64,000 nt of DNA, taken from positions 1 to 64,000 of the forward strand of contig JAGASK010000049.1 of the NCBI GenBank assembly GCA_017621815.1. The letters run 5' to 3'. Positions within the stretch are counted from its first letter, which is position 1; every line of letters begins with the position of its first letter. The position numbers and the translations under genes are program-made. This document shows positions 1-64,000 of this stretch, piece after piece. This DNA comes from Lachnospiraceae bacterium (GTDB lineage: Bacteria; Bacillota; Clostridia; Lachnospirales; Lachnospiraceae). Below the pieces are notes generated by a model that was not told where the DNA came from, searched no databases, and saw only the letters and a list, made by a program, of their open reading frames with translations.

Positions 1-48
1 AGACATGGTAAGGCTTTCGAGGGATTGCTTGCTAGATACTTTGGTTAA
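1..48 (+). CDS. Rubrerythrin/NADH peroxidase, 3' end only (partial)
   Basis: The frame from base 1 reads [15 protein letters not shown] and stops at TAA 46-48. This matches the C-terminal end of the rubrerythrin-type NADH peroxidases common in Clostridia, diiron proteins that reduce peroxide; the last part of the family carries an ExxRHG iron-ligand motif and ends near RYFG. Only 15 codons are inside the window, so function is inferred from this short tail and from the longer displaced copy at 7364-7486. The codons here differ from that copy at many third positions, which suggests that this end was brought in by the integrative element and restores a full-length gene. Confidence 0.75.
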   Translation, partial: RHGKAFEGLLARYFG

Positions 49-53
49 TCAAT

Positions 54-132
54 AAAACCGCATAAAATAAGCATTTGCAGAGGGTAGGCGTAAAACCTAT
101 CCTCTTCTTTTTTTGCCTATTTTATGCGGTTT
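54..132 (+). terminator. Nested hairpin and intrinsic terminator after rubrerythrin
   Basis: The inner stem pairs GAGGGTAGG (80-88) with CCTATCCTC (96-104) and is followed by a T-rich run up to about 114, a good rho-independent terminator for rubrerythrin. An outer inverted repeat (54-69 with 118-132, AAAACCGCATAAAATA against TATTTTATGCGGTTT) encloses it. It lies just inside the element, so the element appears to bring its own terminator along with the replacement gene end. Confidence 0.75.
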
Positions 133-143
133 CCTACACCCTT

Positions 144-204
144 AATTGGGAAAAAGTTGGGAGTGGCATTCTCTCATCCTATCCATAATTTCTATAAATT
201 GGGA
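144..204 (+). other. Left array of candidate integrase arm-type sites
   Basis: Three copies of TTGGGA in the same orientation start at 146, 157 and 199. The first two are 11 bp apart, one helical turn, and the third is 42 bp further on. An array with almost the same spacing sits near the right end (7258, 7269, 7312). Tn916-type integrases bind repeated arm sites near the element ends through their N-terminal domain, so these are reasonable arm-site candidates. Binding is inferred. Confidence 0.55.
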
Positions 205-253
205 ATGGTAAAACAACCGCTTATTCCTCATTAAAACAAGAGGAGAATGAGCC

Positions 254-1474
254 ATGAATAAAGCAAATGATACAGGATTGTTTCAATTAGATAATGGATA
301 TTGGGGATATCGTTATGTAGTCAAAATCAATAACAAGTCAAAGGAAAGCAAACGAACAATGGACGAGTTCGGTCAGCCATTTAAGACAAAAGCATCTGCA
401 AGAAAAGCAAGGCAACAGGCTATTATGAATGAGAAAATCAATGCTACTACACCACAGACCAAAATAATCAGGAAAACTGTTAAAGAGGTTTATCAGGAGT
501 ATTGTGAGTATGGCAGAGCCGAAAAAGCCTATGCCACTATAAAGAAACAGGACAGCCTATGGGATAACCATATCAAAGCCAAATTCGGTAAGCGTTATGT
601 TGATGATATTACTACCGCTGAAATCAATGATTATCTTGCTGAACTGTATTACACCGATAACAGGGCATACAGCTATACCGAGTCATTCTTGAAGATGTTT
701 TACCTCATCTTCGGTCAGGCATACTCTAGGAATTATTTAAGTGCTGAACAGTATGACAGGCTATGCAAAAACAAAGATACCAAAATTCATATGCCTAAAA
801 TGAAAGTGGATGAAGATACCGACATTGTTACCTTTTCTGATGAACAGATGAGGATATTATCCGATTACTTTAAAGGCACTAATGCTGAAACAGCTTTTAT
901 GTTGGGTAAATACTGTGGCTTGCGTATCAATGAATGCTTTGGCTTAAAGTGGTGCAATATTGATTTTGACAACGACATTATCAGGATAGACCGCCAAATG
1001 CAGTACCAACAGGGAGTAATCAAGCTAGTTTCTTTAAAGACAAGGAATGCTAAGCGTGAAATCATTATGGCTACCCCATTAAAAGAGTATTTGTTGCAGT
1101 TAAGGGAGCGTAGAAATAAAGTGTCGCTGTCATTAATAGAGCAAAGGGAACAAAACCAAACCATTCTCATGGATATGAGTAAAAGCAAAATATCAAGTCT
1201 TGAACTCATCAACTCATTAGATGAGGGAAAAATACAGACTGTTAATTCCATGAAGTACCATACACGAAGAATTAAGGAGTTATACGGAATAACCTTTAAA
1301 TACCATTATCTAAGGCATACATACGGAACAAGGCTTGCTATGCTTAATACACCCATGCACATCTTATGTCGTCAAATGGGACACGCTTCAGGAAATGTCA
1401 CTCAAAAGTATTATTTAGGTACATCCAAGCAAGGACTAGAGATATTAAAGAATAACCTTAATCAAATGAAATAA
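254..1474 (+). CDS. int: Tyrosine recombinase (Tn916-type integrase)
   Basis: 406 aa, the usual length for Tn916-family integrases. The N-terminus (about 8-60) looks like the arm-DNA-binding domain (GYWGYRYVVKINNKSK), followed by a SAM-like core-binding domain (about 75-175) and a C-terminal catalytic domain. Catalytic residues are visible: R224 in GLRINE, H351-x-x-R354 in YHYLRHTYGTR, H377 in QMGHASG, and the nucleophile Tyr386 or Tyr387 in QKYYLG. It is first in the element, preceded by AAGAGGAGAATGAGCC. It should integrate and excise the element at the rubrerythrin 3' end. No excisionase-like gene lies beside it. A good RBS and the AP2-like start of the protein support ATG 254. Confidence 0.96.
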   Translation: MNKANDTGLFQLDNGYWGYRYVVKINNKSKESKRTMDEFGQPFKTKASARKARQQAIMNEKINATTPQTKIIRKTVKEVYQEYCEYGRAEKAYATIKKQDSLWDNHIKAKFGKRYVDDITTAEINDYLAELYYTDNRAYSYTESFLKMFYLIFGQAYSRNYLSAEQYDRLCKNKDTKIHMPKMKVDEDTDIVTFSDEQMRILSDYFKGTNAETAFMLGKYCGLRINECFGLKWCNIDFDNDIIRIDRQMQYQQGVIKLVSLKTRNAKREIIMATPLKEYLLQLRERRNKVSLSLIEQREQNQTILMDMSKSKISSLELINSLDEGKIQTVNSMKYHTRRIKELYGITFKYHYLRHTYGTRLAMLNTPMHILCRQMGHASGNVTQKYYLGTSKQGLEILKNNLNQMK

Positions 1475-1776
1475 ATATGGGGTGTAAGGTCTCAATGCCT
1501 GTAAATACTGGCTTTGCAAGGTTTTTTCACTAACAGTTTACACAGTTATATACTGACAACGCAAAATTGCGTTATGAAATCTTTATCTCATTCCCCAAAA
1601 GTGGGGAGCGAGACTATAATCTCACAGCTCAAAATTGAGCCATGAAATCTATTTATCAGAACCATAACTTTTAAGATTTGACACCGTTTTAAGGTCTGCG
1701 TAAATACAGGCTTTGAGCGGTGTCATTTCTTATGGTCAAAAGTAAATCCGCAGAAAGCGAAAGGAGCAAATGAATT
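1475..1776. other. Intergenic region between integrase and resolvase, rich in repeats
   Basis: No gene is visible. The stretch holds a repeated module AAGGTCT...GTAAATACWGGCTTTG (1486-1516 and 1691-1715), the second copy inside a larger hairpin whose arms are GACACCG and CGGTGTC. A 25-bp sequence at 1528-1552 recurs with one mismatch at 5703-5727, in front of the Rep-like gene. Three short dyads lie at 1558-1573, 1593-1606 and 1627-1640. A ribosome binding site (GAAAGGAGC) precedes the recombinase. Confidence 0.6.
1558..1656 (+). other. Candidate recombination (res-like) sites upstream of the serine recombinase
   Basis: Two dyads, AACGCAAAATTGCGTT (1558-1573) and GCTCAAAATTGAGC (1627-1640), are each followed by a near-identical ATGAAATCTTTAT or ATGAAATCTATTTAT sequence, so they form a direct repeat 67-69 bp apart. 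A third dyad, CCCCAAAAGTGGGG (1593-1606), sits between them. Serine resolvases act on short dyad sites usually found next to their own gene. The link to the recombinase at 1777 is inferred from position only. Confidence 0.4.
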
Positions 1777-2346
1777 ATGAAATATGGGTATACAAGAGTA
1801 AGCACAAAAGGACAGTTAGACGGAAATAGTATTGAAGAACAGACCAACGCAATACAGGCGGTATATGCAGATGCTGAAATTATTGTTGAAAGCTATTCGG
1901 GAGCAAAGGAAAGACCTCTATTTAATCAAATATTAGATAAGGCAGAGAAAAATGATTATATCATTGTAACCAAGTTAGACCGCTTCTGTCGTTCCACCAA
2001 AGAGGGATTGGAGTACATTGACCGCTTAATGAATAAGGGGGTAAAAATTCATATCCTCAACATGGGTTTGATTGAAAATACCCCTATGGGAAGATTGATT
2101 GTTACTAATCTTCTAGCTTTTGCAGAATTTGAAAGAGCCATGATTATAGAGCGGACACAGGGCGGTAAGCAAATAGCAAAACAGCGTGCAGACTTCAAAG
2201 AGGGCAGACCGAAGAAATATAACAGCAAGAAAATCAATCATGCTTTAGAACTGTTGCAATCATATTCTTATAAAGAGGTTGAAGCATTAACAGGTATCAG
2301 CAAATCAACACTCATTAGAGCCAAAAGAACACAATCCGTATCTTAA
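1777..2346 (+). CDS. Serine recombinase (resolvase/invertase family)
   Basis: 189 aa, typical of small serine resolvases and invertases. The catalytic domain opens with YTRVSTKGQ (nucleophile Ser9, Arg7), contains KLDRFCRS (Asp68, Arg69, Arg72), and has the long helix with [13 protein letters not shown]. The C-terminus (about 143-185, beginning GRPKKY) is a helix-turn-helix domain. It should cut and rejoin short dyad DNA sites, either resolving element dimers or inverting a segment. Candidate sites lie just upstream at 1558-1656. The start is supported by GAAAGGAGC about 10 bases upstream. Having both a tyrosine integrase and a small serine recombinase in a 7.4-kb element suggests that the latter resolves multimers formed during a replicating stage. 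Confidence 0.92.
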
Positions 2347-2467
2347 AAACGCGAGTATAGGTAAAAAATATATATAAATTCCGAGAGCCTGTTGGTTAAT
2401 GGTTCTTGAAAGCAAAAGCTAGATTGCTACCCCACTATCTCTATATAGGGGTATCTATCCCGACCTA

Positions 2468-2497
2468 AGACAAGTCGGTTATCAACTGTCTTTTTTT
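2468..2497 (+). terminator. Probable terminator or attenuator upstream of the J-domain gene
   Basis: AGACAAGT (2468-2475) pairs, with one bulge, with ACTGTCT (2485-2491), followed by seven T. A second hairpin, TACCCC with GGGGTA (about 2428-2453), lies just before it. It is positioned after the recombinase and before the next gene's RBS, so it could end the recombinase transcript or attenuate the downstream operon. Confidence 0.5.
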
Positions 2498-2534
2498 GTT
2501 GCCTAAAAACTGATGATGAAAGGAGAAACAAAGC

Positions 2535-3005
2535 ATGAACAAATGGTTTACAGGAGTAACAACAGTTGAAGAACTAAGGAAAAAGTACAGGGAATTATTA
2601 AAGAAATACCACCCTGACAATGAAAGCGGAAGTGTTGAAATCACACAGGAAATCAATGCTGAATATGACCGCCTATTTGCCGATTTAAGCCACGATAACA
2701 ATTCAGACAAGGAAACTTACACCCAAGAAGAAAACGAGGAATTTAAGGCTATTCTGAACGAAATTATTGGGTACAACATAACCATTGAAGTTATTGGCTC
2801 ATGGGTATGGTGTTTTGATTGCTTTGCTTACAAAGACCGATTAAAAGCATTAGGTTTCCGCTATGCTCCTAAGAAAAAAGCATGGACGTGGCACTATGGA
2901 GAATATAAGCGGTATCACAAATCAGAAATAAGCCTTGATGATATAAGGATAAAATATGGTAGTCAAAAGGTTAGTAATTATCACAAACAATATGCCATTA
3001 GCTGA
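2535..3005 (+). CDS. J-domain (DnaJ-like) protein of mobile element
   Basis: 156 aa. Residues 1-55 form a short J-domain with a clear HPD motif (H26-P27-D28 in KKYHPDNE), which in DnaJ proteins stimulates the ATPase of Hsp70/DnaK. The C-terminal half (about 85-150) contains a conserved-looking aromatic block (GSWVWCFDCFAYKDRLKALGF, then KKKAWTWHYGEY). The glycine/phenylalanine and zinc-finger regions of true DnaJ are absent, so this is an accessory J-protein, of a type often seen in Firmicute mobile elements. It starts after AAAGGAGAAACAAAGC and heads a run of three genes (2535-3512). It may recruit the host chaperone to the replication or recombination machinery of the element; that role is inferred. 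Confidence 0.8.
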   Translation: MNKWFTGVTTVEELRKKYRELLKKYHPDNESGSVEITQEINAEYDRLFADLSHDNNSDKETYTQEENEEFKAILNEIIGYNITIEVIGSWVWCFDCFAYKDRLKALGFRYAPKKKAWTWHYGEYKRYHKSEISLDDIRIKYGSQKVSNYHKQYAIS

Positions 3006-3021
3006 TGAAAGGGGATAGACT

Positions 3022-3258
3022 ATGGATAATGAAATCTATTGCATATTAGAACAGCAAATTACAGTACCTGAACAACCATTTACACAATATCAACTATACA
3101 TCCTCAAACGGATAATCAGGCAGAAGCACATTAGCAAGCAATATTTTGACGATATGCTTTACTATGCGTTTGGTTGCCGTACATACCGCCAACTGACCTA
3201 TGGTAAAATGTACCGCCTTATTCATGTATTAAGTAAAATGAACGCAGAAAGGAAATAA
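3022..3258 (+). CDS. Small conserved-type hypothetical protein
   Basis: 78 aa, family not recognised. Mostly helical, tyrosine- and glutamine-rich, with a basic centre (LKRIIRQKHISKQY), and no signal peptide or membrane segment. It starts 16 bases after the J-domain gene, with GAAAGGGGATAGACT as ribosome binding site, and ends 5 bases before the next gene, so it is cotranscribed with both. A small DNA-binding or element-maintenance accessory role is possible but not shown by the sequence. Confidence 0.7.
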   Translation: MDNEIYCILEQQITVPEQPFTQYQLYILKRIIRQKHISKQYFDDMLYYAFGCRTYRQLTYGKMYRLIHVLSKMNAERK

Positions 3259-3263
3259 TATCA

Positions 3264-3512
3264 ATGAAAAACTTATTAGAGAAATTGTATAAAAAGGTAA
3301 TTTACTACGGAGAGGAATACATGCAGTCAGGAAAACGACTTGATGAAGAAGTGCGTAAACTTTTAGAACCATACAGGAGCAAATTAAGCCAAAGTGAAAT
3401 TGAGGAACTACAAAACCTTATATATACCGCAAGCTACACCGCCCAATATGAAGGGTTTCGTTTAGGAGCAAAAGCGGTTGTGAATATGTTAATAGACATA
3501 CTATCTCATTAA
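3264..3512 (+). CDS. Small helical protein, DUF6809-like
   Basis: 82 aa. The pattern of an N-terminal MKNLLEKLYKK, a charged middle (LLEPYRSKLSQSEIEELQNL) and a C-terminal GFRLGAKAVVNML resembles the small DUF6809 proteins frequent in clostridial mobile elements; this is recognised by eye only. It begins 5 bases after the previous stop, with GAAAGGAAATAATATCA as ribosome binding site, and closes the operon. The repressor gene on the opposite strand ends only 4 bases beyond it. Function unknown. Confidence 0.65.
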   Translation: MKNLLEKLYKKVIYYGEEYMQSGKRLDEEVRKLLEPYRSKLSQSEIEELQNLIYTASYTAQYEGFRLGAKAVVNMLIDILSH

Positions 3513-3515
3513 AGG

Positions 3516-3833
3516 TTACAGGACTTTAGCTATCCTTAAAAGGGTTTCTAATTTGGCATTATCCATATCTTTAATTGCATTAAATAATTCTTTCTCGATT
3601 ACAGAGGTCGGATTATGATATTCATTTCCTAACAAATAATCCATGGTTACATCTAAAGCATTACATATACCTACAAGCAGAGTAAGGCTAACCTTTACTT
3701 TGTTGGTTTCTATGTTGCTGATATGGCTGACATTTACACCTGTCTTTTCGGCAAGATATTCTTGTGTCAGCTTTTTATCACTTCTGACCTCTTTTATTCG
3801 TTGACCGATTACACCGAAATCGAGTTCTCTCAT
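3516..3833 (-). CDS. XRE-family transcriptional repressor
   Basis: 105 aa from ATG 3833. An upstream in-frame GTG at 3842 is possible, but it overlaps the ribosome binding site (AAGAGAGGTGG), which is well spaced for the ATG. Residues about 8-65 form a Cro/CI helix-turn-helix (IGQRIKEVRSDKKLTQEYLA, then VNVSHISNIETNK). The C-terminal 40 residues are a helical tail, probably for dimer formation. It is transcribed towards the J-domain operon and divergently from the gene at 3989. This arrangement suits a repressor controlling itself and the membrane/Rep genes, keeping the element quiet. Confidence 0.9.
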   Translation of the reverse strand: MRELDFGVIGQRIKEVRSDKKLTQEYLAEKTGVNVSHISNIETNKVKVSLTLLVGICNALDVTMDYLLGNEYHNPTSVIEKELFNAIKDMDNAKLETLLRIAKVL

Positions 3834-3842
3834 TAAAACCAC

Positions 3843-3988
3843 CTCTCTTGCTTATTGGTGTAATTATATTATTTGTTTAGTTGTGGAATAATAATCTAAA
3901 GCTAGAAATTATATAGCCCCACACTAATAAAATGTGGTAGAATGTCGATATAAATAAATGAAATATATTACGAAAGGATGTAGACGCT
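3843..3988. promoter_or_regulatory. Divergent control region between repressor and 3989 gene
   Basis: A 146-bp AT-rich gap between two divergent genes. An inverted repeat CCACA...TGTGG lies in 3921-3936 and another TTGTGG lies near 3879, making operator candidates for the adjacent XRE repressor. A TATAAT-like hexamer on the minus strand lies near 3865-3871. The site GAAAGGATG serves the 3989 gene. No start site can be fixed by eye. Confidence 0.4.
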
Positions 3989-4984
3989 ATGGCATATTTC
4001 AACAACCCTCGCACAGAGGAAGAACTAAAAGACCAATTCAGGAAATTACTAGCAAAATATGATTATCGTGACCCCAAGAATGAAAAATTGATATCTGCTA
4101 TCCGTAAAGAATATGATGAAAAATTATTGGAAATAAAGCGTGCAAATGGGTATCAAACCACATTTGAAAAAGTTTCCAACACCATAGAAAAAAAACTTGA
4201 TGAGGTTAAGAAAGCTAATGAAGCAGAAAAAGCTCGTATTGAAAGATTAAAAAATCACAGATACACAAAAGAAGAATATGTAAAACTCTATAATAATGTG
4301 AAACTCAACTTAAGCAATCTTATTCAAGCTCTTGTAATAGAAAACAAATGCACCAAGAATATTATCAATCGGTTAAACGAATTAGATAATGTAGGCTTCT
4401 ATCAGTGGTTTAATGCCCAAAGATTTTTTATTGCGGTTTCCGATGATGAGCTTATGGAAAAATATAATTCATCTCGTGAGATACTTGAATATGCTATTCA
4501 ATCAATCTCAAAACAAACCAAAACCAAATATGAAAAGAACTTAGAAATCATGGAAGAAGCCATGGGTAAATATTTCAGAGAATACTATCAGGCATGTTGT
4601 GATAAATACCTTGACCCTATTGAAATTGCAGAGTATGAAGTACAAGCACAGAAAGATATGAAATTAGCAAATTTACTAGCTGGCTCAAGCTGTTACACGC
4701 TCCCATGGATATTTATCTCCCTCATAGTAATGTTTATTTTTTCATTCATTTTCGGAAATTTAGCAGACCGTTATAGTACCTTCTTCGTAATATGCACAAT
4801 GGGAATAAGTGCTTTATTATCTATTCCTGTAGGTAATAAACTACGTAAAAAATCAAAGAGATTTAGCTATGCAACCATGGGTGCAAAGAAACAGCGTGCA
4901 AGGGTAACCCAAAGACAGAAATATGAAAAGGAAAGAAGTATTACGGGACTATTCCGAATCATATTAAGATTTTTAGGCTTATAG
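3989..4984 (+). CDS. Membrane protein with degenerate J-like N-terminus and coiled coil
   Basis: 331 aa, family not recognised. Residues 4-45 (EEELKDQFRKLLAKYDYRDP, then a helix ending IRKEYDEKL) align by eye with the J-domain of the 2535 protein, but the HPD motif is replaced by YRDP, so it should not activate Hsp70. A charged coiled-coil stretch covers about 50-90 and a helical middle 90-225. Two membrane helices lie at about 234-255 and 264-285, followed by a very basic tail (KKQRARVTQRQKYEKER). It starts after GAAAGGATGTAGACGCT. It and the small membrane protein downstream form a unit ended by a terminator at 5309-5349. It may anchor an element complex at the membrane. Confidence 0.7.
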   Translation: MAYFNNPRTEEELKDQFRKLLAKYDYRDPKNEKLISAIRKEYDEKLLEIKRANGYQTTFEKVSNTIEKKLDEVKKANEAEKARIERLKNHRYTKEEYVKLYNNVKLNLSNLIQALVIENKCTKNIINRLNELDNVGFYQWFNAQRFFIAVSDDELMEKYNSSREILEYAIQSISKQTKTKYEKNLEIMEEAMGKYFREYYQACCDKYLDPIEIAEYEVQAQKDMKLANLLAGSSCYTLPWIFISLIVMFIFSFIFGNLADRYSTFFVICTMGISALLSIPVGNKLRKKSKRFSYATMGAKKQRARVTQRQKYEKERSITGLFRIILRFLGL

Positions 4985-5028
4985 CAAGCACAAATTTATC
5001 CATACATAAAGAAAAGAGGAAATCTAAT

Positions 5029-5217
5029 ATGGGAATTATAATTTTTATTGGAATTATAATATTGCTTATTAAATGCTCACCAGACCCAGGTGGAGCAACA
5101 GCCAATATAATTGCTTTTGGTATTGAGGTTGTAATTACGATAATTGTCTTTGGTATCAATCCGATATTGGGTATCATTGTAGGCTATTTATTTCTTCGTA
5201 GTTGGGATAAGCAATAA
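5029..5217 (+). CDS. Small hydrophobic membrane protein
   Basis: 62 aa with two predicted membrane helices (about 2-15 and 27-55) separated by a short loop KCSPDPGGAT. No family recognised. It lies 44 bases after the larger membrane protein, has an AGAGGAAATCTAAT ribosome binding site, and is followed by a terminator, so the two genes are probably one transcript. Such tiny membrane proteins in mobile elements can be immunity, holin-like or complex subunits; the sequence does not decide between these. Confidence 0.6.
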   Translation: MGIIIFIGIIILLIKCSPDPGGATANIIAFGIEVVITIIVFGINPILGIIVGYLFLRSWDKQ

Positions 5218-5308
5218 CAATACGCTTTCGAGCAGATAACCTACTTACAATAATGATAAATCCGATATTTTAACTGAAAATGTAACATAACACTGCATTT
5301 ATAAGATG

Positions 5309-5349
5309 AGGAGATACTTCTATAATGACGAGGTATCTCCTGTTTTATT
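5309..5349 (+). terminator. Terminator after the membrane-protein pair
   Basis: AGGAGATAC (5309-5317) pairs with GTATCTCCT (5333-5341), a 9-bp perfect stem with a 15-base loop, followed by GTTTTATT. It ends the 3989-5217 transcript and separates it from the replication region. Confidence 0.7.
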
Positions 5350-5800
5350 CATTATCTCATGCCTTAATTTTGAGCCACCAAACCATAATATTTCTCATGT
5401 TTCTTAGGGATATTTTGACCTGTCAATCACAATCTTAAGCACCCTCTACTCCCCTATTCCCTGAAAGAATATACACCCCGAATTTTAAATTTGTCAGGGG
5501 GTACATCTATTTTTAGAAAATACATACTTAAGATATGAGTAATTAAGTAAGTGATACTCCTCATTCTTTAGAAGCCATATACGGATGAGAAAGCATATAA
5601 CGGCAGATATACCCCATTCCTCATCAGGGGGGGGTGTAAGGTATACGACAGGCTTCAAACCCTTGTAAATACTGAACAAATTAAGGTTTAGACTCTTAGA
5701 AACACTAACGGTTTACACAGTTATATAGTCATAATAATGAATGCAATGTAGTGTAAATTATGATATGATAAAATTCATTACAGGCAGGAGGAATACATAA
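5350..5800. other. Non-coding region upstream of the Rep-like gene; origin candidate
   Basis: About 450 bases without a convincing gene. It includes a strong G-run hairpin (TACCCC near 5606 against the GGGG run near 5627-5634), another C/G dyad (ACCCC near 5475 with GGGGGT near 5500), a GTAAATACTG copy at 5664-5673, and a 25-bp sequence (5703-5727) that repeats the one at 1528-1552 with one change. Rolling-circle initiators and MobT-type relaxases usually nick just upstream of their own gene, so this is the most likely origin or transfer site. The ribosome binding site is GGCAGGAGGAATACATAA. Confidence 0.45.
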
Positions 5801-7135
5801 ATGGTACATACATTGGAATTATCAAGAATGATAAGTGAAGAAACCTTTGAGAAACTATTAACAACACTCAAAGATATTCGATACAATGGCATTGCATGGT
5901 ACACACAATCATATGCAGACAAAGGTATCTCCATGGTCTGCTTGCGTAAATTCAAACCCTTGCGAAAAAATGAAAAGGGCGAAATGGTAATACTAGAAAA
6001 TGAACCATTCCAATACATGATTATCATGTCAATTAACATAGGTATCATGTTCGGTGCAGACGGCTACCACTCAACCAATGTATTATCATTTACTCCTGAT
6101 TTTGCTAAAGCCATTTATGATAATATCTTTGAGCAAATACCTGAATTAGAAGTAAATGCAGATTACAAGGATAAGGGTAATGAAATACTATGGAACACAG
6201 GCAAAGCTCCTCTTCTGCTAGAACGCTATTATGACTTAAATGCCTTCAAGCTACGCCGTATTGACTTTGCTTTTGACATAGCCACCACTCCTGAACAATA
6301 TATGCATTTGTTAGAATTGGGAAAGGGTATTCGCAGAAAATCATATGATAGGCTTTATTTTTCAGATATAGACATAGTTGATGAAGCAGAAGATATAGAT
6401 GATGATGAGCCTGATTTTGAGGATATGGAAGATTTATTTATTGAATATACTTCCAATACAAAATACCTTTACTATAAATCAAAATCCCTGAATATCAACA
6501 TCTATCTTAAAGGGGAACAGCTTAAGAAAAAGCAACTGATACCAGAGGATGATAATTCTTATGATTACCTTCGGTGTGAAATGCAAGTCAAGAAAAACAA
6601 GTTAAATAATATAAACAAAAAGTACGGCATTCACAGCAGAGCATTTCACAAAATGCCTATACCTGAAATTGAAGCAGAGATACTATCCTATTACATCAAT
6701 CAATTAACAGGCACAGGAACTTATGTAACGTACAATAGAGCCATTAAAACCATTGATAGCTATAATTTCAAGCCAAGCAAACAAAATCGCCTTAAAAGGC
6801 TTTTATACCTGATTACACAGAATAATGGACTCAAAGAAGTATTAGACAAAGTAGAGAGCGGAGTTATCACAGAATTAGGTGCAATGTCTACTGTCAGAAC
6901 ATACTTAAGAGAACTTCAAAAAATGGGTATCAATCCTGTAACCATATCAAGAAGTATGGAAAAGGGTACACCAAAATCAACCCTTATCAATACCACAGGC
7001 GGTAACAATCTATCAGAAGTTATAATACCCAATTTAATAGACCTTTTGACAGCATACACTCAACAGATAGAGGATGAGAAACAACAGGGACAGACACTTA
7101 CACAAGAGGAGTTAAACGAGATAGACAAAATATAA
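5801..7135 (+). CDS. Replication initiator/MobT-like protein (Rep_trans-like)
   Basis: 444 aa. The layout recalls the Rep_trans family (pT181-type Rep and MobT relaxases): an R-x-D-x-A-x-D motif (LRRIDFAFDI, about 151-160), a YYKSKSLNINIYLKGEQL segment (about 224-242) resembling the family's Y-x-GS-x-S then YDKG pattern, and LRCEMQVKK (about 256-265) resembling its RxExxL strand. An acidic insertion (about 190-213) separates the first two motifs. These proteins nick one strand at an origin through a tyrosine. This would let the excised element replicate or be mobilised. The match is by motif pattern, not search, and the catalytic tyrosine is not assigned with certainty. It follows a strong RBS and ends before a terminator at 7153. 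Confidence 0.6.
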   Translation: MVHTLELSRMISEETFEKLLTTLKDIRYNGIAWYTQSYADKGISMVCLRKFKPLRKNEKGEMVILENEPFQYMIIMSINIGIMFGADGYHSTNVLSFTPDFAKAIYDNIFEQIPELEVNADYKDKGNEILWNTGKAPLLLERYYDLNAFKLRRIDFAFDIATTPEQYMHLLELGKGIRRKSYDRLYFSDIDIVDEAEDIDDDEPDFEDMEDLFIEYTSNTKYLYYKSKSLNINIYLKGEQLKKKQLIPEDDNSYDYLRCEMQVKKNKLNNINKKYGIHSRAFHKMPIPEIEAEILSYYINQLTGTGTYVTYNRAIKTIDSYNFKPSKQNRLKRLLYLITQNNGLKEVLDKVESGVITELGAMSTVRTYLRELQKMGINPVTISRSMEKGTPKSTLINTTGGNNLSEVIIPNLIDLLTAYTQQIEDEKQQGQTLTQEELNEIDKI

Positions 7136-7152
7136 TAACCATGAATGATTAA

Positions 7153-7176
7153 GAGGTACTTTGGTATCTCTTTTTC
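7153..7176 (+). terminator. Terminator after the Rep-like gene
   Basis: GAGGTAC (7153-7159) pairs with GTATCTC (7164-7170) around a four-base TTTG loop, followed by a run of T. It lies 18 bases after the Rep-like stop codon. Confidence 0.75.
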
Positions 7177-7256
7177 TATACCTACAATTACAAGCAAGAA
7201 AGGATGTGATATCATGTAGAAGTTAATAGTAATTGATTAGCAAATAGTTAAAAATC

Positions 7257-7317
7257 ATTGGGAATAAGTTGGGAATTGTTCAGGATGAATACCACCTCAA
7301 AAAGTTATGAATTGGGA
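7257..7317 (+). other. Right array of candidate integrase arm-type sites
   Basis: TTGGGA starts at 7258, 7269 and 7312, the same orientation and almost the same spacing (11 and 43 bp) as the left array (146, 157, 199; 11 and 42 bp). Flanking bases are also partly alike (ATTGGGA then AAGTTGGGA). Two matching arrays at opposite ends of the element suit arm-type binding by the N-terminal domain of the integrase. Confidence 0.6.
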
Positions 7318-7334
7318 GTGATGTATCTTGTAGC

Positions 7335-7464
7335 AGACCTTCAAATGCCTTGCCGTGTCTAGCGTTGCTAAGAGAGCAAAAGAATTGAACCTTGACGCTA
7401 TCCATGACACAGTGCATGAAATGGCTAGAGACGAAGCTAGACATGGTAAGGCATTTGAAGGTCT
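7335..7464. repeat. 29-bp inverted repeat at the right element boundary
   Basis: Bases 7335-7363 are the reverse complement of 7436-7464 with two mismatches (27 of 29), separated by 72 bp. The right arm is rubrerythrin coding sequence; the left arm is an inverted copy of it that ends exactly where rubrerythrin-like coding sequence begins (7364). It marks the element/chromosome junction and may be part of the attachment site or a relic of an earlier rearrangement. Confidence 0.8.
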
Positions 7465-7486
7465 CTTAAAGAGATACTTCGGCTAA
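7364..7486 (+). pseudogene. Displaced 3' fragment of the rubrerythrin gene
   Basis: Forty codons read [10 protein letters not shown], then [20 protein letters not shown], then [10 protein letters not shown] and stop. This is the C-terminal diiron region of rubrerythrin-type NADH peroxidases, with the E-x-x-R-H-G ligand motif. There is no start codon, ribosome binding site or upstream domain, so it is a non-functional remnant: the original chromosomal gene end separated from its 5' part by the insertion. Its last 15 codons encode nearly the same peptide as the intact copy at 1-48 (K replaces A once) but with many silent differences. Confidence 0.85.
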
Positions 7487-7518
7487 TCAAAGCTCCGGAA
7501 AAGTTAATAGTTTTAAAT

Positions 7519-7590
7519 AATAGAAAGTACGCTTTGCGAACTTTCTATTATCATGAAACATAGAAAGCACGCTCTGCGTGCTTTCCATGT
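7519..7590. repeat. Two tandem copies of the dispersed palindromic repeat (BIME-like)
   Basis: The first copy (7519-7549) folds as AATAGAAAGT / ACTTTCTATT with an inner CGC-TTT-GCG hairpin and is followed by ATCATGAA. The second (7558-7590) is a compensated variant, ACATAGAAAGCACGC / GCGTGCTTTCCATGT. Paired base changes that preserve the stem suggest a selected RNA or DNA hairpin. The first copy and its 3' flank are identical to 58956-58986, more than 50 kb away. It sits downstream of the HipA-like gene, so it may also act as a 3' end. Confidence 0.85.
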
Positions 7591-7601
7591 TTTCATAATT
7601 T

Positions 7602-8414
7602 CTACAGCATATACCTGTACTTTCCTGCCTGATACCGCAAAGTCTCTTTTACCCTGTCCACCGCTTCCTTCGGATATAGGAAATCCCACCTGTCGACTTC
7701 CCTTATCATATCCTCCTTCTTCACCGAAAATTTCAGAAAGCTTCCATACAATTCATTTGCCGCATCAAGCTGTGCGTCAAAATCTCTTGAAAAGGGCTTT
7801 GCTACAATATTTTTCCTGCACTCTTCAAAGGATCTGCCCAAAAGAAAATCTTCTTTAATATCTGAGAAAAGAGAAAGACCCATATCAAAATAAGGGCATA
7901 ACTTAAATTTATCCTCATCCAGCTGATAAATTACTGCTATGTTATTTGTATGTCTGTCCTCATTGAGGAAAAAAGCATCCATTTCCAGCATTTTAGTTAA
8001 ATACTCTCCGAAATTCTCTAAACCTGTAAAATTAATCACCTGTTCCACTAAATATGCAATTCTGTCTTTTATCTCTGCTATATGTGCCAGCTCTTTTGCA
8101 AGACTCATGCCCGTATACTGTCTGAAGAGATGCTCCAGGGTTATAATCTCTTCCCGTTCTCCAAGAAAGTTTCTGCTCCTGCATCCTGTGAGCTTTTTGT
8201 TTTTGTATATAATAATAACCGGTTCATAAACAATATCATACTTAACACTGGACAGCTTTAATAAATGGGAAGTTACCGTTTCAGACATGCCTTCATAACC
8301 CATTTGGTCTGCCTTATACCACCAGTCTTCACTTTTCCATTTCATCTGATTCCCCTTTGAAGAATATCCTGTCCCCACTTCAATATTTTCATCATTAATG
8401 ATTATCTGTTCCAT
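7602..8414 (-). CDS. HipA-like serine/threonine kinase domain protein
   Basis: 270 aa, shorter than classical HipA (about 440). Kinase landmarks are visible: ATP-lysine candidate K34 and E45 in WYKADQMGYEGMSETVTSHLL, the catalytic loop FFLNEDRHTNN (Asp153, Asn158), and the metal-binding FDMG (Asp177), which replaces DFG. HipA kinases phosphorylate proteins such as glutamyl-tRNA synthetase and can arrest growth; the target here is unknown. It follows a helix-turn-helix gene by 30 bases in the same direction, the order expected for a toxin-antitoxin or kinase-regulator pair. The HipA N-terminal subdomain is missing. A non-toxic signalling kinase is an alternative. Confidence 0.75.
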   Translation of the reverse strand: MEQIIINDENIEVGTGYSSKGNQMKWKSEDWWYKADQMGYEGMSETVTSHLLKLSSVKYDIVYEPVIIIYKNKKLTGCRSRNFLGEREEIITLEHLFRQYTGMSLAKELAHIAEIKDRIAYLVEQVINFTGLENFGEYLTKMLEMDAFFLNEDRHTNNIAVIYQLDEDKFKLCPYFDMGLSLFSDIKEDFLLGRSFEECRKNIVAKPFSRDFDAQLDAANELYGSFLKFSVKKEDMIREVDRWDFLYPKEAVDRVKETLRYQAGKYRYML

Positions 8415-8444
8415 TAAAAACCCTGCTTTCCATAAAATATCAAT

Positions 8445-9023
8445 CTAATATTCAGGTCTGAAATAGCTAAGCTGTATCCACTGCTTATCCTCAGCCATCC
8501 TCCCTCTCGTCTTTTCAATAAGGGCAAGAGGGTCATAAGAGTCCAGCTCCAGATCCTTCAGAATATCTTTTATATTATCTCTGCCTCTTGGAAAACAGCG
8601 GCTTTCCAGAAAATACTGAAAATCCTCCCAGGTAGGCTTCACCTTTACTCCAAATGCACGGTGAAGCACATCATTGCATTTATTGATTACGGAAACCTTT
8701 TTGTCCTTAAAATTGACAAGAATAACGGAACAGAGTTTATCCTCACACATAAATTCCATTCTTAAATGATATTCCTGCATGGAGTCAAGCTGGTGAAATT
8801 CACGATTCAGGGCTGCCCACAAACGGTAGGCCGTATATATCTGTATTTCAGAGTCATCTTTTTCCTGCCTGTTCAAATAGGCAGACATTGTCTGCCTTGA
8901 AACTCCGAATTCCTCAGACAGCTTTTTAACAGATTCTCCCTTATCACGCCGCAGCCGCACTTCAACAATTTGCTCTTTTGTCAAACGTGGTTTTCTTCCT
9001 GCATTTCTTGTATTATCTGCCAT
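8445..9023 (-). CDS. Helix-turn-helix protein paired with the HipA-like kinase
   Basis: 192 aa from ATG 9023, chosen because AGGGCGGTGAG lies 4 bases upstream; the frame stays open further upstream but without a good site. Residues about 5-50 form a resolvase-type helix-turn-helix (RKPRLTKEQIVEVRLRRDKG, then VKKLSEEFGVSRQTMSAYL). The rest (55-192) is an unrecognised mixed domain. Unlike HipB it is not an XRE protein. It lies upstream of and next to the kinase gene, so it is probably the DNA-binding partner or regulator of the pair. No partner binding motif can be read directly. Confidence 0.75.
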   Translation of the reverse strand: MADNTRNAGRKPRLTKEQIVEVRLRRDKGESVKKLSEEFGVSRQTMSAYLNRQEKDDSEIQIYTAYRLWAALNREFHQLDSMQEYHLRMEFMCEDKLCSVILVNFKDKKVSVINKCNDVLHRAFGVKVKPTWEDFQYFLESRCFPRGRDNIKDILKDLELDSYDPLALIEKTRGRMAEDKQWIQLSYFRPEY

Positions 9024-9092
9024 TATTCTCACCGCCCTTTTTACCATTTTAGTTCTGCAAGGGCCATATGTCAACTAATTAATTTCTTTACA

Positions 9093-10388
9093 TTAAAATC
9101 TTACAATATCCCCATTATGCACTTCCTTTGTGGAGGAAATGATAATCCGGCTGTCTTTGTCCAAAACGCCTTCCACTGCTGCCCAGCTTTCATTCTCATC
9201 CAGCACCTTTACACTGATCTCTTCCACATAATACTCCACGCCCAGAATCCCTTCTCTTTCCTTTACAACATATACATAACTTCTGGTATCTTCTTTATGG
9301 AGGGCAAGGGGAGAAATACAACAGGAATATTTTTCCCCCTGCTCCGTATGGGACATGGTTCCCGACAGTCCCGGCATTCCCATTCCCTCCGGAAGATTAA
9401 TATAAATTTCATAGCTTCCCGGCATGGTTTCGCTTTCCGCCAGATAATCTACGGTAACCTCTGTTTCCCTGCTTCCATCCAGCTTTAATGACACAGTATC
9501 ATTCAGTCCTACATAACTTTTCTGCTCCCTGTCAAGAACTGCTTTAAACTGGCAGGGAACTGAATCATCGGCAAACAGCATTGCTGCGGATTCGGGAATT
9601 CTGCTTCCTGCATCAATATAAATATCCGTAATCAGTCCGTCCCTGGGGGCTGTAATCAGTCCGTCCGCATTTTTAATTGCCTGATACCGGGCTAAATCCT
9701 TCTGCATATCGGAAAGCTCTAATTGATAAGAAGATAATGTGGCATCCTCATTTTCGGGAAAAAGTATGTCTTGCACATTTCTTTCCGCTTCTTTTATGGC
9801 ATTATCCCTCGCCCATTTGGCATCCGCTTCCGCATAGGCAGCAGACTGCAAAGCATCCTTCAGTTCCTCATCCGTTCCGCCGTCCTGATTTTCAATATGG
9901 TTTTCCGCCTGATTTACCTCCTCTGCCGCTCTTCCCACCAGAGTATTATTATACCGTGACAGTGCATCGTAATCCTCTCTTGCCCTTTCTTCCTCCAGCG
10001 CCTTTTTCTGCCTTGCAAGCTCTTCATTTTCCAAAATTGTATTTATCTGAAGCTGCAGCCTGGAAATCTCTGTCTGCTTTTTTGCCATGATTTCATCCAG
10101 GTCATCCATATCCACGGTAAAAAGCACGTCCCCTTCTTCCACCCTGTCTCCTACCTGAACCATAAGCTTATTTACACGAATCCCGCTTAAGGCAGTAACC
10201 GGGTTTTTATCCCCCGCCACCACGATTCCTTCCGCTTCTACCTTGTGCCCCACATATTTCTGCTCGGCAGAATCCACATTAACTATCGGCAGCCTTGAAG
10301 CATAAATACTTTTGGATATGATTGTGCAAAGCCACATCAAACATAAAAACACAAAAAATCCCAATAAAATCTTCTTTTTTCCCTGCAT
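9093..10388 (-). CDS. HlyD-family membrane fusion/adaptor protein
   Basis: 431 aa. One N-terminal membrane helix (about 6-27). The two halves of a barrel-sandwich (lipoyl-like) domain are visible, GIRVNKLMVQVGDRVEEGDVL (about 68-90) and ITAPRDGLITDIYIDAGSRI (about 245-265), separated by a long coiled-coil hairpin (about 98-235) and followed by beta-barrel domains. Such adaptors normally work with an ABC or RND exporter, yet none is adjacent. It is instead last in an apparent operon of two sugar-type permeases (22-base gap) and a solute-binding lipoprotein. It may connect that complex to the cell wall side or act with a distant exporter. The function is inferred. Confidence 0.82.
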   Translation of the reverse strand: MQGKKKILLGFFVFLCLMWLCTIISKSIYASRLPIVNVDSAEQKYVGHKVEAEGIVVAGDKNPVTALSGIRVNKLMVQVGDRVEEGDVLFTVDMDDLDEIMAKKQTEISRLQLQINTILENEELARQKKALEEERAREDYDALSRYNNTLVGRAAEEVNQAENHIENQDGGTDEELKDALQSAAYAEADAKWARDNAIKEAERNVQDILFPENEDATLSSYQLELSDMQKDLARYQAIKNADGLITAPRDGLITDIYIDAGSRIPESAAMLFADDSVPCQFKAVLDREQKSYVGLNDTVSLKLDGSRETEVTVDYLAESETMPGSYEIYINLPEGMGMPGLSGTMSHTEQGEKYSCCISPLALHKEDTRSYVYVVKEREGILGVEYYVEEISVKVLDENESWAAVEGVLDKDSRIIISSTKEVHNGDIVRF

Positions 10389-10409
10389 TTTTTACTTCCC
10401 TTTCACTTC

Positions 10410-11282
10410 TTATTCTTTAAGACCCGAATAAATAATTCCCTGTTCCAGATAATCCTGCCCCCAGACAAATACAAACACTGCCGGAATCAACGTAATGATA
10501 GAAGCGCAAAAAGCATAACCGGCCTGCGCCCAGGTAATCTCGGGCAGGTACAGGGATAAGGGCCATAAGGATTTATCCTCCAAAAAAGCCATGGGCTGTT
10601 CCATTAAATTCCAGTATTCCAAAAATCCCAGCACCATCGCTGACAGAAGACCGCTTTTTCCCAGTGGCATTCCAATTTTCAGAAAAATGGTAATTTCTCC
10701 TGCCCCGTCTATTCGTGCTGCCTCACACAGCTGCATGGGAATGCACCGAAAACCCCCATACGTAAGAAAAACAGGAAAGGTGGAAAACACTGCCGGCAAA
10801 ATCACCGCCTCATGGGTATTAAGCAGCCCCAGCCTGTTTAATACAAGATAACTGGAAAGCATGGTTACCTGAAAAGGCAGCAGCATGAGCACAACATAAA
10901 GTCCGAAAAGCGCTCTGCTTCCTTTTACCTTATATACTGCAAAGGCCCACGCCGCAGGTACTCCTGCTATAAGCTGCCCTGCCAGAATGCATCCCGTCAT
11001 TTTAACAGAGTTCCAAAACAAAACAAAAAACTGTGGTGTCAAAAAAAGCAGCTTTCCGTAGTTTTCAAAGGTGGGATAATCCGGTATCAGCTTCCAGCTG
11101 ATATATTCCGTTCCTTCCGTATAAATCGGAGACAAGTACTGCTTTAATTCCCAGCCCCCCATTACGGAGCCTGTTATCAGCAATATTACCGGCATACATA
11201 CAAAAACCGCCGGCAAAAGAAGAAGAAAAGCTGGCGCTTCTTTTTTTATTTCTTTTATTTTCACATTCAGATATTTCATCAT
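10410..11282 (-). CDS. ABC transporter permease, carbohydrate type (MalG-like)
   Basis: 290 aa with about six membrane helices. The cytoplasmic EAA loop reads CEAARIDGAGEITIFLKIGMPLGKSG, the contact site for the ATPase in sugar importers of the CUT1 class. It follows the partner permease by 12 bases, so the two form the channel heterodimer. No ATPase gene is in the window, which is normal for Gram-positive CUT1 systems that share an MsmK/MsmX-type ATPase. The substrate is not evident: no glycosidase lies in this operon, and an HlyD-like adaptor does. Confidence 0.88.
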   Translation of the reverse strand: MMKYLNVKIKEIKKEAPAFLLLLPAVFVCMPVILLITGSVMGGWELKQYLSPIYTEGTEYISWKLIPDYPTFENYGKLLFLTPQFFVLFWNSVKMTGCILAGQLIAGVPAAWAFAVYKVKGSRALFGLYVVLMLLPFQVTMLSSYLVLNRLGLLNTHEAVILPAVFSTFPVFLTYGGFRCIPMQLCEAARIDGAGEITIFLKIGMPLGKSGLLSAMVLGFLEYWNLMEQPMAFLEDKSLWPLSLYLPEITWAQAGYAFCASIITLIPAVFVFVWGQDYLEQGIIYSGLKE

Positions 11283-11294
11283 TTTTCCTCTTTC

Positions 11295-12182
11295 CTAGAC
11301 TTCCGGTTTATCCCACAAATGCTGCAGAACCATAATTACCGCAAATAAGAATCCGCCCACACAGACCGCTGCTGCCGCCATCTTGTCAAAATCAAGGTTG
11401 ACAAACCAGTTGTTAAACAAATGCTGCAGAAGATAAATATCCTGCTCGGGATATGAGCCTGCCACCAGATAAGCTTCCCTGTAAATTTTAAAAGAGTTTA
11501 AAAAGGAAAGAATGACTATAGTATATAAACTGCCCTTTAAATTCGGCAGCACAATTTTAAAAAAGCACTGCCGCCCGCCTGCCCCGTCCACTTTAGCTGC
11601 TTCCAGCAGTTCATTAGGAATTCCTAAAATTCCTGCCAGCCACAAAACTACCGTATACCCGGTATTTTTCCAGACATAACTGAATACCAGCACCCAGAAA
11701 GCTGCGCTGCTTCCCAGATAATCCTTATGTATTTCTCCCCATAAGCCGGTCCATTCACCCAGCCGGGTCAAAAACAGATTTAAAAAGCCCTGCTTATAAA
11801 AAAACATTTTCCACACAATTACAATGGTTGCCGTAGGCATGGCAAGCGGAAATAAATACAAAGATTTTATTAACCCCGCATTTTTTAATTTGCTTAAGGG
11901 AAATGCGATAATAAGTCCTGTCACCACCAGCAGCGGTATACAAACTATGGTAAACCGGGCGGTATTTTTTACTGCCAGTAAAAACGCCTGATTCGTAAAA
12001 ATTGTCTTATAATTCTGAATTCCGTTAAACTGATTTGTTACAGCTGTTGTAAAAGACCGCCGCACCACATCCAGAAACGGTATCAGCACAAATATCATTA
12101 CTCCCAAAAAGCTGGGGAGCATAAAAAGGAAAAAAGCTCTGTCCGTTTTGTTTCTGCCCGTTTTAAATCTGCGCATCCTCAA
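11295..12182 (-). CDS. ABC transporter permease, carbohydrate type (MalF-like)
   Basis: 295 aa, about six membrane helices, EAA loop LLEAAKVDGAGGRQCFFKIVLP. It pairs with the permease at 10410. The predicted start is TTG 12182, with AGGAG 9 bases upstream; the next in-frame ATG (12176) lies too close to any ribosome binding site. It is preceded by the propeller/solute-binding lipoprotein with a gap of about 70 bases. It is likely one half of the membrane channel for whatever that lipoprotein binds. Confidence 0.88.
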   Translation of the reverse strand: MRMRRFKTGRNKTDRAFFLFMLPSFLGVMIFVLIPFLDVVRRSFTTAVTNQFNGIQNYKTIFTNQAFLLAVKNTARFTIVCIPLLVVTGLIIAFPLSKLKNAGLIKSLYLFPLAMPTATIVIVWKMFFYKQGFLNLFLTRLGEWTGLWGEIHKDYLGSSAAFWVLVFSYVWKNTGYTVVLWLAGILGIPNELLEAAKVDGAGGRQCFFKIVLPNLKGSLYTIVILSFLNSFKIYREAYLVAGSYPEQDIYLLQHLFNNWFVNLDFDKMAAAAVCVGGFLFAVIMVLQHLWDKPEV

Positions 12183-12255
12183 ATTATGTTACTCCTTATA
12201 CAGGAAGAGATTTCCAAGCGGTGTTACTGCCGCTTTGAAATCCCTTCTCCAGTTA

Positions 12256-14631
12256 TTATTCCGCCATGTAGAGAGAAACCTTCTTTTCAATATTGCTTAT
12301 TGCTTCTTCAAGACTCCTCTCTCCCTGCATATATTTTGCTCCTTCCCCATATACCGCTTCCTCTAACATGCTGTCCGGTACATAAGGAATATTCGCCGCA
12401 TTCACCCACTGACGCAAAACCTCCGTCTGCTGTGCATTCATCCAGTATACTTCCAGGGTTACCTCTATTCCTTCACTATTACCTATTGTCAGATATGAAT
12501 AAGGTTCATCCTCGGATATATAAAAATTCATATCAGGAAGCAGATTTTCCTCAAAAGCGGCTTTATTGACTGAGAAGTTTCCGCCTAAAACCCCATTTTC
12601 TTTCCCAAGGAGCACTGAAAGCAGTTCCTTTGCTCTACTTACATTTTTTGATGCTGCGTTAATGCCTGCCAGGGAATCCGCCCAGAATACATGCTCAGTC
12701 TGTCCGTTCATAAGAATGATTTCATTATCTTCAAAACCCTTAACGCGGGGTACGGAGGTTACTTCTGAATAAGCATAAGCATAGCTTAATGTACCAACTG
12801 CTAAACCGGCTCCTTCCATCATATAATTCATTTCATCAATCCCACTTCTGAAATAATCACTGTCCTCATATGTAACCCCATAATCTGCCATATAAAACTG
12901 ATTCAAGTTTTCATAAGATTCAATCGCCTCTTCGGAAAGCCCATCCATCTGAGCGTCATAAATTCTCTTGCAGCAGGTCAGAAACTCCGCAACCGCTTCC
13001 CGGTTCAGTTCCCCTTCTTCCGTCTTCCATGCAGGAACGCAGGCCATTGAAAACAGCTTCATAATCCCCTTTTCCGAACAGACTCTGAGCAAATTCTTTT
13101 CCTGATTGTCCTTTCTCAGCTCTTCCATTGCCTCTGCTATTCCTTCAAGGCCGCTCATCTGTGAGACGTACTTTTCTTTACCCAGTATTGCAGGCAGTTC
13201 AAACTCACAGGGTATGGTATATATCCCGTCATCCGTCCTGAAGGCCTCCACTATGTTGGGCAGCAGCTGCGCCTCTCCGCTTAAGCCGTCAATATAAGAA
13301 CTTAAATCAAGCAGCAGGCCCTTTTCGATATAAGAGTCCACCGGCATATCATCAAGTATCAGCAAATCCGGTCCGTTTCCTGCCATAATCTCCGTATTCA
13401 GCTTCTTAAGGGCATCTTCCCTGGTAATGGAGCTTCCCTCTTCCATTCCGATTTCATACTCTACATAAACCTCGGGATTAGCCTCCTGATAGAGACTGAT
13501 TGCCCGGCGCAGTATGCTGTTATCCTTCAAGCTATAGGCTTTTACGCTTTCGGTGGGTACTGTAGGCACCTCAGGATGATAAGTAAAGCGAACCAGTCTT
13601 CCCTGATTAAATAAAGCCAGAAATTCATTATTTTCAAGGGCTGTCATTGACAAAAGGCCGTAAGCGGGATTATTGAAGGTACACAGGCTTCCGTCTATTA
13701 CCTGCTCCATAACGCTGCCGCCTATGACATGGCGGTGCAGCCCTTTTTCTCCTGCCAGATAAATCACATCCTCTTCCTCATTATCCGGGAAAAAATACAG
13801 ATCAAACCAACTGTTACCGTTAAAACTTCTGTTTCCGTAATTCTCATTGACAAAATCGTTTAATACCTCATCCTCTATGTATTCCTTCTTTTCCATATCA
13901 TAAATGAGCAGACTGTCATAATAATAGCCGTCTATTATCATCTTACTTCCCACAAACTGAATCAGCTGCGCATTTCGGTCCAGAGTAAGAAATTTTTCAC
14001 TGCTTCCGTCTTCTTTTACCTCATAAATATTGCCCCCAAGAGTTCCGGTAAAAATCCTCCCGTCTTCTGTAATTGAAACCAACCAGGGATATTTATCATC
14101 TTCTGTCAGGGAAATCTCTGCAGGAATTTCCGTGCCGTCCGGCTTTATTACTTTCAGCACAGGCTTGAAATCATCATCACCTTCACCGGCATCATAAATA
14201 ACAACTGTCGTACCCTCCGCTCCTACTGCCAAATCCAAAATATATGTTTCATCTTCTATCATTCCGGTACGCCAGTCTCTTTTATCTGTTTCCCAGGTAA
14301 TTCCATTGTCCTTTGATGCTATAAAATCCACATATTCATCTGTGATTACCAGATTTCCGTCTGCCAATTTGAAAATCTTATTATTATAACCGGAAATACC
14401 GGCATCCAATAAATCCGTAACATCCTCAAGATAACGTCCCATTGCCACATTATCCGCATATTCTCCGGCCTCTGCCCCGTTTACCCCTGAATTATCACTA
14501 TTATCGGTTGTTTTCCCCTCCCGGCTGCTGTCATTTACTCCTGTATCGCCGCATCCGCATATTGCCGTTAACAGCAGACAAAACAACAACATTAGCGATA
14601 AAATTCTGCTTACTCCCTTACTTTTTCTCAA
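12256..14631 (-). CDS. Lipoprotein: propeller-like N-terminal half fused to a solute-binding domain
   Basis: 791 aa, far longer than the usual 400-550 for sugar-binding lipoproteins. The signal peptide ends in LLLTAICGCG; Cys27 is the likely lipidated residue. An acidic serine-rich linker follows. Residues about 60-360 show repeated short blades (for example VSITEDGRIFTGTLGGNIYEV) like a beta-propeller sensor or exo-enzyme fold. Residues about 370-791 look like a family 1 solute-binding protein (AGNGPDLLILDDMP, IYTIPCEFELPAILGKEKY, FWADSLAGINAASKN). Start is TTG with AAAGGAGACTG upstream. It is first gene of the permease/HlyD operon. The fusion suggests binding of a polymer end or surface ligand; this is inference. 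Confidence 0.75.
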   Translation of the reverse strand: MRKSKGVSRILSLMLLFCLLLTAICGCGDTGVNDSSREGKTTDNSDNSGVNGAEAGEYADNVAMGRYLEDVTDLLDAGISGYNNKIFKLADGNLVITDEYVDFIASKDNGITWETDKRDWRTGMIEDETYILDLAVGAEGTTVVIYDAGEGDDDFKPVLKVIKPDGTEIPAEISLTEDDKYPWLVSITEDGRIFTGTLGGNIYEVKEDGSSEKFLTLDRNAQLIQFVGSKMIIDGYYYDSLLIYDMEKKEYIEDEVLNDFVNENYGNRSFNGNSWFDLYFFPDNEEEDVIYLAGEKGLHRHVIGGSVMEQVIDGSLCTFNNPAYGLLSMTALENNEFLALFNQGRLVRFTYHPEVPTVPTESVKAYSLKDNSILRRAISLYQEANPEVYVEYEIGMEEGSSITREDALKKLNTEIMAGNGPDLLILDDMPVDSYIEKGLLLDLSSYIDGLSGEAQLLPNIVEAFRTDDGIYTIPCEFELPAILGKEKYVSQMSGLEGIAEAMEELRKDNQEKNLLRVCSEKGIMKLFSMACVPAWKTEEGELNREAVAEFLTCCKRIYDAQMDGLSEEAIESYENLNQFYMADYGVTYEDSDYFRSGIDEMNYMMEGAGLAVGTLSYAYAYSEVTSVPRVKGFEDNEIILMNGQTEHVFWADSLAGINAASKNVSRAKELLSVLLGKENGVLGGNFSVNKAAFEENLLPDMNFYISEDEPYSYLTIGNSEGIEVTLEVYWMNAQQTEVLRQWVNAANIPYVPDSMLEEAVYGEGAKYMQGERSLEEAISNIEKKVSLYMAE

Positions 14632-14676
14632 CTTTACAGTCTCCTTTCATTTCAATAATTGCCTGAATCAATTATT

Positions 14677-15195
14677 TCAGGCTATATAATATATTACTGC
14701 CTTATCAGCCTTAAAGTCATTTCCGTCAAAATTACCTGTCAGTTCAAGCTGCAATCCTTCTTTAATATCGATAAAACTGCCTTCCCTGACATCAACATCA
14801 GCACCTCCGTTTTTAATTGTTTTTACCTCATATTTTGTATGTTCAGAAAAAATCACCTGAATCAGTTCTTCATCTTCGCTGCCTTCTGCCGGTAAAACTG
14901 CCGTATCCATTTCATCTGTACCAGATGATGATTCTGTAAATATCCGGCTTATAGTTACACTGTTATCCCCAATACTTCTTACATCACCTAAAATCTCTTC
15001 TGCTCCTTCAGAATTGCTTTCATCCTCTGAAAACTTTTCTGTTCCTTCAGAACTGCTTTCATCTTTATCTTCAGGAATTTCTTCTGTATCAATCTGCTCA
15101 ACCGTCAAAGGAGCCGATGATTCAACCATGCTTCTGCAACCTGCTGCCAATAATAATGCCATGCTGAAAAATATGACTATTTTATATTTTTTCAT
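14677..15195 (-). CDS. Small lipoprotein with OB-like C-terminal domain
   Basis: 172 aa. Signal peptide MKKYKIVIFFSMALLLAAGC with lipobox LAAGC (Cys20). Residues 35-70 are an acidic linker with an internal duplication (DESSSEGTEKFSE then DESNSEGAEEILG), also seen at DNA level. The C-terminal part (about 70-172) has the strand pattern of DUF5666-like domains (VRSIGDNSVTISRI, VIFSEHTKYEVKTI, ELTGNFDGNDFKADKAVI). It lies upstream of the propeller lipoprotein on the same strand and divergent from the two-component system at 15395. It may be a cell-surface sensor or a target of that system. Family assignment is by pattern only. Confidence 0.65.
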   Translation of the reverse strand: MKKYKIVIFFSMALLLAAGCRSMVESSAPLTVEQIDTEEIPEDKDESSSEGTEKFSEDESNSEGAEEILGDVRSIGDNSVTISRIFTESSSGTDEMDTAVLPAEGSEDEELIQVIFSEHTKYEVKTIKNGGADVDVREGSFIDIKEGLQLELTGNFDGNDFKADKAVIYYIA

Positions 15196-15248
15196 ATTTT
15201 TGTTTCCTTCCTCTCATGATTTTTTATGGTATCAGCATAACAGCCTTA

Positions 15249-15318
15249 CCTCTAAAAATCCTCTAAAAACACTTTTTATAAACTTAACATTACCTAAAGA
15301 ATAATTAGAGAATAATTA
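15249..15318. promoter_or_regulatory. Paired direct repeats, OmpR-type operator candidates
   Basis: CCTCTAAAAA occurs at 15249-15258 and 15260-15269, and AGAATAATTA at 15298-15307 and 15309-15318. Both pairs have 11-bp spacing, one helical turn, which is how OmpR/PhoB-type dimers bind. The site lies between the divergent lipoprotein (minus) and the response regulator (plus). TATAAT-like hexamers at 15332 and 15345 follow towards the regulator. This suggests autoregulation plus control of the lipoprotein/permease operon. Confidence 0.5.
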
Positions 15319-15394
15319 AAGATTACTATGCTATAATCAAATGATATAATGGATTAAAACTCCTATGGAAATGAATTCGGGAAAGGGCAGAATT

Positions 15395-16069
15395 ATGAGA
15401 ATTCTATTGGCAGAAGATGACAAACAGCTGAACAAAACTCTTACTTATCAGTTAGAAACCGAAGGTTTTAGTGTGGATTCCTGCTTAGACGGAGAAGAAG
15501 CTTTATTTTACGGCGAACAGAATATTTATGATATTATACTCTTAGACAGAATGCTGCCCCGCATGGAGGGAACAGAAGTGCTTACTTCTTTAAGAAAGAA
15601 GGGCATTACGGTACCGGTTATCCTGATTACGGCATTGGGCACCTTATCTGATAAAGTAACCGGACTTGACCTTGGCGCTGATGATTATCTGGTAAAACCT
15701 TTTGCGTTTGAAGAACTTCTTGCCCGAATCCGCTGTGTTGCCAGAAGACCCCATACTCTCACCCAAAATGATATTCTGACTGTTTCCGATATCACCTGGA
15801 ATGCTTTCGAATATATACTTACAGGTCCTTCGGGCAGCTGTACCCTTTCTAAAAAGGAAGCCGCCCTTCTTGAAACCTTTTTACGGGCAAAAGGGCAAAC
15901 CCTGCCAAGAACTACCCTGCTTTTAAAAATCTGGGGACCCGACAGCAATGTGGAAGACGGAAATCTTGACAATTATATTCATTTTTTACGCAGACGTCTG
16001 CAGATAACAGGAAGCAGACTTCAGATTAAAACGGTGCGCGGCATTGGTTACAGCCTGCAGGAGAAATAA
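15395..16069 (+). CDS. OmpR-family response regulator
   Basis: 224 aa from ATG 15395, chosen because AAAGGGCAG precedes it and MRILLAEDD is the canonical receiver start; the frame is open for 10 codons upstream. The receiver domain has the acidic pair (AEDD), phosphorylated Asp51 (IILLDRMLPR) and the conserved Lys (DDYLVKPF). The C-terminal winged helix (about 125-224) contains LSKKEAALLETFLRA and the VRGIGYSL end. It overlaps functionally with the kinase 3 bases downstream. It probably controls the divergent lipoprotein/permease/HlyD operon through the direct repeats at 15249-15318. Confidence 0.93.
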   Translation: MRILLAEDDKQLNKTLTYQLETEGFSVDSCLDGEEALFYGEQNIYDIILLDRMLPRMEGTEVLTSLRKKGITVPVILITALGTLSDKVTGLDLGADDYLVKPFAFEELLARIRCVARRPHTLTQNDILTVSDITWNAFEYILTGPSGSCTLSKKEAALLETFLRAKGQTLPRTTLLLKIWGPDSNVEDGNLDNYIHFLRRRLQITGSRLQIKTVRGIGYSLQEK

Positions 16070-16072
16070 ATT

Positions 16073-17374
16073 ATGTTTAAAAAAGTACACTTGCGGCTTA
16101 CCCTGTTATGTGCAGGAATTACCGCTGTTATCATGATTATTATGTCCCTTTGCTACCTGTACGTTTCAGAAAAAGGACTCTATAGAAACCAGTTTCAGTC
16201 ATTTAAGAATGACATCAATACTATTACCACCAATTTAGAACAACAATCTGTTATTTCCATGGAATGGCTTTCCAAAATGGAAGCACAGGGAAAATATCTC
16301 TTTTTTGTTTTGGATAATGGAATTCCGTTCCTATACAATCAATTAAAGGATTATGAAGGGGAATTACCCAAAAAGCAGCTTTTAGACGAATGCCTGAACG
16401 CCTATAATAACACGTTTATGATTGAACCTTCCGTTCAGACAAGCTCTTCCTATGTATCCTATCATTTTGAATTTGAATTCACTTCCGATATTACGAATAT
16501 GAAATATTTCAGCAGCGTTATCAATATGGGAAAAGCATCCTCCTGTCTGGAAATCATTGTGCTTTCCTCCCAGGAATCCCTGGAAAAGCAGATATGGACA
16601 CAGCGCCAGCGTTTTATCCTGATTGATATTACTGCAATTCTGCTCCTTACCGTTTTTTCCTTTATTTTTACCGGGAAGCTTTTACGACCTATTATGGAAA
16701 ATCAACAAAAGCAGATTCAGTTTGTCTCTTCCGCTTCCCATGAGCTGCGCACTCCTCTGGCAGTTATACTATCCGCAACGGAATGCTGTAAAACAGCTCC
16801 TTCAGATAAACGGGAAGGTTTTTTAAACACAATTCAAAACGAGGGACTGCGCATGTCTTCCCTGATAAATGATATGCTTACTTTATCCCAATCCGACAAT
16901 CACCGCTTTTCTATCCAGATAAAACCTGTTGAGCTGGATACGCTGCTTATGAATTCCTTTGAAGCTTTTGAACCTCTGGCAAAAGAAAAATTCATTACTT
17001 TTAATATCCGCCTGCCGGAAGAAGCACTGCCTTTATGTTCTGCGGATCCGGAACGCATCAGTCAGGTGGTTTCCATACTTCTGCATAATGCCATCAGCTA
17101 TACTCCTGATAACGGAAAAATAGAATTAGCCCTTTCCCATGATAAAGAACATTTCTGTATATCAGTCAAGGATAACGGAATCGGAATTTCTGATGAGGAC
17201 AAAGAGAAGATATTTGACCGCTTTTACCGGGCAGAAAAATCCCGAAGCACCAAAGGGCACTTCGGGTTAGGATTGTCCATTGCTTATGAAATTGTAAAAG
17301 CGCACGGCGGTAATATTTTCGTAACTGACGCAGACGGCGGGGGAAGTGTTTTTACAGTTATGCTTAATACCTGA
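16073..17374 (+). CDS. Membrane sensor histidine kinase (partner of OmpR regulator)
   Basis: 433 aa. Two membrane helices (about 7-30 and 183-205) enclose an extracytoplasmic sensor domain of about 150 residues. There is no clear HAMP; the H-box ASHELRTP (His223) follows soon after the second helix. The ATPase domain shows the N-box (HNAISYTPDNG), G1 (VKDNGIGIS), F-box (IFDRFYRAEKS) and G2 (GLGLSIAYEIV). It starts 3 bases after the regulator, with CAGGAGAAATAAATT as ribosome binding site, so the two are cotranscribed. The signal is unknown, perhaps the ligand of the neighbouring surface lipoproteins. Confidence 0.93.
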   Translation: MFKKVHLRLTLLCAGITAVIMIIMSLCYLYVSEKGLYRNQFQSFKNDINTITTNLEQQSVISMEWLSKMEAQGKYLFFVLDNGIPFLYNQLKDYEGELPKKQLLDECLNAYNNTFMIEPSVQTSSSYVSYHFEFEFTSDITNMKYFSSVINMGKASSCLEIIVLSSQESLEKQIWTQRQRFILIDITAILLLTVFSFIFTGKLLRPIMENQQKQIQFVSSASHELRTPLAVILSATECCKTAPSDKREGFLNTIQNEGLRMSSLINDMLTLSQSDNHRFSIQIKPVELDTLLMNSFEAFEPLAKEKFITFNIRLPEEALPLCSADPERISQVVSILLHNAISYTPDNGKIELALSHDKEHFCISVKDNGIGISDEDKEKIFDRFYRAEKSRSTKGHFGLGLSIAYEIVKAHGGNIFVTDADGGGSVFTVMLNT

Positions 17375-17415
17375 TACCGTTAACGATGCCCTGAAAACCT
17401 TTTGTATATCATGAG

Positions 17416-18201
17416 TCATACAGATTCATCCACATTTCTGCCCTCCGTTATAACAGGCGTTTCCGTCACCTGCACAGGTATCTCAATCCCTGAAAGCTGA
17501 AGGGAAACTCCGGGACTTCCATTGCTCTCCTTTTCCTTTTGAAGTTCATCAAACAGCGCTTTGAGATACTTCATATCGGCCTCCATAATATCACGAAGCT
17601 CCTCTGCCCTGTGCTTCTTTTTTAAATTCTCCAACTCTTCCGGAGAAATATCTTCCTGTATGCCTCCCATGAGTTCTTCTGCAAACTCGTCTAACCCCGT
17701 CTCGGTTTCCAGCTCTTCCATTAGTTCCTGAAATTTCTGCATCAATTCTTCCAGTTTTTCCCTGCTTAATTCAACTTCCGGTTCTTCCTTTTCCTTATAC
17801 TCTGCCTGAATAATATTTTCATCTGTCTCAGTCAGGCAGAACCCTTGCTGCTTTGCACTTTCTTCTTCTTTCAGATGCTTCATCCGTTTCCGGGCTATGC
17901 GTACCATTTTTTGTGCATGAATGATTGCTCTTTCCAATTCTTTTTCATCATAATCGCTGTTTTTCCATTTTCTTTTCAGCATTGCGACTTTTCCCCGGGC
18001 TGCGATTAGTACCCGGCTTGCGCTGCCGGACGTTTTTGCCGCCAATATTTGTGAAGAAATCTCCCTGATATTATACTGCAGACGCTTCTTCTTTTTTATA
18101 CCCGGCTTTGAAATACTAAGGGTACCTGCCACAGCTCCGTCTGTATTTTTAAAAGTTATTACCCGCCTGTCAGAATTACTTGTACCAATCCTCATACTCA
18201 T
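17416..18201 (-). CDS. Coiled-coil protein of unknown function
   Basis: 261 aa from ATG 18201, where GGAGG lies 8 bases upstream (the frame is open 14 codons further). Residues 25-120 are highly basic (KPGIKKKKRLQYNIREISSQ, GKVAMLKRKWKNSDYDEKEL, MVRIARKRMKHLKEEE), followed by an acidic coiled coil (about 140-240) with many Glu and Leu, and a short tail. No signal peptide, membrane helix or catalytic motif. From the pattern I believe similar proteins occur in other Lachnospiraceae, but I cannot name a family. It converges with the kinase gene (41-base gap). The basic half could bind nucleic acid or an acidic partner. Confidence 0.7.
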   Translation of the reverse strand: MSMRIGTSNSDRRVITFKNTDGAVAGTLSISKPGIKKKKRLQYNIREISSQILAAKTSGSASRVLIAARGKVAMLKRKWKNSDYDEKELERAIIHAQKMVRIARKRMKHLKEEESAKQQGFCLTETDENIIQAEYKEKEEPEVELSREKLEELMQKFQELMEELETETGLDEFAEELMGGIQEDISPEELENLKKKHRAEELRDIMEADMKYLKALFDELQKEKESNGSPGVSLQLSGIEIPVQVTETPVITEGRNVDESV

Positions 18202-18369
18202 ATTATTATCCTCCCTGATACAATAACCTGCCGATAATTCCATTTATCGTATATGTATAATATTTTTATGAGTTCATTTTATATATCGGATAAATGCGGA
18301 AAAAACAATAACTTTATTAAAAACAGCCTCTCTTTCATGACACAATTTACTTATTTCATCACATATAAT

Positions 18370-19881
18370 TTATCGGATTTTTCCCTGTTTCCAGCTTAAA
18401 TCTTTAAACTCAGCCTGATTTCCCTGCTCATCCACTGCATATAATCCCATCACCACGCCGGTAAAACCGCCTGCAACTTCCGAAGACAGATACTTCGTGC
18501 GGGCGCTTCCAAGGAAAATCCTCTCCTCTCCATCCCTTAAGTAAAAATAATATTTCAGGGAATCGGAATCTGCTTCCAGCCTGATTTCACTGCTGTCCTC
18601 CGGCAGCTTTATTTCTTTAAGGATTTCATGGACATCACCTACGGTCACACGAAGCACGGCTTTTGAAACACCGCCGCTCCTTATTACTGCCAAATCATAA
18701 TGCTGGTCTTCATCCATATAAAAAGTTATTCCGGCTTCTCCGGCATTTCCTCCTATGGTTACCCTCAGCTGCGTATCAAATTCTGACTGCCGGATTCCCA
18801 TAAAGGTTGGTGTGTCCGCTTCATCAAGGGTAATTTCCGTTCCTTTCAGTTTTAATACTCCGTTTTCAAACCTGTAATTTCCCCTGTGATAATCACGCAG
18901 ATAACACCATCTGGGATTTTCCGGATTCATATCCTCCGGGGATATATCATACAGCCCTTCCTTTCGAGAGTCTGCTGCAATATCCGCATCCAGCCATTCA
19001 GTTACAATACCCTTTTTCCCTGCGGTAAACCAGCCGTCCTCCTGCCAATACACAGGTGCCATATAAACCTCTCTTCCAAGATGATGATAAGGCTGCCACT
19101 CCCCAATCTGACGGAATCCAAGGCATACTATAAAATAATTTCCCTTTTCATCTTCAATCAAATCCCCATGGCCGATTCCCTGGATAATACTCTGATTTCC
19201 GCCAAGATTTCTGTTGGTAAGCACAGGATTTCCTGCAAAAGACTCAAAAGGACCAAAAGGCTCCCTGCTTCGTGCGTAAGTAATCATGTGTCCGTATTCC
19301 GTGCCGCCTTCCGCAGCCATCAGGTAATACCAGTCGCCGATATGATATAAATGAGGAGATTCCAGATAACGCCCGCCGTTACCGCCCCACACAGGAATAC
19401 TTTCCGTCAGTTTTTCCCCTGTTTCCACATTAATCTCACACTGCAGAATACAGGGATTGCCGTCTGCGCCCGTGCCGTTGCTGGTAAAATACACCTTTCC
19501 ATTATCAAATAAAAGGGATGGGTCAATGCCTTCCTGGTCCACAAAGATAGGGTCCGACCATTCTCCGCAGATGTCCTTTGTGAAAATATAAAAATTCTTA
19601 TTGTAGGTATTATTGTTTGTTACCATATAAAAGGTTCCGTCATGATACCGCAGAGTGGGAGCAAATACGCCTCCCGAGCTGGGAACCTGATGAAGCTCCA
19701 CCTGATTATTTCTGGTAAGACAGTGTCCAATCTGTTTCCAGTTCACCAGGTCCTCACTTTCAAAAACCGGAACTCCCGGAAAATACTGAAATGAACTGCA
19801 GGCAATATAATATTTCCCTTCTGCCTTACAAATACTGGGATCAGGATAAAAACCCCTGATAATCGGATTTTGAATTTTCAT
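18370..19881 (-). CDS. GH43 glycosidase (beta-xylosidase/arabinofuranosidase type)
   Basis: 503 aa with no signal peptide, so cytoplasmic. The five-blade propeller catalytic domain (about 1-300) shows general base Asp14 (FYPDPSI), the pKa-modulating Asp120 (EGIDPSLLF) and general acid Glu174 (RYLESPHLY). The C-terminal beta-sandwich (about 320-503) is like the one in GH43 beta-xylosidases, where it helps form the active site. Enzymes of this type release xylose or arabinose from short xylo-oligosaccharides. It is last of a three-gene unit (SBP, GH42, GH43), 18 bases after GH42. The exact specificity cannot be read by eye. Confidence 0.92.
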   Translation of the reverse strand: MKIQNPIIRGFYPDPSICKAEGKYYIACSSFQYFPGVPVFESEDLVNWKQIGHCLTRNNQVELHQVPSSGGVFAPTLRYHDGTFYMVTNNNTYNKNFYIFTKDICGEWSDPIFVDQEGIDPSLLFDNGKVYFTSNGTGADGNPCILQCEINVETGEKLTESIPVWGGNGGRYLESPHLYHIGDWYYLMAAEGGTEYGHMITYARSREPFGPFESFAGNPVLTNRNLGGNQSIIQGIGHGDLIEDEKGNYFIVCLGFRQIGEWQPYHHLGREVYMAPVYWQEDGWFTAGKKGIVTEWLDADIAADSRKEGLYDISPEDMNPENPRWCYLRDYHRGNYRFENGVLKLKGTEITLDEADTPTFMGIRQSEFDTQLRVTIGGNAGEAGITFYMDEDQHYDLAVIRSGGVSKAVLRVTVGDVHEILKEIKLPEDSSEIRLEADSDSLKYYFYLRDGEERIFLGSARTKYLSSEVAGGFTGVVMGLYAVDEQGNQAEFKDLSWKQGKIR

Positions 19882-19899
19882 ATGATGAGCTGCCTCCTT

Positions 19900-21924
19900 T
19901 TATTTATTTCTTTTGATAATAGCCACCCCTGCTTTATCAAGCTTTAAACTGTCTCCTGCCTGATAACTGCTGCCGCTTATTATATCTGTTCCTGCTTCAT
20001 CTACAACAACCTGTACAGCTTCTGCGCCATGGTTTAACAAAAACAGGAAGCTGACCTTTTCATTTTCTCTGACTGTGGCTTCCACTCCTGCAGGCACATC
20101 CGCAACAGGCCTGATGCCCAGCTCCTCACAAATTTCTCCGATAAAATCCTTATAAAATTCATCACTTGAGTGTGCCGCCACATAATACGCTTTTCCTTTT
20201 CCGAAGCTGTTGCAGGTCAGAACCGGCATACCTTCATAAAAATCACTTTCATAAGAAGCAAGTCCTTGTGCCCCCTGCAAATGCAATAAATCACAAAGAA
20301 CAGAAGCAGGATATGTTTTCCCTTTATAAATAAAGGAATTGGCTTCCCCTTCAGGAAGGGCATCCGATTCTTCCACCCAGATGCCTAAAATATCCTTCAG
20401 CCTTCCGGGATATCCTCCCAAAATCACAAGGTCATGGTCTTCCACATAGCCGCTGAAAAAGGTGGTCAGAAACCGTCCGCCGTTTTTTACATACTCACGC
20501 ACCTTTTCATCAAAGCCTTCCTTACACATATAAAGAAGGGGCGCAATCACAAGTTTATAGGAAGATAAATCCTCTTCCACGCTTACAAAATCCACAGAAA
20601 TATTCTGTTCGCTCAATGCTTTATAATAAGCAGTAATCTCAGAACAATAATTAATCAGCCTGCTTGGACCCGCAGAATACTCCGTAGCCCACCAGTTATC
20701 CCAATCAAATACAATCGCTGCCTTTGCGCTCGTCCTGCTGCCGAGAATTTCACTTCCGATTCCCTCAAGTTCTTCTCCCAATGCTGCGATTTCCCTGAAC
20801 ACTCTGGTATTTTCTGTTCCCACATGGTCAATCACCGCACCGTGATATTTTTCACAGGCCCCGATACTTCTTCTCATCTGGAAAAACATAACCGTATCCG
20901 CTCCATGTGCTACAGCCTGATAACTCCAAAGCCGCATAATTCCCGGGCGTTTTAACTTACAGTAAATATGCCAGTTGCTGACGCTGGGGGTCTGCTCCAT
21001 AAGTGCAAAGGGTTTTCCGCCCTTAAGTCCCCTCATCAAGTCGTGCTGCATAGCAACCTGCGCCGGATAGGAATCGCAGGCCGGATAATTATCCCAGGAA
21101 ATAAAGTCCATATATTTGCCCCACTTAAAATAGTCAAGGGGCTTATAGGAACCCATCAGATTAGTGGTAACCGGAATATCCGGCGTATATTTCTTTACGG
21201 CCTCATATTCTATGCGGTAACATTCAAGAATACTGTCGGAATTAAACCGCTTATAATCAAGTGAAATACTTTGAAAATTCGTTCTGATGCCATCCCAATT
21301 AAATTCCTCCGAAAGCATATTGGGAACAACCACATCCTCAAAATCATACATGGTATGACCCCAGAAGGCAGTATTCCAGACACGGTTTAATTCATCAATG
21401 GTTTTATATTTTTCTTTCAGCCAGATACGGAATGCCTTTTCACAGTTCTCACAATAGCACTCTCCACCGTATTCATTGGAAATGTGCCATGCGACAATAT
21501 TGTCATAATCCTTATACCGCTGCGCTAATTTTTCTGCCAGGGCTACGGAATATTTTCTGTAAGCAGGGCTGTTGGGGCAGGAATTATGGCGGCTCCCGAA
21601 TTTCCTTTTCATTCCGTTATGCTCCACCCTGAGAACATCGGGATGCTTTCTTGCCATCCATGCAGGATGTGCAGCGGTCGAAGTTGCCATACAAACCTTT
21701 AAACCGTTATCCCTTACCATTTCCATAATTTTATCAAGGCGCTCAAAATTGTATGTATCTTCATCAGGCTGCAGCGCTGCCCAACTGAATACATTCAAAG
21801 TCACCACATCAATATGGGCAAGCTTAAACAGCCGCATATCCTCTTCCCATATCTCCTCCGGCCATTGCTCGGGATTATAATCTCCCCCGTATAAAATTTT
21901 CTGTACCTTATTACTTTCAATCAT
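19900..21924 (-). CDS. GH42 beta-galactosidase
   Basis: 674 aa, the usual GH42 size, no signal peptide. Acid/base Glu151 lies in ISNEYGGECYCENC and nucleophile Glu310 in FALMEQTPS. The zinc-site cysteines (C116, C156, C158, C161) are present, as in clostridial and thermophilic GH42 enzymes. The order is TIM barrel (about 1-390), glutamine-amidotransferase-like trimerisation domain (about 395-600), then a small beta domain. It should cleave beta-galactosides (or arabinogalacto-oligomers) in the cytoplasm. It lies between the solute-binding lipoprotein and GH43, so the locus probably deals with galactose-decorated hemicellulose oligomers. Confidence 0.95.
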   Translation of the reverse strand: MIESNKVQKILYGGDYNPEQWPEEIWEEDMRLFKLAHIDVVTLNVFSWAALQPDEDTYNFERLDKIMEMVRDNGLKVCMATSTAAHPAWMARKHPDVLRVEHNGMKRKFGSRHNSCPNSPAYRKYSVALAEKLAQRYKDYDNIVAWHISNEYGGECYCENCEKAFRIWLKEKYKTIDELNRVWNTAFWGHTMYDFEDVVVPNMLSEEFNWDGIRTNFQSISLDYKRFNSDSILECYRIEYEAVKKYTPDIPVTTNLMGSYKPLDYFKWGKYMDFISWDNYPACDSYPAQVAMQHDLMRGLKGGKPFALMEQTPSVSNWHIYCKLKRPGIMRLWSYQAVAHGADTVMFFQMRRSIGACEKYHGAVIDHVGTENTRVFREIAALGEELEGIGSEILGSRTSAKAAIVFDWDNWWATEYSAGPSRLINYCSEITAYYKALSEQNISVDFVSVEEDLSSYKLVIAPLLYMCKEGFDEKVREYVKNGGRFLTTFFSGYVEDHDLVILGGYPGRLKDILGIWVEESDALPEGEANSFIYKGKTYPASVLCDLLHLQGAQGLASYESDFYEGMPVLTCNSFGKGKAYYVAAHSSDEFYKDFIGEICEELGIRPVADVPAGVEATVRENEKVSFLFLLNHGAEAVQVVVDEAGTDIISGSSYQAGDSLKLDKAGVAIIKRNK

Positions 21925-21953
21925 GCTTCCTCTCCTCGTTATCTTAAATTTTA

Positions 21954-23690
21954 TTAATTGCCGCCATATTCATTCACAGAATCCTGCCTTGCCTGCTCTT
22001 TTGCCACAGCATTCCGCATATCAAAAGCAAGTATTTTTTCATACCCAAGGCTCAATACCTCTTCCTGCATTTTATCGAACAGGGAATAGAATTCTTCTTC
22101 ATTCTCCGCAAAAATCATTTCCCAGGAATATTTCTGTATTACTGTTCTGCATTGCTTCCTGATTGCAGTTTCCTCAGAGCTTTCCGGAGGCGCTGTATAA
22201 CCACACCCGGGAGAAACTATGAGCTTATTGTTTTCAATCAGATACCCCAATGTGGTATCGGCATTCATCAATTCCTTCCAGTCCTTATCCAAAGCCGTTT
22301 CTTCCATTTCCATTACGGAATCCCACAGCAAATATTGATAAGGATATCCTTTGTCATCCACTTCACTTTTACTTACCGGCATATAATTCAACTCGGAAAT
22401 GCCGTCCCGCCAGCCGCCGCTTCCCCATTCTTCCGGTACCTTTGCATCTCCCTCCAGCAACGCCTTAATTCCGAATTCCGTTAAATAAGGTCCATTCTCT
22501 CCATACTCCCAGCTAAGCCCTTCGGGCCCTGCCGTATCCGCCATGCTGGTCACTCCGTTGGCGCTGATGCCCTCCGGGGAATAGAGCCAGTCAATAAAAT
22601 CCGCTATTCTTTCCGGATCCTGGGCATTGGAACCGATTGCCATTATTGTTTTATGATTTCCGTCAGGACTGCATCCATAAGAATAAATATTCATATCCTC
22701 AATATCCGCCATCATAAAACCCTTCCCCCGCTGCTTATTGGACATAGAATTATAATAGGTCTGCGCCACCCATGGCCAGGGAGAATACAAAATCTGTCCG
22801 TCCTCATACTTTTTAATCAAACTTTCAAAGTTCTGGGTTGAGGACTCCGGATCCACAAGTCCCATCTGGTTTGCATCAAAATACCATTTCAACATTCTGA
22901 TATATAAAGAATCCTCATCAATAATACTTTGATAATCACTGCTGTCTGCCTTTACAAGAACAAAGCCGTTTTCGTCATAGCCGTAAAAACAGCACGGCTG
23001 CTTTGCCGCATTCATCAGATTTCCATCCCAGTCCTTAAAAAAGGAAAAAGCATAGGTTTTTTCACCGTTTTCAGCTCTGGGCTCCAATTCCTGCATCTGC
23101 TTCAAAACAGGCAGCAAATCTTCCAATGTCTTTATTTCGGGATACCCCAGCTGCTTATATAAATCCCATCGTATATAAGGTCCATAAACAGGCTCCAGGC
23201 TTTCACTGGGTACCGTAGGTGCATTTTCCGATAATTCAGAAGGTATTCCATAAATTCCTTCCGGCGTAATATCCTGATTCAGCTTGCGTATTGCTGTTTC
23301 AAACCTCATAATTTCGTCATTTTTAATATATGGCTCCATATCCAGCAGAAGCCCTGCCGTTACCATACGCTGCAGCATTCCGTTTTCTCCGCTGCATATA
23401 ATTAAATCTCCCAGATTGCCTGCCGCTGAACGGGTTTCAAAAAGCGTATCTCCGCCGCCGGCTACATTCGGTGCGATAATATTCAGCTCCATATTAAATT
23501 TATCTTTTACTATCTTGGCAAACCAGCCGGACTGTATACCCTGGTAATTGGAAAGACCGTCAAATACATCCACCACTATATACTCTTCATAAGGACATTC
23601 CTCCTTTTCACCCTGACTTAAACCACAGCCTGAAAGTATCAGGGAAAATAAAAGCAGGACTGCCCATAACTTATTTACCGCTTTTTTCAT
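21954..23690 (-). CDS. Sugar ABC transporter solute-binding lipoprotein without adjacent permeases
   Basis: 578 aa. Signal peptide and lipobox (ILSGC, Cys22). It is a long extracellular solute-binding protein of the LipO/YesO-like kind. It is clearly paralogous to the one at 36386: both have VFDxLxNYxGxQxGWF near residues 45-60, a FxxRxxxGNLGD segment and an RWDLYKxLGYPEIKTL motif. No permease genes follow it; GH42 and GH43 do. It probably shares the permeases at 38314-40743. It is divergent from the LytTR regulator at 23875. Its closing residues (EQARQDSVNEYGGN) lie just before GH42. Confidence 0.9.
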   Translation of the reverse strand: MKKAVNKLWAVLLLFSLILSGCGLSQGEKEECPYEEYIVVDVFDGLSNYQGIQSGWFAKIVKDKFNMELNIIAPNVAGGGDTLFETRSAAGNLGDLIICSGENGMLQRMVTAGLLLDMEPYIKNDEIMRFETAIRKLNQDITPEGIYGIPSELSENAPTVPSESLEPVYGPYIRWDLYKQLGYPEIKTLEDLLPVLKQMQELEPRAENGEKTYAFSFFKDWDGNLMNAAKQPCCFYGYDENGFVLVKADSSDYQSIIDEDSLYIRMLKWYFDANQMGLVDPESSTQNFESLIKKYEDGQILYSPWPWVAQTYYNSMSNKQRGKGFMMADIEDMNIYSYGCSPDGNHKTIMAIGSNAQDPERIADFIDWLYSPEGISANGVTSMADTAGPEGLSWEYGENGPYLTEFGIKALLEGDAKVPEEWGSGGWRDGISELNYMPVSKSEVDDKGYPYQYLLWDSVMEMEETALDKDWKELMNADTTLGYLIENNKLIVSPGCGYTAPPESSEETAIRKQCRTVIQKYSWEMIFAENEEEFYSLFDKMQEEVLSLGYEKILAFDMRNAVAKEQARQDSVNEYGGN

Positions 23691-23874
23691 TTCATCCCTC
23701 CGGAATTAGAAAAGTATTGCCAACTTTAAGTTTCTGTCGATTATTCAGATTATAGCATATCATAATATTTATCATAAACCAAAATAATTGAACATCCTTT
23801 ACCTGCGAAATTTGATTATTGCTAAGAACCGTGAAAAATGTTACACTGTTTGCCATAAAAAGAGGTAAAATAAA
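23691..23874. promoter_or_regulatory. Divergent promoter region, SBP/GH42/GH43 versus LytTR system
   Basis: A 184-bp AT-rich gap between divergent operons. It contains several AT-rich hexamers on both strands (for example TATAGCATATCATAAT near 23752-23767) and the GAGGTAAAATAAA ribosome binding site for the GTG start at 23875. No convincing LytTR operator could be picked out by eye. Confidence 0.35.
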
Positions 23875-24588
23875 GTGAAAATTGCTATTTGTGAAGACCA
23901 AAGGGAAGAAGCCGGATGGCTGAAAAAACAAATTGAAAACTGGGGATTACGTAAAAACATTCCGGCCCTTATCACCTTATATGAAAATGCAAAGCAGTTC
24001 TGGTTTGATTACGGTCCTGAAAAATCCTTTGATGCCCTTATTCTTGATATTGAAATGCCCGGAGAAAACGGCATATCCCTTGCCAGGCAGCTTCGCCAAA
24101 AGCAGGACGATGTACCCATCATTTTTGTTACCGGAGCTATTGAATATATGTCGGAAGGCTACGATGTACAGGCCGTTCACTATCTGCTGAAGCCTGTGGA
24201 TAAAAATAAGCTGGAAGAATGTCTTCAAAGAGTTTATGAAAGACTTGAAGCAAAAGAACCGCCCTTTGTTATCAATACAAGTCAGGGCATAATCAAACTG
24301 ACGCAAAAAGAAATTATTAAAATAGAAAGCTTTTCCAGATATTGTATTTACACCACCCTGAAAGGCGAATATCAGGTAAATATATCCCTGAAAGATGCCA
24401 TGAAGGACTTACAGAAGGAACATTTTGCCTATACCCACAGAGGCATACTCGTTAACCTTAGGCACGTGGAAACAATAACCCGGGAACAGGTAACCTTAAC
24501 AGGGGGATATACGGCACTAATCAGCAGACGTCAATATGCCGATTTTAATAAAACGTTTATCACCTATTATAACGGAGGCGCCGAATGA
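23875..24588 (+). CDS. LytTR-family response regulator
   Basis: 237 aa, GTG start with GAGGT 9 bases upstream. The receiver domain has CEDQ at residues 6-9, phosphorylated Asp58 (ALILDIEMPGENG) and Lys in HYLLKPVDK. The C-terminal LytTR domain (about 130-235) binds DNA as a beta fold (TQKEIIKIESFSRYCIYTT, FAYTHRGILVNLRHVETI). Its stop overlaps the start of the kinase gene by 4 bases, so translation is coupled. AgrA-type regulators often respond to peptide signals. Here the divergent SBP/GH42/GH43 operon or the genes downstream are the likely targets. Confidence 0.93.
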   Translation: MKIAICEDQREEAGWLKKQIENWGLRKNIPALITLYENAKQFWFDYGPEKSFDALILDIEMPGENGISLARQLRQKQDDVPIIFVTGAIEYMSEGYDVQAVHYLLKPVDKNKLEECLQRVYERLEAKEPPFVINTSQGIIKLTQKEIIKIESFSRYCIYTTLKGEYQVNISLKDAMKDLQKEHFAYTHRGILVNLRHVETITREQVTLTGGYTALISRRQYADFNKTFITYYNGGAE

Positions 24589-25298
24589 TACTGTTTATAG
24601 TCATTGTGCTTATTTTAATACTTTATGCCCTGACTGTATTCCTGATTCTTCCGAAAATGATAGCGGACAGACTGGAAAACTATCAGATTAAGCTTGCCGA
24701 CCGGCAGTTTGAAGAAATACGAAGCACTTACAAAGAAATGCGCGGCTGGCGGCATGATTACCGTAATCATATGCAGGTTTTAAAAGTCTATCTGGATGAA
24801 GGAAAAATTAAGCAGGGAAAAGAATATATCATGCAGATGGACAAAGATTTAGAGGATATTGACCACATCGTAAAAACAGGAAATGTTATGGCCGATGCCA
24901 TTCTTAACAGTAAACTCACCCTTGCACGCTCTAAAAATATTACCGTTAATGTAACCGCCAAAATTCCCGAAAAGCTTCCCGTCACTGACACGGAGTTTTG
25001 TGTTATATTCGGAAATCTTTTAGATAACGCCATAGAAGCCTGCGAAAAGATTCAGGAGGAAAATGACCGTTTTATCAGAATCTATATCGGCATGTTTCAA
25101 AAACAGTTTTATTTATCTGTTACCAATGCCACCAGCAACAGCAAACGTATTACCGCGTACCGCACCGTAAAAGGCATTAATCACGGACTCGGACTTGAAC
25201 GAATTGATAATATTGTAAACAAACATCAGGGATTTCTGAACCGTAAAAACGAGCCGGGCGTTTTTGTCACTGAAATCATGTTGCCGTTTGCGTCCTGA
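24585..25298 (+). CDS. GHKL-type sensor histidine kinase (AgrC-like, reduced membrane part)
   Basis: 237 aa. One N-terminal membrane helix (about 2-23) instead of the five to seven of AgrC, then the H-box WRHDYRNH (His57) and an ATPase domain with N-box (FGNLLDNAIEAC) and glycine box (HGLGLERIDNIV). It overlaps the LytTR regulator gene by 4 bases. No precursor peptide or AgrB-like protease is adjacent. With so small a membrane part it probably senses an intracellular signal or works with another membrane protein. It is followed by a terminator at 25346-25373. Confidence 0.9.
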   Translation: MILFIVIVLILILYALTVFLILPKMIADRLENYQIKLADRQFEEIRSTYKEMRGWRHDYRNHMQVLKVYLDEGKIKQGKEYIMQMDKDLEDIDHIVKTGNVMADAILNSKLTLARSKNITVNVTAKIPEKLPVTDTEFCVIFGNLLDNAIEACEKIQEENDRFIRIYIGMFQKQFYLSVTNATSNSKRITAYRTVKGINHGLGLERIDNIVNKHQGFLNRKNEPGVFVTEIMLPFAS

Positions 25299-25345
25299 AA
25301 ATTACCGTTTATACAATTTCGGCGCTGCCTGTCTTTTTTTATGAT

Positions 25346-25373
25346 ACCCTCTTAAGCAGAGGGTTTTCTTTTT
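25346..25373 (+). terminator. Terminator after the LytTR/GHKL operon
   Basis: CCCTCT (25347-25352) pairs with AGAGGG (25358-25363) around a short TTAAGC-type loop, followed by TTTTCTTTTT. It separates the two-component genes from the isomerase/ABC genes. Confidence 0.85.
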
Positions 25374-25406
25374 GCCGCCTGCAGCGGCGCACGGAGGAAT
25401 ATAAAA

Positions 25407-26261
25407 ATGAAAAAGATTAAAATAGGCACCTGCATAAAAGGCAATGAACTGCTTACACAGCTTCCTGAAGTTATCGCTTCCGGCTTTGAAACCGCTGAAT
25501 TATACTTTAACGACTTCTTAGGCGGTTTTGATTTTAAGGAAACAGCAAAAAAAGCAGAAGAAATTATCGGTGACTCCGGTTTCAGGATTTCAAGCATAGG
25601 ATTATACTGCAATCCTCTTCAATATGAGGAACGCAAAAAAGAGTTGGAATACTGCATAGAAAATGCCCATATGTTCGGCGCAGGTATCGTAGGAACCTTT
25701 GCAGGCTCACTTGCCGGAAAAAGTGTTGAAGGTGCAATTCCGGAATTTAAAAAAGTTTTTTCAGAACTGGTTAAAAGAGCCGAAAATGCAGACATTAAAA
25801 TAGGCATAGAAAATGCCCATATGTACGGTCACTGGTATCTGCCTACCTGCAACATCGGCTTTTGTCCGCGGTCCTGGGAAATGATGTTTGATGCAGTTGA
25901 CAGTGATTACTTAGGCCTGGAATGGGAACCGTCACATCAGCTGGAGCAGCTGATGAATCCTATTGAGCAATTAAAAACATGGTCCTCCAAAATCGTCCAT
26001 GTACACGGTAAGGATGCCACGGTAGACTGGAACCACATTAAGAAAAACGGCGCCTGGTTTGGTGAAAGTTATTGCGTGCATCGCTTTCCCGGACTGGGAG
26101 AATGCGACTGGTCTGAAATTATAAGCATTCTTTTAAACAGCGGATATACGGAAGATATATGTATTGAAGGCTTTCATGACCCTGTATTTAACGGAGACAG
26201 GGAAATGGAAGGGCAGATTAATGCATTGCATTATTTGAAGGATTGCAGAGACAGAGGATAA
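25407..26261 (+). CDS. Sugar phosphate isomerase/epimerase (xylose isomerase-like TIM barrel)
   Basis: 284 aa, the usual size for the AP-endonuclease-2 superfamily of sugar isomerases. Metal-ligand-type residues are visible: Glu in KIGIENAHMYGHWY, LGLEWEPSH, KIVHVHGKDA, and a final Glu in DICIEGFHDP. It lacks the Cys/His pattern of endonuclease IV. It would act on a keto- or aldo-sugar in the cytoplasm; the substrate is unknown. Start after CACGGAGGAATATAAAA. It is 36 bases before two exporter-type ABC genes in the same direction. A second member of the superfamily is at 56689. Confidence 0.85.
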   Translation: MKKIKIGTCIKGNELLTQLPEVIASGFETAELYFNDFLGGFDFKETAKKAEEIIGDSGFRISSIGLYCNPLQYEERKKELEYCIENAHMFGAGIVGTFAGSLAGKSVEGAIPEFKKVFSELVKRAENADIKIGIENAHMYGHWYLPTCNIGFCPRSWEMMFDAVDSDYLGLEWEPSHQLEQLMNPIEQLKTWSSKIVHVHGKDATVDWNHIKKNGAWFGESYCVHRFPGLGECDWSEIISILLNSGYTEDICIEGFHDPVFNGDREMEGQINALHYLKDCRDRG

Positions 26262-26297
26262 GCAGCAGTTATTTTCACTTAAGGTCTGGTACAAAAT

Positions 26298-28121
26298 ATG
26301 AACAGTAAAAAAGAAAAATTCAGTTTAAAACAGAGCCTGCGCTCATTTATACAATTACTTGCCTACAGCAGAAAAAAGAAAAAATATGTTTTTGCTGTCG
26401 GCGTTCTCTATTTTCCTGCATATATAGCGGTAAGCCTTTTACAGATATATATGCCTAAAGCTGTACTTTCCGAATTGGAAAATAAACAGACTGTTTCCCA
26501 TTTTGTGATTACTCTGGCTGTCATTTCCATTCCTCTTTTTACAGCCCTCTTTTTCCGTGACAAATGTAAGGTGAAAATTCAAAATGACAGCATGCTTATT
26601 GCACAGGAAATGAACTTTGAATATGATCAGAAATTCCTGTATGCAGAATATCCCCTTTTGGAAGACCCCGAATTTTCCGCCCGCCGTGATAATGCCAAAA
26701 TAGCCCTTTTCGGACGGGGCAGGGACAGCGATGCTCCTACTCTGCGGGATTTTCTTCCGGTTTTAAATTCCATGGCAGCTTCTTTCGGAACTGCACTGGT
26801 TTATGCTATTATGATAAGCCGCCTTTCGCCCATATTGACAGCTACAGTCCTTGTTACTTCTTTCGGAACCATGTGGTTTTCTTTGCGGGATAAAAACATA
26901 AATCATGAGGTTTTGGAAACTGCGGGAAATGCTTCAAGAAAATACGGCTATATTTCCGACCAGTCAGGAAATTTTTCTCTCGCTAAAGATATCCGACTGT
27001 ATCATATGAATGACTGGCTTCTTAATACTGCAGACAGATTCCGGAAAATCTGGCTCCATTGTAAAGCCATTATGATGAAACAGGCCGCCTGCGTTCAGCT
27101 GGCAGCCTCAGTTTTTATGGGCATTCAGAATCTTATTGTATATATATTCCTCTTAACAGGCATTTTTAAGTCCGAAATCACTCTTTCTGATTTGATTTTA
27201 TACGCCGGCGCTTCCGCTGCCCTGTCAGACGCTTTTACTAAGTGGGCAGAGAAAATGCACAACCTTCATCAACTCAGCATTGATTATGGAAATTTCTGTG
27301 ATTTTATTAATTACGGCAAAGATGAAGAATGGGAAACGCTTCCTGTGAAGAAAGATAAAGTGACCATAATTCTTGAAAATGTATCCTTCCGCTTTCCCGG
27401 AATGGAAAAAAACCTTTTGCAGAATTTGAATTTTACGGTAAATTACGGTGAAAAACTGGCTATTGTAGGCATAAATGGTGCGGGCAAAACTACACTGATG
27501 AAATTAATCTGCGGTCTTTTGACTCCTACGGAGGGCAGAATACTCCTTAACGGAAAGGACATATCGGAAATACCTTCCCATGAGCGGTATACCTGGTTTT
27601 CCTGCGCGTTTCAGGATATTACTTTTCTCCCTGTTACCATTGCCGAAAACATTTCCATGCGGTCTCTGGAGGAAACAGATGAAGAAAGAGTATGGAACTG
27701 CCTTGCCATGGCAGGTATGAAAGAAAAAATTGAAAATATTCCCGGCAATATTCATGCCTTTATGGAAAAAGACATTAATGAAGAAGCAGTAGACTTTTCC
27801 GGAGGTGAGCGTCAAAAGCTGGTTCTTGCAAGAGCTTTGTACCGGGATGCTTCTGTGCTTATTTTAGATGAACCCACGGCTGCCTTAGACCCTCTGGCTG
27901 AAAATGATATTTACTTGAAATATGCCGCTTTTTCTGAGGGAAAGACTTCCTTTTTTGTATCCCACAGGCTCTCCAGCACCAGATTCTGCGACAGAATACT
28001 GCTTCTTGACAACGGCACTGTTAAAGAAAAAGGCACCCATGATGAGCTCCTTAGGCTGAACGGACTTTATGCTCAGATGTTCACTTTACAAAGTCACTAC
28101 TACCGGGAAAAGGAGGCTTAA
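26298..28121 (+). CDS. ABC exporter half-transporter (permease-ATPase fusion) 1
   Basis: 607 aa. N-terminal membrane domain with about six helices (about 25-320), then an ATPase domain with Walker A GINGAGKTTL, signature VDFSGGERQKL, Walker B VLILDEPTAAL with the catalytic Glu, and the H-loop FVSHRLSS. There is no peptidase C39 domain. It is followed after 5 bases by a second half-transporter, so they probably form a heterodimer. Both keep all catalytic residues, unlike many heterodimers with one dead site. The cargo is not evident: no small precursor peptide gene is nearby. It may move a peptide, lipid or sugar-derived product. Confidence 0.92.
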   Translation: MNSKKEKFSLKQSLRSFIQLLAYSRKKKKYVFAVGVLYFPAYIAVSLLQIYMPKAVLSELENKQTVSHFVITLAVISIPLFTALFFRDKCKVKIQNDSMLIAQEMNFEYDQKFLYAEYPLLEDPEFSARRDNAKIALFGRGRDSDAPTLRDFLPVLNSMAASFGTALVYAIMISRLSPILTATVLVTSFGTMWFSLRDKNINHEVLETAGNASRKYGYISDQSGNFSLAKDIRLYHMNDWLLNTADRFRKIWLHCKAIMMKQAACVQLAASVFMGIQNLIVYIFLLTGIFKSEITLSDLILYAGASAALSDAFTKWAEKMHNLHQLSIDYGNFCDFINYGKDEEWETLPVKKDKVTIILENVSFRFPGMEKNLLQNLNFTVNYGEKLAIVGINGAGKTTLMKLICGLLTPTEGRILLNGKDISEIPSHERYTWFSCAFQDITFLPVTIAENISMRSLEETDEERVWNCLAMAGMKEKIENIPGNIHAFMEKDINEEAVDFSGGERQKLVLARALYRDASVLILDEPTAALDPLAENDIYLKYAAFSEGKTSFFVSHRLSSTRFCDRILLLDNGTVKEKGTHDELLRLNGLYAQMFTLQSHYYREKEA

Positions 28122-28126
28122 GGAAT

Positions 28127-29986
28127 ATGCATAAAATAACTGTTAAAGATTTTCTTAAAATTAATTTCCGGGGATTAAAGCTGATTTATAACAGAAATAA
28201 ATTCAGTATCCCTTTGTCCGTATTTGATGCTGTTTTAATTTCACTCTCCTCTTACTGGAATTTCTGGTTCCTTGCAAGATTGTTGGATCACCTTGCTGTA
28301 AATGCAGACTTCTCCGTAATTATCAAAGATGCTGCCCTTATTATTGCCGGTGATTTTCTGATTCGTATCATAAAGTGTATTACCGACCATTTTATTTTTC
28401 ACGATGGTTCCCTTTTCTGGGAAGAATGCAATATCTATTTAAATGAAAAGCTGATGAATATGGATTATGAATATATGGAATCAGAGAAAATCCAAAATCA
28501 GAAAAGGGATATCGATGAAATGGTAAGAACCCATGACGGCGGCGGAATGAATTTTCTGTATTGGCGGATGACCGGTGTAATTGCTTACTCTCTTAATCTG
28601 ATTATTGCCGTTGTTTATATGATACAGATAATTAATAAAAGCAGGGGACTTTTTACAGGCAGTCCTGTTAAATCAGCTCTGTCTTCCATTCTGTTTATAG
28701 CTGTTATTATTCTTTTGATTGTTATTACCATGAAGCGGGTAAAGCAGCTGAAAGAAAAAATATTTCATGAAAATGAAACGCTGATACCTGTTTACCGGGA
28801 AATGCACTGGTATGTTTTTAACTGTCTGGAAAAAGAATCTTACGGAAAAAGCATCCGCCTTTTCCACCAGCAGCCCCTGCTTGAAAAACATTTAAAAGAT
28901 CTTTTCTCCGAAGGAAGCTGCCGTAGTATCCGCAAAGGAAAACTGAATGAAAAAATGCAGCGGATTACCGGTTTCTTACAGGCAGGACTGCTTAGTATCA
29001 TTTATCTTTACCTGGGAATTATGGCAATAAAAGGTCTTCTTTCTGTGGGAAATGTGGTACTCTACGCCGGAAGCATCAGTATTTTTGCCAACTACTTCAG
29101 TGAATGGGTTTATGTCCTGGCGGAACTTACCACCAATACTGCTTATGTGAAGGCATATTTTGATTTTCTGGATATCCCCAATAAAAAATATGAGGGCTCT
29201 CTTCCTGTTGAAAAAAGAGATGACGACCGGTTTGAACTGGAATTTCGCAACGTATCCTTTAAATATCCGGGCACGGAAGAATATGTGCTGAAAAACTTTT
29301 CCATTCACTTCCGCATTGGTGAACGGCTTGCAGTAGTAGGCAGAAACGGCTCCGGCAAAACTACATTTATTAAACTTCTATGCCGGCTCTATGACCCTAC
29401 GGAAGGTGAAATCCTCTTAAACGGCATTGATATAAGGAAATATGATTATCAGGAATACTTAAGTCTCTTCAGCGTGGTATTCCAGGACTTTAAGATTCTG
29501 TCCATGCCCCTCGGGGAAAATGTAGCTGCTGCTTCCGATTATGATAAAGAAAAAGCTGCCGGGGCTCTCATGAGAGCCGGTATGGGCGATACTCTTTCCA
29601 AACTTGAAAAAGGATTGGACACTGTCTTATATACAGATTTTGATACGGAAGGCATCGACATTTCCGGCGGTGAGGCCCAGAAAATTGCCATCGCAAGGGC
29701 TCTTTACCATGACTCTCCCTTTATTATTCTGGATGAACCCACCGCTGCCCTGGATCCGCTGGCAGAGTATGAAGTATATTCCAACTTTGATGCGCTTGTG
29801 GGAACCAAAACGGCAGTGTATATTTCTCACAGATTATCCAGCTGCCAGTTTTGTAACGATATTATCGTCATTGACCACGGACAGCTTATTCAGCGCGGCA
29901 GCCATGAGGAACTTGTTAAAGAAAAGGATAAACTCTACTATCAGCTTTGGAATACCCAGGCACAATATTATCATAAAGGACAATAG
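28127..29986 (+). CDS. ABC exporter half-transporter 2
   Basis: 619 aa, built like its neighbour: membrane domain (about 20-340), then Walker A GRNGSGKTTF, Q-loop VFQDF, signature IDISGGEAQKI, Walker B FIILDEPTAAL, H-loop YISHRLSS. It begins 5 bases after the first half-transporter, with the GGAGGCTTAAGGAAT ribosome binding site inside that gene's end. Its own stop codon lies inside a palindromic repeat (29981-30013), which may form the 3' end of the transcript. The pair is most likely a heterodimeric exporter; the substrate is unknown. Confidence 0.92.
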   Translation: MHKITVKDFLKINFRGLKLIYNRNKFSIPLSVFDAVLISLSSYWNFWFLARLLDHLAVNADFSVIIKDAALIIAGDFLIRIIKCITDHFIFHDGSLFWEECNIYLNEKLMNMDYEYMESEKIQNQKRDIDEMVRTHDGGGMNFLYWRMTGVIAYSLNLIIAVVYMIQIINKSRGLFTGSPVKSALSSILFIAVIILLIVITMKRVKQLKEKIFHENETLIPVYREMHWYVFNCLEKESYGKSIRLFHQQPLLEKHLKDLFSEGSCRSIRKGKLNEKMQRITGFLQAGLLSIIYLYLGIMAIKGLLSVGNVVLYAGSISIFANYFSEWVYVLAELTTNTAYVKAYFDFLDIPNKKYEGSLPVEKRDDDRFELEFRNVSFKYPGTEEYVLKNFSIHFRIGERLAVVGRNGSGKTTFIKLLCRLYDPTEGEILLNGIDIRKYDYQEYLSLFSVVFQDFKILSMPLGENVAAASDYDKEKAAGALMRAGMGDTLSKLEKGLDTVLYTDFDTEGIDISGGEAQKIAIARALYHDSPFIILDEPTAALDPLAEYEVYSNFDALVGTKTAVYISHRLSSCQFCNDIIVIDHGQLIQRGSHEELVKEKDKLYYQLWNTQAQYYHKGQ

Positions 29987-30013
29987 AAAGCATGCCTTGC
30001 AAACTTTCTATTG
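29981..30013. repeat. Dispersed palindromic repeat overlapping the ABC gene stop codon
   Basis: CAATAGAAAG (29981-29990) pairs with CTTTCTATTG (30004-30013). The central part GCATGCCTTGCAAA matches the repeat family, and TCATGAA follows as in the copies at 7519 and 58956. The TAG stop of the ABC transporter (29984-29986) is supplied by the repeat. Confidence 0.8.
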
Positions 30014-30078
30014 TCATGAATAAAAAATCAGCCCATGCATTCATTGACATTCTATATTATCAATTATAAAATGAGGGT

Positions 30079-31656
30079 ATGGAAACAGTATTTATTGCAG
30101 ATGATGAACAGAATATCAGAGAAGGCTTAAAATGTATTGTAGACTGGAAAACCCTTGATTTTGAAATCTGCGGAGAGGCGTCTAACGGAGAAGACACCCT
30201 GCAGGCAATTTTAAAACAAAACCCCAGTCTTGTTTTGCTGGACATCCGTATGCCTAAATTATATGGAACTGATATCATCCGTATTGCCAGGGAAAAAGGA
30301 TATAAAGGCAAATTCATTATTCTGAGCGGCTATTCCGATTTTACCTACGCCCAGACTGCCATTCGTTACGGCGTTGATTTTTACCTGACCAAGCCTATTG
30401 ATGAAGATGAGCTTCAGCAGGCACTTGAAAAAATACGTGATACTTTACATATGGAACGTTCTAAATCCGACAATATTAATTTATACAAACATAAAGCCAA
30501 AAATGTCATTCTGCATGAAATCGTAACCGGCACTTATGAATCTTCGGAAACAACTGCCCTCTCAGCAGAAGAACTGGAAGAAATGAACTTAGCTGCCGAT
30601 GTTTATCAGGTGGTTATTTATGAAAAATTCAGTTTAAATCCCGGCGACATCAGCTACAATTTTGCCGACCTTCTTAAAATTACCAATAAAGGGAACCATA
30701 CCTTTGAACATTTCGAGGAAGAAGGTAATGAGGTTATTCTTTTAAAAGGCAGTTTTGCCCTTTTAAAATTCCAGGGCTTCCTTGACCATTATGAGAAAAA
30801 TCCCCCGCAGAAACGCAGTCCCTTGGACACTCTTTTTCTTGCATACGGCCGACCGGTAACTAACCTTGATGAAATATATTTATCCTATGAAGAGGCTTCT
30901 ACCTTATGCAAAAGGAGATTTTTCTGTATGCAGGGGCAGCACACCCTGGGCTATGAAGAACTCCCTGATGTAAAGAGGCGGACTCTGGAAATAAACAATG
31001 AAAAATTAGAGGAATACAGCAACACTTTATCGGATTATCTCCTTACCTTTAACCGCAAAAAAGTGGCTGAAACTTTATTTAATTTAGAAGAATATCTTTA
31101 TAATGTTAAAAATGATATTTCCTCTGTTAAGCTGTTTTTAACAGACTTATATCTGCGGATTAAAGAAAAACTCAATCACACATACAATAATGCCAATATT
31201 CCTTTTCCTACTAATTCGGAATGTATTGACAAGATAGACAGCTGCAATTATTTGTATGAGATTATTCTGTTCATTTCAGAGCAGTCTGAAATGGTAATGA
31301 ACGCTACCGGAAATCCCTCCAGGGATACTGTGCTTGATGATATTCTCTATTATATTGACCATAATTATCAAAACAACATTAAACTGGAGGGCATTGCTCC
31401 GCTTTTCGGTTATAACAGCGCTTATTTAGGCAAGATATTTAATAAAGCCACAGGTGAAAGCTTCAATTCTTATGTAGACCATAAAAGAATTGAGCAGTCC
31501 AAGGAACTGCTCAGGGAAAACCACCTTAAGGTTTATGAAATTGCGGAACAGGTAGGCTACAAAAATGTGGATTATTTCCACAAGAAATTTAAAAAATATG
31601 TGGGTATCAGTCCTGCAGAATACCGTAAAAATATTGCCGTTAAAAATTCTCAATAA
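30079..31656 (+). CDS. YesN-type response regulator (receiver plus AraC domain)
   Basis: 525 aa. The receiver domain has phosphorylated Asp55 (LVLLDIRMPK) and Lys in FYLTKPIDE; a long linker domain (about 130-400) follows. The C-terminal AraC helix-turn-helix pair is at about 425-520 (ITLEGIAPLF-like start NIKLEGIAPLFGYNSAYLGK, then VGYKNVDYFHKKFKKY). YesN regulators work with YesM kinases to turn on sugar uptake genes. The matching YesM-type kinase is 9 kb away at 40933. The ribosome binding site (GAGGGT) is unusually close to the ATG. Its end overlaps the convergent esterase gene by 17 bases. Confidence 0.93.
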   Translation: METVFIADDEQNIREGLKCIVDWKTLDFEICGEASNGEDTLQAILKQNPSLVLLDIRMPKLYGTDIIRIAREKGYKGKFIILSGYSDFTYAQTAIRYGVDFYLTKPIDEDELQQALEKIRDTLHMERSKSDNINLYKHKAKNVILHEIVTGTYESSETTALSAEELEEMNLAADVYQVVIYEKFSLNPGDISYNFADLLKITNKGNHTFEHFEEEGNEVILLKGSFALLKFQGFLDHYEKNPPQKRSPLDTLFLAYGRPVTNLDEIYLSYEEASTLCKRRFFCMQGQHTLGYEELPDVKRRTLEINNEKLEEYSNTLSDYLLTFNRKKVAETLFNLEEYLYNVKNDISSVKLFLTDLYLRIKEKLNHTYNNANIPFPTNSECIDKIDSCNYLYEIILFISEQSEMVMNATGNPSRDTVLDDILYYIDHNYQNNIKLEGIAPLFGYNSAYLGKIFNKATGESFNSYVDHKRIEQSKELLRENHLKVYEIAEQVGYKNVDYFHKKFKKYVGISPAEYRKNIAVKNSQ

Positions 31657-32449
31657 ATGTTTTTACCAGATTAATCCATGTTGTTACTTCAGGCTGTATT
31701 TCCTTTCCCGTGGGAGAGCAGGTCAGTTCATTGCCAAGTCCCAGCCCGTGTCCTCCTTTAGGATATAAATGAAATTCAACCGGTATATTTTTTCTGCGAA
31801 GAGCCTGTGCAAACAAAAGAGAATTTTCAACAGGCACTGTAGCATCCTCAAAAGTATGCCACAAAAAGGTTTTGGGCGTATCCGCATTTACCTGATTCTC
31901 CAGTGACATTTCTTCAAAAAGTTCTTCATATCTGTCACCCAGAAGCATTTCAAAGGAACCCCTGTGCGCAAATTCACCGGAAGTGATTACAGGGTAGCTT
32001 AAAATTAATCCGTCGGGACGCAGAAGCTCCTCATTTCCGCCTGTTTCCTTAACCAGGAATTCCTTTTTCCAGAAGCAGCCGAAGGATGCTGCCAAATGCC
32101 CTCCTGCAGAAGAGCCCTGAATCAGTATTTTATCCTTTTGAATATGCCATTTTTCTGCATTTTTCCTGATTAACGCAACAGCCCTGGCGAGCTCTGACAG
32201 CTGTGTGGGATAAACAGCAGGTGAAACTGAATAGCGCAGCACTGCCGCATGACATCCCATTGCCAGAAACTGCAAAGCAAGCAGTTCACCTTCACGAACA
32301 GACAGATGATTGTACCCTCCGCCGGGACATATAATTACCATAGGACGTTCATTGACCAGCAGTCCCTCCGCAGCATCAATTAAATAAGTGGTAAGCGTGG
32401 GGGTACCAAAGCTTCCCTTCACCGTCATATCAAATTCCTTATAAATCAT
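31640..32449 (-). CDS. Alpha/beta-hydrolase esterase (acetyl-xylan esterase-like)
   Basis: 269 aa, cytoplasmic (no signal). Oxyanion region ICPGGGYNHLS as in hormone-sensitive-lipase-type and BD-FAE-like esterases, nucleophile Ser114 in QGSSAGGHLA, acid Asp in HTFEDATVPVENS, and His in YPKGGHGLG. Proteins of this kind remove acetyl (or other acyl) groups from xylan-type oligosaccharides, opening them to glycosidases. It is last in the minus-strand operon after GH3 (about 50 bases), beyond the GH3 terminator hairpin. Its 3' end overlaps the YesN-type gene by 17 bases. Confidence 0.85.
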   Translation of the reverse strand: MIYKEFDMTVKGSFGTPTLTTYLIDAAEGLLVNERPMVIICPGGGYNHLSVREGELLALQFLAMGCHAAVLRYSVSPAVYPTQLSELARAVALIRKNAEKWHIQKDKILIQGSSAGGHLAASFGCFWKKEFLVKETGGNEELLRPDGLILSYPVITSGEFAHRGSFEMLLGDRYEELFEEMSLENQVNADTPKTFLWHTFEDATVPVENSLLFAQALRRKNIPVEFHLYPKGGHGLGLGNELTCSPTGKEIQPEVTTWINLVKTFIENF

Positions 32450-32480
32450 TGCATTACCTCCATTTTCTCTTTTAAGTCAA

Positions 32481-32578
32481 ATACCCCGCAGCAGAGCTAC
32501 GGAGTATTCGACCCTCGCGGCATTCGCCGGATGCGTGTGCAGGCACCCGCGCCTGGCTCATTGCTCGCGGGAATAAAC
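32481..32578 (-). repeat. GC-rich repeat-like insert giving GH3 its C-terminal tail and a terminator
   Basis: On the minus strand the stem ATACTCCGTAGC (32496-32507) pairs with GCTGCGGGGTAT (32481-32492) around a TCT loop, a 12-bp stem then TTTGACTTAAAAG. The GH3 stop TAG (32497-32499) lies inside the stem. The preceding 70 bases, coding SNEPGAGACTRIRRMP and a few more residues, are much richer in G and C than the surroundings. I recall near-identical tails at the ends of unrelated Lachnospiraceae proteins, as expected for a dispersed intergenic repeat; this is recognition from memory. Confidence 0.65.
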
Positions 32579-35562
32579 CGGAATTCACTCAATTTCATTT
32601 TTCCCTTTATACAAATTTTAAGCTCATAACATCCTGCTTCAGCAATAAATTCCTCCGGCAATCCGGCTTCTTTCCATTCAAATTTCAGTTCTTTACTTTC
32701 TTTTACTTCAAATTTGAACTGAGCTTCTGTTTTATTATTTTCCCCTTTGCACGTAAGATAAATTTCTCCATCCTCTACTGCGCAAATCCGTAGTTCTATT
32801 TTTTCCGGAAGCCTGTTAAATTCAAAATCTTTATAGAATAATTCACATTCTTCCTGTTTTTCAATGTCTTTATCCACAAAATCCGGCTCGTCTCCCGGCT
32901 TTCCGGGGATAACACAGGTTTCCCTTTTCATAGAATGCCCTTTAGTGCCTCTGTGAACAAAACAGTTTCTGCTGTAATCATATAAAACGGCCTCTGTAGA
33001 TGCGAATGGATTTCTCATCTCCTGCAGTTCTCCTTCAATCGAAACAGATACCTGCTGCCTGATATCTTTTGAAGATGCACCTGCCATAAAAGTATAAACA
33101 CTGCTTTCCAGTCTCATGGTTTTAGTTATAACATCATAATATTTTAAATCCCCATATTTTACGAAAAAAGAAACTTCCCTTGTCTCTCCGGGCTGCAGAT
33201 TCTTAATTCTTTCAAATCCTTTTAACTGGCTGACCGGCTGCTTTACTCTGGAACTTTCTTTATGAACATAAAGCTGAACCACTTCATCTGCCGTTACTTT
33301 TCCTGTATTGGTTACGCTGAGTTTAAGTTTAATTCCCTCTTCTTCTTTCTCTGCCAGAAGGGTGCCGTAGAAAAAATCCGAATATGACAAGCCATACCCG
33401 AAGGGATAAAGCACTTCTTTATCAAAGTACTGATAGGTCCTTTTTCCCTGAATAATATCGTAATCGCTGATATCCGGCAAATCCTCATCCGAGCGGTACC
33501 AGGTCATGGAAAGCCGCGCCGCCGGAGAGACCCTGCCGCTTAATATATCGGCTATTCCTGTTCCCAGTTCCTGGCTTCCGCCTGGCGCAAACAGAATTGC
33601 CGGAATTTCCTCCTGCAGTTTACAAACAGAATAGGGATAGTTAGATACAATTACAACAACAGTATTCGGATTTACAGCCTTTACTTCTTCAATCAGCCTT
33701 TGCTGAAAAGGCGGCAGCGCCAGCGTACTTCTGTCAATTTCTTCCTTGCTGTTAATCACCGGATTGCTCCCCACAACAACCACGGCTTTTTCAGTTTTTG
33801 CTGCCGCCCCAGCAGCATCCCTTATACCGTCCGTAACAATTTCCATGCTGAATACTGCCGGCTCTCCTTCAAATACGGCATGACATTTACGGTTCAGCTT
33901 TTCATCATCCATTTCTCCTGTTACGGGAGGCTGTGTTTTAATAACTGCCAGATATCCGTTTTTATCTACAGTCACTTTTCTTCCGTTCCAGCTGTTCAAA
34001 AAGTAACAGGCATTTTTATCTTCCGCATAAATATCAATGGAACCTGTCTTCTTTTCCGCAAAATTCCAGGATTCCCTGATAAACCATGCGAATGCTTCCT
34101 TTTTATCCGCCTTAATTAAATAAGAGCCTTCCTCCAATGTTACAAATTTTCCGTTACTGCAGGCTCTTAAGGTAGTACTTCCGCAGCCCCAGTCAGTAAA
34201 TTGAAAAATTTCAGCATGCTCTTTATCCGTCAGATATAATCTGCTTTCTTCATCCAGTCCCACATACTTTCCATTGCAGGATATATAAATATCCGACAGG
34301 CCGCTTTCATAGGAAACAGCTGTTTCTGAATAAGTTTTCTTAATTCCCTTAAGCGGCGTCACCGAATAAGGCGGCACTCCGCAGTACCAGTCCTTATACC
34401 ATACATCTGCCAAAGGTCCGATTACTGCCAGGGATTTTGTTTCTTCAGGCTTAACCGGAAGCAGAGCTCCGTCATTTTTCAAAAGAACTACTGATTCTCC
34501 CGCCATCTGCGCGGAGAGTTTTTGATGTTCCTCATTATTAATATATTCCTCGCCCATGCCGGTGTAAGGACATTCTCCTTCTTTGTCAAAAAAACCAAGC
34601 CGGATTCTTGTTCTGAAGGAATTACGCACAGACCTGTTAATATCCTCTTCCGTAATCATCCCTTTTAAAAGGGCTTCCCTTGCAGCTGCAAAAACCACTT
34701 TACCATCATCCGTAAAGCAGTCTACCCCTGCTTTTAATCCGTAAGCTGCCGTTTCCGCATGTGTTTCAAAATATTTGTGGTCATTTACCGTCTGTTGAAA
34801 ATCCCCGCCGTCGCAGACAACATGCCCCGGAAGTCCGTAAGTATCCTTTAATATTTCCTGTACCTCCGTGTTAACTATGGCAGGAATTCCGTTAATTTCA
34901 TTATAGGAAGTCATTACAGCTTCTGCGCCGCCTTCCTGAATAGCTTTTCTGAATGGTTCCAGATAATACTCATACTTATTACGCATATCCAGGGAAGAAG
35001 ATATCTTAATTCTGTCTTTTTCCACATTATTGGCATAAAAATGCTTTAAAGTAGCGCCGCACTGTATATAAAAGGGATGATTTCCTTTCATTCCCTGAAT
35101 ATATGCAGATGCCATTTCTCCTGCCAGATATGGGTCTTCCCCATATGCTTCTTCTGTCCTTCCCCAGCGTGGGTCACGCTCCATATCAATAGTCGGCGCC
35201 CAGCGGCATAAGCCGCCCCTGCCATTCCTTGTAAAAAGCGCTCTTGCTTCTTCACCAACTGCCCTTCCGCACTCCCTGATTAATTCTCTGTCAAAACTGC
35301 CGCTCATTCCCACCGGCTGCGTAAATGAGGTAGTGTGCTCAGGCTCTCCCGCATTGAATGCCTGGTCATGCCTTGCTTCTATTCCATGGGCAGCTTCTCC
35401 GCCCATATAAGATGCCTTAATACCAAGACGCTCTATATCAGGGCATCCTGTAGTAAGACAATTAATTTTCTCTTCTAAGGTCAGTTCATTAACTAAATAA
35501 TCAAGTCTTTTTTCTATATCCAATCTGTTGTTCCATAAAGGTGTTGATTTATAATCCTTCAT
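32497..35562 (-). CDS. GH3 beta-glycosidase with an inserted beta-trefoil-like domain
   Basis: 1021 aa, longer than usual GH3 (about 700-850), no signal peptide. The catalytic barrel contains the nucleophile Asp251 (HVVCDGGDF) and the substrate-binding MERDPRWGR and EEAYGEDPYL motifs. Residues about 425-545 interrupt the second domain, where PA14 is often found, with three repeats (GKYVGLDEESRLYL, GKFVTLEEGSYLIKA, GRKVTVDKNGYLAV) resembling a fascin/beta-trefoil fold. Next come the rest of the alpha/beta sandwich, an Fn3-like domain (about 740-830) and a further beta domain. The last 22 residues come from a repeat. Likely a beta-glucosidase or beta-xylosidase for oligosaccharides. Confidence 0.93.
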   Translation of the reverse strand: MKDYKSTPLWNNRLDIEKRLDYLVNELTLEEKINCLTTGCPDIERLGIKASYMGGEAAHGIEARHDQAFNAGEPEHTTSFTQPVGMSGSFDRELIRECGRAVGEEARALFTRNGRGGLCRWAPTIDMERDPRWGRTEEAYGEDPYLAGEMASAYIQGMKGNHPFYIQCGATLKHFYANNVEKDRIKISSSLDMRNKYEYYLEPFRKAIQEGGAEAVMTSYNEINGIPAIVNTEVQEILKDTYGLPGHVVCDGGDFQQTVNDHKYFETHAETAAYGLKAGVDCFTDDGKVVFAAAREALLKGMITEEDINRSVRNSFRTRIRLGFFDKEGECPYTGMGEEYINNEEHQKLSAQMAGESVVLLKNDGALLPVKPEETKSLAVIGPLADVWYKDWYCGVPPYSVTPLKGIKKTYSETAVSYESGLSDIYISCNGKYVGLDEESRLYLTDKEHAEIFQFTDWGCGSTTLRACSNGKFVTLEEGSYLIKADKKEAFAWFIRESWNFAEKKTGSIDIYAEDKNACYFLNSWNGRKVTVDKNGYLAVIKTQPPVTGEMDDEKLNRKCHAVFEGEPAVFSMEIVTDGIRDAAGAAAKTEKAVVVVGSNPVINSKEEIDRSTLALPPFQQRLIEEVKAVNPNTVVVIVSNYPYSVCKLQEEIPAILFAPGGSQELGTGIADILSGRVSPAARLSMTWYRSDEDLPDISDYDIIQGKRTYQYFDKEVLYPFGYGLSYSDFFYGTLLAEKEEEGIKLKLSVTNTGKVTADEVVQLYVHKESSRVKQPVSQLKGFERIKNLQPGETREVSFFVKYGDLKYYDVITKTMRLESSVYTFMAGASSKDIRQQVSVSIEGELQEMRNPFASTEAVLYDYSRNCFVHRGTKGHSMKRETCVIPGKPGDEPDFVDKDIEKQEECELFYKDFEFNRLPEKIELRICAVEDGEIYLTCKGENNKTEAQFKFEVKESKELKFEWKEAGLPEEFIAEAGCYELKICIKGKMKLSEFRFIPASNEPGAGACTRIRRMPRGSNTP

Positions 35563-35576
35563 ATGATGTCTCCCAT

Positions 35577-36236
35577 TTATTCCTCTTCTTTTTCGTCCTC
35601 GTCACTGCTCTTTTCTATAACAGAACCGGGCTCCTTTTCTATCTGCTGAAAAATTCTTTTGCTGAAAGCTGCTACAGTAAAAATTATAAAAGCAGGCCCT
35701 ATCAGAATACCGAAAAACAACATAGTAGAATTGAACTGAAAAATAAAAACTTCAAATAGTACGATAATTACTAATAACAATGTCCGCCCAAAATATCTTC
35801 TGGAAATTTCAAATGAATTTTGTATGGTTTTAATTAAAGTATTTTCATACCTTGCAATAAGCGGATACGCATACAATAGTGAAAGAACAATAACAAAGCA
35901 GGACACAATGCCAATGACTAAAAACATGAAAGGGTTGCCTTCCACTGCATTGAATAACTGAAAATCCAGATATACTGCATATGCTGCTACTGCAGTAATA
36001 ATACCAAGCAGTGTTCCCTGCTTCCAGTTTTCCTTAAATGCCTTAATAAAACTTCTTCCGATATATCCCTCTTCGTCATCCGTCATCTTTAATGCCACAG
36101 ACATGGCAGCTACGGTAGAAGCCCCTATTGTAATAACAGGGATACTAAACAGCAGCCACATAAAATTTAATTTAAGCACATCCAGAAATCTGACTAAAAA
36201 CCGATATAAAGGACTATCCACGCTGAAAAATTTCAT
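35577..36236 (-). CDS. DUF624 membrane protein (YesL-like)
   Basis: 219 aa with about five membrane helices and an acidic C-terminal tail (SSDEDEKEEE). The N-terminus (FLDVLKLNFMWLLFSIPVITIGAST) is typical of DUF624/YesL proteins, which are regularly found in Gram-positive sugar uptake operons beside LplB/YtcP-type permeases and YesM/YesN kinases. Their role is not settled; an accessory role in transporter assembly or sensing has been suggested. It sits between the SBP gene and GH3 (14-base gap), behind a hairpin at 36328-36350. Confidence 0.9.
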   Translation of the reverse strand: MKFFSVDSPLYRFLVRFLDVLKLNFMWLLFSIPVITIGASTVAAMSVALKMTDDEEGYIGRSFIKAFKENWKQGTLLGIITAVAAYAVYLDFQLFNAVEGNPFMFLVIGIVSCFVIVLSLLYAYPLIARYENTLIKTIQNSFEISRRYFGRTLLLVIIVLFEVFIFQFNSTMLFFGILIGPAFIIFTVAAFSKRIFQQIEKEPGSVIEKSSDEDEKEEE

Positions 36237-36327
36237 GATACGAACCTTCTCCTGTCTTTTTGCTCTTTACTCTGATAATACAATAAAAATACTCATTGCG
36301 CATCTTTTTTCTTTTTTTAATATAATA

Positions 36328-36350
36328 GGGACTGCCCATCGGACAGCCCC
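36328..36350 (-). promoter_or_regulatory. Intercistronic hairpin after the solute-binding protein gene
   Basis: GGGGCTGTCC and GGGCAGTCCC (minus strand) form a 10-bp stem with two wobble pairs around a GAT loop. It is not followed by a T-run on the minus strand, so it is more likely an mRNA-stabilising or processing hairpin than a terminator. In sugar operons such hairpins downstream of the binding-protein gene allow it to be made in excess of the other genes. Confidence 0.55.
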
Positions 36351-36385
36351 TCTCATTATACTTTTATTGTCAGCTAAAACAATTA

Positions 36386-38182
36386 TTATTTTACAGCATC
36401 TTCTGCAGCTGCTCTTAACTTAGCTTCGTTCTCCTGGAATTCTACACACTGGTCATAACCATATTCATTAGCCTGTGCAATCATATCAGCAACGATTGAA
36501 TCAAATTCGTCGTCGGAAGAAGCATAAATTGCTTTCCAGGAATTATCCTTAATGCAGGTTGCAACCTGATTCCATACAACCTGTAATTCATCTGACTTAA
36601 CACCGCCTGAATAAGTAGTACCAGGTGCTACGATATAATCTGACTGCTTAAGACGTTCATCAGGTGTCTTGCAGCCTGTTACATCTCTCCAGTCAGCCTC
36701 GATATCAGAACCGGGCTCTTCTGTAAAGCTTGCCCATTTTCTGTAGTTATAGGTCTCTCCGTTTGAATCGGTATTCTTTGTATCAAGAGCCCATGTAGTA
36801 TTGTTCATCTTGAAGTTACCGTCTTCAAAAGTTCCTGAATAACCATCAGTCATTTCTGTTTTTCCATCAAGCTTAGCAGCGCGTCCAAGGTCTGTAAAAT
36901 ATGTCTTGCCGTCTTCGCCATAATACCAGCATACATCCTTGGGACCATATTCAAGTGTCATACGTCCTTCAGGAGTTGAAAGCCAGTTCAGAATAGCCAT
37001 GCAAAGCTCAGGATATTCTGTCTTAGCGCCAATAGACCAGATTCTGTTTCCTCCATATACGTTCTGACCGTAAATAATAGGTCTTGCCTCTGTGGGAGGA
37101 ACAGGATACATGGCTTTTCCATCTGCCGCATGTGCCTCAGTGTTATACAATGCTGAACCTAAGAAGTTAAATATATTTAAGAAAGCTGTACCGTTCTGGT
37201 AATCTTCCATCATACCATCATACTTCTGTGTCTGGGAGTCGGGGTCAAGTAATCCCTTCTGATACAAAGTATTATAGAACTTTAATGCTGTAAGGTAAGG
37301 ACCGTTTTCCTCCAAGCAGGGATGATATGTCTGTGTTTCGGGATCATATAAACCGAAACCAAATTCATCGTACCCATAGTAAGCGGATGCTGTGGACTTA
37401 ACAAACATTACCATATCTCCATCCCAGTCATTGAAAAGGGATACACCGTATGTAGTCTTGCCATTGTCATCTGTAGGGCAGATTTCCTTCATCTGTGCAA
37501 GTACATTTACCATATCATCAAGAGTCTTGATTTCAGGATATCCTAATTCTTTGTAAAGATCCCAACGAAGATCCCATGTATACATAGCATCCTGTGTATC
37601 ATTTGCATCAACAGCAACATCAAAGCCATAACCATAGGTCACTCCGCCGGAAAGGTTAGTATTTTTCTCAAGGGCAAAAGGCATATTTTCTTTAATATAA
37701 GAACCATACTCATCAAGAAGATCATCCTCATTCCAGTCATACAGCATATCTTTTTCTACTGCCTGAAGATATTCATCACTGTCATTACCCCAGATAACGA
37801 TATCACCCAGATTTCCTGATTCCATACGTGTTTCATATACACCGTCCGGATCGGGAATAATGTTCAGCTTAACATTGAATTTTTCTAACATAATCTGTCC
37901 GAACCATCCAATCTGTTCTCCCGAATAGTTAGCCAGCTGGTCAAAAACATCCAAAGTTACTGTTTCCTCAGGGATGATATCTGCTAATAAATCTTCTTCA
38001 TCCTCTGTGTCTGCATCTGCTTCTGCAGTATCTGCATCAGCTTCTGTCTCATCATCTGAGTCTGTATCTGCTTCTGTTTCAGCTGCAGTCTCAGAAGTTG
38101 CTGTGTTTGAACCGCCGCATGCTACTAATGATAATGTCATGGCAGCAGTTAAAAGCAATGCAACAATTTTCTTTGCTTTCAT
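36386..38182 (-). CDS. Sugar ABC transporter solute-binding lipoprotein
   Basis: 598 aa. Signal peptide with lipobox LVAC (Cys22), then a repetitive acidic linker (about 28-65; runs of EAD, DTD and ADA encoded by a repeated GCATCTGCTTCTG-like sequence). The binding domain resembles the LipO/YesO kind used with LplB/YtcP-type permeases. It is paralogous to the SBP at 21954 (shared GWFGQIM/GWFAKIV, ETRMESGNLGD, RWDLYKELGYPEIKTL). It follows the permease genes after about 130 bases. It should capture an oligosaccharide outside the cell and hand it to the permeases at 38314 and 39292. Confidence 0.95.
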   Translation of the reverse strand: MKAKKIVALLLTAAMTLSLVACGGSNTATSETAAETEADTDSDDETEADADTAEADADTEDEEDLLADIIPEETVTLDVFDQLANYSGEQIGWFGQIMLEKFNVKLNIIPDPDGVYETRMESGNLGDIVIWGNDSDEYLQAVEKDMLYDWNEDDLLDEYGSYIKENMPFALEKNTNLSGGVTYGYGFDVAVDANDTQDAMYTWDLRWDLYKELGYPEIKTLDDMVNVLAQMKEICPTDDNGKTTYGVSLFNDWDGDMVMFVKSTASAYYGYDEFGFGLYDPETQTYHPCLEENGPYLTALKFYNTLYQKGLLDPDSQTQKYDGMMEDYQNGTAFLNIFNFLGSALYNTEAHAADGKAMYPVPPTEARPIIYGQNVYGGNRIWSIGAKTEYPELCMAILNWLSTPEGRMTLEYGPKDVCWYYGEDGKTYFTDLGRAAKLDGKTEMTDGYSGTFEDGNFKMNNTTWALDTKNTDSNGETYNYRKWASFTEEPGSDIEADWRDVTGCKTPDERLKQSDYIVAPGTTYSGGVKSDELQVVWNQVATCIKDNSWKAIYASSDDEFDSIVADMIAQANEYGYDQCVEFQENEAKLRAAAEDAVK

Positions 38183-38210
38183 ACTTTTTCTTCCTCCTTT
38201 TTATTTGTGC

Positions 38211-38243
38211 CAATAGAAAGCCTGCAGTGCACACCTTCTATTA
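38211..38243. repeat. Degenerate copy of the dispersed palindromic repeat
   Basis: CAATAGAAAG at 38211-38220 and the partner ACCTTCTATTA at 38233-38243 match the outer stem of the repeat family with some decay; the centre has changed to CCTGCAGTGC, itself partly palindromic. It lies between the permease and SBP genes. Confidence 0.6.
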
Positions 38244-38313
38244 CTGCATGTGTTATATTAAACCGCATTCATTACGGATAACACCAAAATTAATTAAAAA
38301 TATCACTGCTTCA

Positions 38314-39279
38314 CTAGCCTTTAACAGCTCCCAGCATAATACCTTCCTCGAAATACCTCTGCAGGAAAGGATAAACCAGTAAAATAGGAATAACCGTAAC
38401 CATTGAAATAGTATATTTGATAATTTTACCGCTAAGTGCGGACTGAATAGCCGCATCGCTTACGGAACCTCCGGACTGCATCAGGGACTTTAAGTTGGAT
38501 GCCTGATTTAAGTAAATATATAATCTGTGCTGCAAGGTATACAGGTTCGGCGCTGACTGCATATAAATCAGGGAATCTGTAAAGGAATTCCAATGTCCCA
38601 CAGCACCGAAAATTGCAATGGTTGCAAGAATCGGTTTACTTAAAGGCCAGATAATCCTTCGGAATATAGTCATATAAGTAGCTCCGTCTATTGCCGCACT
38701 TTCTTCAAGTTCTCCCGGAATGGATTCAATGTAAGTCTTAACCAGAATTATATTGTAAGGAGCTACAATACCGGGAATAATATATACCCAAAAGCTGTTA
38801 GTCAATCCCAGCATCTGCATATTCAAAAATACAGGAATAATGCCGGCATTAAAATACATAGTAATTACCAGAAATCTGTACCAGAATTTTCTTCCCCACA
38901 TTTCCTGCTTGGTTACCAGATAACCAATCAGTGCAGAAGCAACAACCATTAATGCCGTTCCTAAAATAGTTCTTGCAACGGATACCAGAAAAGCGGATGA
39001 TAAATCGCTTACGTTCAGCAATGCTGTATAGTTGCCTAAATGAATTCCTCTCGGTATAAAGTTAATTGTTCCTTTTAAAACCATATCATTATCACTTATC
39101 GTATTAATGAAAAGGTAGTAGAAAGGAAAGATACATGCCAGTGTAAACAACCCGAAAATCAGATAATTAATCACTTCAAAAATTATGTCACCGGGTTTTA
39201 ATCTGTATTTGCGCTTATGAGTTTTTTTGTATAACTTTTCAGCCCTTAAATCTGCTTTTTCCTGTGCCGTCTTTGCCAT
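38314..39279 (-). CDS. ABC transporter permease, oligosaccharide type (YtcP-like)
   Basis: 321 aa with about six membrane helices after a basic N-terminus. The EAA loop reads ELEESAAIDGATYMTIFRRIIWPLSKP, as in the YtcP/YesQ-like permeases that pair with LplB-type proteins. The C-terminus YPFLQRYFEEGIMLGAVKG is typical of this group. It is 12 bases after the partner permease and upstream of the SBP gene. The import direction and sugar class follow from the family; the ATPase must be supplied by a shared MsmX-type protein elsewhere. Confidence 0.94.
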   Translation of the reverse strand: MAKTAQEKADLRAEKLYKKTHKRKYRLKPGDIIFEVINYLIFGLFTLACIFPFYYLFINTISDNDMVLKGTINFIPRGIHLGNYTALLNVSDLSSAFLVSVARTILGTALMVVASALIGYLVTKQEMWGRKFWYRFLVITMYFNAGIIPVFLNMQMLGLTNSFWVYIIPGIVAPYNIILVKTYIESIPGELEESAAIDGATYMTIFRRIIWPLSKPILATIAIFGAVGHWNSFTDSLIYMQSAPNLYTLQHRLYIYLNQASNLKSLMQSGGSVSDAAIQSALSGKIIKYTISMVTVIPILLVYPFLQRYFEEGIMLGAVKG

Positions 39280-39291
39280 ATTCCCACCTCC

Positions 39292-40743
39292 TTAAATAAT
39301 ACTTTCGCCGCGGATTAATTTGGAAATTCCGTTAGCGCCAAATAATAAAACCACACTGATAATTGACTTCAGCATACTTACCACAGTGGTAAGCGGAATA
39401 GAACCCTTGCCTATACCTAATTCATATACATACAAGTCAAGTACCATAATAGAGGTGGTATTTGTAGAATTCTTAAATACCAGATACTGATCCATACCGT
39501 TGCTCAAAATATTTGCAACTGCCATCAAAAGCAGTACGAAAAAGGTCGGAATCAGACTGGGTACCGTAATATTCCACATCTTCTGGAATCTGCCTGCGCC
39601 GTCTACGGTTGCCGCTTCGTAAAGCTGCTGGTCAATACCGGAGATTGCCGCTATGTAAATAATTGCGCTCCAGCCGATTCCTTTCCAGGTACCCCACGCC
39701 CACATTTTAAGCCAGGTATGTGAACCGTCCATCAGAAGGTTTTTACCTTCATCCCAAACTCCCAGATTTACCAGAAAGCTGCTTAAGAAACCGTCTGTGG
39801 AAAAAATACAGAAAGCAATCGCATATACCAGAACCCAGCTGATAAAGTTAGGAACTGTGGTAAAGGTCTGCACGAATCTTCTGAACTTCATATTCTTCAT
39901 TTCACATAAGAAAATTGCAAATGCCATAGGAAGCCAGCTGGTAGCAATACCGATACCGCTCATAGCCAGCGTATTTTTCAATACATTAACTATATCCCTC
40001 ACTGTTGCAGGATTCTTAATCAGCTCTTTAAACCACTTAAGTCCTACAAACTTCTCCATAGATAACGTATCCCCAACCTTATAGTCAAAGAACGCATAAC
40101 GCCATCCCCATAAGGGCAGGTAGGAAAATACTGCTACTAACGCAATAAAAGGCAGGAACATAAGAAAGAGCTTGAACCTGGTTTCCATTTCAAATTTTTC
40201 TTCTTTTTCACTCTTTGCCAGCAAAACAATCTGAATAATTGTAGTAATGAGTATTAATGCAAATATTACTGCAACAAACCAGAAGCTTCCCGGAAACATA
40301 GGCTCAACCTTCTTGGGCTTTTCTGTTAAAGCCACCTGGCCGTATGCCACATAAATACCAGCCATACCAGCCAGTTCGACAATACTTCCGATTACTGCAA
40401 TTAAATTTCCGAGCTTTTTAAATTTAATATTTCCAAGGGACATACATCCGCTTGCTGCATTGGCAGCAATACCAAGGCAGATAGCCAGAGATGAGGCATA
40501 CAAAATCTGCATGGAAGATTTTAATACCCATCCTTTCTTAAAGGCACGGCCAAAATCCGCTGTCAGGGTATTATAAGCAATCCCGGATGTAAAAAGGGAC
40601 AGGTTCTTATTAATCAGCCCACAGATTCTTGACGGATTTAAAGCCGGAACAAACAGAAAGACTACTGATAAAAGAATAGCTATCCTTACAAGATAATACA
40701 GTTTATCAGAAGCTTGTTCTCTTGCGGTTTTGCTTTTATCCAT
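39292..40743 (-). CDS. ABC transporter permease, oligosaccharide type (LplB-like) with N-terminal extension
   Basis: 483 aa from ATG 40743, where GAAAGGAAGG precedes the start; the frame is open for 26 codons upstream but those lack a good site. The C-terminal 300 residues are the LplB-like channel domain with EAA loop YEAATVDGAGRFQKMWNITVPSL. The N-terminal 180 residues add about four extra membrane helices, longer than usual for LplB. First gene of the permease/permease/SBP operon. A candidate operator lies 125-167 bases upstream (40868-40910). Confidence 0.93.
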   Translation of the reverse strand: MDKSKTAREQASDKLYYLVRIAILLSVVFLFVPALNPSRICGLINKNLSLFTSGIAYNTLTADFGRAFKKGWVLKSSMQILYASSLAICLGIAANAASGCMSLGNIKFKKLGNLIAVIGSIVELAGMAGIYVAYGQVALTEKPKKVEPMFPGSFWFVAVIFALILITTIIQIVLLAKSEKEEKFEMETRFKLFLMFLPFIALVAVFSYLPLWGWRYAFFDYKVGDTLSMEKFVGLKWFKELIKNPATVRDIVNVLKNTLAMSGIGIATSWLPMAFAIFLCEMKNMKFRRFVQTFTTVPNFISWVLVYAIAFCIFSTDGFLSSFLVNLGVWDEGKNLLMDGSHTWLKMWAWGTWKGIGWSAIIYIAAISGIDQQLYEAATVDGAGRFQKMWNITVPSLIPTFFVLLLMAVANILSNGMDQYLVFKNSTNTTSIMVLDLYVYELGIGKGSIPLTTVVSMLKSIISVVLLFGANGISKLIRGESII

Positions 40744-40867
40744 TTTTTTCCTTCCTTTCGCTTCATGTATCCAAAGGAACAATAACCGGACCTTCTTCAT
40801 CATGACATAAAAATATATCATAAAACTTTTTCTGTTTTATGATACATTTATTATACAAAAGTCACAA

Positions 40868-40910
40868 AAATAAAAATACTGTAAATACTTGATAAAAAAT
40901 ACAGTAATTT
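40868..40910. promoter_or_regulatory. Candidate YesN-type operator upstream of the permease operon
   Basis: AAATAAAAATACTGTAAA followed by a spacer and AAAAAATACAGTAATTT. TACTGTA (40877-40883) and TACAGTA (40900-40906) form an inverted repeat. A very similar sequence stands upstream of GH31 at 42806-42843. Both flank genes of the same sugar system, so binding by the YesN-type regulator (30079) is a reasonable inference. Confidence 0.5.
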
Positions 40911-40932
40911 TTTGCTTTACCTGCCTCACTGT

Positions 40933-42753
40933 TTAAATTTTTCCGTTCTCATCCATACCCTTATCCGGAGGAATAATAAGCTGTACGGTTGTCCCCTGCC
41001 CGGGAAAAGAATCAATCTTTATTCCATAACTTTGTCCATAGCTCAGCTTCAGTCTCTGATTGATATTATAAAGCCCTATGCTTTTATTTCTGCTGATATC
41101 CTTTTTTTCTATATTTTCCCTGAGTGCCCTAAGCTCGGCTTCTTCCATTCCGCAGCCATTATCACTTATATCAATATATAATATTTCTGTTTTGCCTTCC
41201 TCCCTTTTTCTGTATATTGAAATTTTAATAAAACCGTCTGATTCCTTTTCCTCAAGTCCATGAAGAATTGCATTTTCCACTACCGGCTGCAGCAGCAGGG
41301 GAAGAATATAGATAGAATCCGGATTTACATCTTCGGCAACTTCAAAAACACTGTCAAACTTATCTCCGAACCTCAGTTCCTGTATGGAAAGGTATATTTT
41401 TACGTGCTCCAGCTCCTTGCTTAAGGTGGTAAAGGATGTACCTGTATTTTCAAGCACATACCTCATTGATTTTCCAAGCAGCTTAATTGCAGTGGCCACT
41501 TCCCTGTCTCCTGCTGTAAAAGCCTTCATGCGGATGGTTTCCAGTGTATTATACAGAAAATGGGGATTTATCTGGCTGGACAGCATTTTAAATTCCATGG
41601 CCTGCTGTTCACTTGCCAGTTCCTTTTCCGAGATTTGTGCTTCATACATATCAGCGTCCTTTTGCTTAATTTTTTGTACCATTATTTCCAAATCAGAAAA
41701 GGCTTCCGAAACCTCATCCTGACCCTGCATAGAATTCACTATTTCATAATCCTCATTGCTTGCCCTGTGCATTGCCTGCCTTAAAGTGAGAATCCTGGAA
41801 GTAAAATATGATGTAAAAAAGTGAATTATCATTGCCGGGAGCAAAACTGCAGTTATAATAATAGCCAGACATATAACAATAATATTTCTGATATTTCCAT
41901 AAGCCTGGTCATTCATGGTGCAAATATATACCTTTGAATCCGACTGGTACATATTTAAAGTGGAAACCTCCACAAAGCAGGTGGTTCCGTTAATTTCCAA
42001 ATTTCCTGCGTAATTATAATAATCCTCATCATAATTAATGTCTGTTTTTTGTTGTGTTCCATAGGCCTGTCTGTCAGAACTGAAAAAAACAGGCCCCCTG
42101 TCAACCGAAACCATGGAAGCATATTCCTGACTGTTGATTCTTGTCTTTAAATAATTATCACTGATTTTAATAACCAGGACTCCATTATAATTGGAATTAA
42201 CCATAGGTATTTTCCGTACCAGACAAAGATTCCAGTATTCATTTCCATATTTATCTACGCTCATCATGGGAACCCAGAACACACTCGATTGATTAACCGC
42301 TCTTTGGAACCATTCAGTTTTCTGAATCATTTCATCTGCTTTGTGAAATTGCTTATATTCCATAAAGGCAGGATTGTCCGTATATATTTCTATTTCTTCA
42401 ATTTCCGCATAATTGTATTCATAATTATCCACAACCGCCACTTTGGAAGCCTGCTGTACCAGGTTGGAGCGGGTATAATAATTGCCGGAAATTACATTTC
42501 TGACAGATTCATCAAATGCCAGGTCTTCCGAAATATTATAAATCTGAGTGGTGATTTCAAACAGAATGGTTTTTACCCTTAAATTATCCGATTTAAGCAA
42601 ATCCCTGTGATAGTTGCTGAGCAGATTGGATGTATTAATAAGCAGAAAGGAACCGATGATGGTAATAGGCATAAATATAGCTATAAAATAAATAAAATAC
42701 AACTGCTTCTTAATTTTCATTTTTCTTAAAAAACCGAATTTGCCCCTGTTCAT
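40933..42753 (-). CDS. YesM-type sensor histidine kinase
   Basis: 606 aa. Two membrane helices (about 16-38 and 290-318) enclose an extracellular sensor domain of about 250 residues; a HAMP-like region follows, then the His_kinase block QINPHFLYNTLETIRM with the phosphorylated His, and a GHKL ATPase domain (PLLLQPVVENAILHGLEE, DISDNGCGM, IGLYNINQRLKLSYG). These kinases pair with AraC-type YesN regulators in sugar uptake. The only such regulator in the window is at 30079, so the pair is split around the locus. It is divergent from GH31 and upstream of the permease operon. Confidence 0.94.
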   Translation of the reverse strand: MNRGKFGFLRKMKIKKQLYFIYFIAIFMPITIIGSFLLINTSNLLSNYHRDLLKSDNLRVKTILFEITTQIYNISEDLAFDESVRNVISGNYYTRSNLVQQASKVAVVDNYEYNYAEIEEIEIYTDNPAFMEYKQFHKADEMIQKTEWFQRAVNQSSVFWVPMMSVDKYGNEYWNLCLVRKIPMVNSNYNGVLVIKISDNYLKTRINSQEYASMVSVDRGPVFFSSDRQAYGTQQKTDINYDEDYYNYAGNLEINGTTCFVEVSTLNMYQSDSKVYICTMNDQAYGNIRNIIVICLAIIITAVLLPAMIIHFFTSYFTSRILTLRQAMHRASNEDYEIVNSMQGQDEVSEAFSDLEIMVQKIKQKDADMYEAQISEKELASEQQAMEFKMLSSQINPHFLYNTLETIRMKAFTAGDREVATAIKLLGKSMRYVLENTGTSFTTLSKELEHVKIYLSIQELRFGDKFDSVFEVAEDVNPDSIYILPLLLQPVVENAILHGLEEKESDGFIKISIYRKREEGKTEILYIDISDNGCGMEEAELRALRENIEKKDISRNKSIGLYNINQRLKLSYGQSYGIKIDSFPGQGTTVQLIIPPDKGMDENGKI

Positions 42754-42805
42754 ATCTTACTCCGCCTTCAATGCATAACTTGTGTTCTCAGGTAAGTATA
42801 TAAAG

Positions 42806-42843
42806 AAATAAAAATTTTGTAAACAATAGAAAAAACAGTATTT
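42806..42843. promoter_or_regulatory. Candidate YesN-type operator between kinase and GH31 genes
   Basis: AAATAAAAATTTTGTAAA, then a spacer and AAAAAACAGTATTT, the same order and nearly the same spacing as at 40868-40910. It lies in the divergent gap, 84 bases upstream of the GH31 start and 53 upstream of the kinase start. A TATAAT hexamer for GH31 is at 42884-42889. Confidence 0.45.
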
Positions 42844-42926
42844 CATATAAAAAATATCCCTATGCAAAGGAAAGTTTCTCAATTATAATACTAATATAAC
42901 AAAAAGAAAGGATTTGGTACAAATAT

Positions 42927-45269
42927 ATGAAATTTAGCAATGGATGCTGGTTACAAAAAGAAGGCTGCGGCTGTTTTGCACCGCGGGAAGTTTATTTTAC
43001 CAAAATTGAGGACACAAAAGTAACATTATGTGCCCCCACCATTCATATTACACAAAGAGGTGATACTCTGGGCTGTATCAACCTGACGCTGGAAATTACA
43101 TCTCCTGCGCCTGAAATCATGCGTGTGCGAACCTATCATTATAAAGGAGCTGTTGTAAATACACCCTCCTTTGATTTGGAACTTAACGATGAACTTCCTT
43201 TACAGGTAGAAGACAGCGAAGAAGTTATTAAAATTACAAGCGGTTCCCTTACCCTTGCCATCACCAAGAAAAACTTTTCCATGACTTATTCAAGAAACGG
43301 AGAAGTTATTACTAAGAGTACAGGACGTGACCTTGCCCTTATGAAGACCGACTGGAAAGGCCTTCCCTATGATTCCGGGGATAATGAGGAGACCTACATA
43401 CGCCAAATGCTTTCCTTATCTGTGGGAGAACTGGTTTATGGTATGGGAGAAAGATTTACTCCTTTTGTAAAGAACGGACAAAGCGTTGATATCTGGAATG
43501 CTGACGGAGGTACCAGCACAGAACAATCTTACAAAAATATTCCTTTCTATATTACAAACAAAGGCTACGGTGTGCTGGTAAACCATCCCGAAAAGGTTTC
43601 CTTTGAGGTTGCTACTGAAATGGTAACAAGAACGGAATTTTCCGTAGAAGGCTCATATCTTGATTTCTTCTTAATTAACGGACCTACCATGAAGGAAGTT
43701 CTCACAAGATATACCGATTTAACAGGAAAGCCTTCCCTGCCTGCACCCTGGACTTTTGGACTGTGGCTTTCCACATCCTTTACCACTAATTATGATGAAG
43801 ATACTGTCATGAGCTTTGTTGACGGCATGATTAACAGAGGAATCCCTTTAAGAACCTTCCATTTTGACTGTTTTTGGATGAAAGAATTCCACTGGTCTGA
43901 TTTCATTTGGGACAGCCGTGTATTCCCTGACCCTGAAGGTATGTTAAAGCGTATTAAAGCAAAAGGCCTGAATATCTGCGTATGGATTAATTCCTACATC
44001 GGACAGGAATCCTGTCTCTTTGATGAAGGCATGGAAAAGGGTTATTTTATTAAACGGACAAACGGTCAGGTTTGGCAATGGGATATGTGGCAGCCCGGCA
44101 TGGCAATCGTAGACTTTACAAATCCTGCTGCCTATAAGTGGTTCCAGGACAAGCTTGAAATACTCCTTGATATGGGCGTTGACTGCTTTAAAACAGACTT
44201 CGGTGAAAGAATTCCTACAGAAAATGTTATGTACTTTGACGGTTCTGACCCTAAAAAAATGCACAACTATTACACCTATCTTTATAATAAATGCGTTTAT
44301 GAATTATTAGAGCGTAAGCGCGGTAAAGGAGAAGCTGTATTATTTGCCCGCTCTGCTACTGTAGGCGGACAGAAATTCCCTGTTCACTGGGGCGGTGACT
44401 GCTGGTCAGATTATGAATCCATGGAAGAAAGCCTTCGCGGCGGACTTTCCCTTATGATGAGCGGTTTCGGATTCTGGGCTCATGATATAGGCGGTTTTGA
44501 AAGCACCTCTACTGCAGATGTTTATAAGCGCTGGGTTGCTTTTGGTTTGCTTTCTTCTCATTCAAGACTCCATGGCAGTTCTTCTTACAGAGTTCCCTGG
44601 GTTTATGATGATGAGGCTGTAGATGTCGTAAGATTCTTTACAAGATTGAAAGCAAAACTGATGCCTTACTTATATAAAACAGCAATTGACACCTCCCGTT
44701 CCGGTATCCCCACCATGAGAAGCATGGTTCTTGAATATACTGAGGATAAAACCTGTCACTTTGTGGATAAACAGTATATGCTGGGTGATAACCTGCTGGT
44801 AGCTCCTGTTTTCAACGAAGAAAGCATTGCCGAATATTATCTGCCGAAGGGAACCTGGACTGATTTCTTTACAGGAGAAGAAAAAGAAGGTGCCGGCTGG
44901 ATTAAAGAAAAACATGGATATTTAAGCATACCTCTTATGGTAAAAGAAAATTCCATTGTAAGCTTAGGCTCCCATGATGACAAGCCTGATTATGATTACG
45001 GCGAAAATGCAGAACTTCGCTTATATTCCTTAAAGAATGGAAAAGAAGCTTCAACTGTCATCTATGGCATGGACAGAAAAGAAGAAATTTCCATGAAGGC
45101 TGTAAGAAATGAAAATCAGATTCAAATTACAGTTAAATCCAATAAGGCTTATACTATCCGTCTTGTAAATCTGATTGCTATCTCCGTTTCACAGGGCGAA
45201 GTAAAAATTGACAAAAAGGATACGATTATTACTTTATGCGGAAATGCTGATTTTACTGTTACCTTTTAG
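42927..45269 (+). CDS. GH31 alpha-xylosidase (YicI-like)
   Basis: 780 aa, the usual size of YicI-type alpha-xylosidases, no signal peptide. Nucleophile Asp424 in CFKTDFGERIPT and acid/base Asp491 in HWGGDCWSDYES. The KTDFGE motif and the FHFDCFWM segment are typical of the alpha-xylosidase group rather than alpha-glucosidases. It removes alpha-1,6-linked xylose from xyloglucan oligosaccharides (isoprimeverose type). Order: N-terminal beta-sandwich, barrel (about 270-590), C-terminal beta domains. Start after AAAGAAAGGATTTGGTAC. Together with GH42 and GH3 it points to xyloglucan as the locus substrate. Confidence 0.95.
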   Translation: MKFSNGCWLQKEGCGCFAPREVYFTKIEDTKVTLCAPTIHITQRGDTLGCINLTLEITSPAPEIMRVRTYHYKGAVVNTPSFDLELNDELPLQVEDSEEVIKITSGSLTLAITKKNFSMTYSRNGEVITKSTGRDLALMKTDWKGLPYDSGDNEETYIRQMLSLSVGELVYGMGERFTPFVKNGQSVDIWNADGGTSTEQSYKNIPFYITNKGYGVLVNHPEKVSFEVATEMVTRTEFSVEGSYLDFFLINGPTMKEVLTRYTDLTGKPSLPAPWTFGLWLSTSFTTNYDEDTVMSFVDGMINRGIPLRTFHFDCFWMKEFHWSDFIWDSRVFPDPEGMLKRIKAKGLNICVWINSYIGQESCLFDEGMEKGYFIKRTNGQVWQWDMWQPGMAIVDFTNPAAYKWFQDKLEILLDMGVDCFKTDFGERIPTENVMYFDGSDPKKMHNYYTYLYNKCVYELLERKRGKGEAVLFARSATVGGQKFPVHWGGDCWSDYESMEESLRGGLSLMMSGFGFWAHDIGGFESTSTADVYKRWVAFGLLSSHSRLHGSSSYRVPWVYDDEAVDVVRFFTRLKAKLMPYLYKTAIDTSRSGIPTMRSMVLEYTEDKTCHFVDKQYMLGDNLLVAPVFNEESIAEYYLPKGTWTDFFTGEEKEGAGWIKEKHGYLSIPLMVKENSIVSLGSHDDKPDYDYGENAELRLYSLKNGKEASTVIYGMDRKEEISMKAVRNENQIQITVKSNKAYTIRLVNLIAISVSQGEVKIDKKDTIITLCGNADFTVTF

Positions 45270-45289
45270 GAACCTTATGTAATTGTAAG

Positions 45290-45322
45290 CAATAGAAAAT
45301 TTACTTTACGAACTATTTATTG
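45290..45322. repeat. Diverged copy of the dispersed palindromic repeat
   Basis: CAATAGAAAA...TTATTG with the centre TTACTTTACGAAC aligning with the family. It lies between GH31 and its terminator. Confidence 0.65.
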
Positions 45323-45332
45323 TTATATATTA

Positions 45333-45370
45333 AAACGCCGAAAACTTTAATTTAAAAGTTTTCGGCGTTT
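45333..45370. terminator. Bidirectional terminator between GH31 and tRNA-Arg
   Basis: AAACGCCGAAAACTTT (45333-45348) pairs perfectly with AAAGTTTTCGGCGTTT (45355-45370), a 16-bp stem with A/T-rich flanks on both sides. It can end GH31 transcription from the left and the tRNA transcript from the right. Confidence 0.85.
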
Positions 45371-45373
45371 AAC

Positions 45374-45447
45374 CGTTCCTGACTGGAGTCGAACCAGCGG
45401 CCTTTCGCTTAGGAGGCGAACGCTCTATCCTACTGAGCTACAGGAAC
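45374..45447 (-). tRNA. tRNA-Arg (anticodon CCT)
   Basis: 74 nt on the minus strand. Acceptor stem GTTCCTG / CAGGAAC, D arm GCTCAGTAGGATAGAGC, anticodon stem TTCGC / GCGAA with loop CTCCTAA (anticodon CCT, reads AGG), and T arm with GGTTCGACTCC. CCA is not encoded; the discriminator base is G. It is intact with no gene-end duplication next to it, so no element has inserted here. Confidence 0.96.
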
Positions 45448-45529
45448 ATATGCGGCAGTTCAAAATTTTCGTTAGCAAATTTCAAACCACCTGCTCATTT
45501 TAACATATTAAACTCACAATGGCAACCAC

Positions 45530-46411
45530 TCAATTTGGAAAATTAATATATCCCTGCATCCAGATAATACCCTTAAAGCGTCTTCCGATTGCAGGTTCCC
45601 CATATAAATCTTCCTTATTAATACATAAATCAAAAATCAGGTCATTGCAATTTAATGTCATCAAATAAATTTCTTCATCCGTCATTCTGTTTTTCATCTG
45701 ATTACATTCTATAATTTCAGCCAGAATTGAATAATGGTCACACTCTATTCCATAAGGCATGAAGTAAGTATCCACTAGCGAAAAAACATCTTCCTTTTGG
45801 ATTCTTCTGGATATGGTTGTATAAGTATCCATATCATCCAATGTCAGATTTTCAATTGCCTCTTCATCACCTTTTCTGGCAGCATTAATTAACTGGCTTC
45901 TGTTCATAAAGGTGCGCTTATTCTTAATTAAATCCTTTTCTGTCTTCATAAGCGGCATCATAATGCTCCCTTTTGTTGACAAAGCGGATAAAGTTAACGT
46001 AGTTCCCCTTACAGGAAGAAGGCCCGTATTTTGAGCCTTAACATAGGGTATCATATTCTGCAGATAAAAAATCAATGATACACCTACCTTTATATCATCG
46101 CAGACTCCCGCATAAGACTCCTGGGCTGCATGACGCTCCACGGAAACATCTTCTTCCGAACTGATGATGCTGCCCCTCAGATACGGATAATAATAATCAT
46201 ATGTGAACCTGTCATCTTCATCAAATTCACCACAGACGGCAATTCCCATATTTTCGGCAAAATCCTTGCTAAATTCAGCCAAAAGAGTATTTTCTCCATT
46301 TGAAGTATATGCTCTGTCTGTTCCATTCACAACAATATCTGTTAAAAGTTTTTGCAATTCTTTTCTGTCCGTCAGCTTACTAAAGCCTATTGCCCGTAAA
46401 TATTTATGCAA
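45530..46411 (-). CDS. DUF3881-like protein of unknown function
   Basis: 293 aa, no signal peptide or membrane helix. The start MHKYLRAIGFSKLTDRKELQKLL and the overall size match the DUF3881 proteins that I know as restricted to Lachnospiraceae; this is from memory. The start codon is TTG 46411, with AAGGAGGTGAATC immediately before it; no better start exists. It follows serS by about 40 bases on the same strand. The function is unknown; an acidic middle segment (about 85-110) and several Cys residues are visible. Confidence 0.75.
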   Translation of the reverse strand: MHKYLRAIGFSKLTDRKELQKLLTDIVVNGTDRAYTSNGENTLLAEFSKDFAENMGIAVCGEFDEDDRFTYDYYYPYLRGSIISSEEDVSVERHAAQESYAGVCDDIKVGVSLIFYLQNMIPYVKAQNTGLLPVRGTTLTLSALSTKGSIMMPLMKTEKDLIKNKRTFMNRSQLINAARKGDEEAIENLTLDDMDTYTTISRRIQKEDVFSLVDTYFMPYGIECDHYSILAEIIECNQMKNRMTDEEIYLMTLNCNDLIFDLCINKEDLYGEPAIGRRFKGIIWMQGYINFPN

Positions 46412-46451
46412 AGATTCACCTCCTTATGAACTTTCCATTATCATAGATTGA

Positions 46452-47729
46452 TTATCTGATTTCTTTCATGCCTCCCATATAGGGCTGTAACACTTCAGGT
46501 ATTTTTATGGAACCGTCTGCCTGAAGATTATTTTCCAAAAATGCAATGAGCATTCTGGGAGGAGCCACTACTGTATTATTCAAAGTATGTGCAAAATACT
46601 TTCCGTTTTCTCCGTTTACCCTGATTTTCAATCTTCTTGCCTGAGCATCACCTAAATTAGAACAGCTTCCCACTTCAAAATACTTTTTCTGTCTGGGTGA
46701 CCATGCTTCTACATCATAAGATTTCACTTTCAAATCTGCCAAATCACCTGAACAGCATTCAATAGTTCTTACGGGAATATCCATGGAACGGAATAAATCT
46801 ACTGTATTCTGCCATAATTTATCAAACCACATTGGTGATTCTTCAGGCTTACATACAACAATCATTTCCTGTTTTTCAAACTGGTGAATTCTGTAAACGC
46901 CGCGTTCCTCCAGTCCATGTGCACCTTTTTCTTTTCTGAAACAAGGTGAATAACTTGTAAGTGTCTTGGGAAGCTCTGCTTCCGGGATAATTGTATCAAT
47001 AAATTTACCAATCATGGAATGCTCACTTGTACCTATTAAATACAAGTCCTCACCCTCTATTTTATACATCATGGCATCCATTTCGGCAAAGCTCATAACT
47101 CCGGTAACTACATTGCTTCTAATCATAAAAGGCGGTACACAATAAGTAAATCCCCTGTTAATCATGAAATCTCTTGCATAAGAAATAACTGCAGAATGTA
47201 ATCTTGCAATATCTCCCATTAAGTAATAAAATCCGTTTCCGGCAACCTTTCTTGCGCTGTCCAAATCAATTCCGTTAAATTTTTCCATAATATCGGTATG
47301 ATAAGGAACCTCAAAATCAGGTACAACAGGTTCTCCGTACTTTGTAATCTCTACATTTTCCGTATCATCCTTGCCAATTGGAACGCTTGGATCAATAATA
47401 TTGGGAATTACCATCATTATTTTTGTTACTTTTTCTTCTAATTCCTTTTCCAGTTCTTCCAGCTCCACAAGACGCTTTGCCCCTGCTGCTACTTCAGCCT
47501 TTTTAGCCTCTGCCTCTTCTCTTTTTCCCTGAGCCATTAAAGCGCCGATTTCTTTTGAAATTTTATTTCTGCTTGCTCTGAGGTCATCGGCTTCCTGTTT
47601 TGCTTTGCGGCTTTCTGCATCCAGTGCAATTACTTCATCAACTAAAGGCAATTTGTTATCCTGAAACTTCTTTTTAATATTTTCCTTAACTGCATCAGGA
47701 TTTTCTCTTAAAAATTTAATGTCTATCAT
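46452..47729 (-). CDS. serS: Seryl-tRNA synthetase
   Basis: 425 aa, the standard length. It charges tRNA-Ser with serine. The N-terminal coiled-coil arm (about 25-105, KKKFQDNKLP to ELEEKVTKIMM) binds the tRNA. Class II motifs follow: motif 2 around SPCFRKEKGAHGLEERGVYRIHQFEKQEM and motif 3 NGENGKYFAHTLNNTVVAPPRMLIAFLENN. The start is ATG 47729 after AGAGAGGAGTCTTATT. No T-box leader is visible in the 62 bases before it. It is transcribed with the HD-GYP gene upstream. Confidence 0.98.
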   Translation of the reverse strand: MIDIKFLRENPDAVKENIKKKFQDNKLPLVDEVIALDAESRKAKQEADDLRASRNKISKEIGALMAQGKREEAEAKKAEVAAGAKRLVELEELEKELEEKVTKIMMVIPNIIDPSVPIGKDDTENVEITKYGEPVVPDFEVPYHTDIMEKFNGIDLDSARKVAGNGFYYLMGDIARLHSAVISYARDFMINRGFTYCVPPFMIRSNVVTGVMSFAEMDAMMYKIEGEDLYLIGTSEHSMIGKFIDTIIPEAELPKTLTSYSPCFRKEKGAHGLEERGVYRIHQFEKQEMIVVCKPEESPMWFDKLWQNTVDLFRSMDIPVRTIECCSGDLADLKVKSYDVEAWSPRQKKYFEVGSCSNLGDAQARRLKIRVNGENGKYFAHTLNNTVVAPPRMLIAFLENNLQADGSIKIPEVLQPYMGGMKEIR

Positions 47730-47791
47730 AATAAGACTCCTCTCTTTAATTTACGTTATTTAACATTGTTATGTTAGTATGTAATAATCAA

Positions 47792-48844
47792 TTATTCAAG
47801 TACTTTTTCGACAAAAATGCTGTTTATTTTTATTAAATCTATCATACTTTTTTCAGAGATTAAGCTTCCGTCTCTTCCTTTTATTATCTGAATAACCGGC
47901 CTGTCAGGAAATTCTTTGTTTTGACGGATTACTTTTCCAATCCGGCCGTCACTTAACAATACTTCACTGCCCACAGGATATACGGCTGTAAATTCCAAAA
48001 ATGTATCAACAACTCTGCTGTCAAATTTATGTCCCCTGAAAGTTTTCAGAAATTCAACTGCCTGATATACCTTTTGTCTTTCGCAGCCTATTCCGCAAAT
48101 CATTTCATCAAATGTATCACAGACACTTACGATTTTGACTTCAAGAGGAAGCGTTTTAAGTTTAAGCGGAAATCCGCTTCCGTCTGTTTTTTCATGATGA
48201 TATAATATTATATTTTTACTTATTTCGGAAATCCATGTTTCATTTTTCAATGCAGTATACCCATAAACAGGATGTTTTTTATATTCTGCAATTTCCACAT
48301 TGGACAACCTGTCAAAATCCTGATTTACATATTTGATTGTCAAATACCTTAAACCTAAATCATGTAAAAGGCATCCCACAGCAATATCATGAACATCTTT
48401 TTTATCAATTTTCAATTTAAGAGCCGTCAATGTTGCAAGAGAACAAATGCTTATTGAATGCTCATAAATATCTGAACTTCTCTCCCTGATATCATATATC
48501 TTCTCTACAATTTCATTTTCTTCCAAAATATTATTGATAATATTATCAGCAGTCTGGCTTAGTTCCATCAGTTCCTTATTTTTGCTGTAAGTATGCTTTT
48601 CAATTATGCTTTTTACTTTCTTATGAAATGCACTTTCCAAATCAGCCTTAAGCAAAAGTACTTCCTGCTCGAACTTCTGGTCTTCTTTAATATAAACCTC
48701 TGTAATACCCAGTTCTTTTATTTTTTCAATATATTCCGGTCTTAAAATAATACCGTCTGATAGAAGAACTTGAAATTCAGGCGTCATGACTGTTTTTGCT
48801 AAAACTTCTCCTCCTCTTAAATCCGCTGTTCTACATAATTTCAT
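47792..48844 (-). CDS. HD-GYP domain protein (putative cyclic-di-nucleotide phosphodiesterase)
   Basis: 350 aa. The N-terminal region (about 1-100) is an uncharacterised DUF3391-like stretch; the HD-GYP domain spans about 120-290 with CLLHDLGLRYL (HD pair), KKHPVYGYTALKNE, YHHEKTDGSGFP and VSVCDTFDEM. The GYP signature is GSGFP here, a conservative variant. HD-GYP proteins break down cyclic-di-GMP. The C-terminal 60 residues form an extra beta domain (VGSEVLLSDGRIGKVI). It lies between DUF4446 and serS, an odd place for a signalling enzyme. Confidence 0.88.
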   Translation of the reverse strand: MKLCRTADLRGGEVLAKTVMTPEFQVLLSDGIILRPEYIEKIKELGITEVYIKEDQKFEQEVLLLKADLESAFHKKVKSIIEKHTYSKNKELMELSQTADNIINNILEENEIVEKIYDIRERSSDIYEHSISICSLATLTALKLKIDKKDVHDIAVGCLLHDLGLRYLTIKYVNQDFDRLSNVEIAEYKKHPVYGYTALKNETWISEISKNIILYHHEKTDGSGFPLKLKTLPLEVKIVSVCDTFDEMICGIGCERQKVYQAVEFLKTFRGHKFDSRVVDTFLEFTAVYPVGSEVLLSDGRIGKVIRQNKEFPDRPVIQIIKGRDGSLISEKSMIDLIKINSIFVEKVLE

Positions 48845-48862
48845 TGCACCACTCCAGTAAAA

Positions 48863-49378
48863 TTACTCATTAATTCCCATTGCCATATCGAGCGCCTGTT
48901 TTTCTTCTTCGCCCAACGATATATCACTCATACCATTTCTGATTTTCTTTGTATATGAATAACACCCTTCGGCACTATGAACAGAATTCAATATAAAGCC
49001 GTTGTTCTTTTCATCCAGCAGCGCCAGGCTGAAACTTAACTTTCCTCCCATTTGATTAAAAGCATCATATTTTATTATGCCAATTTTCTGGAATGTTGAT
49101 TCCATATTTTTAAAGAGCAAATTAATATCTTTTCTATTCTTGTCTAAAGAAGTTTTTATAAATTTATTATCTTCAAACAATCCTACAATCTCATTTTCCA
49201 GGCTCTTAGCGGTTTTACCTGTCATAAATTTTTGATATTTCTTCTTCATTTTATTGATAGAACATATGTTTACTATGTTCAATATCAATAGAACAAGAAT
49301 TAGTATTGCCATAACTAACAGTACGATTCCTATATCTAAATTTTGTAATCCTAAACTATTTAATAAGGAACTATTCAT
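48863..49378 (-). CDS. DUF4446 membrane-anchored protein
   Basis: 171 aa from ATG 49378, preceded by CAGGAGAAAAA; an in-frame ATG 7 codons upstream lacks a site. One membrane helix (about 10-35) and a soluble part with KNRKDINLLFKNMEST, IKYDAFNQMGGKLSFSLALLD and the ESYxYTK-like CYSYTKKIRNG, typical of DUF4446 proteins that follow parB in many Firmicutes. It is about 50 bases after parB. The function is unknown; the place next to parAB suggests a cell-cycle or envelope role. Confidence 0.88.
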   Translation of the reverse strand: MNSSLLNSLGLQNLDIGIVLLVMAILILVLLILNIVNICSINKMKKKYQKFMTGKTAKSLENEIVGLFEDNKFIKTSLDKNRKDINLLFKNMESTFQKIGIIKYDAFNQMGGKLSFSLALLDEKNNGFILNSVHSAEGCYSYTKKIRNGMSDISLGEEEKQALDMAMGINE

Positions 49379-49428
49379 TTTTTCTCCTGTACCTTTCAAT
49401 CTTTTGTCTCTTATATTCCGGATTCTGA

Positions 49429-50331
49429 TTATTTTGAAAGAAGGTCAATCAACTTGTCCAAATCATCATGACTGTAAAATTCTATTTCTATTTTTCCGGC
49501 ACCATTTCCTTTAGAACTAATTGCAACCTTTGTACTGAGTTTTTGCTTCAATTTTTCTTCAATATCCTGATACACTACTTCAAGACTCTTATCCGCTGCA
49601 GCTGCTTTTTTAACTTTAGAAGGTTTTCCCAAATCCTTTACAAGCTTTTCAACATCCCGCACACTTAATTTTTCATCAAATATTCTTTGCGCAATAGTAT
49701 ATTGCTGCTCCGGATCTTCAATAGTTATCAATGCTCTGGCATGCCCGGTTGAAATCATATCATTAATAATCATCTGCTGTACTTCATCACAAAGCTTTAA
49801 TAACCGCATTGAATTAGTTACTGCAGTACGGCTTTTGGAAACTCTTTCAGCAACTTCATCCTGCTTCAAATTGAATTCTGTCAAAAGTCTCTTATATGCC
49901 TGTGCCTCTTCAATAGGATTCAAATCTTCACGCTGGATATTTTCAATTAAAGATATCTCTACAATTTCCTGTTCTGTCAAATTCTTTATAATTACAGGAA
50001 CTTCTTTCAGACCGGCTTTTTTTGCTGCACGCCATCTTCGTTCACCTGCAATAATCTCATAATAAGTTTTTCTATCCTGAACAAGAATAGGCTGCAGTAA
50101 CCCAAATTGTTTAATTGACTCAGCCAGCTCCTCCAAAGCATCTTCATCAAAATTCTTTCTGGGCTGTTCCCTGTTAGGTTCAACCCTGGTGATATTAACC
50201 AGTGTTTCTCCTTCTTTTCTCTCACCGGACTTTCCCTGCTTAGACTTATCTTCTGTCTTCTTTGATGTATCACTTCCCAATGAATTTGGTATAAGTGCAT
50301 CTAATCCTTTTCCTAATCCCCGTGCCGCCAT
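49429..50331 (-). CDS. parB: Chromosome partitioning protein ParB (Spo0J)
   Basis: 300 aa. The start MAARGLGKGLDALIP is the family hallmark: it holds the ParA-activating peptide. The CTP-binding domain has GLLQPILV, GERRWRAAKKAG and SLIENIQREDLNPIEEA; the central helix-turn-helix binds parS; the C-terminus forms dimers. ParB loads at parS and spreads as a CTP-driven clamp to help segregate the origin. It is 21 bases after parA, with parS sites just upstream of parA. Confidence 0.98.
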   Translation of the reverse strand: MAARGLGKGLDALIPNSLGSDTSKKTEDKSKQGKSGERKEGETLVNITRVEPNREQPRKNFDEDALEELAESIKQFGLLQPILVQDRKTYYEIIAGERRWRAAKKAGLKEVPVIIKNLTEQEIVEISLIENIQREDLNPIEEAQAYKRLLTEFNLKQDEVAERVSKSRTAVTNSMRLLKLCDEVQQMIINDMISTGHARALITIEDPEQQYTIAQRIFDEKLSVRDVEKLVKDLGKPSKVKKAAAADKSLEVVYQDIEEKLKQKLSTKVAISSKGNGAGKIEIEFYSHDDLDKLIDLLSK

Positions 50332-50352
50332 TATAATTTTCCTTTCTGCTTT

Positions 50353-51111
50353 TTACCTGCTAATTACTTCATCTGCCAGTGACATATATGCTTCAGCTCC
50401 GGCTGACTTTGCATCATACATATTAATGGGCATTCCATAGCTTGGTGCCTCTGCTAATCTTATATTTCTGGGTATCAATGTTTTAAATACTCTTTGATCC
50501 AAATGGCTCTTAACATTTTCTACTACCTGCATAGAAAGATTAGTTCTTGAATCATACATGGTAAATACTACACCTTCCATTTCAAGATCAGGATTTAATC
50601 TTTCCTTTACAAGATTTACTGTATGTATTAACTGGCTTAACCCTTCCAAAGCATAATATTCACATTGTATAGGTACCAAAACTGAATCAGCAGTTGTCAT
50701 AGCATTAATTGTCAACATATTCAATGAAGGAGGGCAATCTATAATAATATAATCATAACTTTCTTTTACCCACTCTACTTCTCTCTTCAAAATAAATTCT
50801 TTTCTGTCAACACCGATTAATTCAATTTCTGCGGCTGCCAAATTTACATTAGAAGGAATAATTGATACGCCGGGTATTACATCGCTAATAATACATTCTT
50901 TAATAGAACATTCACTTAAAATCAATTCATAAATTGTATTATCTAATTCATTTTTTTCAACCCCAAATCCACTGGTTGTATTTCCCTGTGGGTCTGTATC
51001 AATTACTAAAACATTTTTACCTTTTGATGCCAGAGCTGCAGATAAATTGATTGATGTAGTTGTTTTTCCAACCCCACCTTTTTGATTTGCTATTGCGATA
51101 ATTCTTCCCAT
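50353..51111 (-). CDS. parA: Chromosome partitioning ATPase ParA (Soj)
   Basis: 252 aa, normal Soj length. Deviant Walker A KGGVGKTTTSINL at the N-terminus, Walker A' DTDPQGN and Walker B YIIIDCPPSLN. It forms ATP-dependent dimers on DNA that pull or position the ParB-parS complex. It is transcribed together with parB, DUF4446 and the HD-GYP gene. The start is ATG 51111 with AAAGGATATATAATTAA before it. The upstream gap holds the parS cluster. Confidence 0.98.
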   Translation of the reverse strand: MGRIIAIANQKGGVGKTTTSINLSAALASKGKNVLVIDTDPQGNTTSGFGVEKNELDNTIYELILSECSIKECIISDVIPGVSIIPSNVNLAAAEIELIGVDRKEFILKREVEWVKESYDYIIIDCPPSLNMLTINAMTTADSVLVPIQCEYYALEGLSQLIHTVNLVKERLNPDLEMEGVVFTMYDSRTNLSMQVVENVKSHLDQRVFKTLIPRNIRLAEAPSYGMPINMYDAKSAGAEAYMSLADEVISR

Positions 51112-51288
51112 TTAATTATATATCCTTTCTATCATATACAAGGCTTTTCTCTCTTCGTCCTTTTTATTATCTTTATGATTATAGCACTTCTTTTTTTTTT
51201 ATTCTACTGGAAATAAAAACTTGTATGTTTTATTTTTTATACCCCAATATCTTGTGCTGATTTTTTAAGAAATTATTGAAAAAATCAA

Positions 51289-51425
51289 TGTTTCACGCTC
51301 TTTTATATAAGTTTAAAAAAATGTTTCACGCTTTCCTTTACAATATTTTGTGTCAAAATGTTTCACGTGAAACATTATCTTGTGGTCATGTCATATATAA
51401 TTTAAAAAATGTTTCACGTGAAACA
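51289..51425. other. parS centromere cluster
   Basis: Two perfect 16-bp parS palindromes TGTTTCACGTGAAACA lie at 51359-51374 and 51410-51425, 51 bases apart centre to centre. Two further copies keep only the left half (TGTTTCACGCT, at 51289-51299 and 51332-51342), spaced 43 bases. All lie within 320 bases of the parA start. They are the loading sites for ParB. A 73-codon frame through this region (51276-51497) is not a gene: it reads through the palindromes and has no ribosome binding site. Confidence 0.95.
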
Positions 51426-51493
51426 TTAAGACATAAAAAGGAGCTATACAAAAGTATAACTCCCGAATTTATTGAAATACATAAACTAAGCAA

Positions 51494-52138
51494 TTAATAT
51501 AAGTTTATAATATTATTTCTGATAGCAAATACTGCAGCCTGAGTTCTATCGGAAACATCTATCTTCTTAAATATATTTGAAATATGATTCTTAACTGTTC
51601 TTTCACTAATATCAAGATTATTTGCGATTTCCTTATTAAACATACCGCTTGCTACCTGAGCCAATATTTCCACTTCACGTTTTGTCAGCGTTTTTAATTT
51701 TTCCTTATCCACATCTCTGTTAATTAATCTGGAATTTAAAGACGGAATCAGACTTGGCTGAATATAAGTATCATTATTAATTATACTTTCAATAGCCTGT
51801 TTCAATTCTGCAGAGCCGGAATCCTTTAGTATATAACCATTTGCACCTATATCAACAGCCTTTACCAAATATTCTACTTCACTATGCACGGTAAGAATTA
51901 AAACTTTTACAGGATCTTTTCTGGCTTTTAATTCCTCTAATACTTCTATACCATTCATCCTCGGCATATTAATATCCAGTAAAAGAATATCAGGTTTTGC
52001 TTCTTTTAATTTATCCAGACATTCAAAACCATCACTTGCCTGTTCAATAACCTCAATACTTCCATCAAACTCTAATAAATTTTTAATGCCTTCCCTCAAT
52101 AAGATATGGTCATCAGCAAGCATAACTTTTATACTCAT
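51494..52138 (-). CDS. NarL/FixJ-family response regulator
   Basis: 214 aa. Receiver domain with Asp-Asp (MLADDH), phosphorylated Asp in ILLLDINMPRMNG and Lys in GYILKDSG. The C-terminal LuxR-type helix-turn-helix is at about 148-210 (LTKREVEILAQVASGMFNKE, then ERTVKNHISNIFKKIDV). It follows the kinase gene at 52193 by about 55 bases. DegU is the nearest well-known relative. It sits between parS and rsmG in the origin cluster. Confidence 0.94.
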   Translation of the reverse strand: MSIKVMLADDHILLREGIKNLLEFDGSIEVIEQASDGFECLDKLKEAKPDILLLDINMPRMNGIEVLEELKARKDPVKVLILTVHSEVEYLVKAVDIGANGYILKDSGSAELKQAIESIINNDTYIQPSLIPSLNSRLINRDVDKEKLKTLTKREVEILAQVASGMFNKEIANNLDISERTVKNHISNIFKKIDVSDRTQAAVFAIRNNIINLY

Positions 52139-52192
52139 TTATTATCCTCCGACATTTATCCTTTATACATAAAAAATTTAATATAAAATTTT

Positions 52193-53197
52193 CTATATAA
52201 AAGGAACAGAAATAAATATTCTGGTGCCGCACCCCGGCTCAGAAATAATATCAAATTTTCCGTTTAATAAATAAACCCGTTCCTGCATTATTAAAATTCC
52301 AAAATGCTTACTATCTTTAGAATTGATTACATCATTGGCGGGGAAACCTTTTCCGTTATCAATAATATTAACTACTAATTTTTGTTCTTTTTTCTTTACT
52401 GATAGTTCCAATTTGTCAGCTTCAGAATGTTTCATTGAATTAATCATTGCTTCCTGTATAACCCGATAAATTGTTACCAGATAAAGCGTAAATAATTCTC
52501 TTTCTTTTTCATCTCCGGATACAATAGGAATGTCATCTACATCATAAATAATTTCACAATTATTATATTGTTTTTTTAAATTATCAATAAAATTTTCAAT
52601 ACAATTTTTAAATCCTAAATCATCAAATGACATTGGACGTAAATTAAAAATAGTATCTCTGATTTCATTAATAATCTGTTTCAAATTCTGAGAGCAGGAA
52701 GCCAATTCCAACTTAGCCCGAATAGGATCCTGATCGATAAACATAGAACTTAATTCCAGGGAATGAATCAAATGCGTCAGGTTCTGTAATGAAGAATCAT
52801 GCAGCTCTCTGGAAATTCTGATTCGCTCTCTTTCCTGAATATCAAGAATAGTAAAATGCATGTTTTTATCAATACTTTTATTATCCTTAATTAAAAAAGC
52901 TAAATCACTGATTTTTTTATCAATCTTTTCTAATTTTTGATAATAATTACTATTTTTATTTTCTAATTTAGTTTTTTCAATTTCACTTTCTGAAATTTTG
53001 TCTTTGTAAAGAATTTCTGCACTTCTCGGTGAAAATACCTTAAAATCACATTCTTCACTTTCTCTGATTGATTTTAAATAGGTATCTATTTCTTTTATTC
53101 TATTTAAATTACTTTGCAGTTCATCACTGATTGTCTTTTTTTCCTGAAGACTGTCTTCATATAATTCTTCCAGAATTCTCAGTTTGTCTTCCTTCAT
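52193..53197 (-). CDS. Cytoplasmic DegS-like sensor histidine kinase
   Basis: 334 aa without membrane helices. The N-terminal 120 residues are a coiled coil (EELYEDSLQEKKTISDELQ and following). The HisKA_3 block reads ERERIRISRELHDSSLQNLTHLIHSLE, with the phosphorylated His in ELHD. The ATPase domain (about 225-334) has IQEAMINSMKHSEADK and NIIDNGKGFP. It signals to the NarL-type regulator just downstream. As with DegS, the signal must be intracellular or brought by a partner protein. Confidence 0.92.
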   Translation of the reverse strand: MKEDKLRILEELYEDSLQEKKTISDELQSNLNRIKEIDTYLKSIRESEECDFKVFSPRSAEILYKDKISESEIEKTKLENKNSNYYQKLEKIDKKISDLAFLIKDNKSIDKNMHFTILDIQERERIRISRELHDSSLQNLTHLIHSLELSSMFIDQDPIRAKLELASCSQNLKQIINEIRDTIFNLRPMSFDDLGFKNCIENFIDNLKKQYNNCEIIYDVDDIPIVSGDEKERELFTLYLVTIYRVIQEAMINSMKHSEADKLELSVKKKEQKLVVNIIDNGKGFPANDVINSKDSKHFGILIMQERVYLLNGKFDIISEPGCGTRIFISVPFI

Positions 53198-53278
53198 CTG
53201 ACTTAAAACCTCATAATCAAAGTAAACGCATCTAAAAACATCATATACTAAATTGGTAAATATTGAAAGAAAAATTTA

Positions 53279-54010
53279 TTACTGTATAGGTTCTTTTGAA
53301 GGAAGCCCTGCTTTTCTGGGATACCTGGATGGGGTAGTCTTTTCTTTTTTTATTACTAACAGATTTCTGTAAATATCAGAATCCGGAAGATAAAATTCCA
53401 CCTGTCTTTCATAACTGCCGCCCAAAATTTTTATTGCTCTGTTTGCACTGTCCAATTCTTCTGAAATTTTTTCAGACTTATATGACACAAAAAAACCGTT
53501 TTGCTTTACAAATGGAATACAGTACTCTGATAAAGTAGAAAGATTTGCCACTGCCCTTGAAACACAAATATCAAAGCTTTCACGAAATTCCTTCTTTTTA
53601 GCATAATCCTCTGCACGTCCATGAACAGCATCTATCTCCGACAATTCCAGCTTACCAATCACTTCATTCAAAAAGGAAATTCTTTTATTTAAAGAATCCA
53701 ACAGCAATATCTTCAAGTGCGGAAATATAATTTTTAAAGGTATGCCCGGAAATCCGGCTCCGGTTCCTATATCAATCAATGTATATTCTTTTTCCCTTAT
53801 ATCAGGTACAGCTTTTACAAGAGAAACACTGTCTACAAAATGTTTTTTTATAACTTCATCAAAATCTGTAATAGCTGTTAAATTCATAAAAGAATTCCAT
53901 TCAACCAAAATTTCATAATACCTGATAAACTGATTTATCTGTTCCTTTGATATATCTATTTGAAATTCCTTTAAATTTTCAACAAAAGAAGTACAATCAT
54001 AATTACTCAA
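53279..54010 (-). CDS. rsmG: 16S rRNA (guanine-N7) methyltransferase RsmG
   Basis: 243 aa, standard for RsmG (GidB). It methylates G527 of 16S rRNA using S-adenosylmethionine. The Rossmann motif I is LIDIGTGAGFPGIPLKI, followed by LLDSLNKRISFLNEV and VSRAVANLSTLSEY. The start codon is TTG 54010, with GGAGAATAGC directly upstream; the mnmG stop is 2 bases away, so the two are translationally coupled. The C-terminal tail KAGLPSKEPI is the usual family end. Confidence 0.97.
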   Translation of the reverse strand: MSNYDCTSFVENLKEFQIDISKEQINQFIRYYEILVEWNSFMNLTAITDFDEVIKKHFVDSVSLVKAVPDIREKEYTLIDIGTGAGFPGIPLKIIFPHLKILLLDSLNKRISFLNEVIGKLELSEIDAVHGRAEDYAKKKEFRESFDICVSRAVANLSTLSEYCIPFVKQNGFFVSYKSEKISEELDSANRAIKILGGSYERQVEFYLPDSDIYRNLLVIKKEKTTPSRYPRKAGLPSKEPIQ

Positions 54011-54012
54011 AG

Positions 54013-55938
54013 CTATTCTCCTCTTTTTTTGTTAAACTGCTCCAGATAAACTACCAACACAGATATATCAGCCGGTGAAACTCCCGAAATTCTGGAAGCC
54101 TGTCCTATAGAAACAGGATGAAAAGCTTTCAATTTCTGTCTTGCTTCAATACGAAGACTCGGAACATCATCATAATTAAGAGCAGAAGGAATTAATTTCT
54201 TTTCCATTTTCTTAAATTGTTCAACCTGACGCAGCTGTCTTTCAATATAACCTTCATACTTAATTTCTATTTCCACCTGCTCTATTACATCTTTGGGAAG
54301 CTTAACTCTCTCAGAATCAATTTCAACCAAAGTTTCATAATCAAGCTCAGGTCTGCAAATCAACTCTGCAAGATTCGTTCCTGTCTTCAATGTTGCGCTT
54401 CCATGCTTTTCCAAAAATTCCTGATTTCTTTTAGAAGCGCCAATAGTTGTATTTTTAAGACGTTCGATTTCTTTTTGTATTAATTCTTTTTTATTTAAGA
54501 CTTCATCATATTGTTCCCTGGAAATAAGACCAACCTGAAATCCTTTTTCACGAAGTCTCAAATCTGCATTATCCTGACGAAGCAATAACCGGTATTCAGC
54601 CCGGGAAGTCATCATACGGTAAGGTTCAAAATTATCCTTCGTCACAAGATCATCGATTAACACCCCTATATAAGCTTCCGATCTGTCAAAAATAATCTCT
54701 TCTTTACCGAATATAAACTGCGCCGCATTAATTCCGGCAATTAATCCCTGAGCTGCCGCTTCTTCATATCCGCTGCTTCCGTTAAATTGTCCACCGCTGT
54801 ATAAGCCTTCCACATCTTTAAAACCTAAAGTAGGATAAAGTTGTCTGGGATTAATACAATCATATTCTATGGCATAAGCATTTCTCACTATTTTACAATT
54901 TTCAAGTCCCGGAACTGTACGGTACATAGCAAGCTGTACATCCTCCGGCAAAGAAGAAGACATACCTCCTACATACATTTCATTGGTATGTAATCCCTCA
55001 GGCTCAATAAATACCTGATGCCGTTCTTTGTCAGCAAATTTAACGACTTTATCTTCAATGGAAGGACAATATCTTGGACCGGTTCCCTCTATAATTCCGG
55101 CATAAATAGGCGAACGGCCGAGATTAGCCCTTATAATCTCATGAGTTTTTTCATTTGTGTAAGTAAGATAACAGGAAACCTGGTCAATCTGTACATCATC
55201 AGGATTTGTTGAAAAAGAAAAAGGCACTACCTTTTCATCACCGAACTGTTCTTCCATCTTTGAAAAATCAATACTTCTCTTATCCATTCTGGCAGGTGTT
55301 CCTGTTTTAAACCTTCTCATTTCCACACCCATATTTATTAAGGAATCTGTTAAATGATTGGCAGCCTGCAGTCCGTTGGGACCGGTATAAGTAATAGCTT
55401 CTCCGCACAGACAACGGGCTTTTAAATAAGTTCCTGTGCAAAGAACCACTGCTTTACACTCATATACAGCACCTGTAAAAGTCTTAACACCCGTTATTTT
55501 TTTTGTTGCTTTTTTTGAAGAATCTTCAATATCTTCCCATAAAAGCTCACAAACCTCTGCCTGTTTAATTGTAAGATGCTCCTGATTTTCCAATACTTTT
55601 CTCATTGCACGGCTGTATTCTGCCTTATCTGCCTGGGCACGAAGAGAATGAACAGCAGGACCTTTGGAAATATTCAGCATTTTGGATTGTATAAATGTTT
55701 TATCGATGTTCTTTCCCATTTCTCCGCCAAGGGCATCCAACTCTCTTACAAGATGACCCTTGGAAGAACCTCCCACATTAGGATTACAGGGCATTAAAGC
55801 AATACTGTCTACACTGACAGTAAAAATAACTGTTTCAAGATCAAGTCTGGCACATGCTAAAGCAGCTTCACATCCGGCATGACCGGCACCTACTATGCAA
55901 ACATCCACTTTTTCTTTTATTCCGAGTTGTCCTGACAT
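54013..55938 (-). CDS. mnmG: tRNA uridine modification enzyme MnmG (GidA)
   Basis: 641 aa, standard. FAD-binding motif [21 protein letters not shown] at the N-terminus, [34 protein letters not shown] and the C-terminal helical tRNA-binding domain ([30 protein letters not shown]). With MnmE it installs carboxymethylaminomethyl or related groups on U34 of several tRNAs. It is usually next to mnmE near the origin; here two sugar-metabolism genes separate them. It is coupled to rsmG downstream. Confidence 0.98.
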
Positions 55939-55968
55939 ATAATAAAACCTCTTTCCATGTCATAAAAA

Positions 55969-56679
55969 TTAATTATCTTTTACTTCAACACATTCATAAT
56001 TTGTCTTTCTTCTGTTAACAGGAGCAGCCCATCTTATGGCATTTGTTATAATTTTCTGAATTTGCGGATTATAATAAACAGGATACTCCTCATGACCGGG
56101 CTGAAAATAAAAAATCTTTCCCCAGCCTCTTAAAAAAGTACAGCCGCTTCTGAATACTTCCTGATTGGTAAACCAGCCTAAAAATACAATATCATCCGGT
56201 TTCGGTATATCAAAATACTCTCCGTACATTTCTTCCTTTTCAAGAAAAACAGGTTCAGTAATTCCTTCTGCAATAGGATGAGAAGGATTTATACATATTA
56301 ATTTTTCACTTTCACCATGCTTCCACCTGAGATTCATGCTGGTTCCCAAAAGCTTCTTTAAAGGTTTGCAGTAATGGGCAGAATGTAAAGGAATAAAGCC
56401 CATACCGTTTAACACATGATTTTTTACTCTTTCCGCATTATCTTCCGTAACCTCATCGTGAGCATGATGCCCCCACCACAGTAAAACATCAGTATCATCA
56501 AGAATTTCATCAGATAAGCCCTGGTCCTTCATGGAAAGAGTAACACTTTTTATTTCCATATCCTCATTCACAGATAAAAAATCCTCAAAACATCCATGTA
56601 TTCCTTTTGGATATACCTTACTTATTTCTTCATATTTTAATTCTCCAACATATTCATTCCAAATTGTTACTCTAATCAT
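55969..56679 (-). CDS. ThuA-family protein (trehalose utilisation-like)
   Basis: 236 aa, single class I glutamine-amidotransferase-like domain. Family landmarks: DVLLWWGHHAHDEV (the HHxx region), GFIPLHSAHYCKP, WKHGESEKLICINPSHPIAEG, GWGKIFYFQPGHEEYPVYYNP. ThuA proteins take part in oxidation of disaccharides such as trehalose to keto forms; the exact step is poorly defined. It follows the isomerase-like gene by 9 bases, so both act in one sugar pathway. It sits between mnmE and mnmG, an unexpected location. Confidence 0.9.
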   Translation of the reverse strand: MIRVTIWNEYVGELKYEEISKVYPKGIHGCFEDFLSVNEDMEIKSVTLSMKDQGLSDEILDDTDVLLWWGHHAHDEVTEDNAERVKNHVLNGMGFIPLHSAHYCKPLKKLLGTSMNLRWKHGESEKLICINPSHPIAEGITEPVFLEKEEMYGEYFDIPKPDDIVFLGWFTNQEVFRSGCTFLRGWGKIFYFQPGHEEYPVYYNPQIQKIITNAIRWAAPVNRRKTNYECVEVKDN

Positions 56680-56688
56680 ATAAAAACC

Positions 56689-57501
56689 TCACATTTCTTC
56701 CAGCCATTTTGCCGAATCTTTCATATCTTCAAGCTGATTTAAAGAGCCAAAATGTTCTATTGCAAAATAATCATCATAACCGCTTTCCAATATTTTCTCC
56801 ACTATTTCCTTCATTTTAATACATCCGCTTCCTACTGCACAGGAATACATATTTCTGCCCTTTACAGTGGCTTTGGGAACTTCGCCTTCCTTTACTTTAA
56901 AGGTTCTGTCCTTACAATGAACATGACCTATTCTATCTATAAACAAAGGAAGAACTTCAAAGGAATCCTCTTCACTGTATAAAAAATTTCCGGTATCAAA
57001 TGCACAATATAAATCGGGTATATTTTTAATAAAATATAATAACTGTTTTGAAGTGGCAAAAGGAGCTTCTTTTCCGTCAAAATCTTCTAAAACTACTATA
57101 ATATTTTTTGTCTTTGCATAATTGCAGACATTTTTTAATACATCTACCATTTTATCAACTTTACTTTTATATAGGAAGGGTAAAAACTCATATTTCTTTA
57201 AAAATCCGGGAATCAGCATTATTTTTTTTATTTTTAATTCATCAGCCAAATCAACCATTTTAATCCCGTCTTCTATACTCTGGCCATGGGAAAAATCAAA
57301 AAAACCATACATACAACTTATTTCAAGTCCTGATAATTTCAAAGCTCTTATTACATTTTCTTTTTCATTCATTAACCTGGTATTTTCTATTTCAACTCCG
57401 CTTATACCACAATATGAAACTAACTGACATATTTTTTCAACAGGTTTATTTTCCTGCTTTGCAGCTTCTGCTATATGCTCATAAAATACCGATATTTTCA
57501 T
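56689..57501 (-). CDS. Sugar phosphate isomerase/epimerase (TIM barrel)
   Basis: 270 aa. Xylose-isomerase-like TIM barrel with likely metal ligands: Glu in IVVLEDFDG, Asp in LYCAFDTGNF, His in IGHVHCKDR, and Glu in YFAIEHFG. It would isomerise or epimerise a keto-sugar, working with the ThuA-like protein 9 bases downstream. It follows mnmE by 14 bases, so it is probably cotranscribed with it. It is only distantly similar in motif spacing to the isomerase at 25407. Confidence 0.85.
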   Translation of the reverse strand: MKISVFYEHIAEAAKQENKPVEKICQLVSYCGISGVEIENTRLMNEKENVIRALKLSGLEISCMYGFFDFSHGQSIEDGIKMVDLADELKIKKIMLIPGFLKKYEFLPFLYKSKVDKMVDVLKNVCNYAKTKNIIVVLEDFDGKEAPFATSKQLLYFIKNIPDLYCAFDTGNFLYSEEDSFEVLPLFIDRIGHVHCKDRTFKVKEGEVPKATVKGRNMYSCAVGSGCIKMKEIVEKILESGYDDYFAIEHFGSLNQLEDMKDSAKWLEEM

Positions 57502-57515
57502 TTGTTCATCCTCAC

Positions 57516-58898
57516 TTATTTTCCCATACAGAATTTTGAAAATATTTCATTTATTAAATCTTCTGAAGTTTCTTCTCCTATTATATTTCCCAAAGAAGAA
57601 TAAGCGCTCATTAAATCTATGGAATAAAAATCCTCAGGCATTTGATTTTCAAGACTAATCATAACCTGATTTAAACTTTCATATGCTTCAATCAGATTTT
57701 CTTTATGTCTCATATTTGTAATAATTACTTCATCATTAAAATCAATTTTTCCGTGAAAAAACATTTCTTTTATTTTATTTTCAAAATCATCAATTCCTGT
57801 ATTTTCTCTGGTAGAAGTTTTAATTATGCCGGTATTATTTTTTATTTTATCATTGAAATCTTCTTCAGAAACTTTCGCTTCCAAATCCGTCTTATTTAAA
57901 AGAACAATACAATTTTTATCCTGTATTAATTCTAAAATTTCATAATCATTTTCATCCAAATCAACAGAGGAATCTACCACATAAATAATTAAATCAGCCT
58001 GTGAAGCTATTTTTTTAGCTTTTTCCACTCCTATCTTTTCAACAACATCTTCAGTAAACCTGATTCCTGCAGTATCGATTATATTTAAACTGATACCATG
58101 AAGATTAATATGTTCTTCAAGCACATCTCTGGTAGTACCTGCCACATCAGTAACAATAGCTTTTTCTTCTCCGACAAGAAGATTTAATAAAGATGATTTA
58201 CCGGCATTAGGTTTTCCTACAATTACAGTATTAATTCCTTCTCTTAATATTTTTCCACTGTCAGCTGAAGAAATTAATTTATCCACATCATTTAATAATT
58301 TTTTCACCTTTATACCCAATTTTTCAGAATAACCCTCAAGGCTTATGTGTTCAGGGTCATCCAATGCCGATTCTATAAAAGCAATTTCATATATAATTTC
58401 ACTTCTTAAACGTTTTATTTTATCGGAAACAGAACCGCGAAGCTGCTTTACAGAACTTTTTAATGCCATTTCATTTTTTGATGAAATGACATCCATTACT
58501 GCTTCTGCCTCTGACAAATCAATTCTTCCATTCAAAAAAGCCCGCTTTGTAAATTCACCGGGCTGTGCTAATCTGGCTCCGTTTTTTATAACAATCTCAA
58601 GGATACGATTCATAATTAAAATTCCGCCATGGCAATTAATTTCAACCGTATCTTCAGCTGTAAAACTTCTCGGTCCTTTCATAACAGAAACCAGAACTTC
58701 ATCTACTATATTTTCTTCATCATAAATAAAACCATAATGAATAGTATGACTTTCTGCATTTGTTAATCTTGTTTTTTTATTCCCGGCCTTAAAAATTTTA
58801 TCTGCAACTAAAACGGCGTCAGTGCCGCTGATTCTTATAATTCCTATACCTGAATTGCTCATTCCGGTTGCAATGGCAGCAATTGTATCTGATTTCAT
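57516..58898 (-). CDS. mnmE: tRNA modification GTPase MnmE (TrmE)
   Basis: 460 aa, standard. N-terminal folate-binding domain (IAAIATGMSNSGIGIIRISG), a helical domain, and an inserted G domain with G1 GKPNAGKSS, G2/G3 TTRDVLEE and DTAGIR, and G4 NKTDLEA. The C-terminal Cys motif FCMGK is present. It acts with MnmG on U34 of tRNA. The start ATG 58898 has GATGAGGTATT upstream. A terminator at 58997-59034 separates it from the jag operon, so it needs its own promoter, perhaps within the repeat-bearing gap. Confidence 0.98.
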   Translation of the reverse strand: MKSDTIAAIATGMSNSGIGIIRISGTDAVLVADKIFKAGNKKTRLTNAESHTIHYGFIYDEENIVDEVLVSVMKGPRSFTAEDTVEINCHGGILIMNRILEIVIKNGARLAQPGEFTKRAFLNGRIDLSEAEAVMDVISSKNEMALKSSVKQLRGSVSDKIKRLRSEIIYEIAFIESALDDPEHISLEGYSEKLGIKVKKLLNDVDKLISSADSGKILREGINTVIVGKPNAGKSSLLNLLVGEEKAIVTDVAGTTRDVLEEHINLHGISLNIIDTAGIRFTEDVVEKIGVEKAKKIASQADLIIYVVDSSVDLDENDYEILELIQDKNCIVLLNKTDLEAKVSEEDFNDKIKNNTGIIKTSTRENTGIDDFENKIKEMFFHGKIDFNDEVIITNMRHKENLIEAYESLNQVMISLENQMPEDFYSIDLMSAYSSLGNIIGEETSEDLINEIFSKFCMGK

Positions 58899-58914
58899 AA
58901 TAATACCTCATCTA

Positions 58915-58986
58915 CAATAGAAAACACTCTTTGCAAATTTTTTATTGGCATGAATAATAGAAAGTACGCTTTGCGAACTTTCTATT
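58915..58986. repeat. Two tandem copies of the dispersed palindromic repeat (BIME-like)
   Basis: The first copy (58915-58947) is CAATAGAAAA...TTATTG with a CTCTTTGC centre. The second (58956-58986) is identical, including its 3' flank TATCATGAA, to the copy at 7519-7549. The pair sits in the 145-base gap between jag and mnmE, next to a terminator. Confidence 0.85.
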
Positions 58987-58996
58987 ATCATGAATC

Positions 58997-59034
58997 AAAA
59001 AGTTGGGGATAGTTTATAACTTACTCCCCAACTT
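58997..59034 (-). terminator. Terminator of the rpmH-jag operon
   Basis: On the minus strand AAGTTGGGGA (59034-59025) pairs with TCCCCAACTT (59009-59000), a 10-bp perfect stem followed by TTTT. It lies 10 bases after the jag stop codon. Confidence 0.85.
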
Positions 59035-59043
59035 ACTGATATC

Positions 59044-59667
59044 TTATTTCTTTAAAGTAACAACAACTCTTCTGAAAGGTTCCTCTCCCTCACTATGGGT
59101 TGTAACATATCTGTCATTCTGAAGTGCTGAATGAATGATTCTTCTTTCATAAGGATTCATAGGCTCTAAAGAAACAGGTCTTTTCGTTCTCTTAACTTTA
59201 TAAGCAATATTCTTAGCAAGATTTTCAAGAGTTTCTTTTCTTCTCTTCCTGTAATCTTCCGTATCCACTTTAACGCGGATATATTCTTCTACATCCTTAT
59301 TAACAACTAAAGATACAAGATACTGAAGAGAATCAAGGGTTTGTCCTCTCTTACCTATTAATACACCCATTTCATCGCCGCTTAATTCAATATCAATGTT
59401 TCTGTTATCTTCATCATATTTAACATCAATAACAACAACCAGATTCATTGCATCAAAAACTTCTTTTAAGAAATCTTTTGCTTTATCAGCTGCTGAAGAT
59501 TTAACCTTAGCTTTTATGATAGCGGGTTTAGCGCCGATTCCCAAAAAACCTGATGAACCTTCTTCAACTACCACAAATTCAAGTTTATCACTTGTTACAG
59601 TAAATTTTTGACAAGCTGCTGTAATTGCATCATCAACTGTCTTTGCTGAAAATTCTATATATTCCAT
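59044..59667 (-). CDS. jag: RNA-binding protein Jag/KhpB
   Basis: 207 aa. Three domains in order: Jag_N (about 1-52, with KTVDDAITAACQKF and GSSGFLGIGAKPAIIK), a KH-II domain (about 60-140, with GKRGQTLDSLQYLVSLVVN), and an R3H domain (about 145-207, with LEPMNPYERRIIHSALQ then TTHSEGEEPFRRVVVTL). It binds RNA with KhpA and is linked to cell division and elongation in Firmicutes. It is 13 bases after yidC, in the usual operon. RBS GGGGGTTTAAAAA. Confidence 0.96.
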   Translation of the reverse strand: MEYIEFSAKTVDDAITAACQKFTVTSDKLEFVVVEEGSSGFLGIGAKPAIIKAKVKSSAADKAKDFLKEVFDAMNLVVVIDVKYDEDNRNIDIELSGDEMGVLIGKRGQTLDSLQYLVSLVVNKDVEEYIRVKVDTEDYRKRRKETLENLAKNIAYKVKRTKRPVSLEPMNPYERRIIHSALQNDRYVTTHSEGEEPFRRVVVTLKK

Positions 59668-59679
59668 TTTTTAAACCCC

Positions 59680-61026
59680 CTATTTATTATTTTTCTCATT
59701 GTATTGCTTAACCATATTTGCTTTTGCTGCAATGCTTCCCTGTTTAGCATTCTTATTATAATATTCTGTAGATTTTTTTATTGCTTCATCTTTTTCTTCC
59801 TGAGTCATAGGCTTTACATTTGCCTTTTCACTTAAGGATTTTTTCCTGGGAGCATTATTTACATTTCTTGTATTAATGTTTGCATTTCTGTTAACTGTTT
59901 TTGGATCAATGCCGGCTTTTTCCAGCTTTTTATTTCTTTTATCCGTATTTTTCTTAATAAGTTCATCAATATCAATTTTATCGATATGTTTATTGATTAC
60001 GATCTGCTGGATACTTCTTACTACGGAACCTGCAATCCAGTAAAGTCCCATACCGGCAGGCAGTGTAAAACAGAAAAATGCTGACATAAGAGGCATCATT
60101 GTATTCATCATCTTCATTGACTGAGCCATTGAATTTTGCTGGTCACTCTGATTTCCTGAAGATTCAGCCTGAGGCATCAGCTTTGTATTAATCCACTGGG
60201 TTACAGCAGACAGTACAGGAATAATTAAAGCTATAACGATAGCCAGCCACTGAATACCGCCTTCTGCATTCCATCCCTGACTTACCATATAGGAAGGAGA
60301 ATTACCTATATTAATGCCAAGGAAATTATTATAAGTATCAATAAGTCCTCTTGTTGTATCATTGCTTAAAATAAGCTGTCCTTCATAAGTAAGCTGTGAT
60401 AAATCATAATGTTCAGATATAGCGCTCATATCTGAAGAAGATAATTTATTTAATACATCTATAATACCGTTTGATAAATTTGCTTCAAGATTCTTGCTGT
60501 ACATTCTGACAGCGCTTACTACACTGCTTAATTCAGAGCTTTGTAAAAATGAACCGTTATCAACAGAAATAATTTTTTCTGCCAGAACCCTGAAAGTATC
60601 ACCTATTTTTGTAACATAAGCAGGCATGGAATAAATAACACGATAAAGTGCAAATAAAATAGGCATCTGAATTAAAAGCTGAAGACAGCTTCCTGTAGGA
60701 GATACACCATACTTCGCATAAACGGCCTGTGTTTCTGCATTCATTGCAGTCATGGACTCATTATCTTTTTTATTTTTATATTTATTCTGTATTGCCTGAA
60801 GCTCCGGATTCATTTTTGCGGAAAGCTTTGAAAATTTCTGCTGCTTAATAGTAAGAGGCATCAATAACAGGTAAATAACAATTGTAAATAAAATAATTGA
60901 TAAACCAACATTGGGAATACCAATTAAATCTAAAATAAAAAAGATACCTTCCATCAGATAACCTAATATTTTAGCAATAGGTCCGATTATCATACCATCA
61001 TATGGGGTTAAAATAATTCCTGACAA
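59680..61026 (-). CDS. yidC: Membrane protein insertase YidC/OxaA
   Basis: 448 aa. It inserts proteins into the cytoplasmic membrane. Membrane helices at about 25-60, 120-140, 255-275, 300-330. The 60KD_IMP block includes LLMPLTIKQQKFSKLSAKMNPEL, LQLLIQMPILFALYRVI and LPAGMGLYWIAGSVVRSIQQ. A larger extracellular loop (about 140-245) than in B. subtilis YidC, and a basic C-terminal tail (about 360-448) for ribosome contact. The start is TTG 61026, with AGGAGG 9 bases upstream. Confidence 0.96.
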   Translation of the reverse strand: MSGIILTPYDGMIIGPIAKILGYLMEGIFFILDLIGIPNVGLSIILFTIVIYLLLMPLTIKQQKFSKLSAKMNPELQAIQNKYKNKKDNESMTAMNAETQAVYAKYGVSPTGSCLQLLIQMPILFALYRVIYSMPAYVTKIGDTFRVLAEKIISVDNGSFLQSSELSSVVSAVRMYSKNLEANLSNGIIDVLNKLSSSDMSAISEHYDLSQLTYEGQLILSNDTTRGLIDTYNNFLGINIGNSPSYMVSQGWNAEGGIQWLAIVIALIIPVLSAVTQWINTKLMPQAESSGNQSDQQNSMAQSMKMMNTMMPLMSAFFCFTLPAGMGLYWIAGSVVRSIQQIVINKHIDKIDIDELIKKNTDKRNKKLEKAGIDPKTVNRNANINTRNVNNAPRKKSLSEKANVKPMTQEEKDEAIKKSTEYYNKNAKQGSIAAKANMVKQYNEKNNK

Positions 61027-61063
61027 TATTTGTTTCCTCCTGATTTATAAATTCTGCAGAAAA

Positions 61064-61273
61064 TTACGGAACAGGATCATATCCTCCCTTTGAAAAAGGA
61101 TTGCACCTTAAAATTCTCCAAACAGCAAGAAGCCCTCCTTTTAATGCTCCATACTTTTCCACTGCTTCAAGTCCATATTCGGAGCATGTGGGAAAATACG
61201 GACATTTCGTATGCTTCATAGGAGAAATATACTTTCTATAGAATTTAATCAATAAAATTATTATTCTTTTCAT
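61064..61273 (-). CDS. yidD: Membrane protein insertion efficiency factor YidD
   Basis: 69 aa, the usual length. Characteristic motif sequence [19 protein letters not shown] with two Cys, followed by [17 protein letters not shown]. It helps insertion with YidC. It lies between rnpA and yidC as in most bacteria. RBS is inside the gap after rnpA (20 bases). Confidence 0.97.
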
Positions 61274-61293
61274 TTAATTTCAAATATACCTCA

Positions 61294-61647
61294 TCAATCT
61301 TCATAAAAATAAAGTTTAATTATGTGATGAAGCTTTGCAAGATGTAATAATGCGCTTTCTATTTCGTTATATGAAACGGAAGAAGCGCTGTTTCTGGCTA
61401 TGACTACTATATCTAAACCACTATTAAATATATTTTCATGTAGTCTGTAACTTTCCCTTATCAATCTTGTTATTCTGTGTCTCACAACACTATTTCCTAC
61501 TTTTTTACTTACGGATATTCCCAATCTGTTTCTGCCTGTATTATTTTCCATAATATACATTATCAAATATTTGTTGGCATAGGATTTGCCTTTTTTGTAA
61601 ACATTTTGGAATTCGTAATTCTTTTTTAATGATTCGGAAAACTGCAT
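61294..61647 (-). CDS. rnpA: Ribonuclease P protein component
   Basis: 117 aa. It assists the RNase P RNA in removing tRNA 5' leaders. The RNR motif region is RLGISVSKKVGNSVVRHRITRLIRESYR. Start ATG 61647 after GGGAGTCCATTATA. It follows rpmH with a hairpin in the gap (61665-61691). The RNase P RNA itself is not in the window. Confidence 0.97.
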   Translation of the reverse strand: MQFSESLKKNYEFQNVYKKGKSYANKYLIMYIMENNTGRNRLGISVSKKVGNSVVRHRITRLIRESYRLHENIFNSGLDIVVIARNSASSVSYNEIESALLHLAKLHHIIKLYFYED

Positions 61648-61664
61648 TATAATGGACTCCCGTG

Positions 61665-61691
61665 AAAAAAGGCCACAAAAATGCGGCCTTA
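61665..61691 (-). terminator. Terminator/attenuator overlapping the rpmH stop codon
   Basis: On the minus strand AAGGCCGC (61690-61683) pairs with GTGGCCTT (61676-61669) around a T-rich loop, one wobble, then TTTTTT. The rpmH stop TAA (61691-61689) is in its left edge. It probably lowers transcription from rpmH into rnpA. Confidence 0.75.
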
Positions 61692-61823
61692 TGCTGATAA
61701 TCTCTTTCTTCCTTTTGCTCTTCTTGCTGCTAATACTTTTCTTCCGCCGGGAGTACTCATTCTAGCTCTGAAGCCGTGAACCTTAGACCTTTGTCTTGTT
61801 TTAGGCTGGAATGTCATCTTCAT
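61689..61823 (-). CDS. rpmH: 50S ribosomal protein L34
   Basis: 44 aa, too short for most gene finders. Sequence begins [20 protein letters not shown] and ends [10 protein letters not shown], the full L34 signature. Start ATG 61823 with AGGAGGTGTATATGGT before it; the nearer ATG at 61829 is out of frame. It is the first gene leftward from oriC and the head of the rpmH-rnpA-yidD-yidC-jag operon. Confidence 0.98.
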
Positions 61824-62332
61824 ACCATATACACCTCCTTTACTGAACCTTAATCTATTTTAAGGTAAGCAAATATTTGAAATAACTGCAAAAAGGCATA
61901 AAAACGCCTTCTTATGGAAAATATCATTTAGAATTATATAGGAATAAACCACTTCCGTCAAGAAAAAGAAATTATTTTTTATAAGAAGTTTCTTCGCTGA
62001 AGTATCTTCAGTATTTTAGTTATCCACAATTATTAATTAACATAATTATATCCACAAAATGTGTATAAGTTGTGGATAACTTTCAGGATTATTCAATTTT
62101 TTTCATTTTATTCTAATAATTACGCCATATTTTGAATGTAGAAAATGTTAATTACTTTTATTAAGTTATTAACATTTAAAATTATCCACTAATTATTATG
62201 TTAACTTGTGGATAATTTTGAGGATATCTTTATCATCTGCGGCATAAATAATATATTTGAAATTTTACTTTGTTTATATTAATATATAGTAGAGGAAATT
62301 TGTTTAAACTTTATTATTTTTGGGGGCCATTA
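61824..62332. other. oriC region between rpmH and dnaA with DnaA boxes
   Basis: A 509-base AT-rich gap. Perfect DnaA boxes TTATCCACA occur at 62020-62028 and, inverted, at 62071-62079 and 62217-62225. Near matches are at 62048-62056 (ATATCCACA), 62060-62068 (inverted TTATACACA) and 62182-62190 (TTATCCACT). An AT-rich stretch between 62095 and 62180 is a likely unwinding element. The far left part contains the divergent rpmH promoter. With the boxes after dnaA at 63711-63784 this is a two-part clostridial origin. Confidence 0.93.
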
Positions 62333-63682
62333 ATGGACTTTATTAAAGAAAACTGGGATTTAATTAAAGAAACACTGAGAAATGAATATGATTTATCTGA
62401 TATCTCTTACAATACATGGGTAAAACCGCTTAATTTTCACAGCGTAAAAGATGATGTTGTAACTATTATGATTCCATCCGACCAGGCACATGCTCTTAAA
62501 TATATTTCTTCCAAATATAAGAGCTATTTTCAGGTAACTATTTCAGAAATGATGGATCATACCTATGATATTTCTTTTATTCTGGAATCTGATGCAGGAG
62601 ATGAAATGCTTTCTTCTCCGGGCACTGTTTACAATATTAATTATGAAAATGCAAACCTTAATTCAAAATACAGATTTGATACTTTTGTAGTAGGAAATAA
62701 TAATAAATTTGCCCATTCCGCTTCCTTAGCCGTAGCAGAGTCTCCGGGAGAAGCATACAATCCCCTCTATTTATATGGTGGTGCAGGACTTGGGAAAACG
62801 CACTTAATGCATTCAATAGGTCATTTTATTTTGGACCAGAATCCTGACAAAAAAGTTCTCTATGTTACTTCGGAACAATTTACTAATGAAGTAATTGAAT
62901 CTATCAGAAGCGGTAATGCTGCTAAAATGAATAAATTCCGGGAAAAATACAGAACTGTAGATGTACTGTTAATTGACGATGTGCAATTTATAATAGGAAA
63001 AGAAAGTACACAGGAAGAATTTTTTCACACTTTTAATGTTCTTCATGCGGCGGGAAAACAAATTATCCTTTCTTCGGACAAACCTCCTAAAGAAATGGAA
63101 ACTTTAGAAGAACGTTTCCGTTCCAGATTCGAATGGGGATTAATAGCTGACATACAGCCTCCTGATTATGAAACAAGAATGGCTATTCTTAAAAAGAATG
63201 CGGAGAATTATAATAAGGAAATAAATGAAGAAATTTTCAAATATATAGCTACCAATATTAAATCAAATATCAGGGAATTGGAAGGAGCTTATAATAAAGT
63301 AATTGCTTTTTCAAAACTTAATAAGGTTGAAATTACTCTGGATAATGTGGAAGAAGCTTTAAAAGATATTATTTCACCAAATGTTGTAAGGCAGGTAACT
63401 CCTCAGCTTATTATTAATGTAGTGGCAGAACATTTTGGTATTAATCCGGATGATATCATATCAAAACGACGAAATTCAGAATTTGTACAACCCCGGCAGA
63501 TATGTATGTATCTATGTCGTAAGATGACCGCTGAATCTCTGCAAAGTATAGGAAAAGCATTAGGCAAAAAAGACCATACCACAGTTATCCACGGTATCGA
63601 AAAAATTACAGATGAAGTAAAAACAAATGAAGAGCTTAAAAACAGAATTGATATCATAATGAAAAAAATAAATCCTTCTTAA
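62333..63682 (+). CDS. dnaA: Chromosomal replication initiator DnaA
   Basis: 449 aa from ATG 62333 (MDFIKENWDLIKETL), with GGGGG 6 bases upstream; the frame runs 21 codons further up but those are not initiator-like. Domain I at about 1-80, AAA+ domain with Walker A YGGAGLGKTHL and Walker B LLIDDVQFI, and domain IV helix-turn-helix with RRNSEFVQPRQ and the DnaA signature KDHTTVIHGIEKI. It binds the nearby DnaA boxes and starts replication. No domain II of note (short linker). Confidence 0.98.
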   Translation: MDFIKENWDLIKETLRNEYDLSDISYNTWVKPLNFHSVKDDVVTIMIPSDQAHALKYISSKYKSYFQVTISEMMDHTYDISFILESDAGDEMLSSPGTVYNINYENANLNSKYRFDTFVVGNNNKFAHSASLAVAESPGEAYNPLYLYGGAGLGKTHLMHSIGHFILDQNPDKKVLYVTSEQFTNEVIESIRSGNAAKMNKFREKYRTVDVLLIDDVQFIIGKESTQEEFFHTFNVLHAAGKQIILSSDKPPKEMETLEERFRSRFEWGLIADIQPPDYETRMAILKKNAENYNKEINEEIFKYIATNIKSNIRELEGAYNKVIAFSKLNKVEITLDNVEEALKDIISPNVVRQVTPQLIINVVAEHFGINPDDIISKRRNSEFVQPRQICMYLCRKMTAESLQSIGKALGKKDHTTVIHGIEKITDEVKTNEELKNRIDIIMKKINPS

Positions 63683-63882
63683 ATGTGAATAAATTAAGGG
63701 TTATCCTCAACCTTATTTTTTTTATCCCCACAGTTATCATTTCATTTTTAGCTGAAAAATAGTATAATAAAAGAGTTATACACATATCAACATCCATTAC
63801 TATTTTTATTATTAAATTATTTATATATAAATATGTTTGGCTTAAGGCTTACTCACATCACAAGAAAGGAAGTTGTTCACAA
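63683..63882. other. dnaA-dnaN gap with second DnaA-box group
   Basis: 200 bases, no gene. Near-consensus DnaA boxes TTATCCTCA (63711-63719), TTATCCCCA (63722-63730) and TTATACACA (63776-63784), all in one orientation. In Bacillus and Clostridium the dnaA-dnaN gap is the downstream half of the origin. The site AAGAAAGGAAG for dnaN lies near 63862. Confidence 0.75.
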
Positions 63883-64000
63883 ATGAAATTAGTATGTAGT
63901 AAATCAAATTTGTTAAACGGAGTTAATATTGTATCAAAAGCAGTTCCAAATAAAACTACTATGTCTATTCTTGAATGCATTTTAATTGATGCTTCAGGAG
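63883..64000 (+). CDS. dnaN: DNA polymerase III beta subunit (sliding clamp), 5' end
   Basis: Only 39 codons are in the window. The start MKLVCSKSNLLNGVNIVSKA, then TTMSILECILIDA, is the typical N-terminus of bacterial sliding clamps. The place directly after dnaA confirms it. The gene runs off the right end. Confidence 0.95.
   Translation, partial: MKLVCSKSNLLNGVNIVSKAVPNKTTMSILECILIDASG

Follow-up and report, generated by a model that had tools for sequence, protein, structure and literature searches.

The CUT1 importers of Firmicutes that are energised by MsmX or MsmK, such as YesOPQ, GanSPQ and MelECD, have two permeases with EAA loops and a solute-binding protein (SBP) lipoprotein, and are encoded in operons without an ATPase gene, an orphan MsmX-type ATPase being encoded elsewhere. 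The role of MsmX in energising importers is described in PMC7658222. In MacAB-TolC and in the Gram-positive systems YknXYZ and Spr0693-0695, a MacA/HlyD adaptor with an N-terminal transmembrane (TM) helix is found together with a MacB/YknZ core domain. Both the HlyD/MacA-type adaptors and the core domain of MacB are regarded as signs of export. In Mce/Mla-type importers, the permeases are of importer type and are combined with a multimer outside the cytoplasm; those of mycobacteria share an ATPase in trans; their protein families are, to our knowledge, unrelated to those described below.

The window analysed here is a stretch of 64,000 nucleotides from a Lachnospiraceae bacterium (contig JAGASK010000049.1). 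Its system shares with the MsmX/MsmK-dependent importers the two permeases with EAA loops, the SBP lipoprotein, an operon that lacks an ATPase gene and the presence of an orphan MsmX-type ATPase elsewhere in the genome. Unlike them, it has a standing HlyD adaptor, a propeller in the SBP, an OmpR-type two-component system and no breakdown genes in the operon, and most relatives outside the subclade of the window add a protein containing a core domain of the MacB type. A MacA/HlyD-type adaptor with an apparent N-terminal TM helix and, in the relatives, the core domain are shared with the MacAB/YknXYZ pumps; unlike these, the system has importer permeases, an adaptor that branches in a separate clade, no MacB-type ATPase and, in the proteins scanned, no FtsX domain. 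Both kinds of system occur in the genome of the window (L151 and L152). These data point to an unrecognised mixed kind of transporter, present in many Clostridia of the gut and elsewhere, in which a sugar-type importer is accompanied by an export-type adaptor and often by a piece of an export pump. Searches of an open-licence library, judged by titles and abstract openings, listed no paper on the combination, which may be described elsewhere, as in subscription journals or preprints.

The five minus-strand ORFs (9093-15195) are present exactly where the initial annotation had placed them, in the order small lipoprotein, 791-aa protein, PermA, PermB and HlyD (Table 1). As had been reported, no ATPase, exporter or glycosidase was revealed by a Pfam scan of the five, nor was a MacB-type permease (core domain plus FtsX) found among them; the scan of the window proteins showed no MCE family. 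The divergent response regulator/histidine kinase pair (15365-17374), which had been overlooked, is part of the same unit.

Table 1. Features of the permease-adaptor operon and of the divergent regulatory genes in the window.
Feature	Position	Strand	Remarks
HlyD/MacA-type adaptor, 431 aa	9093..10388	-	PF12700, PF13437, PF00364, RND_mfp; tree
PermB, MalG/UgpE-type CUT1 permease	10410..11282	-	EAA loop EAARIDGAGEITIFLKIGMP
PermA, MalF/UgpA-type CUT1 permease	11295..12182	-	TTG start; EAA loop EAAKVDGAGGRQCFFKIVLP
791-aa lipoprotein, propeller-like domain + CUT1-type solute-binding domain	12256..14631	-	TTG start
Solute-binding domain of 791-aa protein	12259..13539	-	about residues 365-791
Propeller-like domain of 791-aa protein	13552..14454	-	about residues 60-360, boundaries approximate
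Small lipoprotein	14677..15195	-	172 aa, accessory; lipobox LAAGC seen in sequence
Likely response-regulator box TTTAGAGG-N3-TTTAGAGG (11-bp repeat)	15249..15267	-	upstream of operon
Similar but weaker box (ATTAGAGA, ATTAAAGA, 11 bp apart)	15304..15322	+	faces regulator genes
OmpR-family response regulator	15365..16069	+	PF00072 + PF00486; divergent
Sensor histidine kinase	16073..17374	+	PF00512 + PF02518

The pairing of permease and adaptor is no accident. In the examined loci, an HlyD gene lies at most three genes from 125 of the 129 permeases of this clade, as delimited by a 225-bit cut-off that was chosen after the scores were known and falls in a range (188 to 261 bits) with no clear gap; near-identical loci, e.g. 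L074/L075 and L129/L130, are not independent. Below the cut-off, L234 (218 bits) has no HlyD and L235 (208 bits) has a small one. Three of the four exceptions stand at a contig edge and the fourth has its HlyD four genes off, and linkage is 120/120 among the permeases followed by 1.5 kb or more of downstream sequence; the adaptor thus accompanies this importer-permease clade in every examined locus having enough sequence. In the fairest subset, found with the permease profile only, HlyD is linked in 35 of 37, the remaining two being L222, where the contig ends, and L215, whose HlyD gene lies four genes upstream. The clade spans 18 family codes of the class of the window, and the locus also occurs in a cultured commensal, Parablautia muri D42-62 (L076). 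The named relatives are the best 80 of at least 438; the 51 places in the class with at least 237 bits were covered apart from six of one genus (G207, G234, G307, G349, G441 and G458), and four of the weaker places were taken in. HlyD is conserved with the permeases among the relatives, and the claim that an HlyD adaptor is joined to an importer is borne out. A chance neighbourhood of the two, in favour of which nothing was found for the adaptor, is refuted by this linkage over many families of the class and retains next to no probability, since the order has changed and the set has been kept (SBP-SBP-HlyD-PCD-PermA-PermB in L184/L185, HlyD-PCD-SBP-PermA-PermB in L215, where PCD is the MacB-core protein). 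The region does hold chance neighbours, as shown by the ORFs at 7602-9074, downstream of HlyD, which are not conserved alongside it; for the same reason, the HTH/HipA-like genes downstream of HlyD were discarded as parts of the system.

Both permeases match PF00528 above cut-off (PermB 47.6 bits, PermA 50.5 bits), and profile searches of the PDB matched PermB to AlgM2, SugB and MalG, and PermA to SugA and MalF; the locus has, then, the two BPD_transp_1 permeases of MalF/MalG kind that characterize CUT1 systems. The EAA loop, the feature that goes with an importer-type ATPase, is present in both. In PermB (n = 33), E187, A188, A189 and D192 are conserved in at least 90% of the sequences, and G193 and A194 in all. 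A strict EAA pattern fits 70/95 PermA and 59/93 PermB sequences; since few ordinary CUT1 permeases fit it (1/7 and 0/6, respectively), this pattern is narrower than the loop itself. In seven relatives (L189, L210, L212, L213, L231, L232 and L233), an MsmX-type ATPase adjoins the system, with 56-71% identity to the orphan MsmX-type ATPase encoded elsewhere in the genome of the window (L197) and 30-35% to its MacB-type ATPase; that of L210 carries OB_MalK and TOBE_2. No MacB-type ATPase was seen beside the systems. Because an MsmX-type ATPase sits elsewhere in the genome, an operon lacking one is unremarkable, and we infer that the orphan protein serves the window system.

With a profile of 64 relatives, the N-terminal half of the 791-aa protein matched beta-propellers (the designed Scone and Cake, and 3hxj) and the C-terminal half CbpC (7x0o, E=3e-20), YesO and MalE; PF13416 reached 25.5 bits over residues 404-481, just short of the cut-off of 27. 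The lipid-anchor Cys27 is invariant in the 64 alignment rows, and an Asp-box S-x-D-x-G-x-x-W occurs in the propeller-like domain in 62 of them. The PDB matches and Cys27 identify the protein as the solute-binding lipoprotein of a CUT1 importer. The N-terminal half is indeed a separate domain, as had been proposed, because short SBPs of relatives lack the whole block. Of 46 SBP places other than the system's own, 41 fall in 40 examined loci, and one more was added later; across the class, the count of 12/291 is a lower bound, because the SBP profile scored three candidates per genome. The small lipoprotein had been described as OB-like: its lipobox is recognizable by eye, while no Pfam family reaches cut-off (PF23139, E=0.17) and the OB fold is not established. 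Similar small proteins lie near the SBP in 20/78 loci, according to a model built from the single sequence of the window.

Sequence and genomic context establish the components and how they are linked, the clade, the kind of ATPase that lies beside the system in relatives, and the repeat. The system is probably a CUT1 type I importer, driven in trans by MsmX, with extracytoplasmic subunits derived from MacAB/YknXYZ. Of the surface sensing or uptake machine initially suggested, uptake is the best reading. The propeller-SBP lipoprotein would catch the ligand and pass it to PermA/PermB, with ATP hydrolysed by the orphan ATPase. The adaptor may form a complex with the permease pair, seated on it by means of the TM helix and the domain nearest the membrane, and might steer SBP docking or guard the entry; its lipoyl/hairpin part, together with the MacB-core protein in relatives, could build an outer vestibule. 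If the importer reading is true, annotation of these genes as efflux adaptors would mislead.

The adaptor exceeds the Pfam cut-offs (in brackets) of PF12700 with 26.7 bits (25.1), PF13437 with 26.6 (22.2) and PF00364 with 22.9 (22.1), and scores 73.1 bits against NCBIfam RND_mfp, below its cut-off of 94.9; profile matches include ZneB, EmrA and MacA. An N-terminal TM segment is visible by eye, followed by the lipoyl match (72-95) and the HlyD_3 match (245-319), and the stretch between these matches is presumably a hairpin. In a quick tree, 70 adaptors from these loci were separated from 31 others by a single change (SH-aLRT 99; with further loci, 76 vs 31, one change, SH-aLRT 97), forming their own clade rather than falling in the canonical one, a split that may partly reflect sampling because the 31, which come from loci without CUT1 permeases, were collected with a canonical query. 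An ATPase or MacB-type gene lies in the short flanks of 28 of these 31, and neither in L175, L176 and L180. In control loci retrieved with a canonical adaptor (n = 29), the short flanks showed an ATPase motif in 24/29 and a CUT1 permease in 0/29; a thirtieth locus found with the canonical adaptor, L182, is of the new kind.

In four genomes, mini-adaptors keep only the TM and membrane-proximal parts, which suggests that this is the part that matters. The idea of a machine spanning the cell wall is accordingly not supported, and a wall-spanning conduit as essential function was rejected on these grounds, the window's own adaptor being full length. The system offers a testable case for adaptor function in cells without an outer membrane. 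A second copy in L221, differing from the four intact mini-adaptors, has a small adaptor spread over two ORFs with a PCD gene behind; split adaptors also occur in L213, L218 and L075.

The MacB-core protein (PCD) of the relatives, likewise overlooked initially, is present in 68/129 loci and missing from the entire window subclade. Its profile matches MacB and, with E=5e-8, the core domain of YknZ. PF12704 was above cut-off in 7/7 members in one scan and 3/10 in the other, where five fell below cut-off and two had no match. The FtsX domain was found in 0/17 scanned PCD proteins, the genome's own canonical protein having both domains. An efflux pump for drugs or peptides, of MacAB kind with a changed membrane part, would account for the adaptor and PCD families, which are those of efflux pumps; nevertheless, it is very unlikely given that the 17 PCD proteins scanned lack FtsX and that no MacB-type ATPase was seen beside the systems, the position of the adaptors outside the canonical clade, and the presence of an importer-type ATPase and an SBP.

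It is also conceivable, but quite improbable, that nothing is imported and that ATP-driven motion of PermA/PermB drives the adaptor, together with the MacB-like core, on the outer side of the membrane, for instance to displace or extract material inside the cell envelope. The frequency of the PCD would agree with this, as would neighbours confined to single lineages, namely a DUF6449 protein (which we take to be ABC-2-like) or bacteriocin-exporter genes. However, the SBP is a standing part of the system, and type I systems with an SBP import as a rule; moreover, no PCD occurs in the subclade of the window, and elsewhere the adaptor is reduced. In favour, the extracytoplasmic parts stem from a pump described in PMC5985334 as working by mechanotransmission outside the membrane. 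A separate ABC architecture, old in Clostridia, in which a type I importer core drives MacA/MacB-derived parts outside the membrane, is a rather doubtful proposal; it would imply stepwise reduction from a MacB core, to none (as in the window), to an adaptor of TM and membrane-proximal parts.

A response regulator and a histidine kinase adjoin the system in many relatives, the pair lying within the stretch in 73/129 loci, mostly of near relatives: 1/2 in the own sample, 23/31 in D1 (L031-L070) and 43/51 in D2 (L071-L148). The 11-bp repeat box upstream of the operon is the sole mismatch-free match in the 3.5-Mb assembly, and the same kind of box occurs in 43/81 loci (mean of shuffles, 0.12). It is a likely regulator site, to which the regulator may bind, so that the divergent two-component system would switch the operon on. 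Nine loci (L100, L104, L105, L106, L108, L110, L111, L114 and L117) have an SBP beside a two-component system in a stretch without permease or adaptor, suggesting that the SBP can also function independently of the transporter, which weighs against the importer reading. By analogy with transporter-coupled two-component systems, propeller-SBP, permeases and adaptor might form a complex that detects an envelope-active ligand and signals to the kinase, with transport minor or absent. The nine loci, the frequency of the pair, concentrated in near relatives, the single perfect box and the lack of a catabolic set nearby favour such sensing; it is nonetheless rather unlikely, as the pair is mostly missing in the wider samples (1/8 in D3, L184-L194; 5/37 in D4, L198-L237), where permeases, adaptor and PCD stay. 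In addition, the EAA loops are retained, and some operons include an ATPase.

As for the substrate of the putative importer, 127 ORFs were chosen from 65 loci (L071-L148 left out) and 113 flanking proteins were scanned. No sugar-breakdown set was found and no family occurred in more than five of these proteins, GH31 (2) being the sole glycosidase among the 25 listed of 170 families. A sugar substrate is consequently not supported, and a dedicated sugar-use locus was rejected. In the window, GH43/GH42 genes lie nearby (18370-21924), in a separate gene group.

The five closely spaced minus-strand genes described in the initial annotation, coding for a small lipoprotein, a 791-aa lipoprotein, the MalF- and MalG-type CUT1 permeases PermA and PermB and a MacA-type HlyD adaptor, were found where they had been placed. 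An OmpR-family response regulator and a histidine kinase are encoded in the opposite direction. The proposal that the 791-aa protein joins a propeller-like half to a binding domain was borne out by a profile of 64 sequences, which matched PDB beta-propellers in its N-terminal half and PDB solute-binding proteins (SBPs) in its C-terminal half; an Asp-box was present in 62 of the 64. Ten short SBPs (380-520 aa) from related loci were compared with the SBP profile. In eight of them (L189, L190, L215, L216, L218, L227, L232 and L233) the match started at about position 336-393 and ran through to the end; all of these but L215 also matched weakly at the signal peptide. The propeller is absent as one block from these eight and is thus an optional insert. 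The remaining two (L073 and L208) are truncated by the contig end, and their N-terminal part is present. Directly 3' of the HlyD gene are genes for a 209-aa HTH protein with a TTG start and for a 270-aa protein that is HipA-like (weak PF07804 match, under the cut-off); their conservation with the system was not found in relatives, and they are perhaps a separate pair.

Coordinates of the features discussed in the text
Feature	Position	Location
Tyrosine integrase	254-1474	left window edge
Resolvase	1777-2346	left window edge
Region resembling a mobile element	254-7135	left window edge
HTH and HipA-like genes	7602-9074	window
Five-gene set, minus strand	9093-15195	window
Response regulator and histidine kinase	from 15365	window
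Sugar-use genes	18370-23690 and 32497-45269	window
DnaA gene	62270-63682	window
Second system (L151)	about 32.4-42.2 kb	window's genome, G000:C16
Stand-alone ATPase, OB_MalK domain (L197)	about 193.7-194.8 kb	window's genome, contig C44
System with 122-aa mini-adaptor (L189)	362-7109	relative

The association of HlyD with the permeases is conserved in relatives. Among the loci examined, 125 of the 129 permeases of at least 225 bits, a cut-off picked after the scores had been seen, were accompanied on the same strand by an HlyD gene no more than three genes away. In three of the others (L041, L120 and L222) the stretch stops at a contig edge, and in L215 HlyD is four genes upstream of the permease; where the downstream sequence extends for 1.5 kb or more, linkage was found for 120 of 120 permeases. 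Among ordinary, weaker permeases, one of ten had a small HlyD-like gene (L235). In L184, L185 and L215 the gene order is rearranged, while the set of genes is retained. In a PermB tree of 83 rows, a branch supported at 100 separated the nine ordinary permeases from all other rows, and besides these only the cut loci L041 and L222 were without HlyD. As a control, 30 loci were retrieved with the genome's canonical adaptor. One (L182) was of the new kind; in the short flanks of the other 29, an ATPase motif was present in 24 and a CUT1 permease in none.

Relatives of the 791-aa protein occur in 35 of 150 family genomes (one per genus, the window's own included). The 40 loci fetched cover 41 of the 46 places outside the window's own genome; PermA, PermB and HlyD were adjacent in 30, two more (L035 and L041) were cut or mis-called, and eight had neither permeases nor HlyD. 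A scan of named genomes contributed its 78 best loci out of a larger number, with titles mostly of Lachnospiraceae or its genera. Among these best loci, 50 had all three genes, 15 of these complete stretches containing two to four SBPs; 23 were without permease or HlyD in the stretch examined, and the last five are accounted for by the end of a contig, a truncated PermB or an ordinary permease. With a PermB-only profile, the clade (at least 237 bits) was detected in 51 places among 391 genomes of the class, presumably Clostridia from its named near relatives, under 18 family codes. At E<=1e-50, 59 of the 391 genomes matched, and the weaker matches looked at were ordinary permeases. The phylum sample added three genomes with a clade permease of at least 358 bits.

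In relatives that do not belong to the window's subclade, HlyD is usually followed by a gene for a membrane protein with a MacB-type periplasmic core domain (PCD). A profile of 24 such sequences matched YknZ (5e-8) and MacB in the PDB. PF12704 exceeded the cut-off in 3 of 10 members of a first set (five below, two without match) and in 7 of 7 of a second, while FtsX, the other domain of canonical MacB, was found in none of the 17 proteins scanned; the canonical protein of the window's genome has both. The PCD gene was present in 28 of 31 family-sample loci, in 7 of 8 class-sample loci retrieved by SBP, in 32 of 37 loci obtained with the permease profile, and in none of 51 in the named set (the best of a larger number), which represents the window's subclade. 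Because the PCD-less loci form a single clade nested among PCD loci in the adaptor tree, with two changes in all, one loss of the gene would be the simplest account, given a root on the canonical side. A useful internal comparison is offered by the window's genome, which contains both a second system (L151: SBP, PermA, PermB, HlyD, PCD, SBP) and a canonical pump (L152: ATPase, HlyD, FtsX/PCD).

The system had been suggested to be a machine spanning the cell wall. Four relatives (L189, L227, L230 and L235) have adaptors that are intact but just 122 to 252 aa long, with no PCD gene in view in these loci. These mini-adaptors match the 512-position adaptor profile solely near its start (to 45-65) and end (from 422-445), i.e. 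in the predicted transmembrane and membrane-proximal parts. Adaptors reduced to these parts speak against the core function being that of a channel across the wall, although the adaptor encoded in the window is itself full length; the essential part would be that seated on the membrane machine, and the tube an extra.

As initially observed, there is no ATPase among the five genes. In relatives, an ATPase gene lies directly 3' of the PCD gene (L210, L212, L231, L232 and L233) or of the mini-adaptor (L189); in L213, which has split adaptor and PCD genes, it lies one gene further on and is truncated at the contig end. The ATPase label required three changes among the new-kind rows of the adaptor tree. 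The relatives' adjacent ATPases share 56-71% identity with the stand-alone ATPase of the window's genome, and 30-35% with that of its MacAB-type pump. In Firmicutes, orphan MsmX-type ATPases are known to serve several sugar importers (PMC7658222). Given this sharing, and since the relatives' ATPases are closer to the orphan MsmX-type protein than to the pump's ATPase, the most likely energy source would be MsmX acting in trans.

Upstream of the regulator gene (within 200 bp), paired TTTAGAGA-like words 10-12 bp apart, with one mismatch allowed per word, were found in 43 of the 81 loci with such a gene; 50 dinucleotide shuffles gave a mean of 0.12 loci and a maximum of 1. Exactly 11 bp separated 58 pairs, and no other spacing had more than five. 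The sole mismatch-free match of this repeat box in the window's genome is ahead of this operon. With up to two mismatches there were 10 matches, fewer than the 26 of a reversed control pattern, and the nine imperfect ones are thus likely due to chance. We infer that the box would be bound by this response regulator. A sensing role stays in play, because nine loci (L100, L104, L105, L106, L108, L110, L111, L114 and L117) carry one to three propeller-SBPs beside a two-component system of the same kind, the stretch examined lacking both permease and adaptor.

No substrate clue was found in the genes flanking the system. In L189 (propeller-less SBP, PermA, PermB, mini-adaptor, MsmX-type ATPase), the genes immediately before the system encode a C39-peptidase ABC exporter, another ATPase-like protein and a small GG-motif peptide. 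In L193 and L200-L203, all from one genus, it is preceded by genes whose products are about 301 and 730 aa long; two of the larger products were scanned, with DUF6449 over the cut-off in L202 and below it in L193. As a lead only, these neighbours, each in a single lineage, could point to envelope-active peptides instead of sugars. Conventional sugar-use genes are near the system yet separate, and include GH43, GH42, GH3 and GH31 genes, SBPs, two ordinary CUT1 permeases and a His_kinase-type sensor.

The left window edge looks like a mobile element; in addition to the recombinases listed in the table, it shows a DnaJ match slightly below the cut-off and a 444-aa protein without a Pfam match which, by eye, resembles a replication protein. 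Towards the other end, the position of the DnaA gene suggests that the window may sit close to the replication origin.
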